A stretch of 64,000 nucleotides of DNA from Bradyrhizobium septentrionale (lineage in GTDB: Bacteria > Pseudomonadota > Alphaproteobacteria > Rhizobiales > Xanthobacteraceae), in the NCBI RefSeq assembly GCF_011516645.4, contig NZ_CP088285.1, positions 806,001-870,000 of the forward strand. The letters are read 5' to 3'. This document shows positions 1-64,000 of the stretch, one piece after another (the first letter of the stretch is position 1; every line of letters starts with the position of its first letter). Below the pieces are notes generated by a model that did not search any database, had not been told where the DNA came from, and was given only the letters and a program-made list of their open reading frames with translations. The position numbers were made by a program, and so were the translations under genes.

Positions 1-550
1 CGTCGGCGAAGCTGACGCGGCGCTCCCTCAAGACGGTCGGCGACCACTTCGATCATATGCAAGGTTCTAGTTCCAGAACTAGGCGCAGACATAGAAGCTC
101 ACATCGGCTTCCAAACTCAACATCCGATAGCCGATCGCTCACCCACTCCGCCAAACGGGTCTCTTTGCTTTCAATTACCCATAACTTTGACCACACGGGC
201 TGATCCGCTGATCGGCCAGAATCTTGAATCGAACGAATCGCTTGTGATTCCTTTCTGAGCACCTAATTCGCGCGGAGGTGCTCTATGGGGCTGACGTTAA
301 GGGATCGATCGGCAAAAGGCTGTTTGCGGTCTTTGGAACGGTGAATGTTGGATTGATTGAGAGAGTAGTGGATATGAGTCTAGGGACGCGCGACTCTCCT
401 CTCAAGCGAGCATCGCCTCACTCTGCTGGCCATAGCCGCATGACGGAGCTCTCCCTGCTCTCTCTTTGGGACGGATGACCACTCAATGCGTGACTCTCGG
501 GGAGAATGGAGGTCACTGACGCCCGCGCAGCACTCGCGACAAATCCAGAC
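1..550. other. No gene recognised
   Basis: Only short open frames of 60 to 70 codons occur here, on both strands, without a convincing ribosome site or recognisable protein. The right edge is the inverted repeat of the IS5-type element. Probably non-coding or decayed island DNA. Confidence 0.5.
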
Positions 551-570
551 CTAGCAGGCTGTTGAAGAAC

Positions 571-912
571 TCAGCCGCGTTCGCAAACGAAGGCTGAATC
601 GTCGCCATTGTGTATGAAGTGACCGGCGAGCCTGCCCGCAGTGCCGATCATAGCCCATCCGCGACCGCAGGCGGGGTCATTCTCATCGTGCCCTTCCCAT
701 GAGAACTCCGCGCAGGCCGAACCGTCTCGCGCGCCGTAGCGGACATCGAGGAAGCCCTTCAGCGCACCGAAGGCAATTTCACCGTCGGACTTGCCCGTGA
801 AGGTGAGATGCGCCTGTTCGACGAGGTCGAGGAAGTCGCCGTCCCAGTTGGCCATTTCGACGATGCGCCAACGGCCAGCAAAGGCCTTGGCGAAGCCGGG
901 CACCTTGGCCAT
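571..912 (-). CDS. Small passenger protein of the IS5-type element
   Basis: A 113-residue protein beginning MAKVPGFAKAFAGRW whose start codon overlaps the transposase stop (TGATG), so it was probably translationally coupled. It contains IVEMANWDGDFLDLVEQAHL and FDVRYGARDG-like stretches (FLDVRYGARDGSACAEFSW) and a C-terminal FIHNGDDSAF segment. No catalytic motif is visible. It lies wholly between the transposase and the left inverted repeat, so it moves with the element. I do not know its function. Confidence 0.6.
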   Translation of the reverse strand: MAKVPGFAKAFAGRWRIVEMANWDGDFLDLVEQAHLTFTGKSDGEIAFGALKGFLDVRYGARDGSACAEFSWEGHDENDPACGRGWAMIGTAGRLAGHFIHNGDDSAFVCERG

Positions 913-1994
913 CAGCCGGCCTCCGCGATCAGCTTTGGCAGCCGCACCAGATTGTAGGCGGCGGCAGCGAAGGTAAAGGCCCATCCGACGCGTTCATGGC
1001 CACGGAAGCGGGTCTTCTCTTGCCCGGCGACCGTCTTGATCCAGCCGAATGCCTCCTCGATCCGCTTGCGGATGCGCTGGCTGGCGGCATAGCCGCCGTG
1101 CCGGGTCGTTCGCCCGTCGATCGCAGAGCTGCGGCCGCTGGTGTTCTGCGCAACATGCGGCGTCACGTTCATCGAGCGCAGCTCGTTGACGAAGTCTTCT
1201 GCGTCGTAGGCTTTGTCGGCGCCAAGCGTGATCGCTGTCGGCCGGTCGGCACGCGGTTCGATCAGGTGCAGCGCGGCCACCCGTTCGGCATGCCCGTCGG
1301 CCCGCGTCAGGCAGGCGTCGACCAGCAGGCCGTGGCGGTTCTCCATCAGCCCATGCCCGATGAAGCACAGCTTCGTTTCCTTGTCCTTTCCCTTGCGGTA
1401 AAGCCTGGCATCCCGATCGGTGGTCGAAGCATGGGTGTCGTTCGAGCGCTTCTGGCCATGGAAGTCCGCTTCGGCATTGCGCCCGCCGCCTTGCGCCGGC
1501 GGCGCGCCAGAGCCTCTTCACGCTCTTCATCGAGGCCCAGGCCTCGATCAGCGTACCATCGACCGAGAAGTGATCGCTCGACAGCAGCTTCTTCACCTTG
1601 GGCTGCGCCAGCACCGCCGCGAGGAACTCGGCCGCGATGTCGCCTTCCAGCAACCGGTCGCGGTTTTTCGAGAACACCAAATGGTCCCAGGCTCCGTCGT
1701 CGACGCCAATTCCGACGAACCAGCGGAACAGCAGGTCGTATTCCAGCCGTTCGATCAAAAGCCGCTCCGAGCGGATCGAATAAACGCTTGCAACAGCATC
1801 GCCCGCAGCAGCTTCTCCGGCGGGATCGACGGCCGCCCAATCGGCGAATAGAGCGCGGCAAACTCGCGCTCCAGCGTCGACAGCGCCTCGTTCACGATCG
1901 TCCGGATCGCTCGCAGCGGATGGTCACGCCGCACCCGCGCCTCCAGATCGACGTAGCTGAACAGCTCGCCCGTTCGATTGTCGCCGCCGCGCAC
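912..1994 (-). pseudogene. IS5-family transposase, two frameshifts
   Basis: Three frames together read as one IS5-type DDE transposase. The N-terminal part (RRDHPLRAIRTIVNEAL, then IGRPSIPPEKLLRAMLLQAF) ends near 1770, where one T appears to be missing. The middle frame (IERLEYDLLFRWFVGIGVDD, SSDHFSVDGTLIEAWASMKS) runs to about 1500. The C-terminal frame (FHGQKRSNDTHAST, GADKAYDAEDFV, RIRKRIEEAFGWIKTVAGQ) finishes the protein. The DDE residues lie in VDGT, GADKAYD and the EEAFGW segment. The two frame changes argue for an inactive copy unless programmed frameshifting is used, and two separate shifts make that unlikely. Confidence 0.8.
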
Positions 1995-2177
1995 GCACCA
2001 TCTCCGAATCTCGTCAGAGCCAATGAATCACGGTCGCTGGTCGGCGGCGAGCACCTTTTTCAACAGCCTGCTAGGGCAGCCTGCTCATGCTACGCTCCCA
2101 TCCACATATACCATTGTGTGATCGAGCTAGCCCCGGGGATGATTGGCACGAAGCGCGGGCTCATCCATTCTGCACTA

Positions 2178-3728
2178 ATGGCTATGTACTCTCAAGTTTA
2201 CTCTCCATTCGGGGAGGCGCAGGAACGCACAGCTGACGGTGGTGCACCTGCCCTATATTCCAGCTTGATCGATGACCTGAATCAGTTGAATTTCGCAGAC
2301 GCGGATGACCGCCGAGCATTCCCTCCGACCCTACACAGCATATTGGCAAGGCATGGACTGTTCGGGCTCACTACACCAGCAGAGCACGGCGGATTAGCTC
2401 TTCCCTTGCAAGAGGCCATCGACCTCATCTCCGCCACTGCATCCTTCGATGTCTCGGCTGCCTCGACCCTCGTGATCCATAACTTCCTGGCGTTGCCCTG
2501 CATCGAAGCGGCACCGCACATCCCTGAACAAAGACATGTCATGTGGGGTGCAACACGCGGCGACCTTTGCGCCTTCGCTTTGACGGAGCCTGGCGCTGGC
2601 TCTGCTCCGCGGCATATAGAGGCTTCGGCTTTCATGCACGAAGATAGAGTTCGCATCTCTGGCCGCAAAATCTGGATCGGCCTCGCTGACTGGGCTCGTT
2701 GGATCGTTTGCTTTGCGCGAGCCTCTGGTCCCGATGCGAAAGGTCGGCTCGTTGGTGTGCTCGTTGATAGGCAGGCTCCGGGCCTAAAGGTCACGCACGA
2801 GCATCGCACACTCGGTCTACGTGGCATCATTCAAAATACTCTGGAGTTCCAGAATGTCGAGGTGCCGAGTGCTTACGTGCTCTCTCGCGATCAAGACGGC
2901 TGGGGAGCAGCAGCATCTAGTATGAACCGCGGGCGCATCGGTGTGGCTGCTATGGGTCTTGGAGCCCTTGAGCGCGCTATCCAGGTCGCAGCCTCATATG
3001 CAAGCCATCGTCGACTGGGTAAGCTGCGCATGATCGAGAACAGCTATATCGAGCAGTTATTTGAGCAGATGGTACTCCGGCGGGAAGTAGTGAAGGCAAT
3101 GCTAGCTGCATCCTGCCGACTTGTCTCAGCGCAGAGCGCGCCCAACGTCCACCTTGCGTCGGCAACGAAGGTTTTGTCGTCGGAGTGGTGCGGCGTCGTC
3201 GCAGATCAATGCTTACAACTGTTAGGTGGCCGTGGTTACGATGAGGGAACGCCTGTAGCTAAAATTTATCGAGACGCTCGCATTCTCCGCATCTTCGAAG
3301 GTCCGACTGAGGCGCTCCTATCACATCTCGGCCGCTGCCTTCTCTCTAGAGCCACACGTGACGAAATAGCCGATCTTTTTCTGTCTCTTGGTGCGGCGCC
3401 GGTCCATGCTGCTGCAATTGAGAAACTCTCTGGGCTCAATGAGACAGACGGTGCCGTGCTAATCTATGCAGGTTGGCTCACCACACTAGGACTGGCACAA
3501 GCTGTCATGTCTGCTGGTTGCTTCTCCGCCGCAGATTGCGCCGCTGCCGCGGCTGACCTTGTTGGTTCCGAACTAGCAACTCTCCGTACTCGCGCACCGG
3601 CACGGCTATCTTTCGAAGGCCGCGTTCGCGCTAGTCGGACACTGAATACCTTCCTTCAAGACGCAGCTTCTTCTATCCGCTCACCTGTCCTCACGAGCGA
3701 TTACCTCAAGCTGGAGCAGTATGTCTGA
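2178..3728 (+). CDS. Acyl-CoA dehydrogenase family protein
   Basis: A 516-residue flavoprotein of the acyl-CoA dehydrogenase family, which oxidises acyl-thioesters at the alpha,beta position using FAD. The N-terminal helical part (about residues 25-130) is followed by the middle-domain signature FALTEPGAGSAPRHIEA near residue 135 and by GRKIWIGLADWA. The C-terminal helical domain has QLLGGRGYDEGTPVAKIYRDARI and the expected catalytic-loop region FEGPTEALL. A C-terminal extension of about 130 residues follows. The frame is open far upstream into the IS element, but homology starts near the ATG at 2178; an ATG at 2139 is an alternative. Its substrate cannot be told from sequence. It is isolated between mobile elements. 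Confidence 0.85.
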   Translation: MAMYSQVYSPFGEAQERTADGGAPALYSSLIDDLNQLNFADADDRRAFPPTLHSILARHGLFGLTTPAEHGGLALPLQEAIDLISATASFDVSAASTLVIHNFLALPCIEAAPHIPEQRHVMWGATRGDLCAFALTEPGAGSAPRHIEASAFMHEDRVRISGRKIWIGLADWARWIVCFARASGPDAKGRLVGVLVDRQAPGLKVTHEHRTLGLRGIIQNTLEFQNVEVPSAYVLSRDQDGWGAAASSMNRGRIGVAAMGLGALERAIQVAASYASHRRLGKLRMIENSYIEQLFEQMVLRREVVKAMLAASCRLVSAQSAPNVHLASATKVLSSEWCGVVADQCLQLLGGRGYDEGTPVAKIYRDARILRIFEGPTEALLSHLGRCLLSRATRDEIADLFLSLGAAPVHAAAIEKLSGLNETDGAVLIYAGWLTTLGLAQAVMSAGCFSAADCAAAAADLVGSELATLRTRAPARLSFEGRVRASRTLNTFLQDAASSIRSPVLTSDYLKLEQYV

Positions 3729-3918
3729 TCCCGTAGCTAACAAGGGGAGCGAGGAGGCCCGTCTTATAACTGCTGGCATTGCGAACGCCCCGATTCACGC
3801 TCGCTCCTCAGCGAACGCTTGGCGTCCGAAAGCCTGTTCGAAGAAAACGCTGAGCGCCTCAGCTTGCGTCCCGGCGGGGAGAGGACGGCGCCACGGTAGC
3901 CTCACTCATGGTGCTTAA
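3721..3918 (+). CDS. Short ORF overlapping the dehydrogenase end, possible gene remnant
   Basis: A 65-codon frame starting MSDPVANKGSEEARL whose ATG lies 8 bases inside the dehydrogenase stop region, the arrangement expected for a translationally coupled downstream gene. It ends in low-complexity basic sequence. Another frame from about 3795 reads LLSERLASESLFEENAERLS, which looks more protein-like, so this may be the frameshifted beginning of a lost partner gene. Function not recognised. Confidence 0.3.
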   Translation: MSDPVANKGSEEARLITAGIANAPIHARSSANAWRPKACSKKTLSASACVPAGRGRRHGSLTHGA

Positions 3919-4468
3919 GGCTTCTCGTTGAAAACACATTGCGATGCGTGGTGGCAATGATGCGTGGTGGAAATAACGCAGTCGTCTTGAGCCTCCGCGC
4001 CCCTATCCCCGATACTGCGCAAGTCAGTCGTACGGTCGCTGCTCTGAAGGTTGGAGGTTGACCACAGTTCCCCTTTCTATTTGAACCCAAAGCAGGCCTG
4101 AGAGAACCGCCCGCCAGGGTTTCATGCTGAACTTCGAAAACGTTGCTTCCCCGGCCACCACGGCCTGTGCGTGTCAAGTCGCTGTCCTTTTTGGTCCGCA
4201 TCGCCAATAGCGACCGCGTACGCCGACGCTGAAATCATCCGTGACAAAGTAGGACAACACGCCGGACCTGCCGTGATGAGTAGCCGGTGTGGCGAACCGC
4301 CGCGAACACAGGGATATCGACGGCGTCGCCGTAGATCGACGGACTATAGGAATTATTTCAGCATGTCCGGCAGCAATTACCGCCGACGTGTTCGCCATGC
4401 ACCCTCCGGACCAGCACCGCTGCACCGCCGGCTCAAGTTCTGCCGAATCGTCTTACCACTTGGGACAA
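3919..4468 (+). other. No gene recognised
   Basis: About 550 bases with only overlapping short frames on both strands that have no recognisable motif or ribosome site. It ends in the 9-bp target duplication of the IS256-type element. Confidence 0.5.
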
Positions 4469-4477
4469 GCGCAGCTG

Positions 4478-5894
4478 GAGCTATCGCTGAAAGTTGGTGA
4501 CGGCGGGAATCGGGAAGGCGGCATATCGTGGGGGTGCTTGACGCCTCCACTTCTCGACCGAAGGAGCGATATGCCGTGTCCAAAGATAACATCATCAAGT
4601 TGATTCAGCCAGGAAACGTCGACGATCAACTCACCGAAATCTTGCGCAATGGGGCGCGTGCTCTGTTGGCCCAGGCGGTCGAGGCCGAGGTCGCGGACTT
4701 TCTCGGCAAGCATGCCGATTTGAAGACTGCGGACGGCCACCAGCGCGTCGTGCGCCACGGTCACCTGCCGGAACGCGAGGTGATGACCGGTATCGGTCCG
4801 GTCGGCGTCCGCCAGCCGCGTGTCCGCGATCGCGAGGCGGAGGCTACCGATCCCGACCGCATCCGGTTCTCTCCGTCGATCCTGCCGCCCTACATGCGCC
4901 GCTCGAAATCGATCGAGACGCTGCTGCCGATCCTTTACCTGAAGGGTATCTCCACCGGCGACTTCTCCGAGGCTCTGGCGGCGCTGCTCGGCAAGAATGC
5001 TGCCGGGTTGTCGGCATCCGCCATCGGCCGTCTGAAGGACGGTTGGCTTGACGAACACACCGCGTGGCAGAGGCGCGATCTGTCGGCGAAGCGCTACGTC
5101 TACATCTGGGCCGATGGCATCCATCTCCAAGCACGCCTCGAAGACGAAAAGCAGTGCATCCTGGTGCTGATCGGCGCGACGCCGGAGGGCCGCAAGGAAC
5201 TGGTCGGCTTCACCGATGGCGCCCGCGAGAGCGCGCAGGACTGGCGCGATCTGCTGCTCGACCTGAAGCGGCGCGGGCTCGGCGTGCCGCCGCGGCTCAC
5301 CATCGCCGACGGCGCGCTCGGGTTCTGGAAGGCCGCCGGCGAGGTCTGGCCGAAAACGCGCGAGCAGCGCTGCTGGGTACACAAGACCGCCAACGTGATC
5401 GCCAAGTTGCCGAAGAGCCAGCAGCCTAAAGCCAAACGCGCGTTGCAGGAGATCTGGATGGCCGAAACCAAGGCCGCCGCCGAGCTGGCGTTCGACGCCT
5501 TCATCGAGAGCTACACGCCCAAATACGAGAAGGCGGCCGACTGCCTGAGCAAGGATCGGGACACGCTACTGGCGTTCTACGACTTCCCGGCCGAACACTG
5601 GAAACACCTGCGGACCACCAATCCCATTGAAAGCACCTTCGCTACCGTGCGCCACCGCACGATCCGATCGAAGGGCTGCCTGTCCAACAGAACGGCGCTC
5701 GCGATGGTCTTCAAACTGCTTGAGGCCGCGCAGAAAAGCTGGCGTCGTCTCGATGGCCACAACCAGTTGCCAAAACTCGTTCTCGGTGTGACATTCAACG
5801 ACGGGATCGAGGTCATCGCCCAACCGACTGACCGTCAGCCCATAACCGCCGCCGCCTGACCGGCCGCGCCGTCACCAAAATTTGGCGATAGCTC
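4478..5894 (+). mobile_element. IS256-family insertion sequence, intact, with 9-bp target duplication
   Basis: Terminal inverted repeats begin GAGCTATCGC at the left and are mirrored by GCGATAGCTC at the right, both continuing into a GGTGACGGCG core. The element is flanked by the direct repeat gcgcagctg at 4469-4477 and 5895-5903, the size expected for IS256-type transposition. One complete transposase gene fills it. Intact ends, gene and duplication indicate a relatively recent insertion. Confidence 0.92.
4576..5859 (+). CDS. IS256-family transposase
   Basis: A 427-residue mutator-type (IS256) transposase, complete. The start chosen is the GTG at 4576 (MSKDNIIKLIQPGNVDDQL); the frame is open further upstream to 4528. 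DDE-type residues are visible in WADGIHLQARLEDEKQ, TIADGALGFWKAAGEVWP and TTNPIESTFATVRHRT, the last being the classical IS256 family signature with the acidic residue after NPI. RCWVHKTANVI also matches the family pattern. It lies between perfect element ends, so it is probably functional. Confidence 0.93.
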   Translation: MSKDNIIKLIQPGNVDDQLTEILRNGARALLAQAVEAEVADFLGKHADLKTADGHQRVVRHGHLPEREVMTGIGPVGVRQPRVRDREAEATDPDRIRFSPSILPPYMRRSKSIETLLPILYLKGISTGDFSEALAALLGKNAAGLSASAIGRLKDGWLDEHTAWQRRDLSAKRYVYIWADGIHLQARLEDEKQCILVLIGATPEGRKELVGFTDGARESAQDWRDLLLDLKRRGLGVPPRLTIADGALGFWKAAGEVWPKTREQRCWVHKTANVIAKLPKSQQPKAKRALQEIWMAETKAAAELAFDAFIESYTPKYEKAADCLSKDRDTLLAFYDFPAEHWKHLRTTNPIESTFATVRHRTIRSKGCLSNRTALAMVFKLLEAAQKSWRRLDGHNQLPKLVLGVTFNDGIEVIAQPTDRQPITAAA

Positions 5895-5903
5895 GCGCAG
5901 CTG

Positions 5904-6310
5904 CCGTAGCTCCCAAAAAACGAACTCCAGATCGCATTAATACTCCAGGGCGCTTTCCAGACTCTCAACCGAGCGCCTTTGGCTCGCATCGATAACGGCG
6001 CTCGAATGAACCAGGCAGCGCGCCGCTCGAACTGGAGGTTATCCAGTGGCCTCCCAACGCGCTGGTCAAATTGTGACTAGTCGCAGACCCCGCAATGGCG
6101 CTATTCGCGATCAATAGTATGCCGCACGGCGGGAAGCCGCCGTTCCCGCTGCAATTTTGGCAGCTGATCTGATCGGCCTGAACAGAGGCTGGATCAGCTG
6201 TTGAATATCCAACGAGACGTTTGAAGCCCGAGCATCACCGTTACGGCCGAGGCTGGACGGGGTAAGCCAGGTCGCAAGCATATCGCAACGCCCACACCAG
6301 ACGAAATTGC
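5904..6310 (+). other. No gene recognised
   Basis: About 400 bases between the IS256-type element and the MerR-type promoter. No frame has recognisable coding character. Confidence 0.5.
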
Positions 6311-6341
6311 TTGAACCTCACGTTGCGTCAGGACGCAGGGT
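6311..6341 (+). promoter_or_regulatory. MerR-family type promoter upstream of the nuclease gene
   Basis: A -35 element TTGAAC is followed by a 19-bp spacer containing the imperfect dyad CTCACGTTGCGTCAGG, then a poor -10 (CAGGGT). The overlong 19-bp spacer with a dyad is the hallmark of MerR-family activated promoters. This is the most diverged of five copies in the window (others at 16345, 53225, 54515 and 62180). It lies 140 bases before the nuclease ATG. Confidence 0.6.
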
Positions 6342-6480
6342 GAGAATCACGAACGACAAAGCAAACCTCGTACGATGCACAGGCCAGATGGCAGAGATGT
6401 GTGATCAAGCGGTCGAATGTAGCGGTGACCGATTGCACGTGTGTCTGGGCCCATGGACCAAGAGCGAAAGGTTGTCAGAT

Positions 6481-7206
6481 ATGAAACAACGCATGATGAT
6501 GGCCGCATTGCTCGCTATCATCGCATCTCCGGTTTGCGCGGCGACACTCAGCGGCGCTCCCCGCATTCTCGACGGCAACACGATCGAAATCGAGCAGACC
6601 AAAATCCGGCTCTCGGGCATCGAGGCGCCAGAGACTGATCAGATCTGCCTCGACGCTCATGGCCAGAAATGGGCTTGTGGCATAGCTGCTCGCGATGAGC
6701 TCATCAAGCATTCGAACGGGCGAACCTGGGATTGCCATACCACAGGGGTAGATGTGTACAGGAGGTCGCTTGGCAACTGCTTCATCGCAGGCGAGGATGT
6801 GAACGCGTGGATGGTACGCTCGGGATGGGCGCTATTATCGGCACGCTCCGCAGCAAGCTATGCCATCTATGAGGTTGTTGCGAGCAATGCCTATGCGGGC
6901 ATCTGGTCCGGGGCGTTCATCGCACCTTGGGATTGGCGCCATCGCAACCAGTCGACGATCATTATTGGCGTAAGCTCGGTGCCCTCAGACGCTCAAGAAC
7001 TCTTGCTCGGATCCGCTTTGCTGACCGACCCGCCCTCACAGGAGTGTCTGATAAAGGGCGCCGTGGGCCGTAAGGGCGAGCGCATTTACCACTTGCCCGG
7101 GCAAAACGGTTACGAACAAATCGATATGACGAAGAACTTAGGTGAACGTTGGCTCTGCAGCGAATCGGAAGCGACCGCCTTGGGATGGCGTAAAGCCGCG
7201 CGATAG
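6481..7206 (+). CDS. Exported staphylococcal-nuclease-like protein
   Basis: A 241-residue protein with an N-terminal signal peptide (MKQRMMMAALLAIIASPVCAA), so probably periplasmic or secreted. Residues about 25-150 form an SNase (thermonuclease) fold: RILDGNTIEIEQTKIRLSGI then EAPETDQIC, and DVYRRSLGNCFIAGEDVNAWMV with GWAL. In the family these carry the Arg/Asp/Glu residues that cleave phosphodiester bonds with calcium; here the equivalent arginines appear in IRLSG and YRRSLG. The C-terminal 60 residues (CLIKGAVGRKGERIYHLPGQ, RWLCSESEATALGWRKA) form a small extra domain common in rhizobial homologues. The start follows from the signal peptide. A MerR-type promoter lies upstream and the carbonic anhydrase gene follows closely. 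Confidence 0.85.
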   Translation: MKQRMMMAALLAIIASPVCAATLSGAPRILDGNTIEIEQTKIRLSGIEAPETDQICLDAHGQKWACGIAARDELIKHSNGRTWDCHTTGVDVYRRSLGNCFIAGEDVNAWMVRSGWALLSARSAASYAIYEVVASNAYAGIWSGAFIAPWDWRHRNQSTIIIGVSSVPSDAQELLLGSALLTDPPSQECLIKGAVGRKGERIYHLPGQNGYEQIDMTKNLGERWLCSESEATALGWRKAAR

Positions 7207-7219
7207 GGTGCCACCACAC

Positions 7220-7954
7220 ATGCAAGCAGATTCTTCGAGCATGAGCCATTCGATCGAACCTTCGCGCCGTTCTCTGTTGCTGTTCACTATGTCGGCTGTC
7301 GGCATGCTGCTTGCCGACCATATCGTCGAGGCGAAGGAATCAAAACCGCGGCCGAAGCCGGATAATCTGCTCTCTCCAGATGCTGCGCTGAAGCGGCTAA
7401 TGGAAGGTAATGATCGCTACGTCCAGGGCGCTTCCCAAGGCCACGATTTCAAACGCGAGCGCCGGGTTTTGGTCGGTGGGCAAAATCCATATGCCGCGGT
7501 TCTGGGCTGCGCTGATTCTCGTATTGCGCCAGAACTGGCCTTCGACAGCGGACTTGGTGATCTGTTCGTCTGCCGACTCGCCGGAAATTTCGTCAACGAG
7601 GACACGCTCGCCAGCATGGAGTATGCCGTGGCCGTGCTGAACACGCCATTGATTGTGGTACTTGGTCACGATCATTGCGGCGCAGTAGACGCCACGATCA
7701 AGGCGCTCAACGACGACAAGCCGCCGCTGGGACATATTCCATCGCTCGTCGCCGCACTTGCACCTGCGGTTAAGGAATCTCGACAGCAAGGCGGCGACAC
7801 GTTCGCCAATGCGACCCGGCAAAATGTAATCGATAACGTCAATAAACTCAGATTGGCGGGACCGGTTCTAAACCGGGCAGTTGAGCAGAACAGACTGATG
7901 GTTGTCGGGGGCCTTTACAGGCTTGATACGGGCAGAGTCGATCTGCTGAGCTAA
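7220..7954 (+). CDS. Beta-class carbonic anhydrase with export signal
   Basis: A 244-residue beta-carbonic anhydrase, which interconverts carbon dioxide and bicarbonate using zinc. The motifs are LGCADSRIAPE (zinc Cys and the Asp-Arg dyad), LAGNFV, and VVLGHDHCGAV (zinc His and Cys). The N-terminus has a twin-arginine-like start (SRRSLLLFTMSAVGMLLADH), suggesting export by the Tat system, which is typical for the periplasmic subset of the family. An alternative ATG at 7241 would also keep the signal. Only 13 bases separate it from the nuclease stop, so the two are probably cotranscribed from the MerR-type promoter. A possible role is handling nodule carbon dioxide at the cell envelope; that is inference. 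Confidence 0.9.
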   Translation: MQADSSSMSHSIEPSRRSLLLFTMSAVGMLLADHIVEAKESKPRPKPDNLLSPDAALKRLMEGNDRYVQGASQGHDFKRERRVLVGGQNPYAAVLGCADSRIAPELAFDSGLGDLFVCRLAGNFVNEDTLASMEYAVAVLNTPLIVVLGHDHCGAVDATIKALNDDKPPLGHIPSLVAALAPAVKESRQQGGDTFANATRQNVIDNVNKLRLAGPVLNRAVEQNRLMVVGGLYRLDTGRVDLLS

Positions 7955-8089
7955 TGGATGGCGGCCGCCATGCGCGGCGGCCTCGTCCTTACTGGCTCAA
8001 CAGCGACCTCGGACGACGTTCGCTCATTCATCCGCCGCAGCAAGTGCCCTGGATATCGTCAACAATTCTAGTACAGCTTCGGATAGCTC

Positions 8090-8197
8090 ATGCGCGGGCT
8101 CTTAATTCTCGTTGTAATCCTTGTACTTATTCTGGCGACACGCGGCCAGCACCAAGAGAGATTCTTGGCCCGGCCGACAACCTGGATGTCTCGTTAG
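8090..8197 (+). CDS. Possible 35-residue single-pass membrane peptide
   Basis: ORF starting MRGLLILVVILVLILATRGQ, one hydrophobic segment followed by a basic tail. There is no strong ribosome site. It could be a genuine small membrane protein or a chance hydrophobic frame. No family recognised. Confidence 0.25.
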   Translation: MRGLLILVVILVLILATRGQHQERFLARPTTWMSR

Positions 8198-8341
8198 TTC
8201 GTCCTGGCTCACAGAGTTGGCTCGAGCGGAAGATCGCGCTGGGATTTGAGCTCGGCCTCCGCACCAGCGAGCCCAGCAGAATTTTCTCGCCGCTGGCGAT
8301 CCGCCATGGCATCGATACAAATCGTCCGTTGAGGATCTAGC

Positions 8342-8434
8342 TCACGCAGGACTGAAGATCAAATAGAGCACGACTGCGGCCACGACGGTCACCCAGGCAG
8401 CTGATCTGAGGAATAGCGTTACTCGCGTCGGCAT
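8342..8434 (-). CDS. Possible 30-residue single-pass membrane peptide
   Basis: A 30-codon ORF (MPTRVTLFLRSAAWVTVVAA, continuing VVLYLIFSPA) preceded by a good ribosome site, AGGAG, ten bases before the ATG. One transmembrane helix fills most of the peptide. The pattern resembles the N-terminal helix of VanZ-like proteins, so it may be a truncated remnant rather than a stand-alone peptide. Confidence 0.35.
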   Translation of the reverse strand: MPTRVTLFLRSAAWVTVVAAVVLYLIFSPA

Positions 8435-10113
8435 CTTGAGGGTTTCTCCTGCATCAGGCAACGAACGAACCGCCGACTTCGGAGCAGCCTCCTTGGATCT
8501 GTCCAGCTCTGCCATTTATCGGCAGCGGATCGAAAACCTTGGTTCGCGAGAGGCGCTGCCGCGCGGCTCGAGCGCGTCGACCTCGTCGGCAAGGGTCGCC
8601 TTCATGTCCCGTTCACACGGCAAGACATTGCCGAGCCCTTCGGCGCTTGTCCCTACAAGAAGATTGATGCGGTGCTTGCAATGCATCCCGCTCTGCCCAG
8701 CCTCCCACTCACAACTCATGCGCACTTTGTCGTCCTCTCGAACTGCATGACCTCGTACTCTCTGCCGCCTGAACTGCTCTCAACTCTAAAAACATAGCAT
8801 GCGTTCTTCCATGCACTTTGCTCCAGCTACCTTCACTCGAATTATCCAAGGATCCTGCGCCCTTTTGAATCGATCATGTCCTCAATCTGCTAAGCATCTG
8901 CGTTCGCGCAATGCAGCGGGATCGCACGAAGGGTATCGAACCGAACAAGCTTGTCGGCATCATTTGCTGCACCCAAGTTGCGTCGACGAGAGGCGGCCAG
9001 TGCGCATCATGCTCGCTCAGATTGCCCGGACTGTTTGCCGATGCCGATCTCATACCGAGATCTGAGACTGATGTTCCCCGCAGATCTAACTCACTATACC
9101 TCCACCAGCGGTGAACTCCCGCCTGCCGCGGAAATGCTCCAGATCGGTGATGTTTGTCGCCCGGCAGGCGGCGTGCTCCAGCTGTCCTTCGAGAAGCAAG
9201 CACAATTGAATTGTGAGCAGTGCGCGCCCATCACTACGGCCAACCAAGGGAGCGCCGAGCTGCTACCCCGATCAGCCTGCAACCAGACAGACGCGCGCCT
9301 TCGCATGCGTACCCCCGGCCGGGCGATGCAACCGAGAGCGGCCGAGGAGGCTCATTGAAGACCTACCCTTACGATCCGTTTTTCTGAAGCGCGAAAAGGA
9401 TCGCGCAAGGGCTATTGACGGACGATGTAGCTATCGACGCACAAATCCGTACGAAACGGACAAACGCAGGTCAGGCGACGTGCTCTAATGACGCTCGGAG
9501 GGGCTGTTCGCAACAAGCTATCGACAAAAGCGATGCAACATGCCGACTGGGCCGACACCGTCGAGTTGAATGAAGACAAGTAAGTTGGCGGCAAGCCCGT
9601 CGTAGCGCCGCTAGCGGCCTGTAGGGCAGCATGGTGTCCGGTGCGTCAGCAGTCAACGCCAGACCTGACATGCCAGAGACACGGCCAATCGACACGATTG
9701 ACCCTGACACACTCATCGTTGCACACCGGGGTTAAGGGTACACAGGCTGGGCAATTCGAACGCGCCGATCACGACGCAAACGTGATCTTGCTTTTGTTCG
9801 CCGAGGCACATTCGGCGTCATCGGTGAGGGTTCGCGAACAGCGCCAGCAAGCTCCAGAGCATCAGCATGACGTGTTGAGGAGCTCTCGGACAAGGAGTGG
9901 CTCTCGATGTGAGCCAGCACGGCTCGGCCTTTCGGTGTAATGCGCCAGCCGAATGGATCACGTTCCACAAGCCCCATCGTGAAGATGCTCAGATCGGGCA
10001 CGCGGGAGGCAAATCGCCTGGTGTGCTTTGACCGTAAGCGCTGTTCAGCGGCCACCTACCGGTTGACGGGGCGATCTGCGAGTCTGCGGTTTGTTTGAAC
10101 CGTTAGGCTTAGA

Positions 10114-10551
10114 ATGGACACAGGGCATAGTGCTATCACGGAGCCGGTGAGGCGGCTTGAGGTCTTCACTGGAGCCGGCCGTCGGCGGAAGTGGAGCGAC
10201 GAGGACAAGGCGCGGATTGTTGCGGAGATCGTTGCGAGCGGCGACTCGGTCTGTTCGGTAGCGCGACGGCATGGATTGTCGCCGCAGCAGTTGTTTGGCT
10301 GGCGCCGTCAGTTGCGAGAAGCTGCGGGCGGTCATTCCGAAGTGGAAGAAGTACAGTTTGTGCCGGCGGTGGTGGATGCCGTAGTGCCGGCGCCCGCTCT
10401 TGGCCGTGAGCGCAAAGCGGTGCGCTGCAAGGCCAAGACGGATTCCGGGATCATCGAGATCGAAGTTGACGGCATCACGATCCGGGCCGGTCGTGGTGCC
10501 GACCCAACAATGATTGCGTCGATCGTCCAGGCGCTGAAGGCGAGCCAGTGA
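10114..10551 (+). CDS. tnpA: IS66 accessory protein TnpA
   Basis: A 145-residue IS66 Orf1-type protein with an N-terminal helix-turn-helix (RKWSDEDKARIVAEIVASGD, VCSVARRHGLSPQQLFGWRR) that binds DNA. The C-terminal part ends in the IEIEVDGITIRAGRGADPTM segment typical of the family. Its TGA overlaps the GTG of tnpB (GTGA), indicating coupled translation. Needed together with TnpB and TnpC for IS66 transposition. Confidence 0.93.
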   Translation: MDTGHSAITEPVRRLEVFTGAGRRRKWSDEDKARIVAEIVASGDSVCSVARRHGLSPQQLFGWRRQLREAAGGHSEVEEVQFVPAVVDAVVPAPALGRERKAVRCKAKTDSGIIEIEVDGITIRAGRGADPTMIASIVQALKASQ

Positions 10552-10904
10552 TCGGTCCGTCGGGTGCGGTCCGGGTGATGGTGGCGACTAAACCGGTAGA
10601 CTTCCGCAAGGGAATGGAGGGGCTTGCTACCCTGGTGCGCGAGAGCATGGGGGCTGACCCATTCTCGGGAGCTGTCTATGTGTTCAGGGCCAAGCGGGCG
10701 GATCGGATCAAGCTGGTGTTCTGGGACGGAACGGGTTTGTGTCTGTTCGCCAAGAGGCTGGAGGATGGAATCTTCCGCTGGCCGAAGATCGAGGACGGTG
10801 TGATGCGTCTGTCGGCGGCGCAATTGTCGGCGCTGCTGGAGGGGCTCGACTGGCGGCTTGTGCATGAAGCACGGGCGACGCCGGCGCCAACACAAGCGGG
10901 ATAG
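10548..10904 (+). CDS. tnpB: IS66 accessory protein TnpB (IS66 Orf2 family)
   Basis: A 118-residue IS66 Orf2-type protein of standard length. Family motifs are ATKPVDFRKGMEGLATLV, VYVFRAKRADRIKLVFWDGT and GLCLFAKRLEDGIFRWP. It overlaps tnpA by four bases and precedes tnpC by about 75 bases. Biochemical role unknown although the gene is required for movement in studied IS66 elements. Confidence 0.94.
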   Translation: MIGPSGAVRVMVATKPVDFRKGMEGLATLVRESMGADPFSGAVYVFRAKRADRIKLVFWDGTGLCLFAKRLEDGIFRWPKIEDGVMRLSAAQLSALLEGLDWRLVHEARATPAPTQAG

Positions 10905-11978
10905 TTGTTGGCGGTGCTGCGGCGAAGTGAATCAGGAGCGTCGGACGCGTCGCCAGTTGGCGGCGAATATGCTCTGAATTGGGTGTGAGCGACGCCCTGC
11001 CTGACGATCCCGAGACGCTGAAAGCGATGCTGCTTGCGGAGCGGTGCGAGAGCGAACGGCTGCGTCAGATCATCAAGGAATTGCAGCGGCATCGGTTTGG
11101 CCGGCGGGCAGAGACGCTGCCTGAAGATCAGATGCTGCTGGGCCTAGAAGACGTCGAGCAGGTGGCAGCGTACGGCGAGACGGCGCAGGACGTCAGCGCA
11201 CCTGAAGGCCGTGAGGTGCAAGCCGGTAGGCGCCGCGTCAACCGTGGCGCCTTGCCGGCGCACCTGCCGCGGATCGAAGTCGTCGTCGACATCGAGGACA
11301 AGACCTGTCCCTGCTGCCAGGGCGAGTTACATCGGATCGGCGAGGATAGAAGCGAGCGGCTGGACCTGGTCCCGGCGCAGTTCCGGATCCTCGTTACCCG
11401 GCGTCCCAAATACGCCTGCCGCGCTTGCGAGGACGGTGTCATGCAGGCGCCGGCCCCGGCCCGGTTGATCGAGGGCGGACTGCCGACCGAAGCAACCATC
11501 GCCCAGGTTCTGGTGTCCAAATATGCCGATCACCTGCCGCTCTATCGGCAGGCTCAGATTTACGCCCGCCAGGGCATTGAGCTCGATCGTTCGACGCTGG
11601 CGGACTGGGTGGGACAAGCAGCCTTCCACCTGCGTCCGTTGCATGAGCGCCTCCTCGGCAAGCTCAGGCGACGGCCAAAGCTGTTCGCCGACGAGACGAC
11701 GATGCCGGTGCTCGATCCCGGCCGAGGGCGCACCAAGACCGGTCAGCTCTGGGCCTATGCAGCGGACGACCAGCCATGGGGCGGCGCCGATCCGCCGGGC
11801 GTCGCCTATGTCTATGCTCCCGATCGCAAAGCCGACCGACCAATCGCGCATCTGGCAGGCTTCAAGGGGATCCTGCAGGTCGATGGCTATGCTGGCTATG
11901 GCAAGCTGGCCGAGCGTGGCGACGTTCAGCTTGCATTCTGCCGAGTAGGCGGGGGTGTTGCCATCCCCGCCCCTCACA

Positions 11979-12011
11979 GACCCGGACGAGCGGATTACCC
12001 GCATCCGGTTC
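11979..12011 (-). ncRNA. Group II intron domain V
   Basis: On the minus strand this reads as a 33-base hairpin: GAACCGGATGCGGG, the tetraloop-like TAATCC region, then CGCTCGTCCGGGTC. The pairing arms and GAAC/GUCC ends are those of the catalytic domain V of bacterial group II introns. It lies about 20 bases after the maturase stop codon, followed by the domain VI stem. Confidence 0.85.
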
Positions 12012-12989
12012 TTCACGCGCAAGCTTCGCTCACGAGACGGCAGCATATTGGTGGACGATCTTGGCTGTTGGCAGTGGGTATCGCGCGAGCATGGCCCGGA
12101 AGCGCGTCCACGGCAGATTGCTGTGGCGGCCACGCCGTGCGAGCCATTTCCTCCATATCCGCGTGACTTGGTGGTGGTACCATCTGATGCGTCGGCCGTT
12201 TCCGGAGATGCCGTAGTAGGCGCAGTGCCCCCGGATTACCCGTGACAGATGGGCGTGCTGCTCCCTGAACGAACAGTGCAGGTTTTGCCGACACCATTCC
12301 ATCACAGAAGCCAGCGCGCGTGCGTAACGGTCTTTTGCCGTTATCTGACGGACGACATTCTTGCCTTGCCTCGACAGACCCCACACGTGGGTGAAGCCAG
12401 GGAAGTTGAACGTGGTCCCCGCCGTCGCAGGATGACGCCCGCCTGGGCGTTTGAACCGGAAGTCTACGAAGCGAGTCTTGGTCGGATGGAGTTGAAGCCC
12501 ATACCGATCAAGCCGCTTGGCCAACACGTTCAGCAATCGCTTGCCGGACAGGTGGTCCTCAAAGGCAATCACCGCATCATCAGCGTATCGAACCAGTTGG
12601 CACCGCCCCTTGAGCCGCGGTCGCGCCACCTGCTCGAACCATTCGTCCAGCACATAATGCAGGTAGATGTTTGCAAGCAGTGGCGAGATCACGCCGCCTT
12701 GGGGCGTTCCAACAGTCGTGCGGCGCAGGATGCCCTTTTCGAGCACCCCCGCCTTCAGCCATTTATCAATCATCCTCCGGACGACACCGTCCGTGACTCG
12801 CTGGTCGAGGAATCGGCGCAAGTGTGCGTGGTCGATGGTGTCGAAGTATTTCGAGATATCGACGTCCACCACCCAGCGCAGCCCTTGTTCCATGAACCCG
12901 GTACGTAGAGCGTGCAGGGCGTCATGGGCCGATCGTCCCGATCGGAACCCGTACGAGCACGGCAAGAAGTCCGTCTCGTAGATCGGCTC

Positions 12990-14627
12990 TAGCCCGTCCT
13001 ATTCGTGAGAGTGCTTTTTTTAGTCCGATTGATGTGGCCGCACATCTGCTCTGACGAGGCGCGCGGGATTGCCTTCGGCTTTTCACCGCCTGACCGACCC
13101 GTACTTTGCAACGCGCTTGAGGTGTAGGTTGGGCGAACGGGGGGCGGACGCCCCGCCGGTCAAGGACCGAGAGGCAGCAGCGCGCCTGGCAAGCCGCGGA
13201 TCAGGTCGGCTTCGGGACATGCCGCGGCAAACGCAAGGCGAATGCGGCTCGTGGTCTCGACCACACGGGCAGCGAGTTTCAAGAGACGAAGACGCAGCGT
13301 CGCGAACTCGGCTGTGGCCAATTCCCGGGCTTTGGGAATCGCGTCGCGCACGGTCAGCATCAGCCAATAAGCGGCGGTGTGGAGAACGAGGCGGACTTGA
13401 TTGGCGAGCGCCGAACGGCAGCTGGTGCGATCGGAGGCGAGCTGTGTCTTATGCAGCTTGATCAGATTCTCGGCTTGGCCGCGCGCGCAATACAGGCTGT
13501 CGTAGATCCACTCGGCCGAGCCGACATCGAGGCTGGTGACGACGAAACGGATGTCGAGGCCGAGCATCGTCGCCTCAATACGGGCGACGGTACGCCGTTC
13601 GCGATCCCAGGACTTTGCCTTGTGGCGCGTCTCGGTATAGCCACGCAGAACCGGCAGGTTCTCGATGGCGCGTCGCGTGCGGATGTCGTCGGCGGCCTCG
13701 TCGAGTTTTCTGGCGAGCGGCTTGGTGCCGGACAGACCGAAGATGTAGTCGATGCCGTTGGTCTCGCACCACGCCATTGCCTCCGGCCGGGCATAGTGCC
13801 CGTCGCCACGGAACGTAATTCGCGTGTTGTGCCACCGCGTCCGGATATGCCGGATCAGGCGGCGCAGGTGGGCACGCACCTCGACGCCGCCCGGCGTCTT
13901 GCCGGGCCGCAGCACGACCGCCACGGGCCGGCTCTTCTCCGTGTCGTAGACGTGGATCGGCAGGAAGCAGCGTTCGTCATAATGAGCGTTGAACAGCGAG
14001 AGCTGCTGATGGCCGTGGACGACATCGCAGGTATCATCGATGTCGAGCGTGACGGATGCCGGCTCGCGCGGGTAGCTATCCATCCATGCGTCGACCAAAG
14101 TGTAGGTCAGTCGGATCACGTCGCGCAGGCGCGGAGCATTCTCCAGCCGCGACAGCGTCGGTTGGGAACACAGATCGCGACCCGTGTCCGGCAGCCGTCC
14201 GCAGGCCAGCTTGAATGCGGGATCGGACCGCAGATGATCGAGGTCGTCGGCGTCCTCGTAGCCGCAGCAGATCGCGAACATGCGCGCGCGGAACATATCG
14301 ACAAGGCTGTGCACGACCCGCGTCGGATCGCGCCGATCCGGGAACACCCGGGCCAAATTGTCGGCCAAGCCGAGACGCCGCTCGGCCATCGCCAGAAGCA
14401 TCACGCCCCCGTTCGAGGTCAGCCGACCGCCATCGAAGGCAGCTGTGACTTTCTTGGCGTGAACGGCTGGAAACGAGAAGGGCAGAATCGTATCATCGGT
14501 CATGGCGGGCCTGGCGTTCGCGGTTGAGGTGATGGGGTTGGCTTTGCAACCGAATCCTACGCCGCATCAGCGCTTTACACCACGCTCGCCAGCCTCTCAG
14601 GCGCACTCTGACGAATAAGACGGGCTA
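12990..14627 (-). mobile_element. IS1380-family element, copy 1 (transposase intact)
   Basis: Ends TAGCCCGTCCTATTCGTGAG at the left and the matching CTGACGAATAAGACGGGCTA at the right. It sits inside the group II intron ORF. Two further copies of the same element occur at 33173 and 47161; this copy is the only one with an unbroken transposase frame. I could not find a clean target duplication. Confidence 0.9.
13160..14503 (-). CDS. IS1380-family transposase
   Basis: A complete 447-residue IS1380-type DDE transposase, starting MTDDTILPFSFPAVHAKKVT. Key features are FDGGRLTSNGGVMLLAMAER, the first acidic motif TLDIDDTCDVVHGHQQLSLF, FRGDGHYARPEAMAWCE, and the C-terminal YCARGQAENLIKLHKTQL with the conserved E of the family and HTAAYWLMLTVRD. 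Large open frames on the opposite strand (for example 13379-14527) are shadows. Confidence 0.95.
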   Translation of the reverse strand: MTDDTILPFSFPAVHAKKVTAAFDGGRLTSNGGVMLLAMAERRLGLADNLARVFPDRRDPTRVVHSLVDMFRARMFAICCGYEDADDLDHLRSDPAFKLACGRLPDTGRDLCSQPTLSRLENAPRLRDVIRLTYTLVDAWMDSYPREPASVTLDIDDTCDVVHGHQQLSLFNAHYDERCFLPIHVYDTEKSRPVAVVLRPGKTPGGVEVRAHLRRLIRHIRTRWHNTRITFRGDGHYARPEAMAWCETNGIDYIFGLSGTKPLARKLDEAADDIRTRRAIENLPVLRGYTETRHKAKSWDRERRTVARIEATMLGLDIRFVVTSLDVGSAEWIYDSLYCARGQAENLIKLHKTQLASDRTSCRSALANQVRLVLHTAAYWLMLTVRDAIPKARELATAEFATLRLRLLKLAARVVETTSRIRLAFAAACPEADLIRGLPGALLPLGP

Positions 14628-16344
14628 GCAGCAGGAGAATCGCCCGCTGCGCCACCTTGTCTTCCAGTGTCGGGATGCCCAGCGGCCGTTCCGTGCCATC
14701 CGCCTTGGGGATGTAGTGCCGTCGCACCGGCGGCGCGATGTAACGGCCGGATTTGATGCGCGCCAGGAGATCATCAAGATTGACCTCCAAGTTCGCCTCA
14801 TAGTCCGTCGCCATCATGCCGTCGACGCCGGGCGCGCCATCCTTGCGCGTCAGACGATAAGCCTCGAGCATCCATTCACGGTCGATCAGGTGATGCAGCG
14901 CGGTCAGCACCCGCTCGGGATGTTGCCTCGCCAGATCGGCTATCCATTGTCGTTTCGTGGACAGGTTTGCGGGACTCAGGGTTCCCTCCCGTGTTTCTCG
15001 TCAATGGGTCTTAACGCGTGACGGCTCCCTTCCCTCCAGCGGGTCCCGGTGAGCCCAGTTCCCCGCCTTCCTCGGTACTACGAAGCCGCTACGACTTCCC
15101 GCCGCGCATGTCCGTCAGCTTATGTCTTCGCCTCGGGATTCCACATGCCTTGGTGTTTCGTGTTCGCGTCTGCGCTCCCGATGTTCGCCAAGTCGGTCAT
15201 CGGGCCCGGAGCATTGTTCAGGCCGGTGCTCCTGTCCGGCCGATTCATGTGGACACAAACGGGACCTCTCAGGTTTCCTGGTGGCCCATCCCGTACCTTT
15301 GCCCTGCTCTGAGACCCCGGCCGAACCGGTAAGCCTGACCATAGCGGCTTTCCCAGTGCTGCCCCCGGATCCAACACGGCGAAGGCTTCAGCACGACCAT
15401 GATTTCGAGGCTGCCACAGGGCTTCAGTACCCGCTGTCTACGCTTCACGAATGACGTTGCCGTCACCCATGCAAGACTCGCTTCCGGCTGGCGGGCTCCG
15501 CCTTTGCCGCGAGGGCGTCGAACCCTCTGGGTCACGTTGAAAGGTTTCAGGTCACATTCTTCCTCCTTTCCAGGACTTATCCTGACGCAAGCTGGTCCCA
15601 CATGCGGCGTAACTTCTACGAACTCGCCGCCCCCGGTCCCGCGCCCATTGCGGGCGAGGCGCTCAAGCATATCGCCGAGTTCTATGCCATCGAGAAGGAC
15701 ATCCGTGGCCGTAGCGCCGAGGAGCGCTGTCTCGTTCGGCAACAGAAAAGCCGACCGCTGGCGGAAGCCTTCGAGCAGTGGCTCCGCGCAAAGCTCGCGT
15801 TGATCAGCCAAAAGGGCAAGCTGGCCGACGCCATCCGCTATGCGCTCTCACGCTGGGAGGGCCTGACGCGCTTTATCGATGATGGCCGTATCGAGCTCGA
15901 CAACAACGCCGTAGAGCGCTCGATCCGTCCGATCACGCTCAACCGGAAAAATGCGCTGTTCGCAGGCTCCGACGGTGGTGCCGAGCACTGGGCTATCATC
16001 GCCTCCCTGGTCGAAACCTGTAAGCTGAACGATGTCGATCCGCTTGCCTACTTGACCGACGCGCTCACCAGGATCGTCAACGGTCATCCGAATAACGAGA
16101 TCGATCACCTGCTGCCGTGGGCCTATTGCCGTCACGACCTCAAAGCTGTGGCCTGAAAACAGCGCTTACCTTTGACCAATCCTGGCCACTTTTCGTTCGC
16201 TCGCGCAAAGCGCGTGCGCTCGCCCGCACCAGGCGTACAGGTTGCTGGTGGATCACGACTTCAAGCATGCTCGTTCTCTTCGATATTCTCGTAGCTCCTG
16301 GAAGGGCCTCGTGATCATATTCATGCGTTTACCAGCGAAGAGGC

Positions 16345-16375
16345 TTGAATCGAACGTAGCGTCACATTGTACGAT
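16345..16375 (+). promoter_or_regulatory. MerR-family type promoter of the GMC oxidoreductase operon
   Basis: TTGAAT, a 19-bp spacer (CGAACGTAGCGTCACATTG) and TACGAT. The overlong spacer with the ACGTAGCGT dyad core marks a MerR-family activated promoter. It points toward the GMC gene, 176 bases downstream, and is nearly identical to the copies at 53225 and 62180. Confidence 0.7.
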
Positions 16376-16550
16376 GCCGAGGTGTTCGCGACGATCCTTT
16401 GGCAAACGGGCGAAGCCACACCGGTAGTCTGTGGCGGTCGCGGAGACCTAGCGTACGTTCAACGCTGACGATGGCAGCTGTCACGGCAGTTGCCGAATAT
16501 TGAATAGGTCGGGATTGCGTATCGCCGGCCTATTGGCAGAGGGTGAGACA

Positions 16551-18065
16551 ATGACGGCCGATGCCGTTGATGTATGCGTGATCGGGAGCGGCGCCAGCGG
16601 CTCGATGGTCGCCTACGAGATCGCCCAAAGCGGTTTGCGAGTGCTCCTCCTTGAGGCAGGTCAGGCGCTTCCTCCCGACGCCTCGCTGGCGAGCGTCCAA
16701 AGTCGCATGGATACCGCCTTGGTTCGGTCTGCGGCAGGTACGTTGACTCCGTTCGGTCGTCCGTGGACCGTCTGTGCGCTCGGCGGTGGAATGACTTTGT
16801 ATGCCGGAATAGCCTTCCGTTATCGCATCATCGATTTTGACGCACGAGCGCATACCGCTGGAGATGCACTCGACCCGGCCTGGCCGATCGACTACGCCGA
16901 ACTGCGCCCCTTCTATGAGGAACTCGAACGGCGGATGGGAGTGGCCCGTCTGGCCGGCGCGGACCGGCTCGAGCCGCCGAGCGATCCTCCCATTCTGCCG
17001 CCCCATGAGTACAGCACGCAGGGGCGGTTGATTGCCGATGCGGCCAAGCGCCTGGGCCGGCTGCCGTTCCCCACCCCATTGGCAATCAACTCACTGCCAT
17101 ATCGCAACCGGCCAGCCTGTCATTGCGACCGTCCCTGTAACGAACATCTGTGCCCAACCGGCGCGCGAGCCGATGCGCGCTCGCCATTCACAGATGTCAC
17201 CCTGCCGCCTGGCGCACTGACGGTCGCTCCGGGCAGCAGGGCAGTAAGTATCGATCTGGCCAGTGTCAGCCGCGCGGACTCGGTAGAATGGCTCGACACG
17301 CTAAGCAGACGACGCGCCCGGGTTCGCGCCCGCTGCGTGGTGCTCGCCGGCAACGCAGTGCAGTCCGCGGCCCTGCTGCTCCGTTCGAGGCAGCGGGCAG
17401 CGCCGAACGGCATCGGCAATGCCTCTGGTATGGTCGGCGGTGGCATCTCGTTTAAGATCAGCGGCTACGTGTCGGGCAGCACCAGGATAGATCAGCTCTC
17501 CACGCCCCCCTCTGGCGGCCCATTTTCCACCGTCGCGATATCCGATCACTACCTGGACGACGAGGTGCCGTCGGGACTGGGCGGAATGATCTACGAAGCC
17601 AGTGGAGCTCAGCACACGGGCCACCACGGAGAGACAAACGTACGGCTGCATTTCCTGGCGGCCGACCAGCCCATGCGCAACAATGCCGTCCGATTGGCCG
17701 CCAGTCGGGACCGGCTGGGTTTAGAGAAGATCATTCTCGATTACTCGACCCATCCGCTGGACAAACGCCGATTAGGCTATCTGTCACGACGCGCGTCGAG
17801 CTTGCTGGCCGAGGCCGGCGTGGAAAAGGTCGATTACCAAGATTCCGGCTATCAGTTCGGCAGCGGGCATCTGCATGGCGGCTGTCGGGCCGGGATCGAC
17901 CCGGCACAATCGGTGGTCGACCGCTGGGGCCGGGTACACGACATTGACAACCTCTACGTCGCGGATGGGGGCTTCTTCCCCTATGCGGGAGGCGTCAACC
18001 CGACCTTCACGATCCAGGCGAACGCGCTGCGGATCGCTCGAAGAATAGTCACGCAGCTGATCTAA
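16551..18065 (+). CDS. GMC-family FAD-dependent oxidoreductase
   Basis: A 504-residue glucose-methanol-choline family flavoenzyme; members oxidise alcohols to aldehydes or ketones. The N-terminal FAD-binding motif is CVIGSGASGSMVAYEIAQSG with the ribose-binding acidic residue in LLLEAG. The GGG-containing ALGGGMTLYAG loop follows. A Cys cluster (ACHCDRPCNEHLCPTGARAD) matches the family's conserved CPTGA segment. The C-terminal active-site pair is in HLHGGCRAGIDP and GGVNPTFTIQANALR. The start at 16551 is preceded by GAGGGTGAG. It is the first gene of a plus-strand operon with an aminotransferase, sulfotransferase and exporter. GMC plus class III aminotransferase is the pairing used in aminoglycoside pathways to turn CH2OH into CH2NH2, so the same conversion is plausible here. 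Confidence 0.88.
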   Translation: MTADAVDVCVIGSGASGSMVAYEIAQSGLRVLLLEAGQALPPDASLASVQSRMDTALVRSAAGTLTPFGRPWTVCALGGGMTLYAGIAFRYRIIDFDARAHTAGDALDPAWPIDYAELRPFYEELERRMGVARLAGADRLEPPSDPPILPPHEYSTQGRLIADAAKRLGRLPFPTPLAINSLPYRNRPACHCDRPCNEHLCPTGARADARSPFTDVTLPPGALTVAPGSRAVSIDLASVSRADSVEWLDTLSRRRARVRARCVVLAGNAVQSAALLLRSRQRAAPNGIGNASGMVGGGISFKISGYVSGSTRIDQLSTPPSGGPFSTVAISDHYLDDEVPSGLGGMIYEASGAQHTGHHGETNVRLHFLAADQPMRNNAVRLAASRDRLGLEKIILDYSTHPLDKRRLGYLSRRASSLLAEAGVEKVDYQDSGYQFGSGHLHGGCRAGIDPAQSVVDRWGRVHDIDNLYVADGGFFPYAGGVNPTFTIQANALRIARRIVTQLI

Positions 18066-18095
18066 CGAGCGTGGATCATCAAACGGAGACCGGTC

Positions 18096-19406
18096 TTGTC
18101 GACCAACATACCTAGTCGTACCGTGGCCGCGACCGACGGGCCGAAATCCGCACTGCGCCGCGCCCTCCGCGTCACCGCCTCGGAAAGATGGGATCTCAAC
18201 AGGCGCTTTCCGGTCGTGATGGCCCGCGCGTCCGGCGCGCATGCGTGGGATATCAATGAAAAGCAATATGTCGATTTCACGTCCTGTAGCGGGGCCGCGC
18301 CGCTAGGAGCCGGATACGAGCCGGTCGTTGCGCACGCCGCCGCTGAGATGCGCCGGACCGGCGGCATCCTCCCCGGGCCGCTATCTGTGCACCGGATCGA
18401 ACTGGCCGAACGGCTGGCTGAGATATTCCCGATCGCGGAACGCGCGGTGTTCTTCCGCACCGGCTCATGCGCTACCAGTGCTGCGGTTCGCCTTGCCCGC
18501 GCGTTCACGGGCGTGAACCGTGTGCTCACCAGCGGATATCACGGCTGGCACGACTGGCAGTTGCAGGACCGACCGGATATGGGGCTGCCTAACCGCGACC
18601 GGGACAGCGTGGACTTCCGCTATGACCTCGACTTGCTCGACGAGCTCGCCAGCGTCGAGCGCGTTGCGGCAGTGATCATCACGCCGGAGGTCAACTTCTT
18701 CCCGCCCGAATACCATAAGGAGCTGCAGAGGCAGGTGCATCGGCATGGCGCCTTGCTCATTGTCGATGAAGTGATGACCGGATTCCGCTACGCCTTCGGA
18801 GGCTACCACATGGCGGTCGGCCTCACGCCTGATCTGATTACGCTGAGCAAAGGACTGGCGAACGGAATGGCATTGTCCGCGGTCGCGGGTCGGGCGGATG
18901 TCCTCAGTTCCGGCGAAAAGACCTACATGGGCAACACCTATCAGCGCGAGGTCACTCCATTCGCGGCCGCGCTGAGTACGTTGGACGCGCTACGCGACGG
19001 GACCGCGCTGGCCCGGATGCGCGAGGTTGGCGAGCAACTGATCAAGGGACTCAATGCGGTCTTCGCGAGCCGGCAAGTCGCAGCATGGTCGTTCGCATGG
19101 CCGACCATGTTCGACGTCGTTTTTGCCGACGCGGAGCTTGGTCAGGCGTTCTTCCAGCAGATGTGGGCGCGAGGCTTCCTCATGCAATATGGCGGCCGCT
19201 TCATGCCGTCCGCGGCGGTGTCGAACGCCGACGTGCAGGCGGCTATTGAAGCAGCTGCAGAGGCCTTGCCGGCTGCGCAGTCGCGGGTGGACAGCAGCAA
19301 TGGCGAGCGGGATCGACTTGCAGCCGCCATACGGTTTGCCGGTGATCACTTCGTTGCGAGCCCTGAGGCAGTTCGGCGCTGGTTCACTGCACCAGCCCAT
19401 GAATGA
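18096..19406 (+). CDS. Class III PLP aminotransferase (glutamate-1-semialdehyde aminomutase-like)
   Basis: A 436-residue fold-type I PLP enzyme of class III, related to glutamate-1-semialdehyde 2,1-aminomutase (HemL) and to aldehyde aminotransferases of secondary metabolism. The substrate-binding start is WDINEKQYVDFTSCSGAAPL, the cofactor region is FFRTGSCATSAAVRLARAFT, YHGWHDWQ, the pyridine-nitrogen Asp is in LLIVDEVMTGFRYAFGGYHM, and the Schiff-base lysine is in TLSKGLANGMALSAVAG. The start is a TTG at 18096, 30 bases after the GMC stop. The housekeeping hemL role is unlikely given the operon. I infer transamination of the aldehyde made by the GMC enzyme. Confidence 0.87.
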   Translation: MSTNIPSRTVAATDGPKSALRRALRVTASERWDLNRRFPVVMARASGAHAWDINEKQYVDFTSCSGAAPLGAGYEPVVAHAAAEMRRTGGILPGPLSVHRIELAERLAEIFPIAERAVFFRTGSCATSAAVRLARAFTGVNRVLTSGYHGWHDWQLQDRPDMGLPNRDRDSVDFRYDLDLLDELASVERVAAVIITPEVNFFPPEYHKELQRQVHRHGALLIVDEVMTGFRYAFGGYHMAVGLTPDLITLSKGLANGMALSAVAGRADVLSSGEKTYMGNTYQREVTPFAAALSTLDALRDGTALARMREVGEQLIKGLNAVFASRQVAAWSFAWPTMFDVVFADAELGQAFFQQMWARGFLMQYGGRFMPSAAVSNADVQAAIEAAAEALPAAQSRVDSSNGERDRLAAAIRFAGDHFVASPEAVRRWFTAPAHE

Positions 19407-19434
19407 GAACGGATTTCCAACAGAGGATACTCAC

Positions 19435-20377
19435 ATGCCGCAGCCCGATCCATTTTCCACATCCCCCGTGCTGCTCGGCGGCGAGAACCGGTCGGGCACG
19501 ACCTTGTTGAGCGTGGTGCTTGACTCGCATCTTGATCTGGTAGCCGGGCCGGAGATCGACTTCCTTGAGCCGCCCAATCTCGGCCCGCACATTCTACATG
19601 CGACGGACCTGCTTGCCGCTGGAGATCCGCGGGTCACGGGCACGACCAAGAGCGCGATCGATCCGTTCTGGTACGACGGCGTGCATTTTGTGGTGCAATG
19701 CCGCCGGTTCGGTCTGGACGTCAATGACCTGCGCGAGCTCGTCAGCAAGGTCATGCTCGATTTGGGCAGCGACATTGTTTCACTCACCGACCGATGCAAG
19801 CTAATCAACGAGATGGGCGAGTTGCGCAGGACGCGCAGCGGCGCTCGGCGCTGGGGATTGAAAACCGCAGCGCAAGATCGCCCAGATCGACGACTTCGCC
19901 AGGCTATGGCCGCACGCGCATTTCGTGCATATCGTGCGCGACGGGCGCGACGTTGCTGCCTCGCATCTGAAAACCGTTCCTGATTGGGGGTACCGGACTG
20001 TGGCCGAGGCCGCGTGCGGCTGGTTTGACGTGGTATCCCGGCCGCATCAGATCGTGCCGCCCGGTCGCTATCTGGAGGTGCGTTACGAGGATCTTGTGGG
20101 CAGTCCTCGGCCCACGCTGACCCGAATCCTGGACCATCTCGGCTTGCCTTGGGACGAGGCCGTGCTGCGTCACGCCGAATACGAGCACGCATTGTTCGAA
20201 CAACCGCACGGCCACCCGGCGGCCGAGGCTGCGGGAAAGCCGCTGCACCAAGGCCGGGTGGGTCGTTACACCAAGGATCTGACGCGAGCCCAGATTGCGA
20301 AGTTCGAGCAGATCGCCGGAAGTGAGCTGGTCCGCCTCGGCTATTTGCCGCTTGCAAGCCCGTCTGGCGACGCGTGA
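19435..20377 (+). pseudogene. PAPS-dependent sulfotransferase with one frameshift
   Basis: The N-terminal part starts MPQPDPFSTSPVLLGGENRS behind an AGAGG ribosome site and holds the 5'-phosphosulfate loop GGENRSGTTLLSVVLDSHLD. It runs in frame to about 19874 (RRWGLKTAA). The next base shifts the frame, which then continues KIAQIDDFARLWPHAHFVHI, VRDGRDVAASHLKT (the 3'-phosphate-binding motif), YLEVRYEDLVGSPRPTLTRI and the C-terminal GRVGRYTKDL segment. Removing one base would give one protein of about 313 residues of the Sulfotransferase_3 type. Either the gene is broken or there is a sequencing error. The family moves sulfate from PAPS to hydroxyl or amino groups of sugars, lipids or small molecules. 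Confidence 0.8.
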
Positions 20378-21621
20378 GTCGCCGGAACTGTTCCGCCGTG
20401 ATTGGCGGGTTGCCGCGCAGCTATCTTGCGCTGCTGGTCGGCCAGACCATTTCGCTGCTGGGCTCCAACGTCACCATGCTGGCGCTACCGCTGACCGCAA
20501 TCACCCCCCTGGACGCGGGACCGGCGCAGACGGGGGTGCTGCTGGCCTGCAGTCGGGCGCCGTGTCTGATGCTGAGCCTGTTCGCCGGAGTCATCGTGGA
20601 CCGTCTCCCGCACCGACGAATCCTTTTGACCGCCAACGTCGTGATGGCGGCAACACTGGCGACGATTCCGTTGTCCGTGGGCCTTGGACATCTTGGAATG
20701 GTCCAGCTGTACGCGACCAGCCTGCTGGTTGGGGGTGTCGCGGTGATCGCCGACCTGGCATATCTGGCGTGCATACCGATAGTGGTAGACCGCTCCCGGC
20801 TGGTGCGGGCGCAGAGTTCATTGGAGCTCAGCCAGGCGATCGCGATGGCGGCAGGTCCATTCCTGGCCGGCTGGCTCGTCAACGCGCTCTCCGCACCGAC
20901 CGCGATCCTGGCAGACTCTGTCTCGTTTCTGCTTGCCGCCGCGTTGCTGTTGCTGGTGCCGATGCGGTCCGCTGGGCGCTCAACAGCCGCCTCGTGCGCG
21001 GTACTCTGCCAAGTGGCTGAGGGGCTGGCGGGCGTGTTCGGCAATCCGATCTTGAGGGCGGTCACTTTAGCCACCGCCACGTTAATCTTTTGCCATACCG
21101 CATATTCTGCAGCCTTTCTGTTGCATCTGACCAAGGATCTCGGATTCGACAGCCGGATCGTCGGCGTGGTGCTCGGAACCGGCGCGCTTGGTGGTGTGGT
21201 CGGCGCGGCTAGCTCGCCCTCGGCCGGCCGGGCAATCGGCATCGGCCCGGTGTTAATGGTCGGTTTGGCCGTGAGCACCGTGGGCATGAGTTTGGCCACC
21301 CTGATCACCGAACCCCGGTGGGCCGCGGTGGCATGCGTTTCGCTCTCCCAATTCATTCTGTGGATCGGCCAGGGGATCTACAATGTGCAGCAGGTTCCCC
21401 TTCGATACGCGTTGGTCGCGCAACGCTTGCAAGGCCGGGCCAATGCGAGCATCCGCAGCGTGGTGTGGGGACTGGCGTCATTGGGTGCGCTGGCCGGTGG
21501 CGCAGTCGCTGCGGCAACAGGCTTACGCATTACGTTGCTTGCGAGCAGCCTGCTTGGCGCCGCCTCGATAGTTTGGATTTGGCGCTCCCCGCTGCGCCGC
21601 ACGCGCAGCTTGCGTGTGTAA
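20374..21621 (+). CDS. MFS exporter (MFS_3 / EntS-like)
   Basis: A 415-residue major facilitator superfamily transporter with about twelve hydrophobic segments. The loop 2-3 signature is FAGVIVDRLPHRRILLTANV. The fold resembles enterobactin-exporter/macrolide-efflux type MFS proteins. GTG start at 20374 overlaps the sulfotransferase stop (GTGA), so it belongs to the same operon and probably exports the product of the GMC, aminotransferase and sulfotransferase steps, or protects from it. Located in the inner membrane. Confidence 0.85.
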   Translation: MSRRNCSAVIGGLPRSYLALLVGQTISLLGSNVTMLALPLTAITPLDAGPAQTGVLLACSRAPCLMLSLFAGVIVDRLPHRRILLTANVVMAATLATIPLSVGLGHLGMVQLYATSLLVGGVAVIADLAYLACIPIVVDRSRLVRAQSSLELSQAIAMAAGPFLAGWLVNALSAPTAILADSVSFLLAAALLLLVPMRSAGRSTAASCAVLCQVAEGLAGVFGNPILRAVTLATATLIFCHTAYSAAFLLHLTKDLGFDSRIVGVVLGTGALGGVVGAASSPSAGRAIGIGPVLMVGLAVSTVGMSLATLITEPRWAAVACVSLSQFILWIGQGIYNVQQVPLRYALVAQRLQGRANASIRSVVWGLASLGALAGGAVAAATGLRITLLASSLLGAASIVWIWRSPLRRTRSLRV

Positions 21622-22173
21622 CCGACACGACGGACCGGCGCATCACATCAAAGAATTTGGCGATCTTGATCGGCAACCGGGTCGGCTGACGGTGTGGCGG
21701 ATCAACATTCCCGCCCCTGTCAGCTAGCGGGCCGACGCGCGCGTCCGTCTTTTGTTCTGGAGAGGCCTTCGATCTGCTCGGCCTCGCACTTCGCGACCGT
21801 TTCATGGTGTCCTGTATGGACAATCCGAGGGGGCGCCCGATCGGATTGCTTGCCGCGCTGGAGCGCCGGTTTTTGATTGGCCGCGATTCTGATGCCCGCG
21901 AGACATACCTGTGGACCAGTCACTAACAGAAGCTGCGTGAACTTCCGCCCACCCCGGCACCGCCACGGCACGAACGGCGATGGATCGCTATCTCGCCGAA
22001 GTGGCAGCGCAGGTCCATCTGATCAGCGACCCTGATGGCGGCCGCCACGACTCTCAATGTACTAACCTAGAGCAGCTGTGAGCGAGCTTTCCGGCGCCAA
22101 GGACCAGCGCGTATTGCACGCGTCGCAACACAACGCTCAGAGCCAAAGCCGGTGCTTTGGAATCCATTGATGC
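21622..22173 (+). other. No intact gene; possible protein remnant
   Basis: One frame at about 21760-21927 reads EAFDLLGLALRDRFMVSCMD, NPRGRPIGLLAALERRFLIG, which looks like a fragment of a former coding sequence of unknown family. The rest shows nothing. Confidence 0.35.
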
Positions 22174-22189
22174 TGTATGGACACTAACA
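22174..22189 (+). promoter_or_regulatory. NifA upstream activator site
   Basis: An exact TGT-N10-ACA match (TGTATGGACACTAACA). It lies 324 bases before the sigma-54 promoter at 22514, but 244 of those bases are an inserted repeat; without it the distance would be 80 bases, the same as at 51754 and in the normal range for NifA sites. Confidence 0.65.
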
Positions 22190-22233
22190 GGCCGGGGCGC
22201 CGAGGCGATGTCGGATCCGCAACAACCACGAAC

Positions 22234-22477
22234 CTAGAGCGGGATGAGTATTGGTTGAATCGGATCGCCGCGGTTGCGGTTCACCTCTCCCCGTCGGGGA
22301 GAGGTCGGATTGCGCTCGGCGATGCGAAGCATCGTCCGGTGCAATCCGGGTGAGGGCTCTTGGCTCTCTCGGTAGACCGCAACCCCTCACCCGATTTGCT
22401 ACGCAAATCGACCTCTCCCAAGGGAGCGGTGAACTTTCGACGCCGCTCCAGCTCAACCTAATCTCATCATGCTCTAG
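22234..22477. repeat. 244-bp MITE/REP-like element
   Basis: Ends CTAGAGCGGGATGAG and CTCATCATGCTCTAG form an imperfect terminal inverted repeat. Inside is a strong hairpin (CCTCTCCCCGTCGGGGAGAGG near 22284) and paired arms containing complementary CCTCACCC and GGGTGAGG. It has no coding capacity. The CTAG tips may include a target duplication. I recognise the end sequence as a repeat common in Bradyrhizobium-type genomes; I cannot name it. Confidence 0.75.
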
Positions 22478-22513
22478 CATTCTCAGATCCGTAGGCTATT
22501 TGGATCGAGCTGA

Positions 22514-22529
22514 TGGCACGGTCGTTGCA
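22514..22529 (+). promoter_or_regulatory. Sigma-54 (RpoN) promoter
   Basis: TGGCACGGTCGTTGCA is a perfect match to the -24/-12 consensus TGGCACG-N4-TTGCA. It should drive the small genes at 22647 and 22785. See the displaced NifA site at 22174. Confidence 0.8.
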
Positions 22530-22646
22530 AAACCCTCGCTCAACATTTGCCTCTGTACAGCAGACTGAATGGTTCCCGCCAGGATCATGAGCGAGACGGC
22601 AGGACTGAAACAACCGCGAGAAAGAAGCTAACCAACGGAGACGATC

Positions 22647-22769
22647 GTGCGACAAACTGCATCCGGCGGGGAACAACGACCCTTTTTACCGATCTCACGT
22701 CTTCCTATCTGCGGTGTTGACCGGATCGAACGCCGATGCTTCAGCCCGTCTTCGCATTGGAGCAATTAG
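22647..22769 (+). CDS. 40-residue small protein, NifA/sigma-54 controlled
   Basis: GTG start preceded by a good ribosome site (CGGAG, 7 bases upstream). The sequence begins MRQTASGGEQRPFLPISRLP and has two cysteines (PICGVD, RRCFSP). Position just downstream of the sigma-54 promoter supports expression under nitrogen-fixing conditions. No family recognised. It may be cotranscribed with the next gene, 15 bases later. Confidence 0.45.
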   Translation: MRQTASGGEQRPFLPISRLPICGVDRIERRCFSPSSHWSN

Positions 22770-22784
22770 AGCAAGGTTGACCGG

Positions 22785-23003
22785 GTGACAACACTGGCGC
22801 GGCTCAAGGAACTACGAGACATGATGCAGCTGCTTTGGCAGTTGTTCGAATCCGTGCAGCAGCTTCCTAGAGGCCCAGAGCATACAGCAGCCGTTCAGAC
22901 GCTTAAACAGTATGAGCGCCGGCTGATGGAGCTGATTCAAGCATCTGAAACGGCTCGCGCGGCTATCCGCGACGTCACTCCCAGCGCCGATATATCAAAA
23001 TAG
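22785..23003 (+). CDS. 72-residue helical protein, NifA/sigma-54 controlled
   Basis: Starts at GTG (MTTLARLKELRDMMQLLWQL) with an AAGG ribosome site. It is predicted almost wholly helical with a hydrophobic, heptad-like pattern (LWQLFESVQQL, LKQYERRLMELIQASETARA), suggesting a coiled coil or helical bundle. No signal peptide or metal ligands. It is the main gene behind the sigma-54 promoter at 22514. Function unknown. Confidence 0.6.
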   Translation: MTTLARLKELRDMMQLLWQLFESVQQLPRGPEHTAAVQTLKQYERRLMELIQASETARAAIRDVTPSADISK

Positions 23004-23221
23004 CGATTATCAGCAACTCAGCAATTCTCACGGGAGTCTCATGCATCTCCCGTCCGTAAGCCCGTGCAACGGCAACAACCGAGAACGTCAAAGGACATGT
23101 AGCGAGCGAAGCCACGAGGCAACGAGCCCGCTTGCCCGATCGATCGCTGTTACACAACAATGTGCTACATAAATCTGGGGCAAGCTCTTTCACCGACGAA
23201 CGGGGCTGCCGGATATGGCAG

Positions 23222-23884
23222 CTAGAATTGCGTATTTTTCAGCAATACGTCACCCTCCACTTCGCGGGGATAATGAGCCGCCACTTCGAATGATGGTAAT
23301 AGGTCGAGAATGGCTTGCAGGGACAGCTGCCCCTCGTAGAGCTCGCGATCGCTATATTCCGTGTAGATGAAGCGCGTGTTGCTTAACGTCTGCACGCCAC
23401 CGGCGATGACATCGGCCTCGGCTCCTTGAACGTCCATCCAGATGAAATCGACCGTGTTCAGTCCAGCTTCGCTGCACCAATCGTCGAGCCGTCGAGTTTC
23501 AACCGAGAAGGGACGGTCGAAGCGAACCCAATCATACTCGGTAAGATGGTTCTTCGGGCGGCGTATTGAGCCAGAGAGGTCCCATTCCTTTGCATCTCCA
23601 TCTGCATTGCTTGGATGGAAGTCGATCGTCCCGTTTCGTTCGCTGATCGCAATTTCAAGCAGCTTCACCTTATCGAGATGTGGACCGAGCTTCTTCTTGA
23701 AACGCGCGATCGCTCGGGGGTCCGGCTCAAAGCAGTAAAGCTGAGCTTGTGGGCACAGGGTGAGAAAATGTGCCGTATCGGTTCCGTCATTGCAGCCGAT
23801 ATCCAAGATCACTGGATTGGACATCCCAAGAAGTGATAGAATATGCTGATGTACGTCCACAGAAGACACGGGTTGTTTTTCCAT
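23222..23884 (-). CDS. FkbM-family SAM-dependent methyltransferase
   Basis: A 220-residue class I methyltransferase of the FkbM family, which usually O-methylates sugars or natural products. The SAM-binding glycine-rich motif is PVILDIGCNDGTDTAHFL, followed by LYCFEPDPRAIARFKKKL (acidic ribose ligand) and FIWMDVQGAEADVIAGGVQT, the FkbM hallmark (usually xxDVEGxE). The start at 23884 (MEKQPVSSVDVHQH) has a GGAG ribosome site; the frame opens upstream to 23923. It stands alone on the minus strand. The substrate could be a surface polysaccharide or Nod-factor-like molecule; that is speculation. Confidence 0.82.
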   Translation of the reverse strand: MEKQPVSSVDVHQHILSLLGMSNPVILDIGCNDGTDTAHFLTLCPQAQLYCFEPDPRAIARFKKKLGPHLDKVKLLEIAISERNGTIDFHPSNADGDAKEWDLSGSIRRPKNHLTEYDWVRFDRPFSVETRRLDDWCSEAGLNTVDFIWMDVQGAEADVIAGGVQTLSNTRFIYTEYSDRELYEGQLSLQAILDLLPSFEVAAHYPREVEGDVLLKNTQF

Positions 23885-24369
23885 TGGAACTCCGTTGACA
23901 CTTTGTCCTAGACGCGCAATCACACGTCAGACATCCCAGCACAACGTATATCAACGTATATAATTCATATGCCGGCGCGCGAGCAGTCGCGGATGCCGCT
24001 CTCTTTCGCTCGAGCGTGGCGAGGGATGATGCTGCCGCCACTGCCGGCTTGTCTTGCGAAGCGGGCCGCGGCGTGCTCTCGAGGGCGCCATCTGGAACGC
24101 GATCTTCGCGGTGGCATAGGCGATTTGCGAGTGGCCCTTTGACCACTGCATCGCGATCTGGCTTCGCAAGGCGATAAAGACCCGCGCCGAACGGATTGTG
24201 GTCTGATTGTCACCAGTCTTGATACCACCTTCGGGCACCAGGTACCGGGAGCGGCCACGGGCGACTGCGGCCGCTCCAGGAAAGGCTACTGATCGACGTT
24301 CACTCCGCATAGATGATAATTGTGATGAACTGAACGAGCGTCGGCCTCCGTTCGAACGGTATCGGGCGA
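23885..24369. other. No gene recognised
   Basis: About 480 bases between the FkbM gene and the Lrp-type gene. Several overlapping basic frames exist on the minus strand but none resembles a known protein. Confidence 0.45.
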
Positions 24370-24846
24370 TCACCAGCATGCGATCGAAGAAATTGGCAAG
24401 GTAAAGCCTGCCTTGACCCTATCCATAACCACCATGGTTTCGAAGCGCTCTATGTCCGGATTTTCATGAGAGAGGCGGCGGGTAAATTGCTCGTACTCCT
24501 CCAGATTATCTGCGGTAACGAGCAGGACGAAGTGGGCCTGACCGGTGACATAGAATCCGCTCATCACCTCAGTCATTTTGCAGATTGTGCGCTTGAAGCG
24601 ATCAACGATGTCGGCTCGATTCCGGTGAAGTGAGACGAGGACCAGCAGGGTCACGTTTGGTCCGATTGCTTTCGGAGAAATGATTGAGACGTCCGCTTCG
24701 ATTACGCGCAGTGCTCGCAGGCGCTTCAGTCGGCGCTGAACGCCAGAGGCCGACAACCCGACCTTCGCGCCGAGTATTTCACTGCTCAGACGGTTGTTTC
24801 TTTGCAGTAAGTCAAGAAGGCGGGCATCAGTTCTGTCAAGTTTCAT
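24370..24846 (-). CDS. Lrp/AsnC-family transcriptional regulator
   Basis: A 158-residue Lrp/AsnC regulator of standard length. The N-terminal helix-turn-helix reads LDRTDARLLDLLQRNNRLSS, AKVGLSASGVQRRLKRLRAL. The C-terminal RAM effector domain is recognisable by FYVTGQAHFVLLVTADNLEE and the paired strand ending MVVMDRVKAG. Such proteins sense amino acids and bind near their own and neighbouring promoters. No operon partner; target unknown. Confidence 0.9.
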   Translation of the reverse strand: MKLDRTDARLLDLLQRNNRLSSEILGAKVGLSASGVQRRLKRLRALRVIEADVSIISPKAIGPNVTLLVLVSLHRNRADIVDRFKRTICKMTEVMSGFYVTGQAHFVLLVTADNLEEYEQFTRRLSHENPDIERFETMVVMDRVKAGFTLPISSIACW

Positions 24847-24961
24847 GGTTCTGGCGGGATCAACGGGCGAGCAGGTTTTTCCACGACCAAACCCGGCCCC
24901 TCGCTTGAGCCCTGCCCTTCCAATACGTGATCAGATCGTTCAAGCGGGGAGCGGTAGGGCG

Positions 24962-25186
24962 TCAGACCAGCTCGGCTCGCACGCCCGCTCGCTTTGTTGA
25001 TTTTCGAGCGACGAGCTTGCTCAGCCAGCTGCGGTCGGCTTGCCGGCGGGCGCGCAGGCGATCGAGGCACTTCCTTGAACAAAGAGAGGTCCGCCATGAG
25101 TAGTACCGGACCAGTCCGAACTGACCATTACAGACGGCGCATCGTTTGACGATGCTAATTCCGAGAGTTTCAGAGCAGTAGCGCAT
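24962..25186 (-). CDS. Small zinc-ribbon-like protein
   Basis: A 74-residue protein with a four-cysteine treble-clef/zinc-ribbon pattern: RCAVCNGQFGLVRYYSWRTS, then LCSRKCLDRLRARRQADRSW. The spacing CxxC...CxxxC followed by a basic helix resembles small rhizobial proteins of unknown function and the FCS/TRASH type of finger. It is alone on the minus strand. Confidence 0.65.
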   Translation of the reverse strand: MRYCSETLGISIVKRCAVCNGQFGLVRYYSWRTSLCSRKCLDRLRARRQADRSWLSKLVARKSTKRAGVRAELV

Positions 25187-25711
25187 TGTTGTCTCTTCGT
25201 GCCTTGCCCGACTGATCTCCCTTCACACCCATTGCGTACATGATGCGCTCTATCGCAGACCTTTTCACCGCAGCGCCGGTTTAGACATCGCGAGACCAAG
25301 ATGCTGCGATGACCAAGCTTCGGACGCGCCGCACCTTGCTTCAATACATCAGTTGACCGATTTTGCGAAGCCAGTAGCAGCGCCGCACAGGACGGACTGC
25401 GCTGGCGAACAGCTTGTCTCGCCCAATGCGCGCGTGTAACGCCCGCTCTATTCGCCTGGCGAGGACGTCGTCGAACAGCTGGTGAGCTAGTGGGAAAGCC
25501 CATCTCGGACAACCGACCTAACCTTCGACGGCCCCGGGCAGTCCAATAGCCGGTGCGAACGAATATTAACTGTCGTAAGCTGGCTAAAACAACGAGCCGC
25601 TAGGAGCGCTGAGAGCAACAAGGCGGCGCGACAGCCGCCCAAAACGCAACGTAACATCGACCGAGCGTGACCGGCTGGCTCCTTCCGCAATGATATCTTA
25701 AGGGGGACTCG
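25187..25711. other. No gene recognised
   Basis: About 520 bases without a supported gene; short arginine/serine-rich frames only. Confidence 0.45.
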
Positions 25712-26660
25712 GTGAGAGCACATTTAGAGAGCTCGGTGATCGTTCCGTGGGATGCGGCATCCGTCGATCCACGCGCGCAACTGATTGATAGGACCTTGGT
25801 GCAGTGTTCCGCTTTTACTTTGAGTACTTGGGATCCGCTATCGCAGACTCATCTGCATCAGACACTCGCAAGTGACGGTTACTCCGAGAAGCTGCTCGAT
25901 CACATCAATGATGATTTCGTCAAAGACAATCCTGCCTTCACCATTGCGCATCAGGATGATCCGCGCTCGCTCAGGTGGCGCGATTGTGAGCGAGACTGGA
26001 ACCTTTGGTTTCCCGAGACTCTGACGGCGCGCGAATTTCTCATTCCATCGGTACGAGGGCTCGACGATGTGCTTGCGGTTGTCGGACTGCCGCTACGTCG
26101 GTGCTTTCCAATGAAGTGGACTACATCAGCGGAGGCAACGGATGAGCCCAAGGACATCACTCAGCGATTTCGTCCCATTCTGGCCGAGCTCTGCGACCGG
26201 CTGAGAACGCCCCCTCTACTCGCAGGAGGCGTGGCTCCTAACTCGTTTGCGTTGGTGATTTCTTCAAGTGGCGCCGCTTTCAACTTGCTGGCACGTGCAG
26301 CGGGTCGACATCTGGGCGAAGGGGGTGCAAACTGCTCGCGGAAATGCTTAGGCACTGGGCCCCGCGACGCTTCCTGTGGAGCGATGACAGCGGCCAATGC
26401 CATCACGTCTCAATTATACCCTGCCAGCATACCATGGTCGTGGTCACCGAGGAGCAGATTTCGTGGCCATACGATCTCTCGCTCAGAGAGATCCAAGTGT
26501 TGCATCTGGTTGCAACCGGCGCGTCAAATCCGCAAATCGCACAGCAGATGTTCGTCTCGCCGCGCACGGACCGATCGTCAGATCGAGCGCGCCTGAAACG
26601 CATTTTGCCGACTGCATCGCCCCGCTTGCAAATAGGGGGCCGGCTGAAGTTGCTTATGGC
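25712..26660 (+). pseudogene. LuxR-family regulator, frameshifted and decayed
   Basis: The N-terminal frame (GTG start at 25712, MRAHLESSVIVPWDAASVDP) encodes a sensor-like domain of about 200 residues. The frame then changes near 26310-26450, and the C-terminal DNA-binding domain is found in another frame as LSLREIQVLHLVATGASNPQ, IAQQMFVSPRT, the GerE/LuxR helix-turn-helix. After SPRT a further shift scrambles the last recognition helix (remnant FADCIAPLANRG). At least two frame disruptions make a functional regulator unlikely. Confidence 0.7.
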
Positions 26661-27800
26661 TCTCTCAGCCCACAAAACACGCGAGAACACGCTGCTCCAG
26701 GGCGCGTATTGCCAAGGCGTTGCCATCTTTCACCATACACGAGGGAGGAACTCCCGCAGCACAGTTGAATCGGCGTGGGTGGAGCGAGCGTCGACGACGG
26801 ATCGGGCCAATGCGGGCCGACCATCAGCTCCGCTTGGCATCGCCGCAGATTGCAGCCGTGCAACGCAGAACACGCATTCGCCCGAGAGCACCAAAATCCC
26901 GCGTGCAAAGCAGCACAGCGGTGTCAGCTCGAGGACGATCATCAGCCGCTGTTGCTCACTGCCTCAGCGCGTCGATTTGACTCTTGGTCGTCCCTGGCGC
27001 AACGACTAAATGGCTTACGTCCTGAGTCGCAATTTGCCATTTAGCCTTGATACACTCATCGACAGCAGGAAAGACGACCGTAAGCGCATTAGGATTACGC
27101 CAGGCGCTGACGCCTCGGGCATTGAGTTCCCTGGCTGCATAGGCGGCAAGCTGTTCGCATTCAACAAACATTTGTTTGATGCCCTCGACACCCAGACGAC
27201 GGATCGCATACCAAAGGATGATCGGTGTATAGGCATTACGCGAGCCACTCAAGGTCGCGTCGAAGCTCCCGATGTAATCGATAGAACGCTCGATACGCTG
27301 AGCATGAATTTTACGCTAGAGAACGATACCGCAGGGCCTTGGCGCGCCAAGGAACTCATGTCCGCTGACCGTAACCGAGTCCGCTCCATCCGCGAAATCG
27401 ACATGCGGCCTCGGGCTCAAGAGAGCCGCGTATGCCCCGCATAGTGCCGCGTCGGAGTGAACGTAGATAGCGTCAATACCGACATCGCGAAGCACGGCGC
27501 GTATCTTGAGCGTATCGTCCCTGCCTTCCTTCATGGTGGTGCCTATGTTTGCCACCACGACGGCGGGCCTTTCACGAGCCGCTTCCTGCGCCAGATGGTC
27601 ATAGCTGATCTCTCCATTTGGCTGCGAACGAACCACGCGGTGCTCAACCCCGAGCAGAGCTCACGCTGTAATGGGTATCAGACGAGAAATACGTCACAGC
27701 ATCCGGATAGAGCTCACGGGCGAGATTGTCCGTCGTCAGATAATTTGAGACTAATCAGGCTTTTCGAGAAGGGAGGCTCTGGCTCATCTGTTGTTGGAGT

Positions 27801-28781
27801 TTAAGCGGCCTGCAGTTGGTGCTGCAAGCGGCGGTTTGCGATGGTCTCACGCTTGATGCGCTGTCGTTCGGTTAGGATGGTCTCGGCTCTGCCGAAGTAG
27901 ACGTCAGCCGGGGTCAGGTTTTTGATGCTCTCATGATAGCGGACGTGGTTGTAATGCTCGACGAAGGCGCCGATCTGCCGTTCGAGGTGGTGAGGTAGAT
28001 AATAGTTCTCGAGCAGAATGCGGTTCTTCAGGGTCTGATGCCAGCGCTCGATCTTTCCCTGGGTTTGGGGATGATACGGAGCGCCGCGCACGTGCTGCAT
28101 GCCCTTGTGTTCGAGCCACCTGGCCAGATCGTCCGCGACGTAACTCGAACCATTGTCGCTGAGAAGCCTCGGCCGGTGCGCGACGGTGATGTGGTCAAGG
28201 CCGGAGGCCGCGAGTGCCTGGTCGAGTGTGGCCGTGACGTCGGAGGCACACATCGTGGGACCAAGCCTCCAGGCGACGATGTAACGCGAGAAGTCATCGA
28301 GCACGGTCGACAGGTAGTACCAGCCCCAGCCGGTGATCTTGAGGTAGGTAAAGTCGGTCTGCCAGAGCTGGTTGATGGCGGTGGTCTTGTCCTTGAACTC
28401 GTTCGCCGCCTTGATCACCACATAGGCGGGGCTGGTGATGAGGTCATGCGCCTTCAGCAGCCGATAGACCGATGCCTCGGAGACAAAATACTTCCGTTCG
28501 TCGGTGAACCGCACGGCCAGCTCGCGCGGCGACAGCTCGGGCAGCTCCAGCGCCAGGTCGATGATCTGGCCCCGCACATCGTCGGGGATGCGATTCCATA
28601 TCCGGTCAGGTCGAGACCGGTGGTCAGCCAGCGCCTCGACGCCGCCATCACGATAGCGATCATACCATCTATAAAACGTGGCGCGTGGGATCCCGAGCTT
28701 GTCCAGCGTGCGCTTGGCCGGCAGGTGCGACTGCTCGACCAACTGGATGATCTCGGCCTTCTCGGACGCAGGATATCTCAT
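27801..28781 (-). CDS. IS3-family transposase OrfB
   Basis: A 326-residue integrase-core (rve) transposase. The HTH_21-like start (MRYPASEKAEIIQLVEQSHL) is followed by the DDE core: LWQTDFTYLKITGWGWYYLS, the second Asp in LLSDNGSSYVADDLARWLEH and the Glu in TQGKIERWHQTLKNRILLEN. The C-terminus has HYNHVRYHESIKNLTPADVY. It starts on ATGA overlapping the OrfA stop. Complete and apparently functional. Confidence 0.94.
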   Translation of the reverse strand: MRYPASEKAEIIQLVEQSHLPAKRTLDKLGIPRATFYRWYDRYRDGGVEALADHRSRPDRIWNRIPDDVRGQIIDLALELPELSPRELAVRFTDERKYFVSEASVYRLLKAHDLITSPAYVVIKAANEFKDKTTAINQLWQTDFTYLKITGWGWYYLSTVLDDFSRYIVAWRLGPTMCASDVTATLDQALAASGLDHITVAHRPRLLSDNGSSYVADDLARWLEHKGMQHVRGAPYHPQTQGKIERWHQTLKNRILLENYYLPHHLERQIGAFVEHYNHVRYHESIKNLTPADVYFGRAETILTERQRIKRETIANRRLQHQLQAA

Positions 28782-29152
28782 GCCTCGTCCTCCCCATCCC
28801 CGTTCATGCTTTTTTTGAGTAGGCGGTTCTCAAGGGTGAGGTCGGCCACGACTTCCTTCAATGCGGCCGTCTCACGACGGAGATCCGTCACCTCGCCGGA
28901 GGTCGCCGCACGCGCCGTATCGCCCGCCAGGCGGCGCTTACCGGCTTCGAGGAACTCCTTCGACCAGCCGTAATACATTGAGGCGGCAATGCCCTCACGC
29001 CGGCAGAGCTCGGAGATGTTCTCCTCGCCCCGCAGTCCTTCCAGCACGATGCGGATCTTCTCTTCCGCCGAATACTGCCGGCGGGTCTGGCGCCGAATGT
29101 CCCTTAGTACCTGTTCTGCCGGCGCTTTGCCCGGTCCGGATTTCTGCTTCAT
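28778..29152 (-). CDS. IS3-family OrfA (HTH protein)
   Basis: A 124-residue OrfA with the HTH_8/transposase-8 fold: QYSAEEKIRIVLEGLRGEEN, ISELCRREGIAASMYYGWSK. The C-terminal leucine zipper-like helix (LRRETAALKEVVADLTLENR) mediates pairing with OrfB in this family. Complete. Confidence 0.93.
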   Translation of the reverse strand: MKQKSGPGKAPAEQVLRDIRRQTRRQYSAEEKIRIVLEGLRGEENISELCRREGIAASMYYGWSKEFLEAGKRRLAGDTARAATSGEVTDLRRETAALKEVVADLTLENRLLKKSMNGDGEDEA

Positions 29153-29651
29153 CTTCGCTCCTGGTGGCTACGATGAACCAGAAATCCTCCCTCCGCAAAA
29201 TCCTTCAATTTGTCTCACACGCCCTGACGGCAAACAGGGCGAGATAAAGACCGTGGATGTTACCTTCCGTCCCTCCGTTGGTGATGTAGCCCCGAAATTC
29301 CCGCGGTGCTCGAAACAGCTCGGCGAAGAATTCGATAACTTCCCGTTCCAGGGTATGCGGGTTGACGCGATAGGTTCCTGGTTCGAACGGGTCTCCAAGG
29401 TTGTTGTCTGTGAACTTCAAGAAGCGCCATAAGGGTTCATAGTCGATCCCCTCGCGAACGGGTATCCCAGAAAGCATTCATTTGCCTCCTGCATCGTGGA
29501 GAACAGTTCGTCCACTTTTTTGATATACTGGGATTGCAACATGACGAGCGCGTCTTGCAGGGGCCGAACTCGGCGGCCCTGCGATCTATTCGGATCCTGA
29601 TTCATGGGTAGAACAAAGCTTCTGCCCGGCCCGGCCCGCGCGTACGGTCCA

Positions 29652-30153
29652 TCAAGACTGACGGCGCACCATCGGGAAAATGGGCGGCGAACTGCCGACC
29701 TGAACCTCACCCACGATCTTCCATCCCAGCCGCTCATACAGACGTGCCGACCCGAGACTGGTGGCCTCGTTGAATGCCAAGCCTTTCGCCTCGTCCAGGA
29801 TTGCAAGGCCGTATTGGAAAAGACGGCCGCCCCGGCCCGATCCTTGATGCATGGGATCGATGCCCAGCATGGTGAAATACCAGTGTGGCTCCGCGGGGTG
29901 ATACTTGCCGAACTCCTCGAATAGCACCTTTCTGGCCGTCTTCGAGATACGCGCCACTTCCATCGATGTAGGGATCGCCGGCGTAGTATTCCAGGAAGCC
30001 GGCGAAATGGCGAAAGTAGCGCTCCCGTTCTGGATATAGCCATCTCAGCAGCAGGCAGGTCGTAAAGGCTGTCGTCAGAACGGCAATGACCTTCGGACGG
30101 TCGGCAGGGCCGACGATCTTGATAGACCCGTTCTCTTTTGACGCGGACTGCAT
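29652..30153 (-). pseudogene. GNAT-family N-acetyltransferase, internal loss and frameshift
   Basis: The N-terminal part from 30153 reads MQSASKENGSIKIVGPADRP, AVLTTAFTTCLLLRWLYPER. The acetyl-CoA-binding half appears in a different frame from about 29963: WYFTMLGIDPMHQGSGRGGR (motif A, with Q/RxxGxG/A), LAFNEATSLGSARLYERLGW. The central strands between them look missing, so this is a decayed gene. It lies immediately upstream of the broken histidine decarboxylase on the same strand, so the two may once have formed an operon. Confidence 0.72.
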
Positions 30154-30364
30154 GATTGCTCCTTCCAAATCCGTCCAAGCGGTTTCGATGCCAAAGCCCA
30201 ACAGCGCAGAGCCGCGGATCACGAGGGTTGGCACTCGAGTGCCCTGCCAATCGTGAGCCTGCATGCATCGGACTCCTCTGACCAGCCTGACTTGCCGCTG
30301 ACCCAAGCCTGCATGATTTAGGCCAAGGCGTGACGATCGATGCTGGTGCTTTGACGAGATGCAA

Positions 30365-30380
30365 TGTCACTTTCACGACA
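30365..30380 (+). promoter_or_regulatory. NifA upstream activator site of groESL
   Basis: Exact TGT-N10-ACA match (TGTCACTTTCACGACA), 105 bases before the -24 element at 30486. The distance fits looping activation of sigma-54 polymerase by NifA. Confidence 0.82.
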
Positions 30381-30485
30381 GCTTGACGGGCTGGGTACGC
30401 CAGCGCGTTTGCTTCCGGACGAACATACGCGCAGGCCAAGTGTACGATTTAGCAGAACTGCAGGCAGGATCAATCAGCTCATCTT

Positions 30486-30501
30486 TGGCCTGCCTCTTGC
30501 T
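30486..30501 (+). promoter_or_regulatory. Sigma-54 promoter of groESL
   Basis: TGGCCTGCCTCTTGCT matches TGGCNNG-N4-TTGCW with the invariant GG and GC ten bases apart. It lies 61 bases before the groES start and downstream of an exact NifA site. NifA/sigma-54 control of one groESL copy is known in Bradyrhizobium japonicum (groESL3). Confidence 0.9.
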
Positions 30502-30561
30502 ATAAAGGCGCTGTTCGCAATGTGCCTATCTCCAACCCGTTCAAATGCTCAGGAGGCCTGC

Positions 30562-30876
30562 ATGAATTTCCGTCCGCTTCACGATCGCGTCGTGGTCAAA
30601 CGCATCGACGCAGAAGAGAAGACCGCTGGCGGTATCATCCTTCCCGACACAGCCAAGGAAAAGCCCTCGCAAGGCGAAGTTATCGCCGTTGGCCCGGGTG
30701 GCCGTGACGAGACCGGCAAGCTGATCCCGATCGACGTGCAGGTCGGCGACCGCGTGCTGTTCGGCAAGTGGTCGGGCACCGAGGTCAAGATCGACAGCCA
30801 AGAGCTATTGATCATGAAGGAAAGCGATGTCATGGGCGTTCTTACCGACGTGTTCTCAAGAAAGAAGGCCGCCTAG
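30562..30876 (+). CDS. groES: Co-chaperonin GroES
   Basis: A 104-residue GroES of standard length, lid of the GroEL folding chamber. It starts [20 protein letters not shown] with the canonical PLHDRVVV motif, has the mobile loop [20 protein letters not shown] containing the GGIIL segment that docks onto GroEL, and ends with [13 protein letters not shown]. The ribosome site AGGAGG lies 6 bases upstream of the ATG. It is followed by groEL 78 bases later. The NifA/sigma-54 promoter makes this a symbiosis-specific copy, probably supplying extra chaperonin for nitrogenase assembly (inference from known groESL3). Confidence 0.97.
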
Positions 30877-32595
<1,719 letters not shown>

Positions 32596-32624
32596 TCCAG
32601 CCTCTCTCGGCAGCCATGACTGGC

Positions 32625-32652
32625 AGAACCCTGGCAGCAATGCCGGGGTTCT
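32625..32652 (+). terminator. Hairpin after groEL, possible terminator
   Basis: AGAACCCTGGCA, loop GCAA, TGCCGGGGTTCT: a 12-bp stem (one G-T pair) with a GNRA tetraloop, 30 bases after the groEL stop. There is only a short T-poor tail, so termination may be partial or Rho-assisted. Confidence 0.55.
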
Positions 32653-32850
32653 TGCGGCTTCGGTCGGGCTTGCAATGATCCTCAGCCCTTGCGAGCTTCG
32701 AACTGGATCGGCAGCTTGCGCCGAGATACTCAAGATCAATTGGGGACGCTTTTGAGTCGCTTACGAAAATTCATTGAGCAAGGCCAATCTGGCGAGGGGC
32801 GATGCGCGTACGCTTTCGAATCCGCCACCCTGCCACCGCCTCGCGGAGGC

Positions 32851-33172
32851 ATGACTTGGCATCCCGTTACGGATTTCAGCGCGGCGGAGGAGATTTTGCT
32901 GGATCCCAGGCTTAAAGAGGTCTTCGAGACCGCACTCGAAAAGGGCGACGCGGTGGTGTCCGCAAACAAAGATGAGCTGCAATGCAGCAAACGATCTCCT
33001 TGGATCATCAGCCTAAGGCACGATGGGAATATCCTGCCTTATTCTTATCACTCCTGCTCCGGCAGGGGCCGGCAGATGGCGGAGATTGAAAGATCGATTT
33101 GGCTGGGACAGGCCAGTGCTGGCGATCGCACTTCTCCATCAGCTGTGATCTGCAGTGCGTGTTTGCATGTCC
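32851..33172 (+). CDS. Unknown protein downstream of groEL, truncated by IS1380
   Basis: ATG preceded by GGAGG-like GCGGAGGC. The sequence starts MTWHPVTDFSAAEEILLDPR, LKEVFETALEKGDAVVSANK and runs 107 codons before entering the IS1380 element. It has one Cys pair in CSACLHV just before the junction. The frame continues artificially into the element to 33237. No family recognised. It follows groEL by 255 bases, beyond a hairpin, so cotranscription is uncertain. Confidence 0.5.
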
Positions 33173-34812
33173 TAACCCGTCCTATTCGTGAGAGTGCTTT
33201 TTGTAGTCCGCTTGATGTGGCCGCACATCTGCTCTGACAAGGCGCGCGGGATTGCCTTCGGCTTTTCACCGCCTGACGACCCGTACTTTGCAACGCGCTT
33301 GAGGTGTAGGTTGGGCGAACGGGGGGCGGACGCCCCGCCGGTCAAGGACCGAGCGGCAGCAGCGCGCCTGGCAAGCCGCGGATCAGGTCGGCTTCGGGAC
33401 ATGCCGCGGCAAACGCAAGGCGAATGCGGCTCGTGGTCTCGACGACACGGGCGGCGATTTTCAAGAGACGAAGACGCAGCGTCGCGAACTCGGCTGTGGC
33501 CAATTCCCGGGCTTTGGGAATCGCGTCGCGCACGGTCAGCATCAGCCAATAAGCGGCGGTGTGGAGAACGAGGCGGACTTGATTGGCGAGCGCCGAGCGG
33601 CAGCTGGTGCGGTCGGAGGCGAGCTGTGTCTTATGCAGCTTGATCAGATTCTCGGCTTGGCCGCGCGCGCAATACAGGCTGTCGTAGATCCACTCGGCCG
33701 AGCCGACATCGAGGCTGGTGACGACGAAACGGATGTCGAGGCCGAGCATCGTCGCCTCAATACGGGCGACGGTACGCCGTTCGCGATCCCAGGACTTTGC
33801 CTTGTGGCGCGTCTCGGTATAGCCACGCAGAACCGGCAGGTTCTCGATGGCGCGTCGCGTGCGGATGTCGTCGGCGGCCTCGTCGACTTTTCTGGCGAGC
33901 GGCTTGGTGCCGGACAGACCGAAGATGTAGTCGATGCCGTTGGTCTCGCACCACGCCATTGCCTCCGGCCGAGCATAGTGCGCCCGTCGCCACGGAACGT
34001 AATTCGCGTGTTGTGCCACCGCGTCCGGATATGCCGTATCAGGCGGCGCAGATGGGCACGCACCTCGACGCCGCCCGGCGTCTTGCCGGGCCGCAGCACG
34101 ACCGCCACGGGCCGGCTCTTCTCCGTGTCGTAGACGTGGATCGGCAGGAAGCAGCGTTCGTCATAATGAGCGTTGAACAGCGAGAGCTGCTGATGGCCGT
34201 GGACGACATCGCAGGTATCATCGATGTCAAGCGTGACGGATGCCGGCTCGCGCGGGTAGCTATCCATCCATGCGTCGACCAAAGTGTAGGTCAGTCGGAT
34301 CACGTCGCGCAGGCGCGGAGCATTCTCCAGCCGCGACAGCGTCGGTTGGGAACACAGATCGCGACCCGTCTCCGGCAGCCGTCCGCAGGCCAGCTTGAAT
34401 GCGGGATCGGACCGCAGATGATCGAGGTCGTCGGCGTCCTCGTAGCCGCAGCAGATCGCGAACATGCGCGCGCGGAACATATCGACAAGGCTGTGCACGA
34501 CCCGCGTCGGATCGCGCCGATCCGGGAACACCCGGGCCAAATTGTCGGCCAAGCCGAGACGCCGCTCGGCCATCGCCAGAAGCATCACGCCCCCGTTCGA
34601 GGTCAGCCGACCGCCATCGAAGGCAGCTGTGACTTTCTTGGCGTGAACGGCTGGAAACGAGAAGGGCGGAATCGTATCGTCGGTCATGGCGGGCGTGGTG
34701 TTCGCGGCTGAAGGTGATGGGGTTGGCTTTGCAACCGAATCCTACGCCGCATCAGCGCTTTACACCACGCTCGCCAGCCTCTCAGGCGCCCTCTGACGAA
34801 TAAGACGGGCTA
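33173..34812 (-). mobile_element. IS1380-family element, copy 2 (transposase frameshifted)
   Basis: Ends TAACCCGTCCTATTCGTGAG at the left and GACGAATAAGACGGGCTA at the right. Same element as at 12990 and 47161. Its right end is immediately next to an IS5-family element, and its left end truncates the gene after groEL. Confidence 0.9.
33342..34687 (-). pseudogene. IS1380-family transposase, one frameshift
   Basis: Nearly identical to the intact copy at 13160-14503, but a base change in length at about 33982, within the FRGDG region, splits it into two frames (34687 to about 33980, then to 33342). The second frame resumes YARPEAMAWCETNGIDYIFG. Inactive. Confidence 0.9.
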
Positions 34813-34814
34813 AC

Positions 34815-36342
34815 CAGTCGTCGGTTAAGAAGCCGATTTGAGTGGTGTGCGGTGGCTGGTGACTGAGAAGAAGGCAGCCAGGAAGAGGTACCAAAGAGCC
34901 CTTAGCCAGGCGAGGATGCGGCGGAAGTTGTAACCGACGGCGGAGAGGATGACGTTGGCGGCATCGCCGGCGCGGCCTTTGAGGTAGCAGCGGCCGAGGT
35001 GTCCGTCAGCCTTCAAATGGCCGATCACGGGCTCGATAGCGGAGCGGCGCCGCAGCTGGCGCTTGATAGTGCCGAAGACGCCGCGCTTCTGGCCGGAGAT
35101 GAAGACGCGGCGCGGGTTCTGTGCGTCATGGCCGCGGTATCCCTTGTCGACAACGGCGCACTCGATCGCGCAGCCGTTGAGTGTCTCGGTTCGGTCGATG
35201 ACGTCCCGCAGGGTGTGACCGTCGTAAGGGTTATCGGGCAGCGCCTTGGCGTGCAGCACGAACTGGCCGCCGGGAGCAGGCCGGTTGTTGGTGACGATGG
35301 AAGCCTTCACGCCGAACTCGTAAGGCGCGCTGGCCTTGCCCTTGCCGATGCACTCCACCTCGGGGGCATGGAAGGAATACAGCTTCCAGCCGCGCTGGCG
35401 CTGCTGCTGCGAGCGGATCTGCGTGGCCCGGCTCAACGGGAGTGCGAACGCCTCTTCGAGCGCATCCTGGCCTTCGATCTTGCGGCGGATGTCGCGGATG
35501 ATCCGGCCCAGGCGGCTGCGCAGGATGCGCAACTGCCGCTGGTGCCGCTTGAACTGTTTGGCATGGGCGTAGCGTCCCGCCATCATCGCGGTGGCCTTGG
35601 CGATCCGAGAATAGGATTGCCGCAGCCGCACTCCGTGCTTCCTCGCTAGGCGGTTGAGCCCCTGGATCGCCGCATGCAGCAGCTTGGCATCGGTCGGAAA
35701 GGTGATGGCCTTCGGCTGCACCGTGGTGTCGACCGTGACCCGCTCAAGGTCCTTGCCGCGTAACGCGCCGACGTCGTGCGCCACCCGCAGGCTCTCGGCC
35801 AATAGCAGTTCCAGTCTGTCGCCGAGCCGCTTGCGCCAATGGCTCAGGTCCGAGCGCTCGTGCGGGAATGCGTGCTGGAAGAACTCTTCGCCAGTGAAGT
35901 ACTGGAAATACGGGTCGTGGACCCAGCGTTCGCATACCCCCTCATCGGACAGCCCGTAAATGTGCTTGAGCAACAACAGCCCGATCACGAAGCGGGTCTC
36001 AGTCCCCGGCCGGCCGTTCTCGCTGTAGAGCGGCGCGATCTCGCCGTCGATCCAGTCCCAATCGATCTTGCCGGTGAGCCGGACCAGCTCGTGCTTCAGA
36101 TTGATGATCTGGTCGAGCCGCGCCCGGAAAAAATCGTTCGCTCCCGTCGTTTTGTGCTTCTTCGGCCGCATCGTGCCCTCCGATGCGGACAGGGAATCAT
36201 GCTTCGCCCATCGAGGGAATCTCGAAAACGAAATTGCAAGCTTCCGATGCGCAAAACACCAAAACCTTGCAATCTCAGAACGTCATTCCAGCCAAATTAC
36301 GATTCCAGATCAGTCGCCTGGAAGCTTCTTAACGGGCGACTA
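34815..36342 (-). mobile_element. IS5-family insertion sequence, second type
   Basis: Inverted ends CAGTCGTCGGTTAAGAAGC at the left and the complement of TAGTCGCCCGTTAAGAAGC at the right. TAAC occurs on both sides and may be or include the target duplication. It lies between IS1380 copy 2 and the last gene of the hydrazine-type operon, whose stop codon is formed at the junction. Confidence 0.82.
34825..36171 (-). CDS. IS5-family transposase
   Basis: A complete 448-residue DDE transposase starting MRPKKHKTTGANDFFRARLD. An N-terminal DUF772-like domain (GRPGTETRFVIGLLLLKHIY, WVHDPYFQYFTGEEFFQHAF) is followed by the catalytic part: ERVTVDTTVQPKAITFPTDA, CAVVDKGYRGHDAQNPRRVF and RRRSAIEPVIGHLKADGHLG. 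The frame is unbroken so the element may be active. Different from the IS5-type element at 551. Confidence 0.93.
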   Translation of the reverse strand: MRPKKHKTTGANDFFRARLDQIINLKHELVRLTGKIDWDWIDGEIAPLYSENGRPGTETRFVIGLLLLKHIYGLSDEGVCERWVHDPYFQYFTGEEFFQHAFPHERSDLSHWRKRLGDRLELLLAESLRVAHDVGALRGKDLERVTVDTTVQPKAITFPTDAKLLHAAIQGLNRLARKHGVRLRQSYSRIAKATAMMAGRYAHAKQFKRHQRQLRILRSRLGRIIRDIRRKIEGQDALEEAFALPLSRATQIRSQQQRQRGWKLYSFHAPEVECIGKGKASAPYEFGVKASIVTNNRPAPGGQFVLHAKALPDNPYDGHTLRDVIDRTETLNGCAIECAVVDKGYRGHDAQNPRRVFISGQKRGVFGTIKRQLRRRSAIEPVIGHLKADGHLGRCYLKGRAGDAANVILSAVGYNFRRILAWLRALWYLFLAAFFSVTSHRTPLKSAS

Positions 36343-37053
36343 ACCAATATTGCTTTTCCTGAAATGCAGGAAGTTGCAGACGTGAGAATACTGCGCGCCG
36401 CTCAAGCGGAAGCCACAAGCCGCTATGCGGTTCTGAAGAAATAACGGCTCGAAAGCAAATGCTCGGAAGCCGTTGGAGCAGTTCAGGCGGACGTAATCGT
36501 CGGTCCGCTCCACACTTTCAATCCCGATGCCACAAAGATCATAATATTCGCAGCGCGCCAGCGTTGCCGCCTCGTTCGTTGCAAAGAGCGACAAAGCGAG
36601 ATCAAAGGGCGCTTGACACACGCGTGTTAGAAATTCCATTGGCGCATCCATCGTACCTAGAAAATTGAATGGCAGGATGCAGAGTACCTTTCCATCATAT
36701 CGGCTCCTGATTTTACTGATCAGCCGCGTTCTTTTAAAGAATTTATCAGCCTCACAGCGAATAACTGCTCCTTTCCCGCTTTTTAGCCTTCGCGTGCGAG
36801 CCGGGTTTATATCGATCCCAAGGTAATCACTCGCATCGCTCTTGACTCCAATGAGGCGATAGCAGCTGCAACCTACCTCAATGACCAAATCATATCGGGC
36901 TGCGCGCAGCAGATCGGCATAAAAGCGTCGCTCAAGTTCGTGGAACTGACGCACCTTGGCGGTGAAGTAATTCGGGCGCATGAGACGCCCAGCTTCGCCA
37001 TGTAGATAGATCGATCGATTGAATTGCTCGAATTCAGGAGCAGAGGAGTTCAT
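36340..37053 (-). CDS. SAM-dependent methyltransferase-like protein, last gene of the hydrazine-type operon
   Basis: A 237-residue protein with a class I methyltransferase nucleotide fold: DLVIEVGCSCYRLIGVKSD (glycine-poor motif I), YLGIDINPARTRRLKSG (acidic motif II), KVLCILPFNFLGTMDAPMEF (motif IV region). The substrate is unknown; N- or O-methylation of the operon's product is a reasonable guess. The ATG has a GAGG site and lies 12 bases after the alanine racemase stop. Its TAG is made at the edge of the IS5-type element, so the C-terminus may have been altered or shortened by that insertion. Confidence 0.65.
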   Translation of the reverse strand: MNSSAPEFEQFNRSIYLHGEAGRLMRPNYFTAKVRQFHELERRFYADLLRAARYDLVIEVGCSCYRLIGVKSDASDYLGIDINPARTRRLKSGKGAVIRCEADKFFKRTRLISKIRSRYDGKVLCILPFNFLGTMDAPMEFLTRVCQAPFDLALSLFATNEAATLARCEYYDLCGIGIESVERTDDYVRLNCSNGFRAFAFEPLFLQNRIAACGFRLSGAQYSHVCNFLHFRKSNIG

Positions 37054-37065
37054 CGGCGCCTCATG

Positions 37066-38220
37066 TCATTTCGCCGAGACATAGAGCCTACGGCACCGCC
37101 GCCCCATCGCTGTGGTCACCTCATCGCTCAGCATCCTGGCCGCAGATGCTAGATCCGTCACAGTCTGTTCAGGGCAGATCACGTCAACCATTGCGCCCGG
37201 AGTCGTCCAACTCTCAGGCAGATCCGTTACATCAATTGTAATAAGGTCCATCGAAACAAAGCCGACGATAGGCACACGAATACCACATATGAAGACATTC
37301 CCTCGATTGCCAAGACTACGTGGAAAGCCATCCGCATAACCGATAGAGGCGGTAGCAACACGCATCTGCCTGCTCGCTCGGTACGACCTGCAGTATCCGA
37401 TCGTCTCACCAGGCTCTACTTTGCGAGATTGAACGATCTGAGTTCGCAGATGGACGACTTGCGATGGCTTGAAGCAGGGATCATCAGACGTCAAAAAGCC
37501 AAAAATTCCTCCACCTGCTCTTATGAGGTCGAAATGAAACTCGCATCCGGCAAATAGGGCAGCCGAGTTCGACAATGAGAGGATCGCTTCCGGAAACAAC
37601 TGTGTGAGTTCGCGAAACCTTCTCAATTGTTGAAAACTGTCCCCGTTGCGCCATTCTGCACAGGCGAGCTGACTCATGAATAGCGCTACGGGTAATTCCG
37701 ACAGTCCACTGTCGTACTCGGCGATTGCTCGCAATTCATCAACGGCAAAACCCAATCGAGCCAGTCCGGTGTCGACATGGATACCCGCTGGTAGTGCCCG
37801 ATTACGCTGTCGGCAATGCTGAAGCCATGCATCCAATTGTTCCCTGCTGTTGAGGATTGGCAATAGATCATGCTGCTCGGCTGCCAGCTCCATACCTGGC
37901 ATAGCGCCGTGGAGGATGTAGATCTTCGAAGATGATGGTAGCACATCGCGCAGGGCGATCCCCTCCTCCACATCGGCTACGAAAAAGTCCCTACAGCCAA
38001 GTTGAGCAAGGAAGGGCGCTATATGCTTCGCGCCGAGGCCATAGGCGTCCGCTTTGACAACCGCGCCGCATGCGCTATGCGGGGCAAGCGCCTGAACTCT
38101 CCGATAGTTCGATTGGATCGCGCCGAGATCCACAATCATGGTGGATCTCGACATATTGAAATAACCGTTGTCTGCTTCTTGGATAGAAAGCTTCGCTTCG
38201 GTATGAATCGATTCAGGCAT
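37066..38220 (-). CDS. Alanine racemase family protein
   Basis: A 384-residue fold-type III PLP racemase. The cofactor lysine is in GAVVKADAYGLGAKHIAPFL and the partner tyrosine in TASIGYADGFPRSLGNRGNV, both canonical for alanine racemase; the carboxylate-binding and phosphate-cup region appears as GETIGYCRSYRA. The ATG at 38220 (MPESIHTEAKLSIQ) is chosen for its GAGGAAGG site; an upstream start at 38250 is possible. It lies 35 bases after the oxidase gene in the operon. It may supply a D-amino acid, or serve as an extra target enzyme protecting against a hydrazine or similar carbonyl-trapping product; both are inference. Confidence 0.88.
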   Translation of the reverse strand: MPESIHTEAKLSIQEADNGYFNMSRSTMIVDLGAIQSNYRRVQALAPHSACGAVVKADAYGLGAKHIAPFLAQLGCRDFFVADVEEGIALRDVLPSSSKIYILHGAMPGMELAAEQHDLLPILNSREQLDAWLQHCRQRNRALPAGIHVDTGLARLGFAVDELRAIAEYDSGLSELPVALFMSQLACAEWRNGDSFQQLRRFRELTQLFPEAILSLSNSAALFAGCEFHFDLIRAGGGIFGFLTSDDPCFKPSQVVHLRTQIVQSRKVEPGETIGYCRSYRASRQMRVATASIGYADGFPRSLGNRGNVFICGIRVPIVGFVSMDLITIDVTDLPESWTTPGAMVDVICPEQTVTDLASAARMLSDEVTTAMGRRCRRLYVSAK

Positions 38221-38255
38221 ATGCCCTTCCTCGTGTCCCGGCGCTGACATCGCGA

Positions 38256-39320
38256 CTACGGAGAATACAAGGATCGTATTGCTTCTTCCGCACAGGCGGG
38301 CCCAAACCGAAACCCGTTACCTGCGCCGCCACCAATGACCTGAAGCCCGGCGATGGCTCGAGCTGGACGCGCGAACGGGACGGCATCGTCCGAATAGCAG
38401 TCGCAGAACACCCGTACTGACGCAATCGCCGGCACGTCCACGGAGAACCATTTCGCCAATATTGCTGTTGCGCGCGCCAAATCGTCTGAACTGACATGCA
38501 ACGCGTCGCTGTCGGGCCTGACATCCCATTCCTGCGAGGTAAAGCTGAACAACCAATAGCCGTCCGCGATCATGGGAATGAGGAAAGCGTAGTCATCCAA
38601 CAGGCCGATCATCGGACAGTTCGAGGAGGGACGCGCTGCGAGATGAAGGGCGACGACCTTTTTAACCCGCAACCGCGGTTCGTCTGCCAGGTGCTCGCGT
38701 AATGGTGATTCTGGAAGCCATGGACCAATTGCCAGGATAGCTCGCCGCGCCGAGATTTCGCTATCGTCCGAGGTCCGAAGAAGAAGATTACGTGGGCCCT
38801 GCCTTATCCTTTCAATAGACGTTTGCTCGAATATCGAAATACCGAGGGCCCTGAGCCGTTCGGCCAAATCCTGGACAATTAAATCGACCGGGCTATACGA
38901 GCCCCGATCGAGCGCTACAGCTATATCGTCGGCAATCTGAAAATTTGGCAGCGAGGAAAGCCTCTCGGTCAGCTCGACCGACGTTGAGGGGGTAGTGCCG
39001 CCCATGCCAGCCAGTCGCGCGAGTTCGTCCGGATTGCGGGTCAGCCAGAACACGTCACAGTCTCGGCCATTGTGCCAGCCACCACGGGGATAGATCCCAC
39101 GCCAGAATTTCGAACCGCGATCAATGAGGCTCCTTTCCCCATCATTCCGACAAATGTTGATTTGGATTCCGGGAGCAAACCCGCTGGCACCTGCTCCAAC
39201 GATATCTCGTTCGAAGATAACGATCCTTTGCTTCGGATCATTGCGCGCCGCGATGAAGGCGGCACTAAGACCCATGACGCCCGCGCCGATAACCGCCAGG
39301 TCATAAATCCCGCCGGTCAT
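38256..39320 (-). CDS. FAD-dependent amine/amino-acid oxidase (DAO family)
   Basis: A 354-residue DAO-family flavoprotein (glycine oxidase, D-amino acid oxidase, sarcosine oxidase type) that oxidises C-N bonds. The dinucleotide motif is DLAVIGAGVMGLSAAFIAAR, with the ribose-binding Glu in IVIFERDIVGAGASG. The C-terminal FAD closure is LQVIGGGAGNGFRFGPACAE. The start ATG overlaps the cupin stop (ATGA), so translation is coupled. In hydrazine pathways a flavin oxidase that cleaves the N-N-linked amino-acid adduct to a hydrazino acid is usual, and this is the likely role here (inference). Confidence 0.82.
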   Translation of the reverse strand: MTGGIYDLAVIGAGVMGLSAAFIAARNDPKQRIVIFERDIVGAGASGFAPGIQINICRNDGERSLIDRGSKFWRGIYPRGGWHNGRDCDVFWLTRNPDELARLAGMGGTTPSTSVELTERLSSLPNFQIADDIAVALDRGSYSPVDLIVQDLAERLRALGISIFEQTSIERIRQGPRNLLLRTSDDSEISARRAILAIGPWLPESPLREHLADEPRLRVKKVVALHLAARPSSNCPMIGLLDDYAFLIPMIADGYWLFSFTSQEWDVRPDSDALHVSSDDLARATAILAKWFSVDVPAIASVRVFCDCYSDDAVPFARPARAIAGLQVIGGGAGNGFRFGPACAEEAIRSLYSP

Positions 39321-39661
39321 CGGGTTTCCCTCCAGGAGATAGACAGGGCGCTCAGAGCTTCGCAGCCGCTATTTTCCAGGTGATGAGTTCGATCAGGTCG
39401 CAGAAACACAAGGTCTCCTGCTTTCACAGCCAACTCACCATCATTGGTCACCACCCGACCGCTGCCGCCGGTAATGCGCCAGATCTCGCTGGACGGATGG
39501 GAATGCGGCGTCGACACCGCGAACGGATCAAGCCGGAATTCGATGAGTTCGACGGGACAACAAGTCGTCTGTTGATTGCCTATGCCTTTGACCTCCTGCA
39601 GCACGACGCCGGGGCTATAAGCGGTGATGTCGCCTAACGTAATCAGCTCTGCATCTTTCAT
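39317..39661 (-). CDS. Stand-alone cupin, candidate half of a split hydrazine synthetase
   Basis: A 114-residue single-domain cupin. Metal ligands of cupin motif 1 are visible in STPHSHPSSEIWRITGGSGR (HxH and E) and the motif 2 histidine in DLVFLRPDRTHHLENSG. Length is just one double-stranded beta-helix. In described hydrazine synthetases a cupin domain of this sort is fused to a MetRS-like domain and catalyses the rearrangement that makes the N-N bond from an O-aminoacyl hydroxylamine. Here it is a separate gene, coupled to the oxidase (ATGA overlap), in an operon with the MetRS-like and N-hydroxylase genes. A GGGGTATACT sequence precedes the ATG. Confidence 0.85.
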   Translation of the reverse strand: MKDAELITLGDITAYSPGVVLQEVKGIGNQQTTCCPVELIEFRLDPFAVSTPHSHPSSEIWRITGGSGRVVTNDGELAVKAGDLVFLRPDRTHHLENSGCEALSALSISWRETR

Positions 39662-39716
39662 AGTATACCCCGATTAAGGAAAGGCTGGTTCAAGGCTGCT
39701 GGCAACTGTTCGTCCC

Positions 39717-41051
39717 TTAACTGGGATCGTCCAAGCATGTGCTGCTCCACTTGACGGCGCCAGTTTCCTCGCCGCATTCGTAGGCTACGCGGCCGATGAT
39801 CGAATTGAGGATTATTGAAGCGCGCCAGGGTACCAAGCTGAGGTTGGTATCAGCGATACCATGTTGAAGGCGCGCGCCGTTCTGCACATACAAACGGCAT
39901 GTCTCGGGACCATCGAAATGAGCCGAAAAGTCCTTCTTGACGACGATTTCCCGAGAGCCACCGGGGGCACTCGCGACCGTCAGTCGGCCCGCGATCGGAT
40001 CTAGGAACGAAGGGATCTCGGTCCGATAACCCGTGGCTAAGATGATAATGTCGGCGGCATGTTCAGAACAAATGCCTGTCGTCTGCTGACGCAAACCCAC
40101 GCGAAAGGGGGACGCGCCTTGCAACTCGTCGGCTGTGGTGTCGACGCATATTTCGACCTGAGCGGGGTATGTTCCTCGGCGAAGCTCTCGATCGTAGAGG
40201 GCGTCGTAGATGGCGCGGAGCGTCACGCAGTTCACCCCGTCGCTGGCCAATGCTTGCCGCGCCAGAATTCTTTTGCGCGCCGATTCGCTCTGCTCGAAGA
40301 ACCACCCACCATACCGCGGAAAGAACCATTCGTTCACGAACGGGCTATTTTCGAGCGCAAAGATATTCGCGCGGCGCGTCACCCAGGTCAGGGCTCTGAG
40401 CGCGCCGCAACCACCACGCAGGAGATGAAGGAATACCTCCGCCCCGCTCTGGCCGCCACCCACCACCATAACACGCTTGCTCGACAGCTCGCGCCGTCGC
40501 AGCAGAAGGGCACTCCCGTGGAACACCTCGTCTGGCGGTGCATTCCTGCTCCAATCAGGAATAGATGGAACGCGACCCACACCTACCACAGCTGTACAGG
40601 TTTGGTATTTGCGGTGAGTGGTTATGACGTCAAAGGAGCTGCCTCGCAGCTCGAGTGCGACGACACGTTCGCCAAACCGAACGTTCGCCAGCTTTTTTGC
40701 TGCCCATCGCAAATAGTCTTCAAATTCAGCACGGCTGACGTGGTCAAGTCCACGGACGATGGCTTGATAAAGCCGTCCTTGATCATGCAAGTAGGCGATG
40801 AAGCTGTAGGCACTGGTTGGATCCGCCGGCGTAACAAGGTCCTTTAGCGGGCTGGTTTGCATAAGGGCACCTCCTAGAAGCAGTCCGGGATGCCACTCAA
40901 CCGAGTCCGATCTTTCCAGGATGTGCACAGAAATTTCCGAAACCGGGACCGCGAGCGCCGCCAGACTTAGATTTGCAGGCCCAGCACCGATCGCGACTAC
41001 GTCGCGGCCAACGCCGTCCTTGATCATCCCATGATCCCTGAGGGGCGCCAC
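39717..41051 (-). CDS. Lysine/ornithine N-monooxygenase family protein
   Basis: A 444-residue FAD/NADPH-dependent N-hydroxylating monooxygenase of the IucD/PvdA/SidA family, which turns the side-chain amine of lysine or ornithine into a hydroxylamine. FAD motif VVAIGAGPANLSLAALAV, substrate/flavin region WHPGLLLGGALMQTSPLKDL, VTPADPTSAYSFIAYLHDQG, NADPH motif VMVVGGGQSGAEVFLHLLRG and the family ATGY motif (IIILATGYRTEIPSFL) are all present. It begins at a GTG immediately after the MFS stop, or at the ATG at 41027 with an AGGGA site. There are no siderophore ligase genes nearby, so a role in N-N bond formation fits the context better. Confidence 0.9.
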   Translation of the reverse strand: MAPLRDHGMIKDGVGRDVVAIGAGPANLSLAALAVPVSEISVHILERSDSVEWHPGLLLGGALMQTSPLKDLVTPADPTSAYSFIAYLHDQGRLYQAIVRGLDHVSRAEFEDYLRWAAKKLANVRFGERVVALELRGSSFDVITTHRKYQTCTAVVGVGRVPSIPDWSRNAPPDEVFHGSALLLRRRELSSKRVMVVGGGQSGAEVFLHLLRGGCGALRALTWVTRRANIFALENSPFVNEWFFPRYGGWFFEQSESARKRILARQALASDGVNCVTLRAIYDALYDRELRRGTYPAQVEICVDTTADELQGASPFRVGLRQQTTGICSEHAADIIILATGYRTEIPSFLDPIAGRLTVASAPGGSREIVVKKDFSAHFDGPETCRLYVQNGARLQHGIADTNLSLVPWRASIILNSIIGRVAYECGEETGAVKWSSTCLDDPS

Positions 41052-42269
41052 TCAATGCCTCCCGCCGCTCACGAATACTTGAATTGTAAGAAGAGCGCCA
41101 TTGGCGCCGACCAGCAACATCATGCTCATCAATAGATAATCGAAACTGCCGACCCCTATGATTTGCCCAGCGATGTACGGAAATCCAAATAGGCCAATGA
41201 AGTAGGAGAGAGTGAACACCTGAGACGCAACGGCCAACGATGACCCATCAATAGCGGCAATGTGAACGACCATGCTGTTCAAAGTCGAATAGCTGAGACC
41301 GTATCCGAGCGCAAACATCATCGTCCCGAGAATGTAGATTGCTGGACTACCTACGTTCATCAACAGGACGAATAGCCCCGCAATAGTGCAAAGGATCAGA
41401 AATGCAGCTACGCGTTCAAGCCGCCAGAGCCCAATGATCGGTGCCACCGCAAAACGCGAGAAGACCGCTGTCAGCGTGAAGACCAGAAAGAACGTATCCG
41501 CAGACTGTGCTCGCGATGTCGCGTAGAGCGTTTGGAACGTGGACAGACCGGCGAAAACGCAGGCTGCGATGCCGATCATGATGACTGGATAGCGCGTGTT
41601 CGCCTTGAAGGTTCGCACCAGACTTCCAAAGGTCAGCCGCACAGCCGGCATTTCGATCTGTGGAGCTTGCGCCAGGACCCTGCCTGCGGACTCCAAGAGC
41701 GCCGCGCCCGCAAGACAGGCAGCTGCAAATAGGCAGTAAACTGCAATGTAGGATCCAGCGGCTTCCGCGAGCGCACGTGCGAGGGGCGCCGCAAGCCCGA
41801 TGCCAAGCATTTGAGATGCGGAAAGCAACGTAAGATACTTGATACGAGCCTCAGCTCGCACGTGGCAGAAGATTTGAAGCGGCGCTAGTATATAAAAGAC
41901 CGACCATCCAATGCCCAGCAGAAGTCCACCGATGTAAGCTATCAGCGTCGCAAGCGATGCTGATGCGAAACATACCATGGCCAGGGCCATGATCGCTGCA
42001 GCGAGTGTGATCGTTCGCATCACGCCGAGCACGTCGGCAATCCGGCCGGCCAAGAGCGAGCACAATATTGTTGCGATCGTACCGATCGAAACAACGGCTC
42101 CGGCGGTCGTGTCGTTTTGTCGAACGGCGGTTAACGCGTCCACAAGAACGAAACTCGAGCCGTAGCAAGCGGCCAAGCTGATACTGCCAAACATGAAGGG
42201 GATTGAGACCTGCAACGCGATTGCATTGGGCAAGTCCTCAGCAGGAACGATATGCTTGGCCGGTGTCAT
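41052..42269 (-). CDS. MFS transporter of the hydrazine-type operon
   Basis: A 405-residue major facilitator with about twelve membrane helices; the loop 2-3 motif is LLAGRIADVLGVMRTITLAA. Its ATG overlaps the stop of the MetRS-like gene (ATGA) and its stop abuts the N-monooxygenase start, so it is in the middle of the operon. Likely exporter of the product or an intermediate. It is not closely similar in sequence to the exporter at 20374. Confidence 0.86.
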   Translation of the reverse strand: MTPAKHIVPAEDLPNAIALQVSIPFMFGSISLAACYGSSFVLVDALTAVRQNDTTAGAVVSIGTIATILCSLLAGRIADVLGVMRTITLAAAIMALAMVCFASASLATLIAYIGGLLLGIGWSVFYILAPLQIFCHVRAEARIKYLTLLSASQMLGIGLAAPLARALAEAAGSYIAVYCLFAAACLAGAALLESAGRVLAQAPQIEMPAVRLTFGSLVRTFKANTRYPVIMIGIAACVFAGLSTFQTLYATSRAQSADTFFLVFTLTAVFSRFAVAPIIGLWRLERVAAFLILCTIAGLFVLLMNVGSPAIYILGTMMFALGYGLSYSTLNSMVVHIAAIDGSSLAVASQVFTLSYFIGLFGFPYIAGQIIGVGSFDYLLMSMMLLVGANGALLTIQVFVSGGRH

Positions 42270-43927
42270 GCTGCGCTCTTTCCGGGCAGGCACCAATCAA
42301 TGTCTTTAGCCGCTAACCTGCGCCCATCGATCTTCGGTACTGATCCGTTTCGCGCAGATGATGGCCTTGACGCGCATCCGGCAAGCGGATGTCCGCTATG
42401 CCCCAGCCAGCGCCATAACGCTTCGGTGATCTTCGGCATCAGCGGCCAACCCAGTACGCTAAAGCCCATCAGCCAAGTGTAAGCGGTCTCATGGCTCGTC
42501 GCCGCATTCACACAGTCGACCCATTCGATGACTGGCTTTGACGCTTGTGATACCAGCAGATGATCCAGCGAAAGTGCCGCGCACTGCTTCTCGTAGAGCC
42601 TGTCGAGCGCGGTCATCATCGCGCCATCTACGTAGCAGCAGGTTGGAGCCGGTGCTGCGTTTACGATGCCTGTGCAGCGGTCGATAGCTGCAGACATCTG
42701 ATCGAAAAGTACGTTGTAACGATCGACCAGCTGCTCTGATATCAAATCGGCCTCGGCCTCCTCCGGACAAATTTCCGACAGGTACACTCTAAGAACATCG
42801 ATTGATACATTTGGAGTTCGAGCGATCTCGCCCGCCCAGATCACGTGACCTCGGCTGGTGGAGAACTTCGATCCGTTCAATCGCAAAAAGTAGTTGAAGA
42901 AGATACGATCGAACGGCCGAAACGAGTCCTGGCCCAGCGCGCACCCTGTAGTACCCACGAGCATCGGAATTGTGTTATCGACACCGGTAGCACTAATGAG
43001 GAACGCATCGGAGTCGAGAACAAAAGGACTAGGCCTGCCGCTGCTTTCTGTGTCTCTCTGGCCGCAATAGAGAGAATGAGCGTAGAGTAGCGAGGAGTAG
43101 CTGAACAATATTTGCCGGGTCTTGAAATGCGGCGAACTCCAACCCAACCCGTGCAATCCCGGCACGGTCAGCCGCATCTGCTGTCCTTTGCGCGCGACAT
43201 ACCGCTTCGCTATGTCCCGAAAACTTGGCTCTATAGCCGTGTCGTCCCACGCCCGTAGAAGCCGGTCTTTTTCCGAAATTGAAAGGAAGGCGGAAATGTC
43301 ATCCGCCCATTGCACGATCCGCCCTCGCCTTGATATCGGATCCCGCGCCTCTTCGGGCTCGAAATGATATCCACATTGCTCGCAGAAGAAGCTGCCGGCA
43401 GAAGCCGCACAAACCGGACAGGTCGCACCAAACCAGCCCCCAATGCAAAAACGTTGTTCTGGCCGCGTGACAGCTGAGGGCGTATCGTCAATTGGTAAAC
43501 GCATTGTGCGGAATTGCAGACTTCCGGCTGCAAACAATGCCCCCATGAGCGCGCCACTCACATTCGAGAAGCGCTGCAGATTTCGGCCATGCGCAGGATC
43601 ATCGAAATGGTCGAAAACAATGCCTAGCGAGGCGAGATCCTCAACGATCTTGACGTGGAAGCCATGCGCGAGTTCCGATGGATCAGTGTTCTCGCGAGCC
43701 GCCCGGACCAAAACATGATTCTCGAAGCCGTCGGTGGTCAGCCCAGAGCGAACTCGATGCCCCGCCCTCTTCAGGTGCCTCTGCACGACATCCATCCGAA
43801 GATAAGGCCCAGCGGCGTGCCCCAGATGTGCCCTGCCATTGGCAGTCAAATTCACTGGGGAGACATACACATCGATCGGATGCGTGTTTGCTGCATTTAT
43901 CCGCGCGATAGTTGGGCTTTTCTTCAT
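42266..43927 (-). CDS. MetRS-like amino-acid-activating protein, candidate half of a split hydrazine synthetase
   Basis: About 553 residues with the class I aminoacyl-tRNA synthetase catalytic fold of MetRS. The HIGH motif is HLGHAAGPYLRMDVVQRHLK, a zinc-knuckle insertion is present (CPVCAASAGSFFCEQCGYHF), and the KMSKS motif is altered to GSKFSTSRGHVIW. A helical anticodon-domain-like tail follows, with WLMGFSVLGWPLMPKITEAL. The usual MetRS TGTDEHG segment is changed to LTTDGFENH. In hydrazine synthetases a MetRS-like domain activates an amino acid and loads it on a hydroxylamine rather than on tRNA. First gene of the operon. The ATG at 43927 (MKKSPTIARINAANTHPIDV) is chosen; the frame opens upstream to a TTG at 43996. 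Confidence 0.87.
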   Translation of the reverse strand: MKKSPTIARINAANTHPIDVYVSPVNLTANGRAHLGHAAGPYLRMDVVQRHLKRAGHRVRSGLTTDGFENHVLVRAARENTDPSELAHGFHVKIVEDLASLGIVFDHFDDPAHGRNLQRFSNVSGALMGALFAAGSLQFRTMRLPIDDTPSAVTRPEQRFCIGGWFGATCPVCAASAGSFFCEQCGYHFEPEEARDPISRRGRIVQWADDISAFLSISEKDRLLRAWDDTAIEPSFRDIAKRYVARKGQQMRLTVPGLHGLGWSSPHFKTRQILFSYSSLLYAHSLYCGQRDTESSGRPSPFVLDSDAFLISATGVDNTIPMLVGTTGCALGQDSFRPFDRIFFNYFLRLNGSKFSTSRGHVIWAGEIARTPNVSIDVLRVYLSEICPEEAEADLISEQLVDRYNVLFDQMSAAIDRCTGIVNAAPAPTCCYVDGAMMTALDRLYEKQCAALSLDHLLVSQASKPVIEWVDCVNAATSHETAYTWLMGFSVLGWPLMPKITEALWRWLGHSGHPLAGCASRPSSARNGSVPKIDGRRLAAKDIDWCLPGKSAA

Positions 43928-44231
43928 GTCGGCACAAATGACTTCCGTGGATACATCGCCGCCAGCATGCCAGGTGCGCTGACATCTCTCCGGCAATGGC
44001 GATCGCGATAGCTCGACGCAGATACGGATACAGGCCGATTGGTTGCTTCAAGGCGGATTCTACAATCAGTCAAAGGTGACTTGCCGCATCCGGTCTGAGC
44101 TCTTCGATAGGACGACTTCGCCGCCTCCATTGTTCGCGCGGCTTCGGCTTCCGACATAGTTGAACTCCCCCCGGCTCGACTCGATGAGCCAACGACATGC
44201 CCGCAAGCGGCCGCTGACCAAGCCGTAAACA

Positions 44232-44247
44232 AGCAAGCAGCGGGCCA
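44232..44247 (-). promoter_or_regulatory. Sigma-54 promoter candidate upstream of the hydrazine-type operon
   Basis: On the minus strand TGGCCCGCTGCTTGCT matches TGGCNNG-N4-TTGCW with GG and GC ten bases apart. It points at the MetRS-like gene, about 305 bases upstream of its chosen ATG (236 from the TTG). No other minus-strand gene intervenes that I can support. Confidence 0.62.
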
Positions 44248-44288
44248 ACTGCGACTGCTGATTTTTCTCCTTGTCTGAACCTGCGTAC

Positions 44289-44304
44289 CGTCAACTTTCG
44301 AACA
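44289..44304 (-). promoter_or_regulatory. Near-match to a NifA site
   Basis: On the minus strand TGT-TCGAAAGTTG-ACG differs from TGT-N10-ACA in the final base. It sits about 42 bases upstream of the -24 element at 44247, closer than usual. Weak support only. Confidence 0.3.
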
Positions 44305-44988
44305 TTGGTCGCGAAGCCGACGACCGGCTCAGTAGAGCGAAGTGAGAGTTTGTTTGCCGTACTGACCGAGGCGCGTGGGAGCTGTTCCCAGATAGCTTCA
44401 GGTATGCGGGGCCGCCTCCTCTTCGTTATGACCCCAGCCAACGTCGGCCGCGAATGCTCCAAGCTGATTCAGCTGATCAGCAACGAAAACTGGATGCTCG
44501 GCTAGGACGCTTGAACAAGGAGACCAAGGGGGCGCTTTCGAAATCCCATTGTCGTGGAACGAGATCACAGATCTGGCGCTCGGAACGCTTCATCTGGTTT
44601 GGCCACCGGGAGGACGGCCCCCCGCTCAATGGCAGTTTGCCTGTCGGTGGAGTAGGCGCCAACTCATTCGAGACAGCAGCGATTGCAAAAGCGCCTTCTT
44701 GACGTCCTCGCAGTTGGCATTTGCCAACGGAGCTGGCGTTCGCTCAAGAACAAACTTCAATTCCGGATGCGCGATGTATCCATTGTGCCAAGTGCGGGTC
44801 GAATTCGGTGAGCTTGAAGGCTTCACCAGATTAGATGACGTTCATGCCATATTGCGGCGGGTCGGCAGGGGTAAAGAATAAGCCTTGCACCAGCAGGCCG
44901 AGCGTCGGGCCAAACGCCGCAGGTCCCACACCGAACAATAGGAACAGCGTCGGGCCAGAATGAAGTGCACCTCAGACACTCCAACCGG
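44305..44988. other. No gene recognised
   Basis: About 680 bases with overlapping short frames on both strands and no recognisable protein. The right end runs into the decayed M16 peptidase gene. Confidence 0.45.
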
Positions 44989-45698
44989 AGTGCGGAGGCC
45001 AATGAGATCCGCCCGCTGGTCGAGACGAATTTGGCGGCATCTCTGCGCAGCCATCGATCCCAGAGGAACGCCTGCGGCCGCAGGAACCGACGCCGGCCGC
45101 GCCGCGGACCGTGACGCTGGCCGATCCCCGCGTCGAGCAGTCAGCCTTGCACCGCTATTATCTCGTGCCCTCCGCTCGCACCGCGGCCGCCGGCGAGAGT
45201 CCAGTGCTTGAAGTGCTCGAGCAATTGATTGGAGGTGGCGTCAACTCATATCTCTATCGCGCGCTGGTAATCGACAAGCAGCTTACGATCGGTGCCACGG
45301 CGAGCTACCAGCCTACCGCGCTCGATTCCTCGCGGTTCGTGATTTCTGCCATACCAAACCCCTGCGTGAAGTTCGGCCAGATTGAGCGCGCCATCGACGA
45401 GGTGATCGCCAACATTGCGCACAATCCCGCGCGCATCGAGGATATCGAGCGGGTCAAGACGCGGCTGATCGCGCGAGCAATCTACGCTCAGGACAATCAG
45501 GAAGCGCTCGCGAACCGGTATGGCCGCGGGCTCAGCACGGGCCTGTGCATCGACGATATTCGAGGCTGGTCGGACGGCATCCGCGCCGTCGGTGCCCAGC
45601 AGGTGCGCGAGGCCGCGCGGAAATGGCTCGACAAAAGACGCTCGGTGACCGGCTATCTCATCAAAGAGCCAACGCCAAACCACGAGGAGAAGCGATAG
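44989..45698 (+). pseudogene. M16 peptidase, N-terminus lost and frameshifted
   Basis: Only the second half of an M16 zinc peptidase remains. A short piece (ANEIRPLVE at about 44999) leads, after a frame change near 45025, into FGGISAQPSIPEERLRPQEP, TVTLADPRVEQSALHRYYLV and on through VLEVLEQLIGGGVNSYLYRA to VTGYLIKEPTPNHEEKR. The zinc motif HxxEH, which belongs in the missing N-terminal half, is absent. The TAG overlaps the GTG of the next M16 gene, the usual arrangement of paired M16 subunits. Confidence 0.75.
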
Positions 45699-47001
45699 TG
45701 ACCTGTTTTTGCACACGGCGGGGGGTCCTCCTCGGCGGCGCGTCGCTCTCAATCGCGATGCTCGCCTCGCTAAATTCGCTTGCCACCACCAGGACGCTTG
45801 CCGCGACCAAGATCAAGCGCCTGGTCTCGTCTTGTGGTATCGAAGCCTGGTTCTTGCAAGACCCCACTGTCCCGTTGATTGCGATGGAATATGCCTTCGG
45901 CGGTGGCGCGACCCAGGACCCAAGCGGCAAGCCCGGCGTCGGCAACATGGTTGCTGGCTTGCTCGATGAAGGCTCCGGCGATCTCGGCTTTAAGACCTTT
46001 CATGAACGGCTCGACCGTCGAGCCATTAAGCTGAGCTTGGAGCGACCCACGATCACTTCCGCGGTGCCCTGCGCACGCTCGAGGACCACAGGGACGAGGC
46101 CTTCGACCTTTTACGGATGGCGCTAACCTCGCCCCGTTTCGACGCGGCCGACGTCGAGCGGATCCGTGCCGGCGTGCTCTGTCGCCTTCGGCATCAATCG
46201 ACCGATCCTTCATCGCTCGCCAATCGCAAGTTACTCGAAGTCGCCTTTGGCGATCATCCTTATGCTCGCCCGGCTGCAGGCTCGATCGAAAGCGTGTCGA
46301 AGATCGAGGTCCCGGATCTCAAGCGCGATGTCCGACACGTGATGGCAAAAGACACGCTCAAGATCGCGGTGGTCGGCAATGTCGATCCAGAGGTTCTCTG
46401 TATACTACTCGACAAGACCTTTGGAGGCCTTCCCGCCAGGGCGGAGTTGGCGTCGGTCCCCGACGTGGTCGCGGCAAGACCACCGCAGCGCGTCAATATT
46501 CCGTTCGATGTGCCACAGACAGTTGTGAGTTTCGGCGGTCCAGCGGTCCGCCGCAGCGAGCCCGATTTCATGGCCGCCTATATTGTCAACCACATCCTCG
46601 GCGATGCCGGTCTGACGTCGCGGTTGTTCCGCGAAGTCCGAGAGAAGCGCGGGCTGGCCTATTTCGTCCGTGAGCACCTCGTCTGGATGGATCGTTCGGC
46701 CATGTTTGTCGGCAATAGCGGGACCAGCGCCGATCGCGCCCGTGAGACTGTCGAAGAAATCGAGAAGCAAGTCCGCCACATCGCCGAGCAAGGCCCGACC
46801 CAGCAGGAACTCGACAATGCAAAGTCCTACCTGAAGGGCTCGCAGATGCTGGCCCTCAACACATCATCAAAGCTGGCGCAAACGCTGTTGCAGTATCAGC
46901 TTGACAAGCTGCCGATCGACTATTTCGAAAAGCATGAAGCCGTCGTCGATGCGGTCACGTTGGAGGATGCCAAGAGAGTCGCGCAGCGGCTGTGGGGCTA
47001 A
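45698..47001 (+). pseudogene. Second M16 peptidase-like gene, one frameshift
   Basis: GTG start with a Tat-like signal (RRGVLLGGASLSIAMLASLN), so the partner was exported to the periplasm. The first frame goes LVSSCGIEAWFLQDPTVPLI, MEYAFGGGATQDPSGKPGVG, then breaks near 46047. The correct continuation is in another frame: HFRGALRTLEDHRDEAFDLL, MALTSPRFDAADVERIRAGV, FGGPAVRRSEPDFMAAYIVN, GLTSRLFREVREKRGLAYFV, to the stop at 47001. In paired M16 enzymes this member normally lacks the zinc site. A single base change would restore about 434 codons. Confidence 0.8.
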
Positions 47002-47160
47002 GGTCTTCTCACCATTCTCGTCGGCCGCTCCCCAGGGGACGCAGCCCAGTTAACCACCATGCCATCAGCGACCACGTCATCGCCAGGTGCCGAGCTAGAC
47101 TAGACACCACAACCACAATACCGAGGAAACCAAATTAGCCATTAGCAAACCTAAGCCGCT

Positions 47161-48797
47161 TAGCCCGTCTTATTCGTCAGAGGGCGCCTGAGAGGCTGGC
47201 GAGCGTGGTGTAAAGCGCTGATGCGGCGTAGGATTCGGTTGCAAAGCCAACCCCATCACACTCAGCCGCGAACACCACGCCCGCCATGACCGACGATACG
47301 ATTCTGCCCTTCTCGTTTCCAGCCGTTCACGCCAGGAAAGTCACAGCTGCCTTCGATGGCGGTCGGCTGACCTCGAACGGGGGCGTGATGCTTCTGGCGA
47401 TGGCCGAGCGGCGTCTCGGCTTGGCCGACAATTTGGCCCGGGTGTTCCCGGATCGGCGCGATCCGACGCGGGTCGTGCACAGCCTTGTCGATATGTTCCG
47501 CGCGCGCATGTTCGCGATCTGCTGCGGCTACGAGGACGCCGACGACCTCCGATCATCTGCGGTCCGATCCCGCATTCAAGCTGGCCTGCGGACGGCTGCC
47601 GGACACGGGTCGCGATCTGTGTTCCCAACCGACGCTGTCGCGGCTGGAGAATGCTCCGCGCCTGCGCGACGTGATCCGACTGACCTACACTTTGGTCGAC
47701 GCATGGATGGATAGCTACCCGCGCGAGCCGGCATCCGTCACGCTTGACATCGATGATACCAGCGATGTCGTCCACGGCCATCAGCAGCTCTCGCTGTTCA
47801 ACGCTCATTATGACGAACGCTGCTTCCTGCCGATCCACGTCTACGACACGGAGAAGAGCCGGCCCGTGGCGGTCGTGCTGCGGCCCGGCAAGACGCCGGG
47901 CGGCGTCGAGGTGCGTGCCCATCTGCGCCGCCTGATACGGCATATCCGGACGCGGTGGCACAACACGCGAATTACGTTCCGTGGCGACGGGCGCTATGCT
48001 CGGCCGGAGGCAATGGCGTGGTGCGAGACCAACGGCATCGACTACATCTTCGGTCTGTCCGGCACCAAGCCGCTCGCCAGAAAAGTCGACGAGGCCGCCG
48101 ACGACATCCGCACGCGACGCGCCATCGAGAACCTGCCGGTTCTGCGTGGCTATACCGAGACGCGCCACAAGGCAAAGTCCTGGGATCGCGAACGACGACC
48201 GTCGCCCGTATTGAGGCGACGATGCTCGGCCTCGACATCCGTTTCGTCGTCACCAGCCTCGATGTCGGCTCGGCCGAGTGGATCTACGACAGCCTGTATT
48301 GCGCGCGCGGCCAAGCCGAGAATCTGATCAAGCTGCATAAGACACAGCTCGCCTCCGACCGCACCAGCTGCCGTTCGGCGCTCGCCAATCAAGTCCGCCT
48401 CGTTCTCCACACCGCCGCTTATTGGCTGATGCTGACCGTGCGCGACGCGATTCCCAAAGCCCGGGAATTGGCCACAGCCGAGTTCGCGACGCTGCGTCTT
48501 CGGCTCTTGAAACTCGCTGCCCGTGTCGTTGAGACCACGAGCCGCATTCGCCTTGCGTTTGCCGCGGCATGTCCCGAAGCCGACCTGATCCGCGGCTTGC
48601 CAGGCGCGCTGCTGCCGCTCGGTCCTTGACCGGCGGGGCGTCCGCCCCCCGTTCGCCCAACCTACACCTCAAGCGCGTTGCAAAGTACCGGTCGTCAGGC
48701 GGTGAAAAGCCGAAGGCAATCCCGCGCGCCTCGTCAGAGCAGATGTGCGGCCACATCAAGCGGACTAAAAAAGCACTCTCACGAATAGGACGGGTTA
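47161..48797 (+). mobile_element. IS1380-family element, copy 3 (transposase frameshifted)
   Basis: Ends TAGCCCGTCTTATTCGTCAG at the left and CGAATAGGACGGGTTA at the right. Same element as at 12990 and 33173 but in plus orientation. Confidence 0.9.
47286..48629 (+). pseudogene. IS1380-family transposase, two frameshifts
   Basis: Begins MTDDTILPFSFPAVHARKVT as in copy 1, shifts frame at about 47549 within YEDADDL, and shifts again near 48198 within DRERRTVARIEAT, ending in LRGLPGALLPLGP-type sequence at 48629. Two length changes mean this copy is dead. Confidence 0.9.
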
Positions 48798-48897
48798 GCC
48801 AAAGCTCCGCTCTCAACTTCCGCTTGGGAAGCTGAAGTCGGCTGCCGCGGGCACAGAATCGGTCTCAAAGTGCTGAACCAAGGGCTGAAGCACTAGG

Positions 48898-49861
48898 TGT
48901 TTAGTCCCAAGCTTTGATGGTGCATTCTTATCGCACGATTCGAAGGATGCGCTATGGGACAGGTTTTACACGGCTGCGCCACCGGGAGGCAATCCGTCGA
49001 GCAATACAAATAGTCAAGAGAGCCTGAGAGCGCTCGCCAGGCGCTACGGGATCAACCAAAAGACCGTCGCGAAGTGGAAGGGTCGCGAGGCAGTCGCCGA
49101 TCTCCCGACAGGCCCAACGGAAGCCAAATGGACCGTGCTTTCCATCGAGGAGGAGGCGATCATTGTTGCTTTCCGGCGGCATACGCTATTGCCGCTCGAC
49201 GATTGCCTCTATGCGCTTCAGCCGACCATCCCACATCTGACGCGATCATCCCTGCATCGCTGTCTCCAGCGCCACGGCATCAGTCGATTGCCGGAGGTCG
49301 AAGGCAGTAAGCCTCCGAAGAAAAAGTTCAAGGCTTATCCGATCGGCTATTTCCACATCGACATTGCTGAGCTCCAGACCGCTGAAGGCAAGCTCTATCT
49401 CTACGTCGCCATCGATCGCACCAGCAAGTTCACCTTCGTGCAACTGGTCAGGAAGACGGGAAGGACCTCCGCCTCCGCCTTCCTCGAAGCTCTGATCGCG
49501 GCTGTGCCCTACAAGATCCATACGGTTCTCACCGACAATGGGATCCAGTTCACCTTCTTGCCGCGCTACGCGGACGGCCCGACGGCAAGATACGTGACAC
49601 ATATGTTCGATATGCGCTGCCAAGAGGGTCGAGCGCATGAACCGCACGATCAAGGAAGCGACCGTCCAACGCTATCATTACGACCGACACAATCAGCTCG
49701 AAGCACACCTTGCCGACTTCATTAACGCTTACAACTACGCTCGGCGGCTGAAGACCCTGAAGGGCCTCACGCCCTACGAATACATCTGCAAAGCCTGGAC
49801 AAAAGAGAACGAACGATTCACCCTCAATCCGCTCCAGCAAATGCCGGGACTAAACAGCTAA
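48898..49861 (+). mobile_element. IS481-family element, decayed
   Basis: Ends TGTTTAGTCCC at the left and GGGACTAAACA at the right (49846-49856). It holds one damaged transposase gene whose stop falls at the right tip. Confidence 0.8.
48954..49861 (+). pseudogene. IS481-family transposase, frameshift and internal deletion
   Basis: The start MGQVLHGCAT is followed by a frame change, then SLRALARRYGINQKTVAKWK (helix-turn-helix), LSIEEEAIIVAFRRHTLLPL, DDCLYALQPTIPHLTRSSLH and the integrase core YPIGYFHIDIAELQTAEGKL, VLTDNGIQFTFLPRYADGPT. After VTHMFDMRCQ roughly 19 codons that should lead to the catalytic Glu segment are missing, and the gene resumes in another frame as VERMNRTIKEATVQRYHYDR, RRLKTLKGLTPYEYICKAWT. 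Inactive. Confidence 0.85.
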
Positions 49862-50205
49862 TGCGGCCGCTCACCGCGCGATATCGTTTGCGAATAGATC
49901 ATGACGCGCTTGCCCCGCGAAGGCGGGTGGTCAGGCTGACTACGAAAGATGCGCGATGACCGACTTGCGGACCTGATAATCACTCCGACGGCGCGAACTA
50001 TCGCCAAGAAGTCGTCGAAGCTCCCCCTGAGGCCAGCCGCGTGAGACATCCTCTCCACTGCCGCCTCTCGCTTGGCGGCAGTGATCCCGGGTTGGCCTCC
50101 CGTCCGTCGCACACAGAAGAACACTTGCGACGTGAGCTGGTTGCATGGCCTTCCGGCGACGCCGAACTATGTTTCTGCACCCGCTCTGCCTCGTCCCCTA
50201 AACCA
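49862..50205. other. No gene recognised
   Basis: About 340 bases between the IS481 relic and the small minus-strand operon; no supported coding frame. Confidence 0.45.
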
Positions 50206-50625
50206 TCATGCCGTCGCGCGAATCTTAGCAAATAACATTGCCGCTTCGGATGGTCCTAGCCCAACAATACCTACAAAGCTCGGCGGCGGCCTTGGGATGT
50301 GCCGATCAGTGGGTCTCCAGAGGTGAAGGCAGTACCGGCTGTTATTGACATACTGCGAATGCGGCGGATGCAATTGCATGACGCATTCCTCCTCATCCCA
50401 GAACAAGTCTTTGACAAAGCACATCTCTTGCCAGTTCGGACAACGCCGCGGCGTCGAAACGGCGACCTGCTCCCAGCCCGGACGGACGAAGCCACTGATT
50501 TTCAGTTCACTCCCGCAAGGGCCCTGCACCAAGAACAGCCCACCGGGGCCTGATCCTGGTACGCTGGCGAACTTGCCGGATCGTACGCGGCCGGCTTCCA
50601 GCTTCTCTATGATCTGCGCTCGCAC
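50206..50625 (-). CDS. Conserved-looking small protein (DUF7694-like)
   Basis: A 139-residue protein. A distinctive stretch reads CPNWQEMCFVKDLFWDEEEC, VMQLHPPHSQYVNNSRYCLH, LWRPTDRHIPRPPPSFVGIV; a pattern WxEM(C/T)xVKDLFWxxEExVMQxHPPxSxYVN is one I associate with small proteins found in phages and rhizobia. The N-terminal 60 residues are basic and variable. Its start overlaps the end of the next gene upstream by 19 bases. Function unknown; possibly phage-derived. Confidence 0.7.
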   Translation of the reverse strand: MRAQIIEKLEAGRVRSGKFASVPGSGPGGLFLVQGPCGSELKISGFVRPGWEQVAVSTPRRCPNWQEMCFVKDLFWDEEECVMQLHPPHSQYVNNSRYCLHLWRPTDRHIPRPPPSFVGIVGLGPSEAAMLFAKIRATA

Positions 50626-50777
50626 GCACCCTCCTTTGCTTTACGGATCGCTTTGAAGTCGACGTAGATGACGTTGTTTGGCAACTCATGAGCCGGCGCA
50701 AGCTCCGTCAGCAGCGTAGCGTTCGAGCACCACTCTCCAGCGAACCATCTGCTGAGAAAGCCGCAGATGTCCATCAT
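50607..50777 (-). CDS. Small protein upstream of the DUF7694-like gene
   Basis: About 56 residues, MMDICGFLSRWFAGEWCSNA then PNNVIYVDFKAIRKAKEG. The ATG at 50777 has a GGGAGA site nearby. The 3' end overlaps the start of the following gene, so they form a two-gene operon. No known family; two cysteines and an aromatic-rich N-terminus are notable. Confidence 0.55.
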   Translation of the reverse strand: MMDICGFLSRWFAGEWCSNATLLTELAPAHELPNNVIYVDFKAIRKAKEGACERRS

Positions 50778-50792
50778 CACTTGTTCTCCCAT

Positions 50793-51637
50793 TACTTAGT
50801 TCTCGGAAGCTCACATCCTCTTCAAGCACCCGACGAACGCCTTTACTGCACTCCCCGATTGCATGAAGGCCGGCGATGCACGAAGTGCTCGATCCGATTC
50901 ACCCGCGGAATTGACCTCCACACTCACGAACACCCGATGGGGTAACCAGCCCCGCCAGACAACTCGGTCACGAAGCGCGCTTTTGGCGACACATCTTACT
51001 TACCCATGCCCGCGGGCGCTGATCAGCCGGCGCCGGACAGAGTGCGCTTCAGCAAGGTAAGATCCGCGCTCGATCTCCCGCACTTGCAAAACGAGTGTTC
51101 ATTAGCCTTTCCGTTCAGGTCTCGAGGATGCATCTCGGCAATATGAAATCCGTCAATCGACGCGTATCACTTCATCCCTCCCGTTCTGATGTCGCATCCG
51201 ATATCCGTTTGTGCACTCGATTATGGCTCGCCGAAACGACGTCACGCCGCACGGACTGACGCGACGCAAGAGCAATATCGGCTTTGGCCCGATGCGGCCT
51301 TGTGACGTGGCAGCACTTGAATCATTCGCAGCTCTCGCCGCTAGCGGAGCCTGAAACAATGCCAATACGTCATCTATGTGACCATGAAGAGCTTGTCGGA
51401 CCAAAAATTCGAACGGGCGCGTCTGGCTCGTGAATGCTTGGCACAATGTGTTTCGGATCGAGTTGATAGCATCCTACGGCTCCTCGCGAGGATGATCAGA
51501 CATGACGAGTTAGTCCTTTGGACAGACCATCACTGCGACCATCCGCGGATCTTCAGGCGCGTCGATACAATGCAACAGCTGGCGCATCGTTGCGGGTATG
51601 ACGTCAGCAAACATTCACGCTTGCCTCCCATTGCTGG
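50793..51637. other. No firmly supported gene
   Basis: About 840 bases. A plus-strand frame from 51384 (MKSLSDQKFERARLARECLA) runs to 51719, but its end lies across the two NifA sites and I see no family match, so it is left unannotated. The rest shows nothing. Confidence 0.4.
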
Positions 51638-51653
51638 TGTCGGCTTTCAGACA
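51638..51653 (+). promoter_or_regulatory. NifA upstream activator site 1
   Basis: Exact TGT-N10-ACA (TGTCGGCTTTCAGACA), 100 bases before the sigma-54 promoter at 51754. Confidence 0.8.
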
Positions 51654-51657
51654 TCGA

Positions 51658-51673
51658 TGTCGCAGCTCCGACA
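51658..51673 (+). promoter_or_regulatory. NifA upstream activator site 2
   Basis: A second exact TGT-N10-ACA (TGTCGCAGCTCCGACA), 20 bases after the first and so on nearly the same helix face, 80 bases before the sigma-54 promoter. Confidence 0.8.
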
Positions 51674-51753
51674 ATCGTCGATTGGTCCACAGCGCCGCAC
51701 TCTAGAGGCACGCATCTAACCCTTGTCGAGCGGTGCGGGCACTTCTCGGTTAC

Positions 51754-51769
51754 TGGCATGCTGATTGCT
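51754..51769 (+). promoter_or_regulatory. Sigma-54 promoter of a small-ORF operon
   Basis: TGGCATGCTGATTGCT, a strong match to TGGCNNG-N4-TTGCW with correct GG-N10-GC. With two tandem NifA sites at ideal distance it is one of the best-supported promoters in the window. Confidence 0.88.
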
Positions 51770-51815
51770 GTAGTGTCGAAACAGGAAGGACACGCTATCC
51801 CGACATCAATTTGCA

Positions 51816-51980
51816 ATGGACTCGTTGTTTGTTTTTGCTTTATGCATTGCCAAAGCACGTTTCGAACTTGCACGGTATCCCCTGATCGATGATACGCGAC
51901 CAAATCGACAGGCCGCATACCTCACGCGCAACAAGCCGAATTCTGACACTCCGAGCTTTGGAAGACGAACTGATGGATAA
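51816..51980 (+). CDS. 54-residue small protein, NifA-controlled
   Basis: First ATG after the sigma-54 promoter, 47 bases downstream. The sequence is MDSLFVFALCIAKARFELAR, YPLIDDTRPNRQAAY and a polar tail. A short hydrophobic N-terminus might be a weak signal anchor. The ribosome site is poor (AGGAAGG lies 26 bases away). No family recognised; it may instead be leader sequence. Confidence 0.4.
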   Translation: MDSLFVFALCIAKARFELARYPLIDDTRPNRQAAYLTRNKPNSDTPSFGRRTDG

Positions 51981-52034
51981 CACGAGGCGTCCGGACGCTA
52001 ACCTTTTTCCCTGGACCAGTGGAGCATGCGAGGA

Positions 52035-52199
52035 ATGACGCACTGGCGCGCACCAAAGCAGTCCATGATGAAGCATTACGCTGCTGACCGCCGCTCTTGG
52101 CAGACGCAGAGGAGATGGAACCTGTTGCCGCTGGCCGGGCTTCTCCTTCATGCGCTGCTTTGGGCCAGTATATGTTGGATCATCGCAGCGTCCTTATGA
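52035..52199 (+). CDS. 54-residue single-pass membrane protein, NifA-controlled
   Basis: ATG preceded by CGAGGA. The sequence MTHWRAPKQSMMKHYAADRR, SWQTQRRWN is a basic N-terminus, followed by a hydrophobic helix LLPLAGLLLHALLWASICWI at the C-terminus. This gives an inner-membrane protein with its N-terminus in the cytoplasm. Its stop overlaps the start of the next ORF (ATGA). Unknown family; location behind NifA sites suggests a role in bacteroids. Confidence 0.5.
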   Translation: MTHWRAPKQSMMKHYAADRRSWQTQRRWNLLPLAGLLLHALLWASICWIIAASL

Positions 52200-52396
52200 G
52201 CGAAACGATGAACCAGAGGAGATCTCAGTGGATGGGTGCTGGTATAGGAGGGCCTTTCGATGCCCTCGTGTACCGCGGCCGCGGTCTTGCAATTGTTGAG
52301 TGGCTAGATATGAAAACCTCCGAGGTCAGACAGGCAGGTGCAGAAGTGTTGGATATCGCGGATTATCGGACTTATATGCCTGCAAGCTTGACTTGA
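52196..52396 (+). CDS. 66-residue small protein, NifA-controlled
   Basis: Starts on the ATGA overlap with the preceding gene (MSETMNQRRSQWMGAGIGGP, FDALVYRGRGLAIVEWLDMK, TSEVRQAGAEVLDIADYRTY). The later ATG at 52232, with AGGAG upstream, would give a 54-residue form starting MGAGIGGPFD. It looks like a compact soluble fold with a glycine-rich start. No family recognised. Confidence 0.5.
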   Translation: MSETMNQRRSQWMGAGIGGPFDALVYRGRGLAIVEWLDMKTSEVRQAGAEVLDIADYRTYMPASLT

Positions 52397-52768
52397 CCTG
52401 ACGGCAGCTATTGTCCCATCCGGTATTCGGTACTACGCCCGACAAGTGCTTTACGGTTCTCGCGCAAGAACAGGACTAAGATCGGCGCGCCGGCTCGATA
52501 GTAGGCGGATTAGCTTTCGAGAAGCTGACGAAAAGAATACGCCTGCGCCTATACAATCCCCTGTAGGTCGTTAAAGCGGCTCGCTGCGCTGAGGCGGCAC
52601 GCTGACTGGGATTCGATTGGAACGATTTGTGCGAGAGAGGACCGTCTGGAGATTCTCGGCACGGCAGCCTCTGCAATGAATCGCCCGCCCGAATACCGAG
52701 CGAGATTGTTGCTCACCGTTGGCATTCGTGGCGATCTGCCGATGGAGGTTCCATCGACACGCGAGACG
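52397..52768. other. No gene recognised
   Basis: About 370 bases with no supported coding frame. Confidence 0.45.
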
Positions 52769-52975
52769 CTACGACTCTTGGCCGGGCCAAGTGCCCCGCT
52801 CGTTCTTGTGCGTCTGCCACTCTAGGGCGCGCCGAGCGAGCTTGTCGTATTCCTTGGCTATCTTGAGAAGCCTATCTCTGGCTTTGCCGTACGCCAGCGT
52901 TTCCGCTTTCTCTCGCGTTGCTTCCGCACGGCCGCGCCAAAGGTCGGGATCGTAGAGTTTACTCTTCGGATTCAT
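52769..52975 (-). CDS. Small helical protein of unknown function
   Basis: About 68 residues: MNPKSKLYDPDLWRGRAEAT, REKAETLAYGKARDRLLKIA, KEYDKLARRALEWQTHKNER. The pattern DPxxWRxRAEExRxxAExxxxxxARxxLLxIAxEYDxLAxRA is one I know from many small alphaproteobacterial proteins of unknown role. An ATG at 52987 would add four residues. Monocistronic. Confidence 0.7.
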   Translation of the reverse strand: MNPKSKLYDPDLWRGRAEATREKAETLAYGKARDRLLKIAKEYDKLARRALEWQTHKNERGTWPGQES

Positions 52976-52987
52976 AGCGATGAACAT

Positions 52988-54043
52988 GCAATTTGCAGAT
53001 CAAACAAATGTGACAGTGGCGCTCCGTACAATTACCTAGCAGTGACGCTTGTGGCCCGGGGTTACCAGCGAGTAGACACCAACGGTGCGCGCAAACTCAC
53101 ACTTGCCCTGAGCGTGGCCATAGAGACGCCGCGGTTTACAAACACTCAGCGCGAGGTTTCGCCGGAGCACACTCGTCCTGCTGACGGACCCTGTAGATCC
53201 CAAGACGTATTCAGACGATAGGGCTTGAATCGCACGTAGCGTCAGATTGTACGATCCTGGACAAGTGGGGACTACTTCGAACAATCCAGGCGTTTCCCGC
53301 CAAATCCCAAGAACTGCGAATGTTTCAAACACCCAAGCTCAACCCGCGAGATTCAAAGCACACTTGTCTGCACCTTATTGGTGGCTGGTCCAATGAGAGG
53401 TAGAAACAATTGCGCTCTTCGAGACATGGACGGCCCCTTTCGATCGTGGCATGCGCAGGGGAACGGACGCCCGGTACTGACGCCAACTCGATTGCCCCCG
53501 CTCTTGCGTCAAATGAAGTGGCACGCACGTTGCGGGACCGCGCCGAGCGTGACAGGGGCACGCGCGATGACAGCTTTGCCTGCGCAGTCGAGTGCATCGT
53601 TTGTCAATGGATTGAGCAGCCCTGCCTTGGGCGCTCCTCGCCGCCTTTCCTGGCCCGCGGTCACAAGTCCTGTTCGATCCTGCGTCGGGACGACGATGGC
53701 CTCCTCCGTCGGTTGACTCGTCATTAGGCTGCGGCCGCACTTTAGACTCATGCAAAAGCCTCCCAATGCCTCACGAGATCGGGGCGTGACCGCGGCCACC
53801 GCACGATCACCGAAAGCTTAACCGTGATCAAATTGTTCGGTCAGTGCAGCTGCGAGTGCAGCCCGGCGCTCGGCGCCGGCAACGACAGATGCTGACAAGT
53901 CGCTGCGAAAATACCGACTCCCGGCCCGGATGGTTTCGCAAGAGAAAAGAACGGTCTCGCAGGCGCTTACCTAACAATCCGGCATGTCTTCGGTCGGAAG
54001 GCCTGAAGAACATGCCGCAAACCAACCGACGCGAAGAAACACC
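52988..54043. other. No gene recognised, contains a MerR-type promoter
   Basis: About 1 kb. Frames of 90 to 126 codons occur on both strands between 53325 and 53800 but overlap each other and match nothing. The MerR-type promoter at 53225 points into this region. Confidence 0.4.
53225..53255 (+). promoter_or_regulatory. MerR-family type promoter with no obvious gene
   Basis: TTGAAT, 19-bp spacer CGCACGTAGCGTCAGATTG, TACGAT. Almost identical to the copy at 16345. The first protein-like ORF downstream on this strand is the secreted cysteine-rich protein at 54044, nearly 800 bases away, so it may drive a lost gene or an RNA. Confidence 0.62.
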
Positions 54044-54334
54044 ATGATTCAAAACCAGCGGCTTCGTTTGGCTTCGCCCCTGAAGGCTGCCATCACCCTT
54101 GCTTTTGCAATGACCGCCCTCATCCCAGAGCGAGTAGACGCGCGCGATCAAGCGCCGACCGTAGAGGAGAAAGAAGCCTGCATGGAGGACGTGTTCCGCC
54201 TGTGCAGCAGCCATATTCCGGATCGCGTCGCCATCATCGCTTGTCTCAGATCCAAGCAATCGAGGCTCAGTCTGAAATGTCGCTACATGATTTCCGCTGG
54301 CGACGCTGGCAAGAAGAGTAACGAACCGAAATGA
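54044..54334 (+). CDS. Small exported cysteine-containing protein
   Basis: A 96-residue protein with an N-terminal signal (LKAAITLAFAMTALIPERVD A-R) and a mature part with four cysteines, EACMEDVFRLCSSHIPDRVA, IIACLRSKQSRLSLKC. The C-x7-C-x10-C-x10-C-like pattern with an IPD..I..CL core is shared by small periplasmic proteins of Bradyrhizobium-type bacteria (resembling the GLG1-type cysteine-rich repeat). Start chosen by the signal peptide and a GAAG site. Function unknown. Confidence 0.65.
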   Translation: MIQNQRLRLASPLKAAITLAFAMTALIPERVDARDQAPTVEEKEACMEDVFRLCSSHIPDRVAIIACLRSKQSRLSLKCRYMISAGDAGKKSNEPK

Positions 54335-54514
54335 GGGGATGGCGAACCAGGTGGCTGCGCCTTCGCCTCAGGCTCAGAGATTGCCGACCGTGACCAGCAG
54401 GCCGTCACGCGATGGCAGGACAACAGGCACGGGCGATCGAGAACGACGTCGATAACTTAGAACTGACGGACACGGTCGCCGATTACTTCTATCGGACAGC
54501 TCAGCCTGGAGCGC

Positions 54515-54545
54515 TTGACCCTCACGTAGCGTCAGGTTGTAGCCT
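54515..54545 (+). promoter_or_regulatory. MerR-family type promoter of the TrpD-like gene
   Basis: TTGACC, 19-bp spacer CTCACGTAGCGTCAGGTTG, TAGCCT. This copy has the best dyad: CCTCACG-TAG-CGTCAGG. It lies 166 bases before the TrpD-like ATG. Confidence 0.7.
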
Positions 54546-54711
54546 CACGAAGGAATCGCATTTAAGCGGCAGATACGCAAGCATCGAGGACGGTCTGCCG
54601 CGAGCGGGTGCTCGCACAACAATATCAATGCAATTGACGCCACGCCTCGTCGACGAAAAGTCCCCTATTGAACGAGGAGCCCGAGGATAGACAGGTAACG
54701 TGTAAAGTTCG

Positions 54712-55719
54712 ATGGAAGCGCTTAGATCGATCATTGGCAAAGTTGCCAGCGGCACCACTCTGACATGTGAGGAAAGTGAGTTCGCCTTCGACAGCATGAT
54801 GTCGGGTCAAGCGAGCCCTTCGCAGATCGGTGGCTTGTTGCTGGGAATGCGGGTCCGCGGCGAGACCGTCGAAGAGGTCACCGGCGCGGCCTCCGCGATC
54901 CGCAATAGAATGCCACGGGTCGATGCGCCATGCGAACCCATCGGTATTGCTAGCACGAGCGATACCCCGTTTTGCTCAGTCAACGTGGAGACGTGCGCCT
55001 CCTTTATCGTCGCCGGGGCCGGCGTTCCTGTCGCCAAGCACACCGACTGCGCAGCGTCATCAAGCTCGAGCGCCGCGAAAATTTTGGCGCACCTAGGCGT
55101 GAAGACCGATCTCACGCCTGAAGCCGTTGCTCGTTGTCTACAGGAAGCCGGCATCGGCTTTCTGTTTGCGTCGGCCCAGTATCCGGCCATGCAGCGTATT
55201 CGCCAGATCCGGACTGCACTTGGGACTCGCACGATTTTTAATCTAATCACGCTTCTGTCCAACCCCGTGGGGGTTAAGCGGCAGATGGTCGGAGTGTTCT
55301 CTCGTGAATGGGTGCAGCCACTGGCCCTAGTGTTGAAGAACCTTGGCGCCGAATCGGTGTGGGTGGTGCACGGCTCGGACGGGCTCGATAAGATAACCCT
55401 TGCCGGCCCGACCTTTGTTGCCGCGCTCGAGGCGGGTGCAGTCCGCACCTTCGAGGTGACGCCAGAAGATGCTGGGCTCCCCCGCCACACCGAGGCGCTG
55501 GAAAGCGGCGATGTGGATGGCAATGCCGTCGCGCTGCAAAGCGTGCTCGGTGGCGCAGCAAGTCGATATCGCGATGCCGCCCTTTTGAACGCGGCGGCGG
55601 CATTGATCGTGGCCGGCCGTGCCTCCACGCTCCAGGAAGGCGTCGCACTTGGCCAGGAAGCGCTTGATCGCGGCGCCGCAGCCACGCGACTGGAGCGCCT
55701 GATCGCGGCTTCCAACTAA
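54712..55719 (+). CDS. TrpD-like (glycosyl transferase family 3) protein lacking the PRPP motifs
   Basis: A 335-residue protein with the fold and length of anthranilate phosphoribosyltransferase. The N-terminal helical domain ([40 protein letters not shown]) and the [15 protein letters not shown] strand are clear. However, the diphosphate-binding GTGGD motif is replaced by [17 protein letters not shown], and KHGNR/SSxxGSAD by [33 protein letters not shown] resembles the family NPA..K.Q..GV motif. It is therefore unlikely to be the housekeeping trpD. It could bind a nucleic acid or another substrate, as TrpD2/YbiB relatives do. Controlled by a MerR-type promoter. Confidence 0.78.
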
Positions 55720-55964
55720 TGACAACTGAGTTGAGCCCTGTTCAGTTGTGGCCGCCAAGGCCAACGTTCACAAGCGCGAATGCGCGCTGCTCCTGCGAGG
55801 CTTGCGAGCTTGCGCCGCTTGCCCATGCATCAACGCAGTTGGCATCGAATAGGTGGCGCAAGAGCCGGCCTTCGTCGTCGGCGAGAGCCTGTTGCGGCGC
55901 ACCGTTGCCGAGGTTTCAGAGCCCGCTACGTGGTGCTAACGCTGCCGGCCAAAGGAGATGATCG

Positions 55965-56150
55965 ATGACGTCCGCACAGAAAACGGAAGCACTCGGATCC
56001 ATCGCAACGATAGAACACATCATTCGCAAGTTTAGGGAATTGATTGATACGGACAGCTCGATCCCCCCGGAGCTGCGGGGCGCGCTGCACGCAACACTCG
56101 ATGAGCATCTTATCGATGCAAAAAAGCGTGTTCTCTTACGGGGACATTAA
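55965..56150 (+). CDS. 61-residue helical protein
   Basis: MTSAQKTEALGSIATIEHII, RKFRELIDTDSSIPPELRGA, LHATLDEHLIDAKKRVLLRG. A strong GGAG site precedes the ATG. It is predicted to be a small helical hairpin. Unknown function. It follows the TrpD-like gene by 245 bases and may be cotranscribed. Confidence 0.6.
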   Translation: MTSAQKTEALGSIATIEHIIRKFRELIDTDSSIPPELRGALHATLDEHLIDAKKRVLLRGH

Positions 56151-56345
56151 GCGCGCCAATGCCCTGCATAAGGAGAAACAATTTGCCCTGGCCGGCGCCC
56201 GCCAGTACCGCAATCGGCATGATCCTGTCCGCACGGCCAGTCGGCGACGTTCCAGCCATGCACCGATCGCGCCGACGGAATCCAGCAGCATGGCCGCCCC
56301 TTTCTGCCTAGCGGGGATAGGATTGAGCTCGACGAGATCGAGCAA

Positions 56346-56960
56346 TTGCTCATTGGTCTACAGAGAAAGCCAAGCACATTATATACATCGAGATGGTCCA
56401 GCTTCAGGCCCGTTCTCACGCACGGCCGTCGGCCAAACCGTCGCGATTGCCTTAGGCTGACTGCCGCGTTCGGCCTGCCGGTGAGCCATGCCGAGATTGC
56501 CACTTTCGGCGGAACCACGGCGCTGGTGATCGAGCGCCTGGCGGTGGACGAAGGATGGCCGCTTGCTCCGGCTGCCGCAGGAGGACTGCTGTCAGGCGCT
56601 GTCTGCTTGCCGCTACGCAAGTATCCGGGCGCGGCGGCCGGCAGGGTGGAGCTTCTTGATCTGCCAAAAAGGCAGCGATGTCCCTTCCGAGGACCAGGCG
56701 ATTCTGCTGAGGGCGCAGATTCTCTTTTGGCCGATCGGCGTAACGCATGCAGAAGAAGCTTGTGACGTCGGTAGGGACATACAACTCCTACAGGATTGCC
56801 GGCGTACAGGGGCGGCATTTCGTGCAGACCCGCGAAACGGCGGGCGTAGCGAAAAGGCTCGTTCGGGATTCTATTGAAGCTATGGCAACTACCGCCAAAG
56901 CGTACGCATACGACGGAGGCCGCCTGATTGACGCATGCGCGCGGGCACGGCGAGGTCTAT
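56346..56960 (+). pseudogene. hipA: HipA-type kinase relic
   Basis: A frame around 56440-56545 reads LTAAFGLPVSHAEIATFGGT, TALVIERLAVDEGW, which matches the HipA toxin-kinase pattern (GLPVxxAEI...LVVERFDR). A second frame from 56563 reads RLPQEDCCQALSACRYASIR and KGSDVPSEDQAILLRAQILF, also HipA-like. Frameshifts and missing catalytic segments show a dead copy; it ends at the second IS66 element. The HipB antitoxin partner is not visible. Confidence 0.6.
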
Positions 56961-56985
56961 GATGGCATTGGGTGAAGGGTGAAGG

Positions 56986-58659
56986 TCAGGCGGCCTGCTG
57001 ATTGGCTGGCTTGTCGGCCTGGCGCAGGAGCTTCCATTCCCAGGGCAAGAGCTCGTGCAGACGCGATGCGGGATGATCGGCGATACGGGCCAGGACGTCG
57101 GCGAGCCAGGCCTTGGGATCGACGTCGTTGAGGCGACAGGTCGTGATCATCGTCAGCATGATGGCGGCACGGTCGGCGCCGCGTTGGCTGCCGGCGAAGG
57201 TCCAGTTGCGCCTTCCCAAGGCGATGCCTCTCAATGCGCGCTCAGCGCAATTGTTGGTCAAGCAGATCCTGCCGTCGTCGAGGAAGCGGGCGAAGCCGTC
57301 CCAGCGCCTGAGCATGTAGTTAATCGGCTTCAGGACCTCGGAGGAACGCGAGAGGGTTTCGCGCTCGCGGAGCAGCCAGGCATGCATGTCCTCGAGAAGT
57401 GACTTACTCTGTTCCTGGCGAGCGGCACGCCGCTCGCCGGCACCGCGGCCGTTGATGGCGCGCTCGATCTCGAACAACGTATCGAGGCGTCTGACAGCCT
57501 CCAGCGCGATCGGGGAGACCGGTTTGCCTTTCTTGCCTTCCCGAGCATTTTTCTCGATATCAGCCAGCTCGAAGAAGCCCCGCCGCGCATGGGCCACGCA
57601 AAACGCCGGCGTAATCGGCAGCGCCTTCTTCTGCGGGTCGAACAGCGGCTCGAAGCCGCTGTAGCAATCCGCCTGCAAGATGCCGGCGAAGGCGGCCAGA
57701 TGTCTCTGTGGATGCTCGCCTCGTCGGTCGCTCGAGGCGTAATAGACCGCTGCCGGCGGCGCAGGCCCGGCGAACGGCCGGTCATCCCGCACATAAGTCC
57801 AGATCCGCCCGGTCGTGCACTTGCCCTTCGCCAGAATACGGATGGTGGTGTCGTCGCCATGAAGGCGCTCGGCAGCGAGCACGTGGCGTTCGATCAAGTG
57901 GAAGAGCGGCATGACGGCGAAGGTCCCGTGGCCGACCTGGTCGGCCAGCGTCGACAACGGCAGGTCGATCCCCTCGGCCTTAAAGCGCGCACTCTGGCGG
58001 TTGAGCGGGATATGCATGCCGAACTTGTCGAACAGGATCGTCGCCAGCAATTGTGGGCCGATGAAGCCGCGCGGCGTGGCATGGAACGGCGCGGGCGGCT
58101 GGCTGATCTTCTCGCAATCGCGGCAGGTGAACTTCTCGCGTACCGTCTCGATCAGCTTGAAGCGGCGCGGGATCTCCTCCAGCGTCTTGGTCACATCCTC
58201 ACCGATCTTCGCCAGCCGCGATCCACCGCAGCAGGCGCAGGTCGTTGGAGTCTCAATGACGACGCGCTCGCGTTCGATATCGTCAGGCCATGGCTTGCGC
58301 ACCGGCCGCTTGCGCATGAAGGGGCGGACGTTCTGCGTCTTCGCCGCTGCGGCCTGTGCGGCAAGCTCATCCTCGCTCGCCGTGGTGACGAGTTCTTCGA
58401 GCTCCAACTCCAACTGCTCGAGCAGCCGTGCCGAGCGCTCGGATCGCTGCCCGTGCAGTTCGCGTTTCAGCTTCTCGATGCGCAACTCGAGATGAGCGAT
58501 CAGCGCCTCGGTATCCGACAGTTTCGCCTGCGCATTCGCGGCTTGCGCCTGCCAGTTGGCGGCCTTCGCCTCGGCTTTCTGTCGCGCCTCACGCTCGGCC
58601 TGCAGCGCCGCCAGGGCACTGACAAGGTCCGATGGAAGATCATCCGGCTTCGATATCAT
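56986..58659 (-). CDS. tnpC: IS66 transposase TnpC, element 2
   Basis: A complete 557-residue IS66 transposase. N-terminal leucine-zipper-like helices (LIAHLELRIEKLKRELHGQR SERSARL-type) precede the zinc finger (TCACCGGSRLAKIGEDVTKT, CRDCEKISQPPAPFHATPRG). The DDE part has ERLHGDDTTIRILAKGKCTT, GILQADCYSGFEPLFDPQKK, and DDGRICLTNNCAERALRGIA, and the C-terminus has the IS66_C segment. Unbroken, so possibly active. Confidence 0.94.
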   Translation of the reverse strand: MISKPDDLPSDLVSALAALQAEREARQKAEAKAANWQAQAANAQAKLSDTEALIAHLELRIEKLKRELHGQRSERSARLLEQLELELEELVTTASEDELAAQAAAAKTQNVRPFMRKRPVRKPWPDDIERERVVIETPTTCACCGGSRLAKIGEDVTKTLEEIPRRFKLIETVREKFTCRDCEKISQPPAPFHATPRGFIGPQLLATILFDKFGMHIPLNRQSARFKAEGIDLPLSTLADQVGHGTFAVMPLFHLIERHVLAAERLHGDDTTIRILAKGKCTTGRIWTYVRDDRPFAGPAPPAAVYYASSDRRGEHPQRHLAAFAGILQADCYSGFEPLFDPQKKALPITPAFCVAHARRGFFELADIEKNAREGKKGKPVSPIALEAVRRLDTLFEIERAINGRGAGERRAARQEQSKSLLEDMHAWLLRERETLSRSSEVLKPINYMLRRWDGFARFLDDGRICLTNNCAERALRGIALGRRNWTFAGSQRGADRAAIMLTMITTCRLNDVDPKAWLADVLARIADHPASRLHELLPWEWKLLRQADKPANQQAA

Positions 58660-58705
58660 GGAGCCATTGAATCAGATCGAGCAGCAGATTCAAACCGTAA
58701 AACGA

Positions 58706-59053
58706 CTATCCGACCCGCGTCGGACGCTGGGTTTCTTGAGGGTTGCGCCAATCGATCCCGGACAACAGATAGCTCAACTGCGCCGGAGAGATCGTTACCG
58801 ATTCACCAGCAACCGATGGCCAGATGAACCTGCCTCTCTCGAGTCTTTTGGTGAACAAGCAGGCGCCCTGGCCATCGTGCCAAATGACCTTCAATAGATC
58901 ACCGCGTTTGCCCCGGAAGCAGAAAAGACCGCCGCCCATGGCGTCGCGCTTGAGCACTTCCTGCACGCGCAGAGCCAGGCTCGGAAAGCCGCACCGCATG
59001 TCGGTATGGCCCGTCGCCAGCCACACCCGCACGCCCGTCGGGATCGGGATCAT
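58706..59053 (-). CDS. tnpB: IS66 accessory protein TnpB, element 2
   Basis: A 115-residue IS66 Orf2-type protein: VRVWLATGHTDMRCGFPSLA, GGGLFCFRGKRGDLLKVIWH, GACLFTKRLERGRFIWP. It overlaps tnpA by four bases. Intact. Confidence 0.93.
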   Translation of the reverse strand: MIPIPTGVRVWLATGHTDMRCGFPSLALRVQEVLKRDAMGGGLFCFRGKRGDLLKVIWHDGQGACLFTKRLERGRFIWPSVAGESVTISPAQLSYLLSGIDWRNPQETQRPTRVG

Positions 59054-59445
59054 CGGCGCGCCAGGCCCCGAGCAATTCGAACGACCGCCTCGATATCCGC
59101 ACCGGGGCCGAAGACCACGCGCAGCCCCTGAGGGCTCACGATTTCGATCTGACCTGTCTCGACAGCTTCCGTCGTTGGCGGCGTACTTGCCGCAACTATC
59201 GCAGGGACGAATGTCGGGCCGATCGAATCCTCTTCGGCCGGATCATGACAGGTCCAAGCCTTGCGCCAGCTCAGCAGAAGCTGACGTGATATCCCATACC
59301 GGCGAGCCGTCGCCGACACCAGTCGTGGCCCCGAGAAGCTCTCCTCTACGATTCTGAGCTTCTCCGCACGCGTCCAGCGTCGCCGCCGACCGGTCTCCAC
59401 CAAATCCATGCGGCTCAGCACCGCACTGTCCTTATGTCCGTCCAT
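59050..59445 (-). CDS. tnpA: IS66 accessory protein TnpA, element 2
   Basis: A 131-residue IS66 Orf1-type protein with the helix-turn-helix RRRWTRAEKLRIVEESFSGP, VSATARRYGISRQLLLSWRK. It ends IEIVSPQGLRVVFGPGADIE as in the family. Intact. Confidence 0.92.
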   Translation of the reverse strand: MDGHKDSAVLSRMDLVETGRRRRWTRAEKLRIVEESFSGPRLVSATARRYGISRQLLLSWRKAWTCHDPAEEDSIGPTFVPAIVAASTPPTTEAVETGQIEIVSPQGLRVVFGPGADIEAVVRIARGLARR

Positions 59446-59450
59446 AAGGA

Positions 59451-60595
59451 CAGTCAGCTACAGATCGGAAAAACTCGCAAGACGGCCGCCCTCGGACGGA
59501 TACGCCAAAGCTGCTCTCGACAAGATCGAAAGCAAGCTGCACACGGGATTTCTCGGATCGATTCATACGTCGGTAAAAGCTGCCCGTCATGCAGCGCCTG
59601 GGTTCATTGAGAGTGCAATACCGGACAACCACGGTTGCTGCCGCCGGCCGACTAGGTGAAGTCGATGCCGCCGATGCCTTGTCACCTGCGCATTGTGGAT
59701 CACGCGTTCCATGACGCACCGGCTCCCTCGTTCGGAAGTGAGTTGCCGTCACGCATTGCCGGACATCTCCTCCACTGCTCGGTCTTTGCCAAATCGCTGC
59801 GAATTGACGAAGCCGGCACGCCCGACATCACCAACACGGCCGTCGACCGAACGCTGCTGCAAACAAGAGCTGTCAACAGACAAAAAGCGAACCCGCGCAT
59901 TTTCGGGACATTTGCCTTCACAAAGCCCGATGTGCTGAACCGAGCAGCCGGGGAACAGCGAGGCCTCGGGCAAACCCTCCCGGCCGGAGCGGGAGGGTGC
60001 CTCCGCCTCTTCGATGCGCGCGGCCATACGCAGGAATGCGTGCGGCCCAGACACCAAAGCACGTGCAGCTACCTCGTGGAACGAGCAAAGATCGACAAGA
60101 TTGTCTCTCAGGGTGTTGTAGAGCGCTGCGCTATCACGGCACGCGCGCGTGCGAGCCGGCACTCACGGCTTCTCCGGTCACCGGCAAGCACATCCTGCCG
60201 GAATAAGATCACGAGCAGCGCATCGAATACGTGCACTTGAAAGAGGAAGGCGGGCGGCCGGCTCCACAGGTGCATTCTGCGCTCCCGCCGAAGCCAAGCC
60301 GTGCCAGGGAGCGGCACGGCAACGTTCCTGGATTGATGTCGTGGTCAGGCATTTTGCGCAACAGAAGGCAGGTCAGCAATGCGAGGACGGCCCATACCAG
60401 GGCGCGCTCCTGAGCTCTACAATTGCGCCGACACCTACCAGCCCTGGTAGCTCAGTTACTGTCGATAGCCGCGTAGCATCATTGCCGCGGCAAGACCAGG
60501 CTTCAGAAGGCACAGGTGCCGCACAACAATTGCGCATCTTAAGATCTTCGCGCGAGATCATGATAGGATTACCGTGGATCTTATCCTGATCTTGT
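59451..60595. other. No gene recognised
   Basis: About 1.1 kb with frames of 100 to 190 codons on both strands but no family resemblance, so I treat it as decayed island DNA. A minus-strand frame at 59749-60162 (YNTLRDNLVDLCSFHEVAAR) is the most protein-like but unsupported. Confidence 0.4.
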
Positions 60596-61756
60596 ATGAG
60601 CGATGAGAGGCGAGTTCACAGGCGTCAGGCGATGTCCAGCAATCCGTTTGGAGCAACGACAATCCTCGAGGGTATCCGACGTTGGGTTGAGATCGAGTCT
60701 CCAACGGAGCGGCCGGATCAGGTCAACATGCTCGTCGACCTCGTCGCCGCAGGCTATGGCGACTTGCCGGCAACTGTGGAACGTGTCGCGGGACGCGACG
60801 GCCGAGGGGATCACCTGATCGCACGCTCGTCCTGGGGCCAGGAGGCACCGGGCGTCCTGGTGCTGAGCCATCTCGATACCGTACACCCGATGGGCTTCAT
60901 CGAGCGCCTGCCGTTCCGGATCGACGGCGACAGCGCGTTCGGTCCCGGCATCTACGACATGAAGGGCGGCGCGTATCTTGCGTATGATGCCTTCCGGCGG
61001 ATCTGCGCCGATGATGCGCGCCCGCCGCTCGGCATCACCCATCTCTACTCATCGGACGAGGAGATCGGCAGCCCGACCTCGCGGGCGCTGATCGAGGCCG
61101 AGGGCCGCAAGGCCAAATATGTGCTGGTGACCGAGCCCGCGCGCGACGGCGGCAAGATCGTCACCGGACGCAAGGGCGTCGCGCGCTTCGACTTGCATAT
61201 CAAGGGCGCACCGGCGCATGCCGGCACGCGCCCCGAGCACGGCCGCAGCGCGATCCGGGAACTCGGCCATGTGATCCTGGCGCTGGAGGCGATGAACGAT
61301 CTCAAGCGCGGCATCACCGTCAATGTCGGCGTCGTCCGCGGCGGCACCAAGCCGAACGTGATCGCCGAGGAGGCCTATGCGGAAGTCGATCTGCGCGTGC
61401 CGACCATCGCCGACGCCGACGAGCTGGTGCCGAAGATCCTCGGAATCACCGCGCGCACCGAGGGCGTCACCGTGAAGGTGACCGGCGAACTGAACCGTCC
61501 GCCCTACGAGAAGAGCAACGCCGGCGCAGCACTTTACGAACACGCCAGGGAGCTTGCCGCCGAACTCGGCTTCGAGCTGCTCGATGTCTTCACCGGCGGC
61601 GGCTCCGACGGCAATTTCACAGCGCCGCATACCGCGACTCTCGACGGCCTCGGCGTCGACGGCAAGGGCGCGCATACCCATTGCGAGCAACTCTACATCT
61701 CCTCGATTGAGCCGCGCGCCCGACTCCTCTATCGCCTCTATCAGACACTGCAATAA
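60596..61756 (+). CDS. M20 family metallopeptidase (carboxypeptidase G2-like)
   Basis: A 386-residue M20 di-zinc peptidase. Zinc and catalytic residues are in VLVLSHLDTVHPMGF (His, Asp), GPGIYDMKGGAYLAYDAF (bridging Asp in YDMKGG), YSSDEEIGSPTSRALIE (catalytic and zinc Glu) and VTEPARDG, with the final zinc His in GKGAHTHCEQLYI. The dimerisation domain covers about residues 190-300 (GAPAHAGTRPEHGRSAIREL). Such enzymes cleave C-terminal glutamate or related amide bonds, or N-acyl amino acids. ATG at 60596 or, with a GAGGCGAG site, at 60632. Monocistronic in the window. Confidence 0.9.
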   Translation: MSDERRVHRRQAMSSNPFGATTILEGIRRWVEIESPTERPDQVNMLVDLVAAGYGDLPATVERVAGRDGRGDHLIARSSWGQEAPGVLVLSHLDTVHPMGFIERLPFRIDGDSAFGPGIYDMKGGAYLAYDAFRRICADDARPPLGITHLYSSDEEIGSPTSRALIEAEGRKAKYVLVTEPARDGGKIVTGRKGVARFDLHIKGAPAHAGTRPEHGRSAIRELGHVILALEAMNDLKRGITVNVGVVRGGTKPNVIAEEAYAEVDLRVPTIADADELVPKILGITARTEGVTVKVTGELNRPPYEKSNAGAALYEHARELAAELGFELLDVFTGGGSDGNFTAPHTATLDGLGVDGKGAHTHCEQLYISSIEPRARLLYRLYQTLQ

Positions 61757-62179
61757 TTTCGACCAGCCGCCGGCCGCGACCGCGGCGTACGCCGGATCGG
61801 GGACGCGCTCCGATATTCGCGCCGCACGCCTCGAAATGGCGCAATGGGTCACATAAATCCCTTCCTGTCAGGCCGACCTGATCGAACACCATCCGGATCT
61901 CGCATTGGGCACTGAGGCTTCGGTGCCCATCCGACTGAATTTTCATGACTACCGCACGGCCGGATGTCCGGCCGCGAAATTGACTGCGACTAGAGCGGGT
62001 AGCTGCCGCGCAGGCACGAACCTTTCCGGCCGGGGCTCGTCCGCCCGAACCTTGTTGTCAACTGGGGTGGCATTGTGACGCACATCGAGACACAGAATGA
62101 GTCAGCAACAACACTGTACGCGGCGTTTTGCGAGCAGACCTTGGCGCTTAGGCACGTGCATACAGGCTGCCAAGAGGAC
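61757..62179. other. No gene recognised
   Basis: About 420 bases without a supported gene, ending at the MerR-type promoter. Confidence 0.5.
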
Positions 62180-62210
62180 TTGAACCGGACGTAGCGTTAA
62201 ATTGTACAAT
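62180..62210 (+). promoter_or_regulatory. MerR-family type promoter of the GcrA-like gene
   Basis: TTGAAC, 19-bp spacer CGGACGTAGCGTTAAATTG, TACAAT. The -10 is close to consensus. It lies 52 bases before the ATG at 62262. Confidence 0.68.
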
Positions 62211-62261
62211 CTTAGGAAGGCACGAGTCTTCAGCTGCCGTCCGGACTGTGAAGGATTTCGA

Positions 62262-62918
62262 ATGTCTCACATGGGCATAGCCACGCCGCAATGCTTGGGC
62301 GAGATCCTGGTCCGCGACAGCCGACCGCTCGAGATGTCTATGCGTTGCGTGTTGATCGCGGCGCCGCGGCGAGCAGGCGGTTGTGAAGGGGCTGCCATCC
62401 CACAGCGATACCGTTCAGCTGTCCTAAGCCGCATCACCGCAGAGTGGCCGAGGTCAGAGAAGATCAACTTAGACCTCGCTTCAAAGACAATCAAAGCGGC
62501 GAGCCAGCTTCTCGACCGCTTACAGCGCTTTTGGGCGGTCCCAGCGCGCAAGCGCGCGACTACGGCGACCTGCAAAGCTCTTGCGTTGCAACGCCTCGCT
62601 CGGCGTAACCGGCGCGACATCAGAAGAGATAGCCTGGCATTCAGGAGCAGCAAGTTGAACGAGCCCGATGACGTAAAAAAGGTTCTGTTAGTCGACCACA
62701 TTGAAGGCCAATGCCGGGCCATTATCGGCTTCAAAGATGAAGACCCTAGAGCGGCCTTTATGTGCGGCGAGCCCGTATACCAAAGACCGGGCAGGAAACC
62801 GTCATCGTGGTGCGCCTATCACCACCGCCAGATGCACGCGAGCGCTGTCGAGCAGAACCGAGCAGGTGATCGCGTGCCTGAGATCTCTCAGGCAATATCC
62901 ATTGTTCCCACTCCATGA
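62262..62918 (+). CDS. Protein with a GcrA-like C-terminal domain
   Basis: A 218-residue protein. The C-terminal 60 residues (VKKVLLVDHIEGQCRAIIGF, RAAFMCGEPVYQRPG, SWCAYHHRQMH) match the end of the alphaproteobacterial regulator GcrA, where C-R-x-I-G, F-C-G and CxYHxR form the core. The N-terminal 150 residues are basic (RRNRRDIRRDSLAFRSSKLN) and lack GcrA's helix-turn-helix, so this is either a diverged relative or a fusion/remnant. Starts MSHMGIATPQCLGEILVRDS after GTGAAGGA. MerR-type promoter upstream. Confidence 0.5.
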   Translation: MSHMGIATPQCLGEILVRDSRPLEMSMRCVLIAAPRRAGGCEGAAIPQRYRSAVLSRITAEWPRSEKINLDLASKTIKAASQLLDRLQRFWAVPARKRATTATCKALALQRLARRNRRDIRRDSLAFRSSKLNEPDDVKKVLLVDHIEGQCRAIIGFKDEDPRAAFMCGEPVYQRPGRKPSSWCAYHHRQMHASAVEQNRAGDRVPEISQAISIVPTP

Positions 62919-63186
62919 CAACCATCGAGAATAGCGTTGTCCTGCTGAGTCCGTATGATCATACCCGCAAAGGCCACGCGAAGCATGTCATCGAGGGTTA
63001 GACGTTTCCGACCTCCCACTGAACTGCATCGGGACACGCGCATGCGCTGACCGAACCACACAGAGATGCACCTCGTCTGCAAATTAATGAGCCGATCAAC
63101 AGTAACCGGCATGAGGCCTCCACCTCGTCATGGCGCGGTTCGCTTGGGATACAGCCTGGGATGAGCTGATGGGTGGAGGTGAAGCG

Positions 63187-63648
63187 ATGGCAAATGCCAT
63201 GCTTGATGCCAGGCAGGAAGGTGACTCTTATCGCCGCGTTGAGGTGATCACTGGGGAGCGCCGGCGGCGACGGTGGACGCGCGAGGAGAAGGCCCGGATC
63301 GCGGCGGAGAGCTTTGAGGAGGGGACGAACATCTCCGAGGTGGCGCGGCGCAATGGTGTTTCCCGCGGACTGCTCACGGTGTGGCGACGCCAGGTAGCGG
63401 CGGCGATGGCCGGCAAAGCCCAGAACTTCGTGCCTATCCAAATTGGCGCCGAGAGCGATGGCGGGAGGGCTGGCGAGTCCGAGTGTATTTCGCCGGGTAA
63501 GATGAAGCCCTTGGAGATTGCCGCGCCGCCGGCCAAGGTCTGTGGAGCGGTCGAGATCGAGGTGAACGGGGCGCGCATCCGCGTCGAGCCGGGCGTGGAG
63601 CTGGCGACGCTTTCGATGGTGCTATCGGCGCTTCGAGGGATCCGGTGA
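63187..63648 (+). CDS. tnpA: IS66 accessory protein TnpA, element 3
   Basis: About 153 residues; helix-turn-helix RRRRRWTREEKARIAAESFE, NISEVARRNGVSRGLLTVWR, and the C-terminal VEIEVNGARIRVEPGVELAT. The start at 63187 is chosen for the GGTGGAGGTGAAG site; the frame opens to 63130. Its TGA overlaps the start of tnpB. Confidence 0.9.
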   Translation: MANAMLDARQEGDSYRRVEVITGERRRRRWTREEKARIAAESFEEGTNISEVARRNGVSRGLLTVWRRQVAAAMAGKAQNFVPIQIGAESDGGRAGESECISPGKMKPLEIAAPPAKVCGAVEIEVNGARIRVEPGVELATLSMVLSALRGIR

Positions 63649-63998
63649 TTGCGCTACGGTCAGACCTCAAGGTGGTGCTGGCGGCCCAGCCGGTCGACTT
63701 TCGTAAGTCGGTGCATACGCTGTCGGCGCTGGTGAGCGAAGCACTGCGCGCGAACCCATATTGCGGCGACGTCTTCGTGTTCCGCAGCAAGCGCATGGAC
63801 AGAGTGAAGCTTCTGGCGTGGGACGGCAGCGGCATGGTGTTGGTAACGAAGTGGTTGCACCAGGGGCGTTTCACCTGGCCACCGATCCGCGACGGCGTTG
63901 TGCATCTCAGTGCGACGCAGCTTGCGATGCTACTCGACGGCCTCGAGTGGACGCGTGTGTCGCCCAAGCCTGTGAAGCAGCCGGTCATTGTCGGCTGA
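63645..63998 (+). CDS. tnpB: IS66 accessory protein TnpB, element 3
   Basis: A 117-residue IS66 Orf2-type protein: VVLAAQPVDFRKSVHTLSAL, DVFVFRSKRMDRVKLLAWDG, GMVLVTKWLHQGRFTWPPIR. Complete, ending two bases before the window edge. Confidence 0.93.
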   Translation: MIALRSDLKVVLAAQPVDFRKSVHTLSALVSEALRANPYCGDVFVFRSKRMDRVKLLAWDGSGMVLVTKWLHQGRFTWPPIRDGVVHLSATQLAMLLDGLEWTRVSPKPVKQPVIVG

Positions 63999-64000
63999 GA

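Follow-up and report, generated by a model that had tools for sequence, protein, structure and literature searches.

Published hydrazine synthetases use Gly, Ala, Ser, Glu or Tyr, all of them primary amines (PMC8664883; portions of PMC11705231 consulted here). In the s56-p1 (Spb38/Spb39/Spb40) and actinopyridazinone (Apy9-11) pathways, an N-monooxygenase (NMO), a DAO-family oxidase and a hydrazine synthetase work together, and the synthetases are described as didomain proteins (same portions of PMC11705231). The RHS1 system of Rhodococcus jostii RHA1, which uses glutamate, instead has separate cupin and MetRS-like genes together with an NMO, and N-N bond formation by RHS1, a stand-alone cupin, has been demonstrated (PMC8664883). 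A split pair, Afn8/Afn9, has been proposed for albofungin, and Q8KGM6 of Mesorhizobium japonicum R7A is listed as an identified hydrazine synthetase (both in the consulted portions of PMC11705231). These precedents overturn two claims of novelty made in an earlier, sequence-only reading of the DNA studied here, one for a synthetase split into separate genes and one for its occurrence in rhizobia.

We analyzed a 64,000-nucleotide stretch of Bradyrhizobium septentrionale (contig NZ_CP088285.1, positions 806,001 to 870,000; hereafter the window, whose numbering we use throughout). The seven minus-strand open reading frames previously placed at 36340..43996 are present, with ATGA overlaps at 42269-42266 and 39320-39317 as described. 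The boundary of the MetRS-like gene at 43996 needed revision: conservation starts at an ATG that is codon 24 of the frame, making 42266-43927 the most likely gene. The operon and its upstream sites are as follows.

36340–37053, minus strand: AZE-synthase-like SAM enzyme of 237 aa, an AzeJ/VioH relative by structural and sequence kinship
37066–38250, minus strand: alanine-racemase-family PLP enzyme, an extra copy (Pfam match; K66 and Y305)
38256–39320, minus strand: DAO-family flavin oxidase (Pfam DAO, 4.2e-30)
39317–39661, minus strand: stand-alone zinc-type cupin, putative N-N-forming half of a synthetase (best PDB match RHS1, 5UQP, 2.4e-7)
39717–41051, minus strand: lysine/ornithine-type NMO (Lys_Orn_oxgnase, 7.3e-92; K70 and N240)
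41052–42296, minus strand: MFS transporter, likely exporter (Pfam MFS_1; alternative start ATG at 42269 in the ATGA overlap)
42266–43927, minus strand: MetRS-like protein of 553 aa, putative amino-acid-activating half of a synthetase (tRNA-synt_1g; tree; start taken from orthologs)
44232–44248, minus strand: sigma54-type -24/-12 promoter, TTGGCCCGCTGCTTGCT (in 13 of 16 loci in its strict form, and in 15 of 16 once loose forms are counted)
44289–44304, minus strand: NifA-UAS-like site TGT-N10-ACG, upstream of the promoter at a distance of 56 nt
44307–44322, minus strand: second conserved upstream block, CGT-N10-ACC (TGT-N10-ACC in relatives)

The seven-gene operon is real. Of 15 other Bradyrhizobium loci, 14 carry all seven genes in this order and the fifteenth is interrupted by a contig end; the median dN/dS per gene is 0.14-0.21, a rough estimate, as synonymous sites are well filled (mean pS 0.51-0.59), that indicates purifying selection; together these observations argue against a chance assembly. 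One locus (L033) has an NMO frame that is interrupted close to its beginning. The Pfam families represented are Ala_racemase_N/C, DAO, Cupin_2, Lys_Orn_oxgnase, MFS_1 and tRNA-synt_1g. A defence system was considered and rejected, with no PADLOC match at E 1e-5 for any of the seven proteins.

The cupin and the MetRS-like protein together resemble a hydrazine synthetase divided between two genes. The HxH...E...H ligands reported for the cupin were confirmed as H53, H55, E59 and H92, which align with D63, H65, E69 and H103 of RHS1 and are invariant in 15 of 15 sequences, giving the metal site of hydrazine-synthetase cupins (D/H, H, E, H) with its essential Glu. Cupins were also found in all but 3 of 15 other NMO/MetRS-like loci, and the H55, E59 and H92 columns are conserved in 12 of the 12 compared. 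The concern that this protein might group with unrelated cupins is contradicted by RHS1 as its closest PDB entry. The synthetase motifs HLGH and KFSTS reported for the MetRS-like protein are likewise present; both are class I synthetase motifs, and the protein falls outside the housekeeping MetRS. Since the B. septentrionale housekeeping MetRS has both KFSTS and GxDN, and the full KFSTSRxHxxW varies, we counted only the His after KFSTSRx as a shared signature; it is found in 7/7 Bradyrhizobium and 14/15 other MetRS-like sequences and in 0/4 MetRS sequences.

A tree that took in 6 of the 15 relatives from Bradyrhizobium, together with 21 of 27 phylum-level loci (for the other 6, tblastn yielded nothing locally at E 1e-3), separated 22 MetRS taken as housekeeping, the B. 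septentrionale copy included, from 22 MetRS-like sequences with support of 100/97. The B. septentrionale locus falls with Robbsia, B. arboris and genome G550 in a clade on a long branch, none of whose members can be linked to a characterized enzyme, and in all three other lineages the closest MetRS-like relatives are likewise near NMO and cupin genes. At E 1e-9 the protein was matched in 8 of 397 genomes of the order (its own included), only G550 belonging to its clade; at the phylum level 49 of 398 genomes gave matches, and those inspected had, for the most part, the length and motifs of an ordinary MetRS.

The NMO lies beside the cupin and MetRS-like genes, as in hydrazine-synthetase loci. 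It is 40% identical to the RHA1 enzyme, an N6-lysine hydroxylase (PMC8664883), although substrate chain length is not readable from sequence. Its K70 and N240 are invariant (15/15) and are shared with the RHA1 enzyme and the ornithine enzyme 3S5W, but absent, as aligned, from 6XBB, 7US3 and 5O8P. In SidA the substrate is bound at its amino-acid end by Lys107, a published ligand of the carboxylate, and Asn293, to which N240 would correspond. A diamine N-hydroxylase, suggested by the top PDB scores and by an NCBIfam histamine model scoring below its cut-off, was rejected on the evidence of the substrate residues, which match the amino-acid type, and assignment to the L-lysine/L-ornithine type rather than the diamine type is well supported by sequence. 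Four of 15 other NMO/MetRS-like loci encode DAO-family proteins with 26-30% identity to the oxidase of the operon, whose AF2 model has a pLDDT of 43.4. The racemase scores 215.5 bits against TIGR00492 (cut-off 168), and its K66 and Y305, which from known Alr enzymes we take to be the PLP lysine and the catalytic tyrosine, are invariant (15/15); the genome encodes another racemase at a different place, 39% identical to this one. On these grounds, the earlier proposal of a split hydrazine synthetase accompanied by an N-hydroxylase and a DAO-family oxidase appears sound.

The last gene of the operon encodes a 237-aa protein without a Pfam match at E 0.01. It had been called methyltransferase-like, which is right as to fold class, but its closest relatives are AZE synthases: it is related to AzeJ and VioH in fold and sequence, with 20-24% identity in structural alignment. 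AzeJ Phe134, Arg172, Tyr175 and Tyr176 correspond to F129, R167, Y170 and Y171, invariant in 15 of 15 sequences, and the position of AzeJ Met28 is also matched. Both carboxylate ligands are replaced throughout (Asn139 by Thr and Ser203 by Ala, each 15/15), the second Gly of the GxxxG adenine motif is Tyr in 14 sequences and Cys in one, and Asp85 is Glu in 5 of 15. VioH also has Ala for Ser203, but retains Asn139 and GxxxG. Given the departures at GxxxG, Asn139 and Ser203, we classify the protein as AZE-synthase-like rather than as an AZE synthase. Unlike in the AzeJ and VioH systems, there is no NRPS among the seven genes of the operon. Relatives of the protein were found in none of 72,556 plasmids (two queries) and, among 385 genomes of the class, in B. 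septentrionale only; nor was such a gene found in the stretches examined of Robbsia, B. arboris and G550, which carry the nearest MetRS-like proteins. The occurrence of azeJ-like genes beside class I tRNA ligases has been noted before (PMC11794875). Searches of open-licence papers on rhizobial or AZE links, or on the enzyme family, gave none that could be connected with this operon.

Upstream of the operon, the B. septentrionale promoter TGGCCCG-CTGC-TTGCT departs from TGGCACG-N4-TTGCW at a single position (C for A) and keeps the -24 GG and -12 GC; across loci, C or G replaces the consensus A of the -24 box, and one locus (L032) lacks the promoter. The pattern occurs in 0.33% of shuffled upstream regions, a figure that is too kind, as the pattern was loosened after the alignment had been seen. 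TGT-N10-ACG lies 55-57 nt upstream in 9 of 15 promoter-bearing loci, and TGT-N10-ACC 73-75 nt upstream in 14 of 14 promoter-bearing relatives, with CGT in B. septentrionale; the upstream sites are thus of these two forms instead of the canonical NifA UAS, TGT-N10-ACA. Neither this promoter nor the AZE-synthase-like identity of the last gene appears in the sequence-only reading. A riboswitch or other known RNA in the leader was rejected (no Rfam match at E up to 1 in 43500-45000). A small open reading frame between promoter and operon has a Nif11-like look, but three readings of it gave no Pfam match at E up to 10. The genome carries both nodC and nifH. In 16 of 16 carriers nodC lies 37-95 kb from the operon, an association with P 1.3e-5 by a statistic that ignores strain kinship; nifH is remote: 6 carriers have it at a distance of 317 kb to 3.9 Mb and 9 on a separate contig, while for 1 its place is unlisted.

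To place the locus among known systems, we compared it with those of RHA1 and Mesorhizobium. RHA1 shares the cupin metal-site positions with the Glu, as well as the K and N residues of the NMO, but its MetRS-like protein belongs to a different, deeply separated clade, and in its 15-kb unannotated stretch tblastn matched NMO, cupin and MetRS, whereas the DAO, racemase and MFS proteins had no match there and no AzeJ-like gene was found. By description, the operon differs from the Spb and Apy sets in its split halves and in having a racemase and an AzeJ-like gene (consulted portions of PMC11705231). A plasmid locus of Mesorhizobium sp. 131-3-5 has an NMO and hydrazine-synthetase set behind a NifA/sigma54 promoter, whose -24/-12 string is identical to that printed for msi280 of M. 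loti R7A (PMC3538637) and which, unlike the Bradyrhizobium sites, is preceded at 57 nt by a full TGT-N10-ACA. This locus encodes a fused cupin-MetRS of another clade and has other neighbours, without tblastn matches to the DAO, racemase or MFS genes of the operon and without an AzeJ-like gene. In R7A, msi280 is probably a neighbour of Q8KGM6. Expression of msi280::lacZ in nodules, 371.6 Miller units, drops to 7.3 in a nifA2 mutant, and an msi280 insertion mutant scored "+" for symbiotic effectiveness (PMC3538637); fixation may thus not depend on a product of this kind.

Taken together, these comparisons make it probable that the operon, situated near nodulation genes, makes and exports an N-N-bonded small molecule by way of the NMO, MetRS-like protein, cupin, oxidase and AzeJ-like enzyme. 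We infer the individual reactions, their substrates and order, and expression in nodules as follows. The flavin NMO would convert L-lysine to N6-hydroxylysine; the MetRS-like protein would adenylate a second amino acid with ATP and attach it, as an unstable ester, to the oxygen of the hydroxylamine; the free zinc cupin would rearrange this ester with formation of the N-N bond; and the DAO-family oxidase would cleave the conjugate to a hydrazino acid, for export by the MFS protein. The AzeJ/VioH-like enzyme would supply AZE, or another SAM aminocarboxypropyl product, as a building block. The racemase may set a stereocentre or, since hydrazines trap PLP, protect the cell by acting as a reserve PLP enzyme. 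With its sigma54-type promoter and near-NifA sites, the operon would be on in nitrogen-fixing cells. The exported product would then be a hydrazino acid, perhaps with AZE as its building block. The full version of this scheme, in which the MetRS-like protein activates AZE from the AzeJ/VioH-like enzyme, the cupin links the ring nitrogen to N6-hydroxylysine and the oxidase frees the strained cyclic hydrazino acid 1-aminoazetidine-2-carboxylic acid, with production and export in nodules under nitrogen-fixation control and the racemase setting the stereocentre or acting in self-protection, is tentative and, taken as a whole, unlikely.

An N-N pathway might instead draw on a common second amino acid (alanine, glycine or serine), with the 237-aa protein as an ordinary methyltransferase and the racemase supplying or inverting alanine, to yield an alpha-hydrazino acid that is methylated and exported. 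The sequence-only reading took nearly this view, which we regard as doubtful. The primary-amine substrates of hydrazine synthetases in print (PMC8664883; consulted portions of PMC11705231), the loss of Asn139 and GxxxG, and the lack of an AzeJ-like gene in the stretches from Robbsia, B. arboris and G550 all favour it.

The remaining alternatives concern the synthetase itself. NMOs of the Lys_Orn_oxgnase family serve siderophores, and the MetRS-like protein could acylate the hydroxylamine to a stable N-acyl-N-hydroxy product that leaves the cell as a metal chelator; PyrN does give an N-acyl hydroxylamine shunt product when it has no working cupin (PMC8664883). A cupin with an invariant Glu (15/15) would be pointless in such a pathway, and no hydroxamate acyltransferase, NRPS or NIS synthetase was recognized among the seven genes; we rejected this very improbable route on the invariance of the cupin. 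Still further from likely is a spare or drug-resistant methionyl-tRNA synthetase travelling with unrelated genes. Methionine--tRNA ligase is the top NCBIfam model for the MetRS-like protein and the annotation of its Robbsia relative, and 17 of 18 PDB matches are named methionyl-tRNA synthetase or ligase, but the score of 352 bits is under the model cut-off of 551, a separate MetRS elsewhere in the genome is 26% identical, and the tree keeps the two groups apart. Met-pocket residues are altered as well, for example to Thr at the position we take to be Y15 of E. coli MetRS. We therefore rejected this explanation, against which the constant NMO and cupin partners in the loci examined in full also speak; with the separate MetRS, the tree and the KFSTSRx-His, charging of tRNA by the MetRS-like protein is unlikely.

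We know of no earlier case of an N-N bond made to a secondary ring amine by the hydrazine-synthetase family; if AZE is indeed the substrate, the operon would provide the first, along with a new class of nodule metabolite. Pairing with an AZE-synthase-like enzyme predicts a type of compound absent from the hydrazine-synthetase products named in the consulted portions of PMC11705231, and would offer another reason for class I tRNA ligases to stand beside other azeJ-like genes. Rhizobial symbiosis regions hold two differently built hydrazine-synthetase loci: one in Mesorhizobium, with a promoter string that in its R7A copy depends on NifA2 for expression in nodules, and one in Bradyrhizobium, with a promoter of the sigma54 type. 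Together, they make it directly testable whether bacteria in nodules produce N-N compounds, and for whose use, and the Bradyrhizobium operon directs attention to an unknown compound whose synthesis may take place within root nodules.

The seven genes lie on the minus strand between 36340 and 43927 and are transcribed in the order methionyl-tRNA-synthetase-like (MetRS-like) protein, MFS protein, N-monooxygenase (NMO), cupin, DAO-family oxidase, alanine-racemase-family protein and a 237-aa protein (36340-37053), which resembles azetidine-2-carboxylate (AZE) synthases and matched no Pfam or NCBIfam model at E 0.01. The sequence-only reading had described ATGA overlaps at two junctions, and we confirmed both in the sequence. 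It had also opened the operon at 43996; the MetRS-like open reading frame does begin there, but conservation among relatives begins at an ATG 23 codons downstream, which makes 43927 the most likely start of the gene.

The cupin's top PDB match was RHS1 (5UQP) at 2.4e-7, with other cupins behind it at about 1e-4. RHS1, from R. jostii RHA1, is reported to be a stand-alone cupin that makes the N-N bond from the ester of its MetRS-like partner, with zinc ligands Asp63, His65, Glu69 and His103, each inactive as an Ala variant (PMC8664883). In the alignment, His53, His55, Glu59 and His92 of the window cupin occupy these metal-site positions and are invariant in 15/15 loci; PyrN likewise is described as having His in place of Asp63 (PMC8664883).

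The MetRS-like half is, by sequence, distinct from the genome's other MetRS, to which it is only 26% identical. A tree of 44 rows, with long branches, separated 22 rows that we took as housekeeping MetRS, the genome's own included, from 22 MetRS-like rows (split support 100/97), the MetRS-like row L063 lying nearest the MetRS side. The window's clade comprises Robbsia, B. arboris and G550, an order-level relative (support 100/100), and in all three of these other lineages NMO and cupin genes lie near the MetRS-like gene, about 5 kb off in G550. A His follows KFSTSRx in all 7 Bradyrhizobium rows and 14 of the 15 other MetRS-like rows, B. arboris being the exception, and in none of the 4 aligned MetRS rows; the motif itself varies among MetRS-like rows (K for R in two, I for F in one), and the genome's own MetRS also carries KFSTS and GxDN. 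The columns that we take, from E. coli MetRS, to form the methionine pocket are unlike MetRS residues in the MetRS-like protein. Its best NCBIfam model is named methionine--tRNA ligase (NF008863) and scores under its cut-off; the Robbsia member bears the same name in RefSeq. Such names are probably wrong for this clade.

By overall PDB score, the NMO is closest to 6XBB and the putrescine hydroxylase 7US3. We take 6XBB and 5O8P to be cadaverine-acting enzymes, 5O8P being listed under the name of a lysine enzyme. The window NMO carries LKDLV and SPFVNEW, as do the ornithine enzyme 3S5W and MbtG, with a Lys and an Asn that are absent from 6XBB, 7US3 and 5O8P. In SidA, Lys107 is reported to bind the carboxylate of the substrate, and replacing this residue with Ala to abolish hydroxylation (PMC7347517). 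The RHA1 lysine hydroxylase is 40% identical to the window NMO and alike in its substrate residues (14 neighbours compared). From these residues and the RHA1 likeness, an alpha-amino acid is therefore the expected substrate, most likely lysine. The NMOs of R. rhizogenes, M. loti and G550, to our knowledge uncharacterised, are 41-42% identical to the window enzyme. The Robbsia NMO lacks both the Lys and the Asn and adjoins diaminobutyrate genes; on that Robbsia andropogonis plasmid (L041, 4565-10820), the window-clade MetRS-like gene sits beside a diaminobutyrate aminotransferase and this NMO with diamine-type substrate residues, a set that perhaps makes a diamine-based hydrazine.

Among the remaining genes, the racemase keeps what we presume from known enzymes to be the PLP lysine and catalytic tyrosine; it is an extra copy, 39% identical to the genome's other racemase. 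The MFS protein suggests export. The flavin oxidase belongs to the DAO family (Pfam); 4 of the 15 other loci with NMO/MetRS-like sets encode oxidases that are 26-30% identical to it. It could cleave in either direction, since the DAO-type oxidases Spb39 and Apy10 are reported to cleave the conjugate in two directions (PMC11705231). We infer all of the operon's chemistry.

The MetRS-like protein occurs in 16 of 265 same-genus genomes, the 15 others being 73-80% identical. Named matches are all Bradyrhizobium (8/8, including B. pachyrhizi, B. embrapense, B. viridifuturi and B. tropiciagri) and are the genomes of 8 of these loci, so they are not independent. Gene order and all seven genes are kept in 14 of the 15 other loci, L039 being interrupted by a contig end. 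The relatives' proteins are about full length except the L033 NMO, whose frame is disrupted near the start (8738-8932), with no usual start codon before about residue 57; this may be a sequencing fault in an assembly of many contigs. For each gene the median dN/dS relative to the window falls between 0.14 and 0.21, a rough estimate with synonymous sites well filled.

The conserved ATG is preceded by a site of the TTGGCGCGCCGCTTGCT type, in which the GG and GC of a sigma54 promoter are correctly spaced. In the window it is:

44248-44232, minus strand: sigma54-type promoter TTGGCCCGCTGCTTGCT, one of three such sites in the 64 kb, both strands

The strict form is present in 13 of 16 loci and a strict or loose form in 15, L032 having none; it stands 282-333 nt upstream of the ATG in 14 loci and 144 nt upstream in L035. 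TGT-N10-ACC lies 73-75 nt upstream of the promoter in 14 of the 15 promoter-bearing loci (CGT in the window) and TGT-N10-ACG 55-57 nt upstream in 9, the window among them; these blocks resemble but differ from the NifA site consensus TGT-N10-ACA. Between promoter and operon, a reading frame (43924-44157 in the window) encodes similar small peptides in L026 (45 codons), L027 and L039, and in the other loci looks short or shifted by eye. By eye the peptides resemble Nif11-type leader peptides, a reading for which Pfam gave no support. Separately, the stretch 22514-23003 has a full-consensus sigma54 promoter, TGGCACGGTCGTTGCA, followed after 271 nt by a 72-aa ORF (22785-23003), near genes for an FkbM-type methyltransferase (23222-23923) and an Lrp-type regulator (24370-24846).

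On a plasmid of Mesorhizobium sp. 131-3-5 (L046, 3469-8641), genes for an NMO, a phytanoyl-CoA-dioxygenase-type protein and a fused cupin-MetRS lie close to fdxB and acdS. The NMO gene there is preceded by CTGGCACGTTCGATGCA and by a complete TGT-N10-ACA. The same string is printed as the promoter of M. loti R7A msi280, 'L-lysine 6-monooxygenase', whose lacZ fusion is reported to give 371.6 units in nodules, a value that was 268.9 when nifA1 was missing and 7.3 when nifA2 was, and whose insertion mutant has the symbiotic score '+' (PMC3538637). The open-licence literature searched yielded no paper on the product of this L046 set. M. amorphae (L043), S. meliloti pSmeSM11b (L044) and R. rhizogenes (L045) carry further rhizobial sets: one includes a gene of the saccharopine-dehydrogenase type, as reported for pyrazomycin, one lies on a conjugative plasmid and has NRPS genes, and one combines NMO, DAO and fused synthetase genes.

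Elsewhere in the window, transposase-like ORFs at 13160-14503, 33644-34687 and 47286-47714 have, by eye, near-identical beginnings (MTDDTI.PFSFPAVHA...), and the latter two flank the operon, one on each side. What looks like a decayed gene stands at 45111-47001: a Peptidase_M16_C domain occupies 46117-47001, and adjoining ORFs that overlap in other frames show, by eye, further M16-like sequence. A run of GMC/DAO-type oxidoreductase, class III aminotransferase and MFS transporter genes (16500-21621) is possibly another small-molecule pathway.

The split form and the rhizobial presence, which had been put forward as new, are already known, as are the enzyme family and the NifA2 dependence of msi280. 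The rhizobial case is the R7A protein Q8KGM6, included in a review's table of hydrazine synthetases (PMC11705231), which we infer to be encoded by the neighbour of msi280. Literature searches suggest as new the seven-gene set, the presence in it of an AZE-synthase-like gene and a racemase alongside the split synthetase, and its sigma54-type promoter within the nodulation region of Bradyrhizobium; the MetRS-like clade, with no member linkable to a characterised enzyme, likewise appears new. Both nodC (135 of 265 genus genomes) and nifH (159 of 265) are present in all 16 operon carriers, with a naive chance for nodC of 1.3e-5 that ignores the kinship of strains. The operon lies 37-95 kb from nodC in every carrier and is distant from nifH: the gap is 317 kb to 3.9 Mb for 6 carriers, 9 have nifH on a separate contig, and for 1 its place is not listed. 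A minority of strains carry the operon, as an accessory to their nodulation region.
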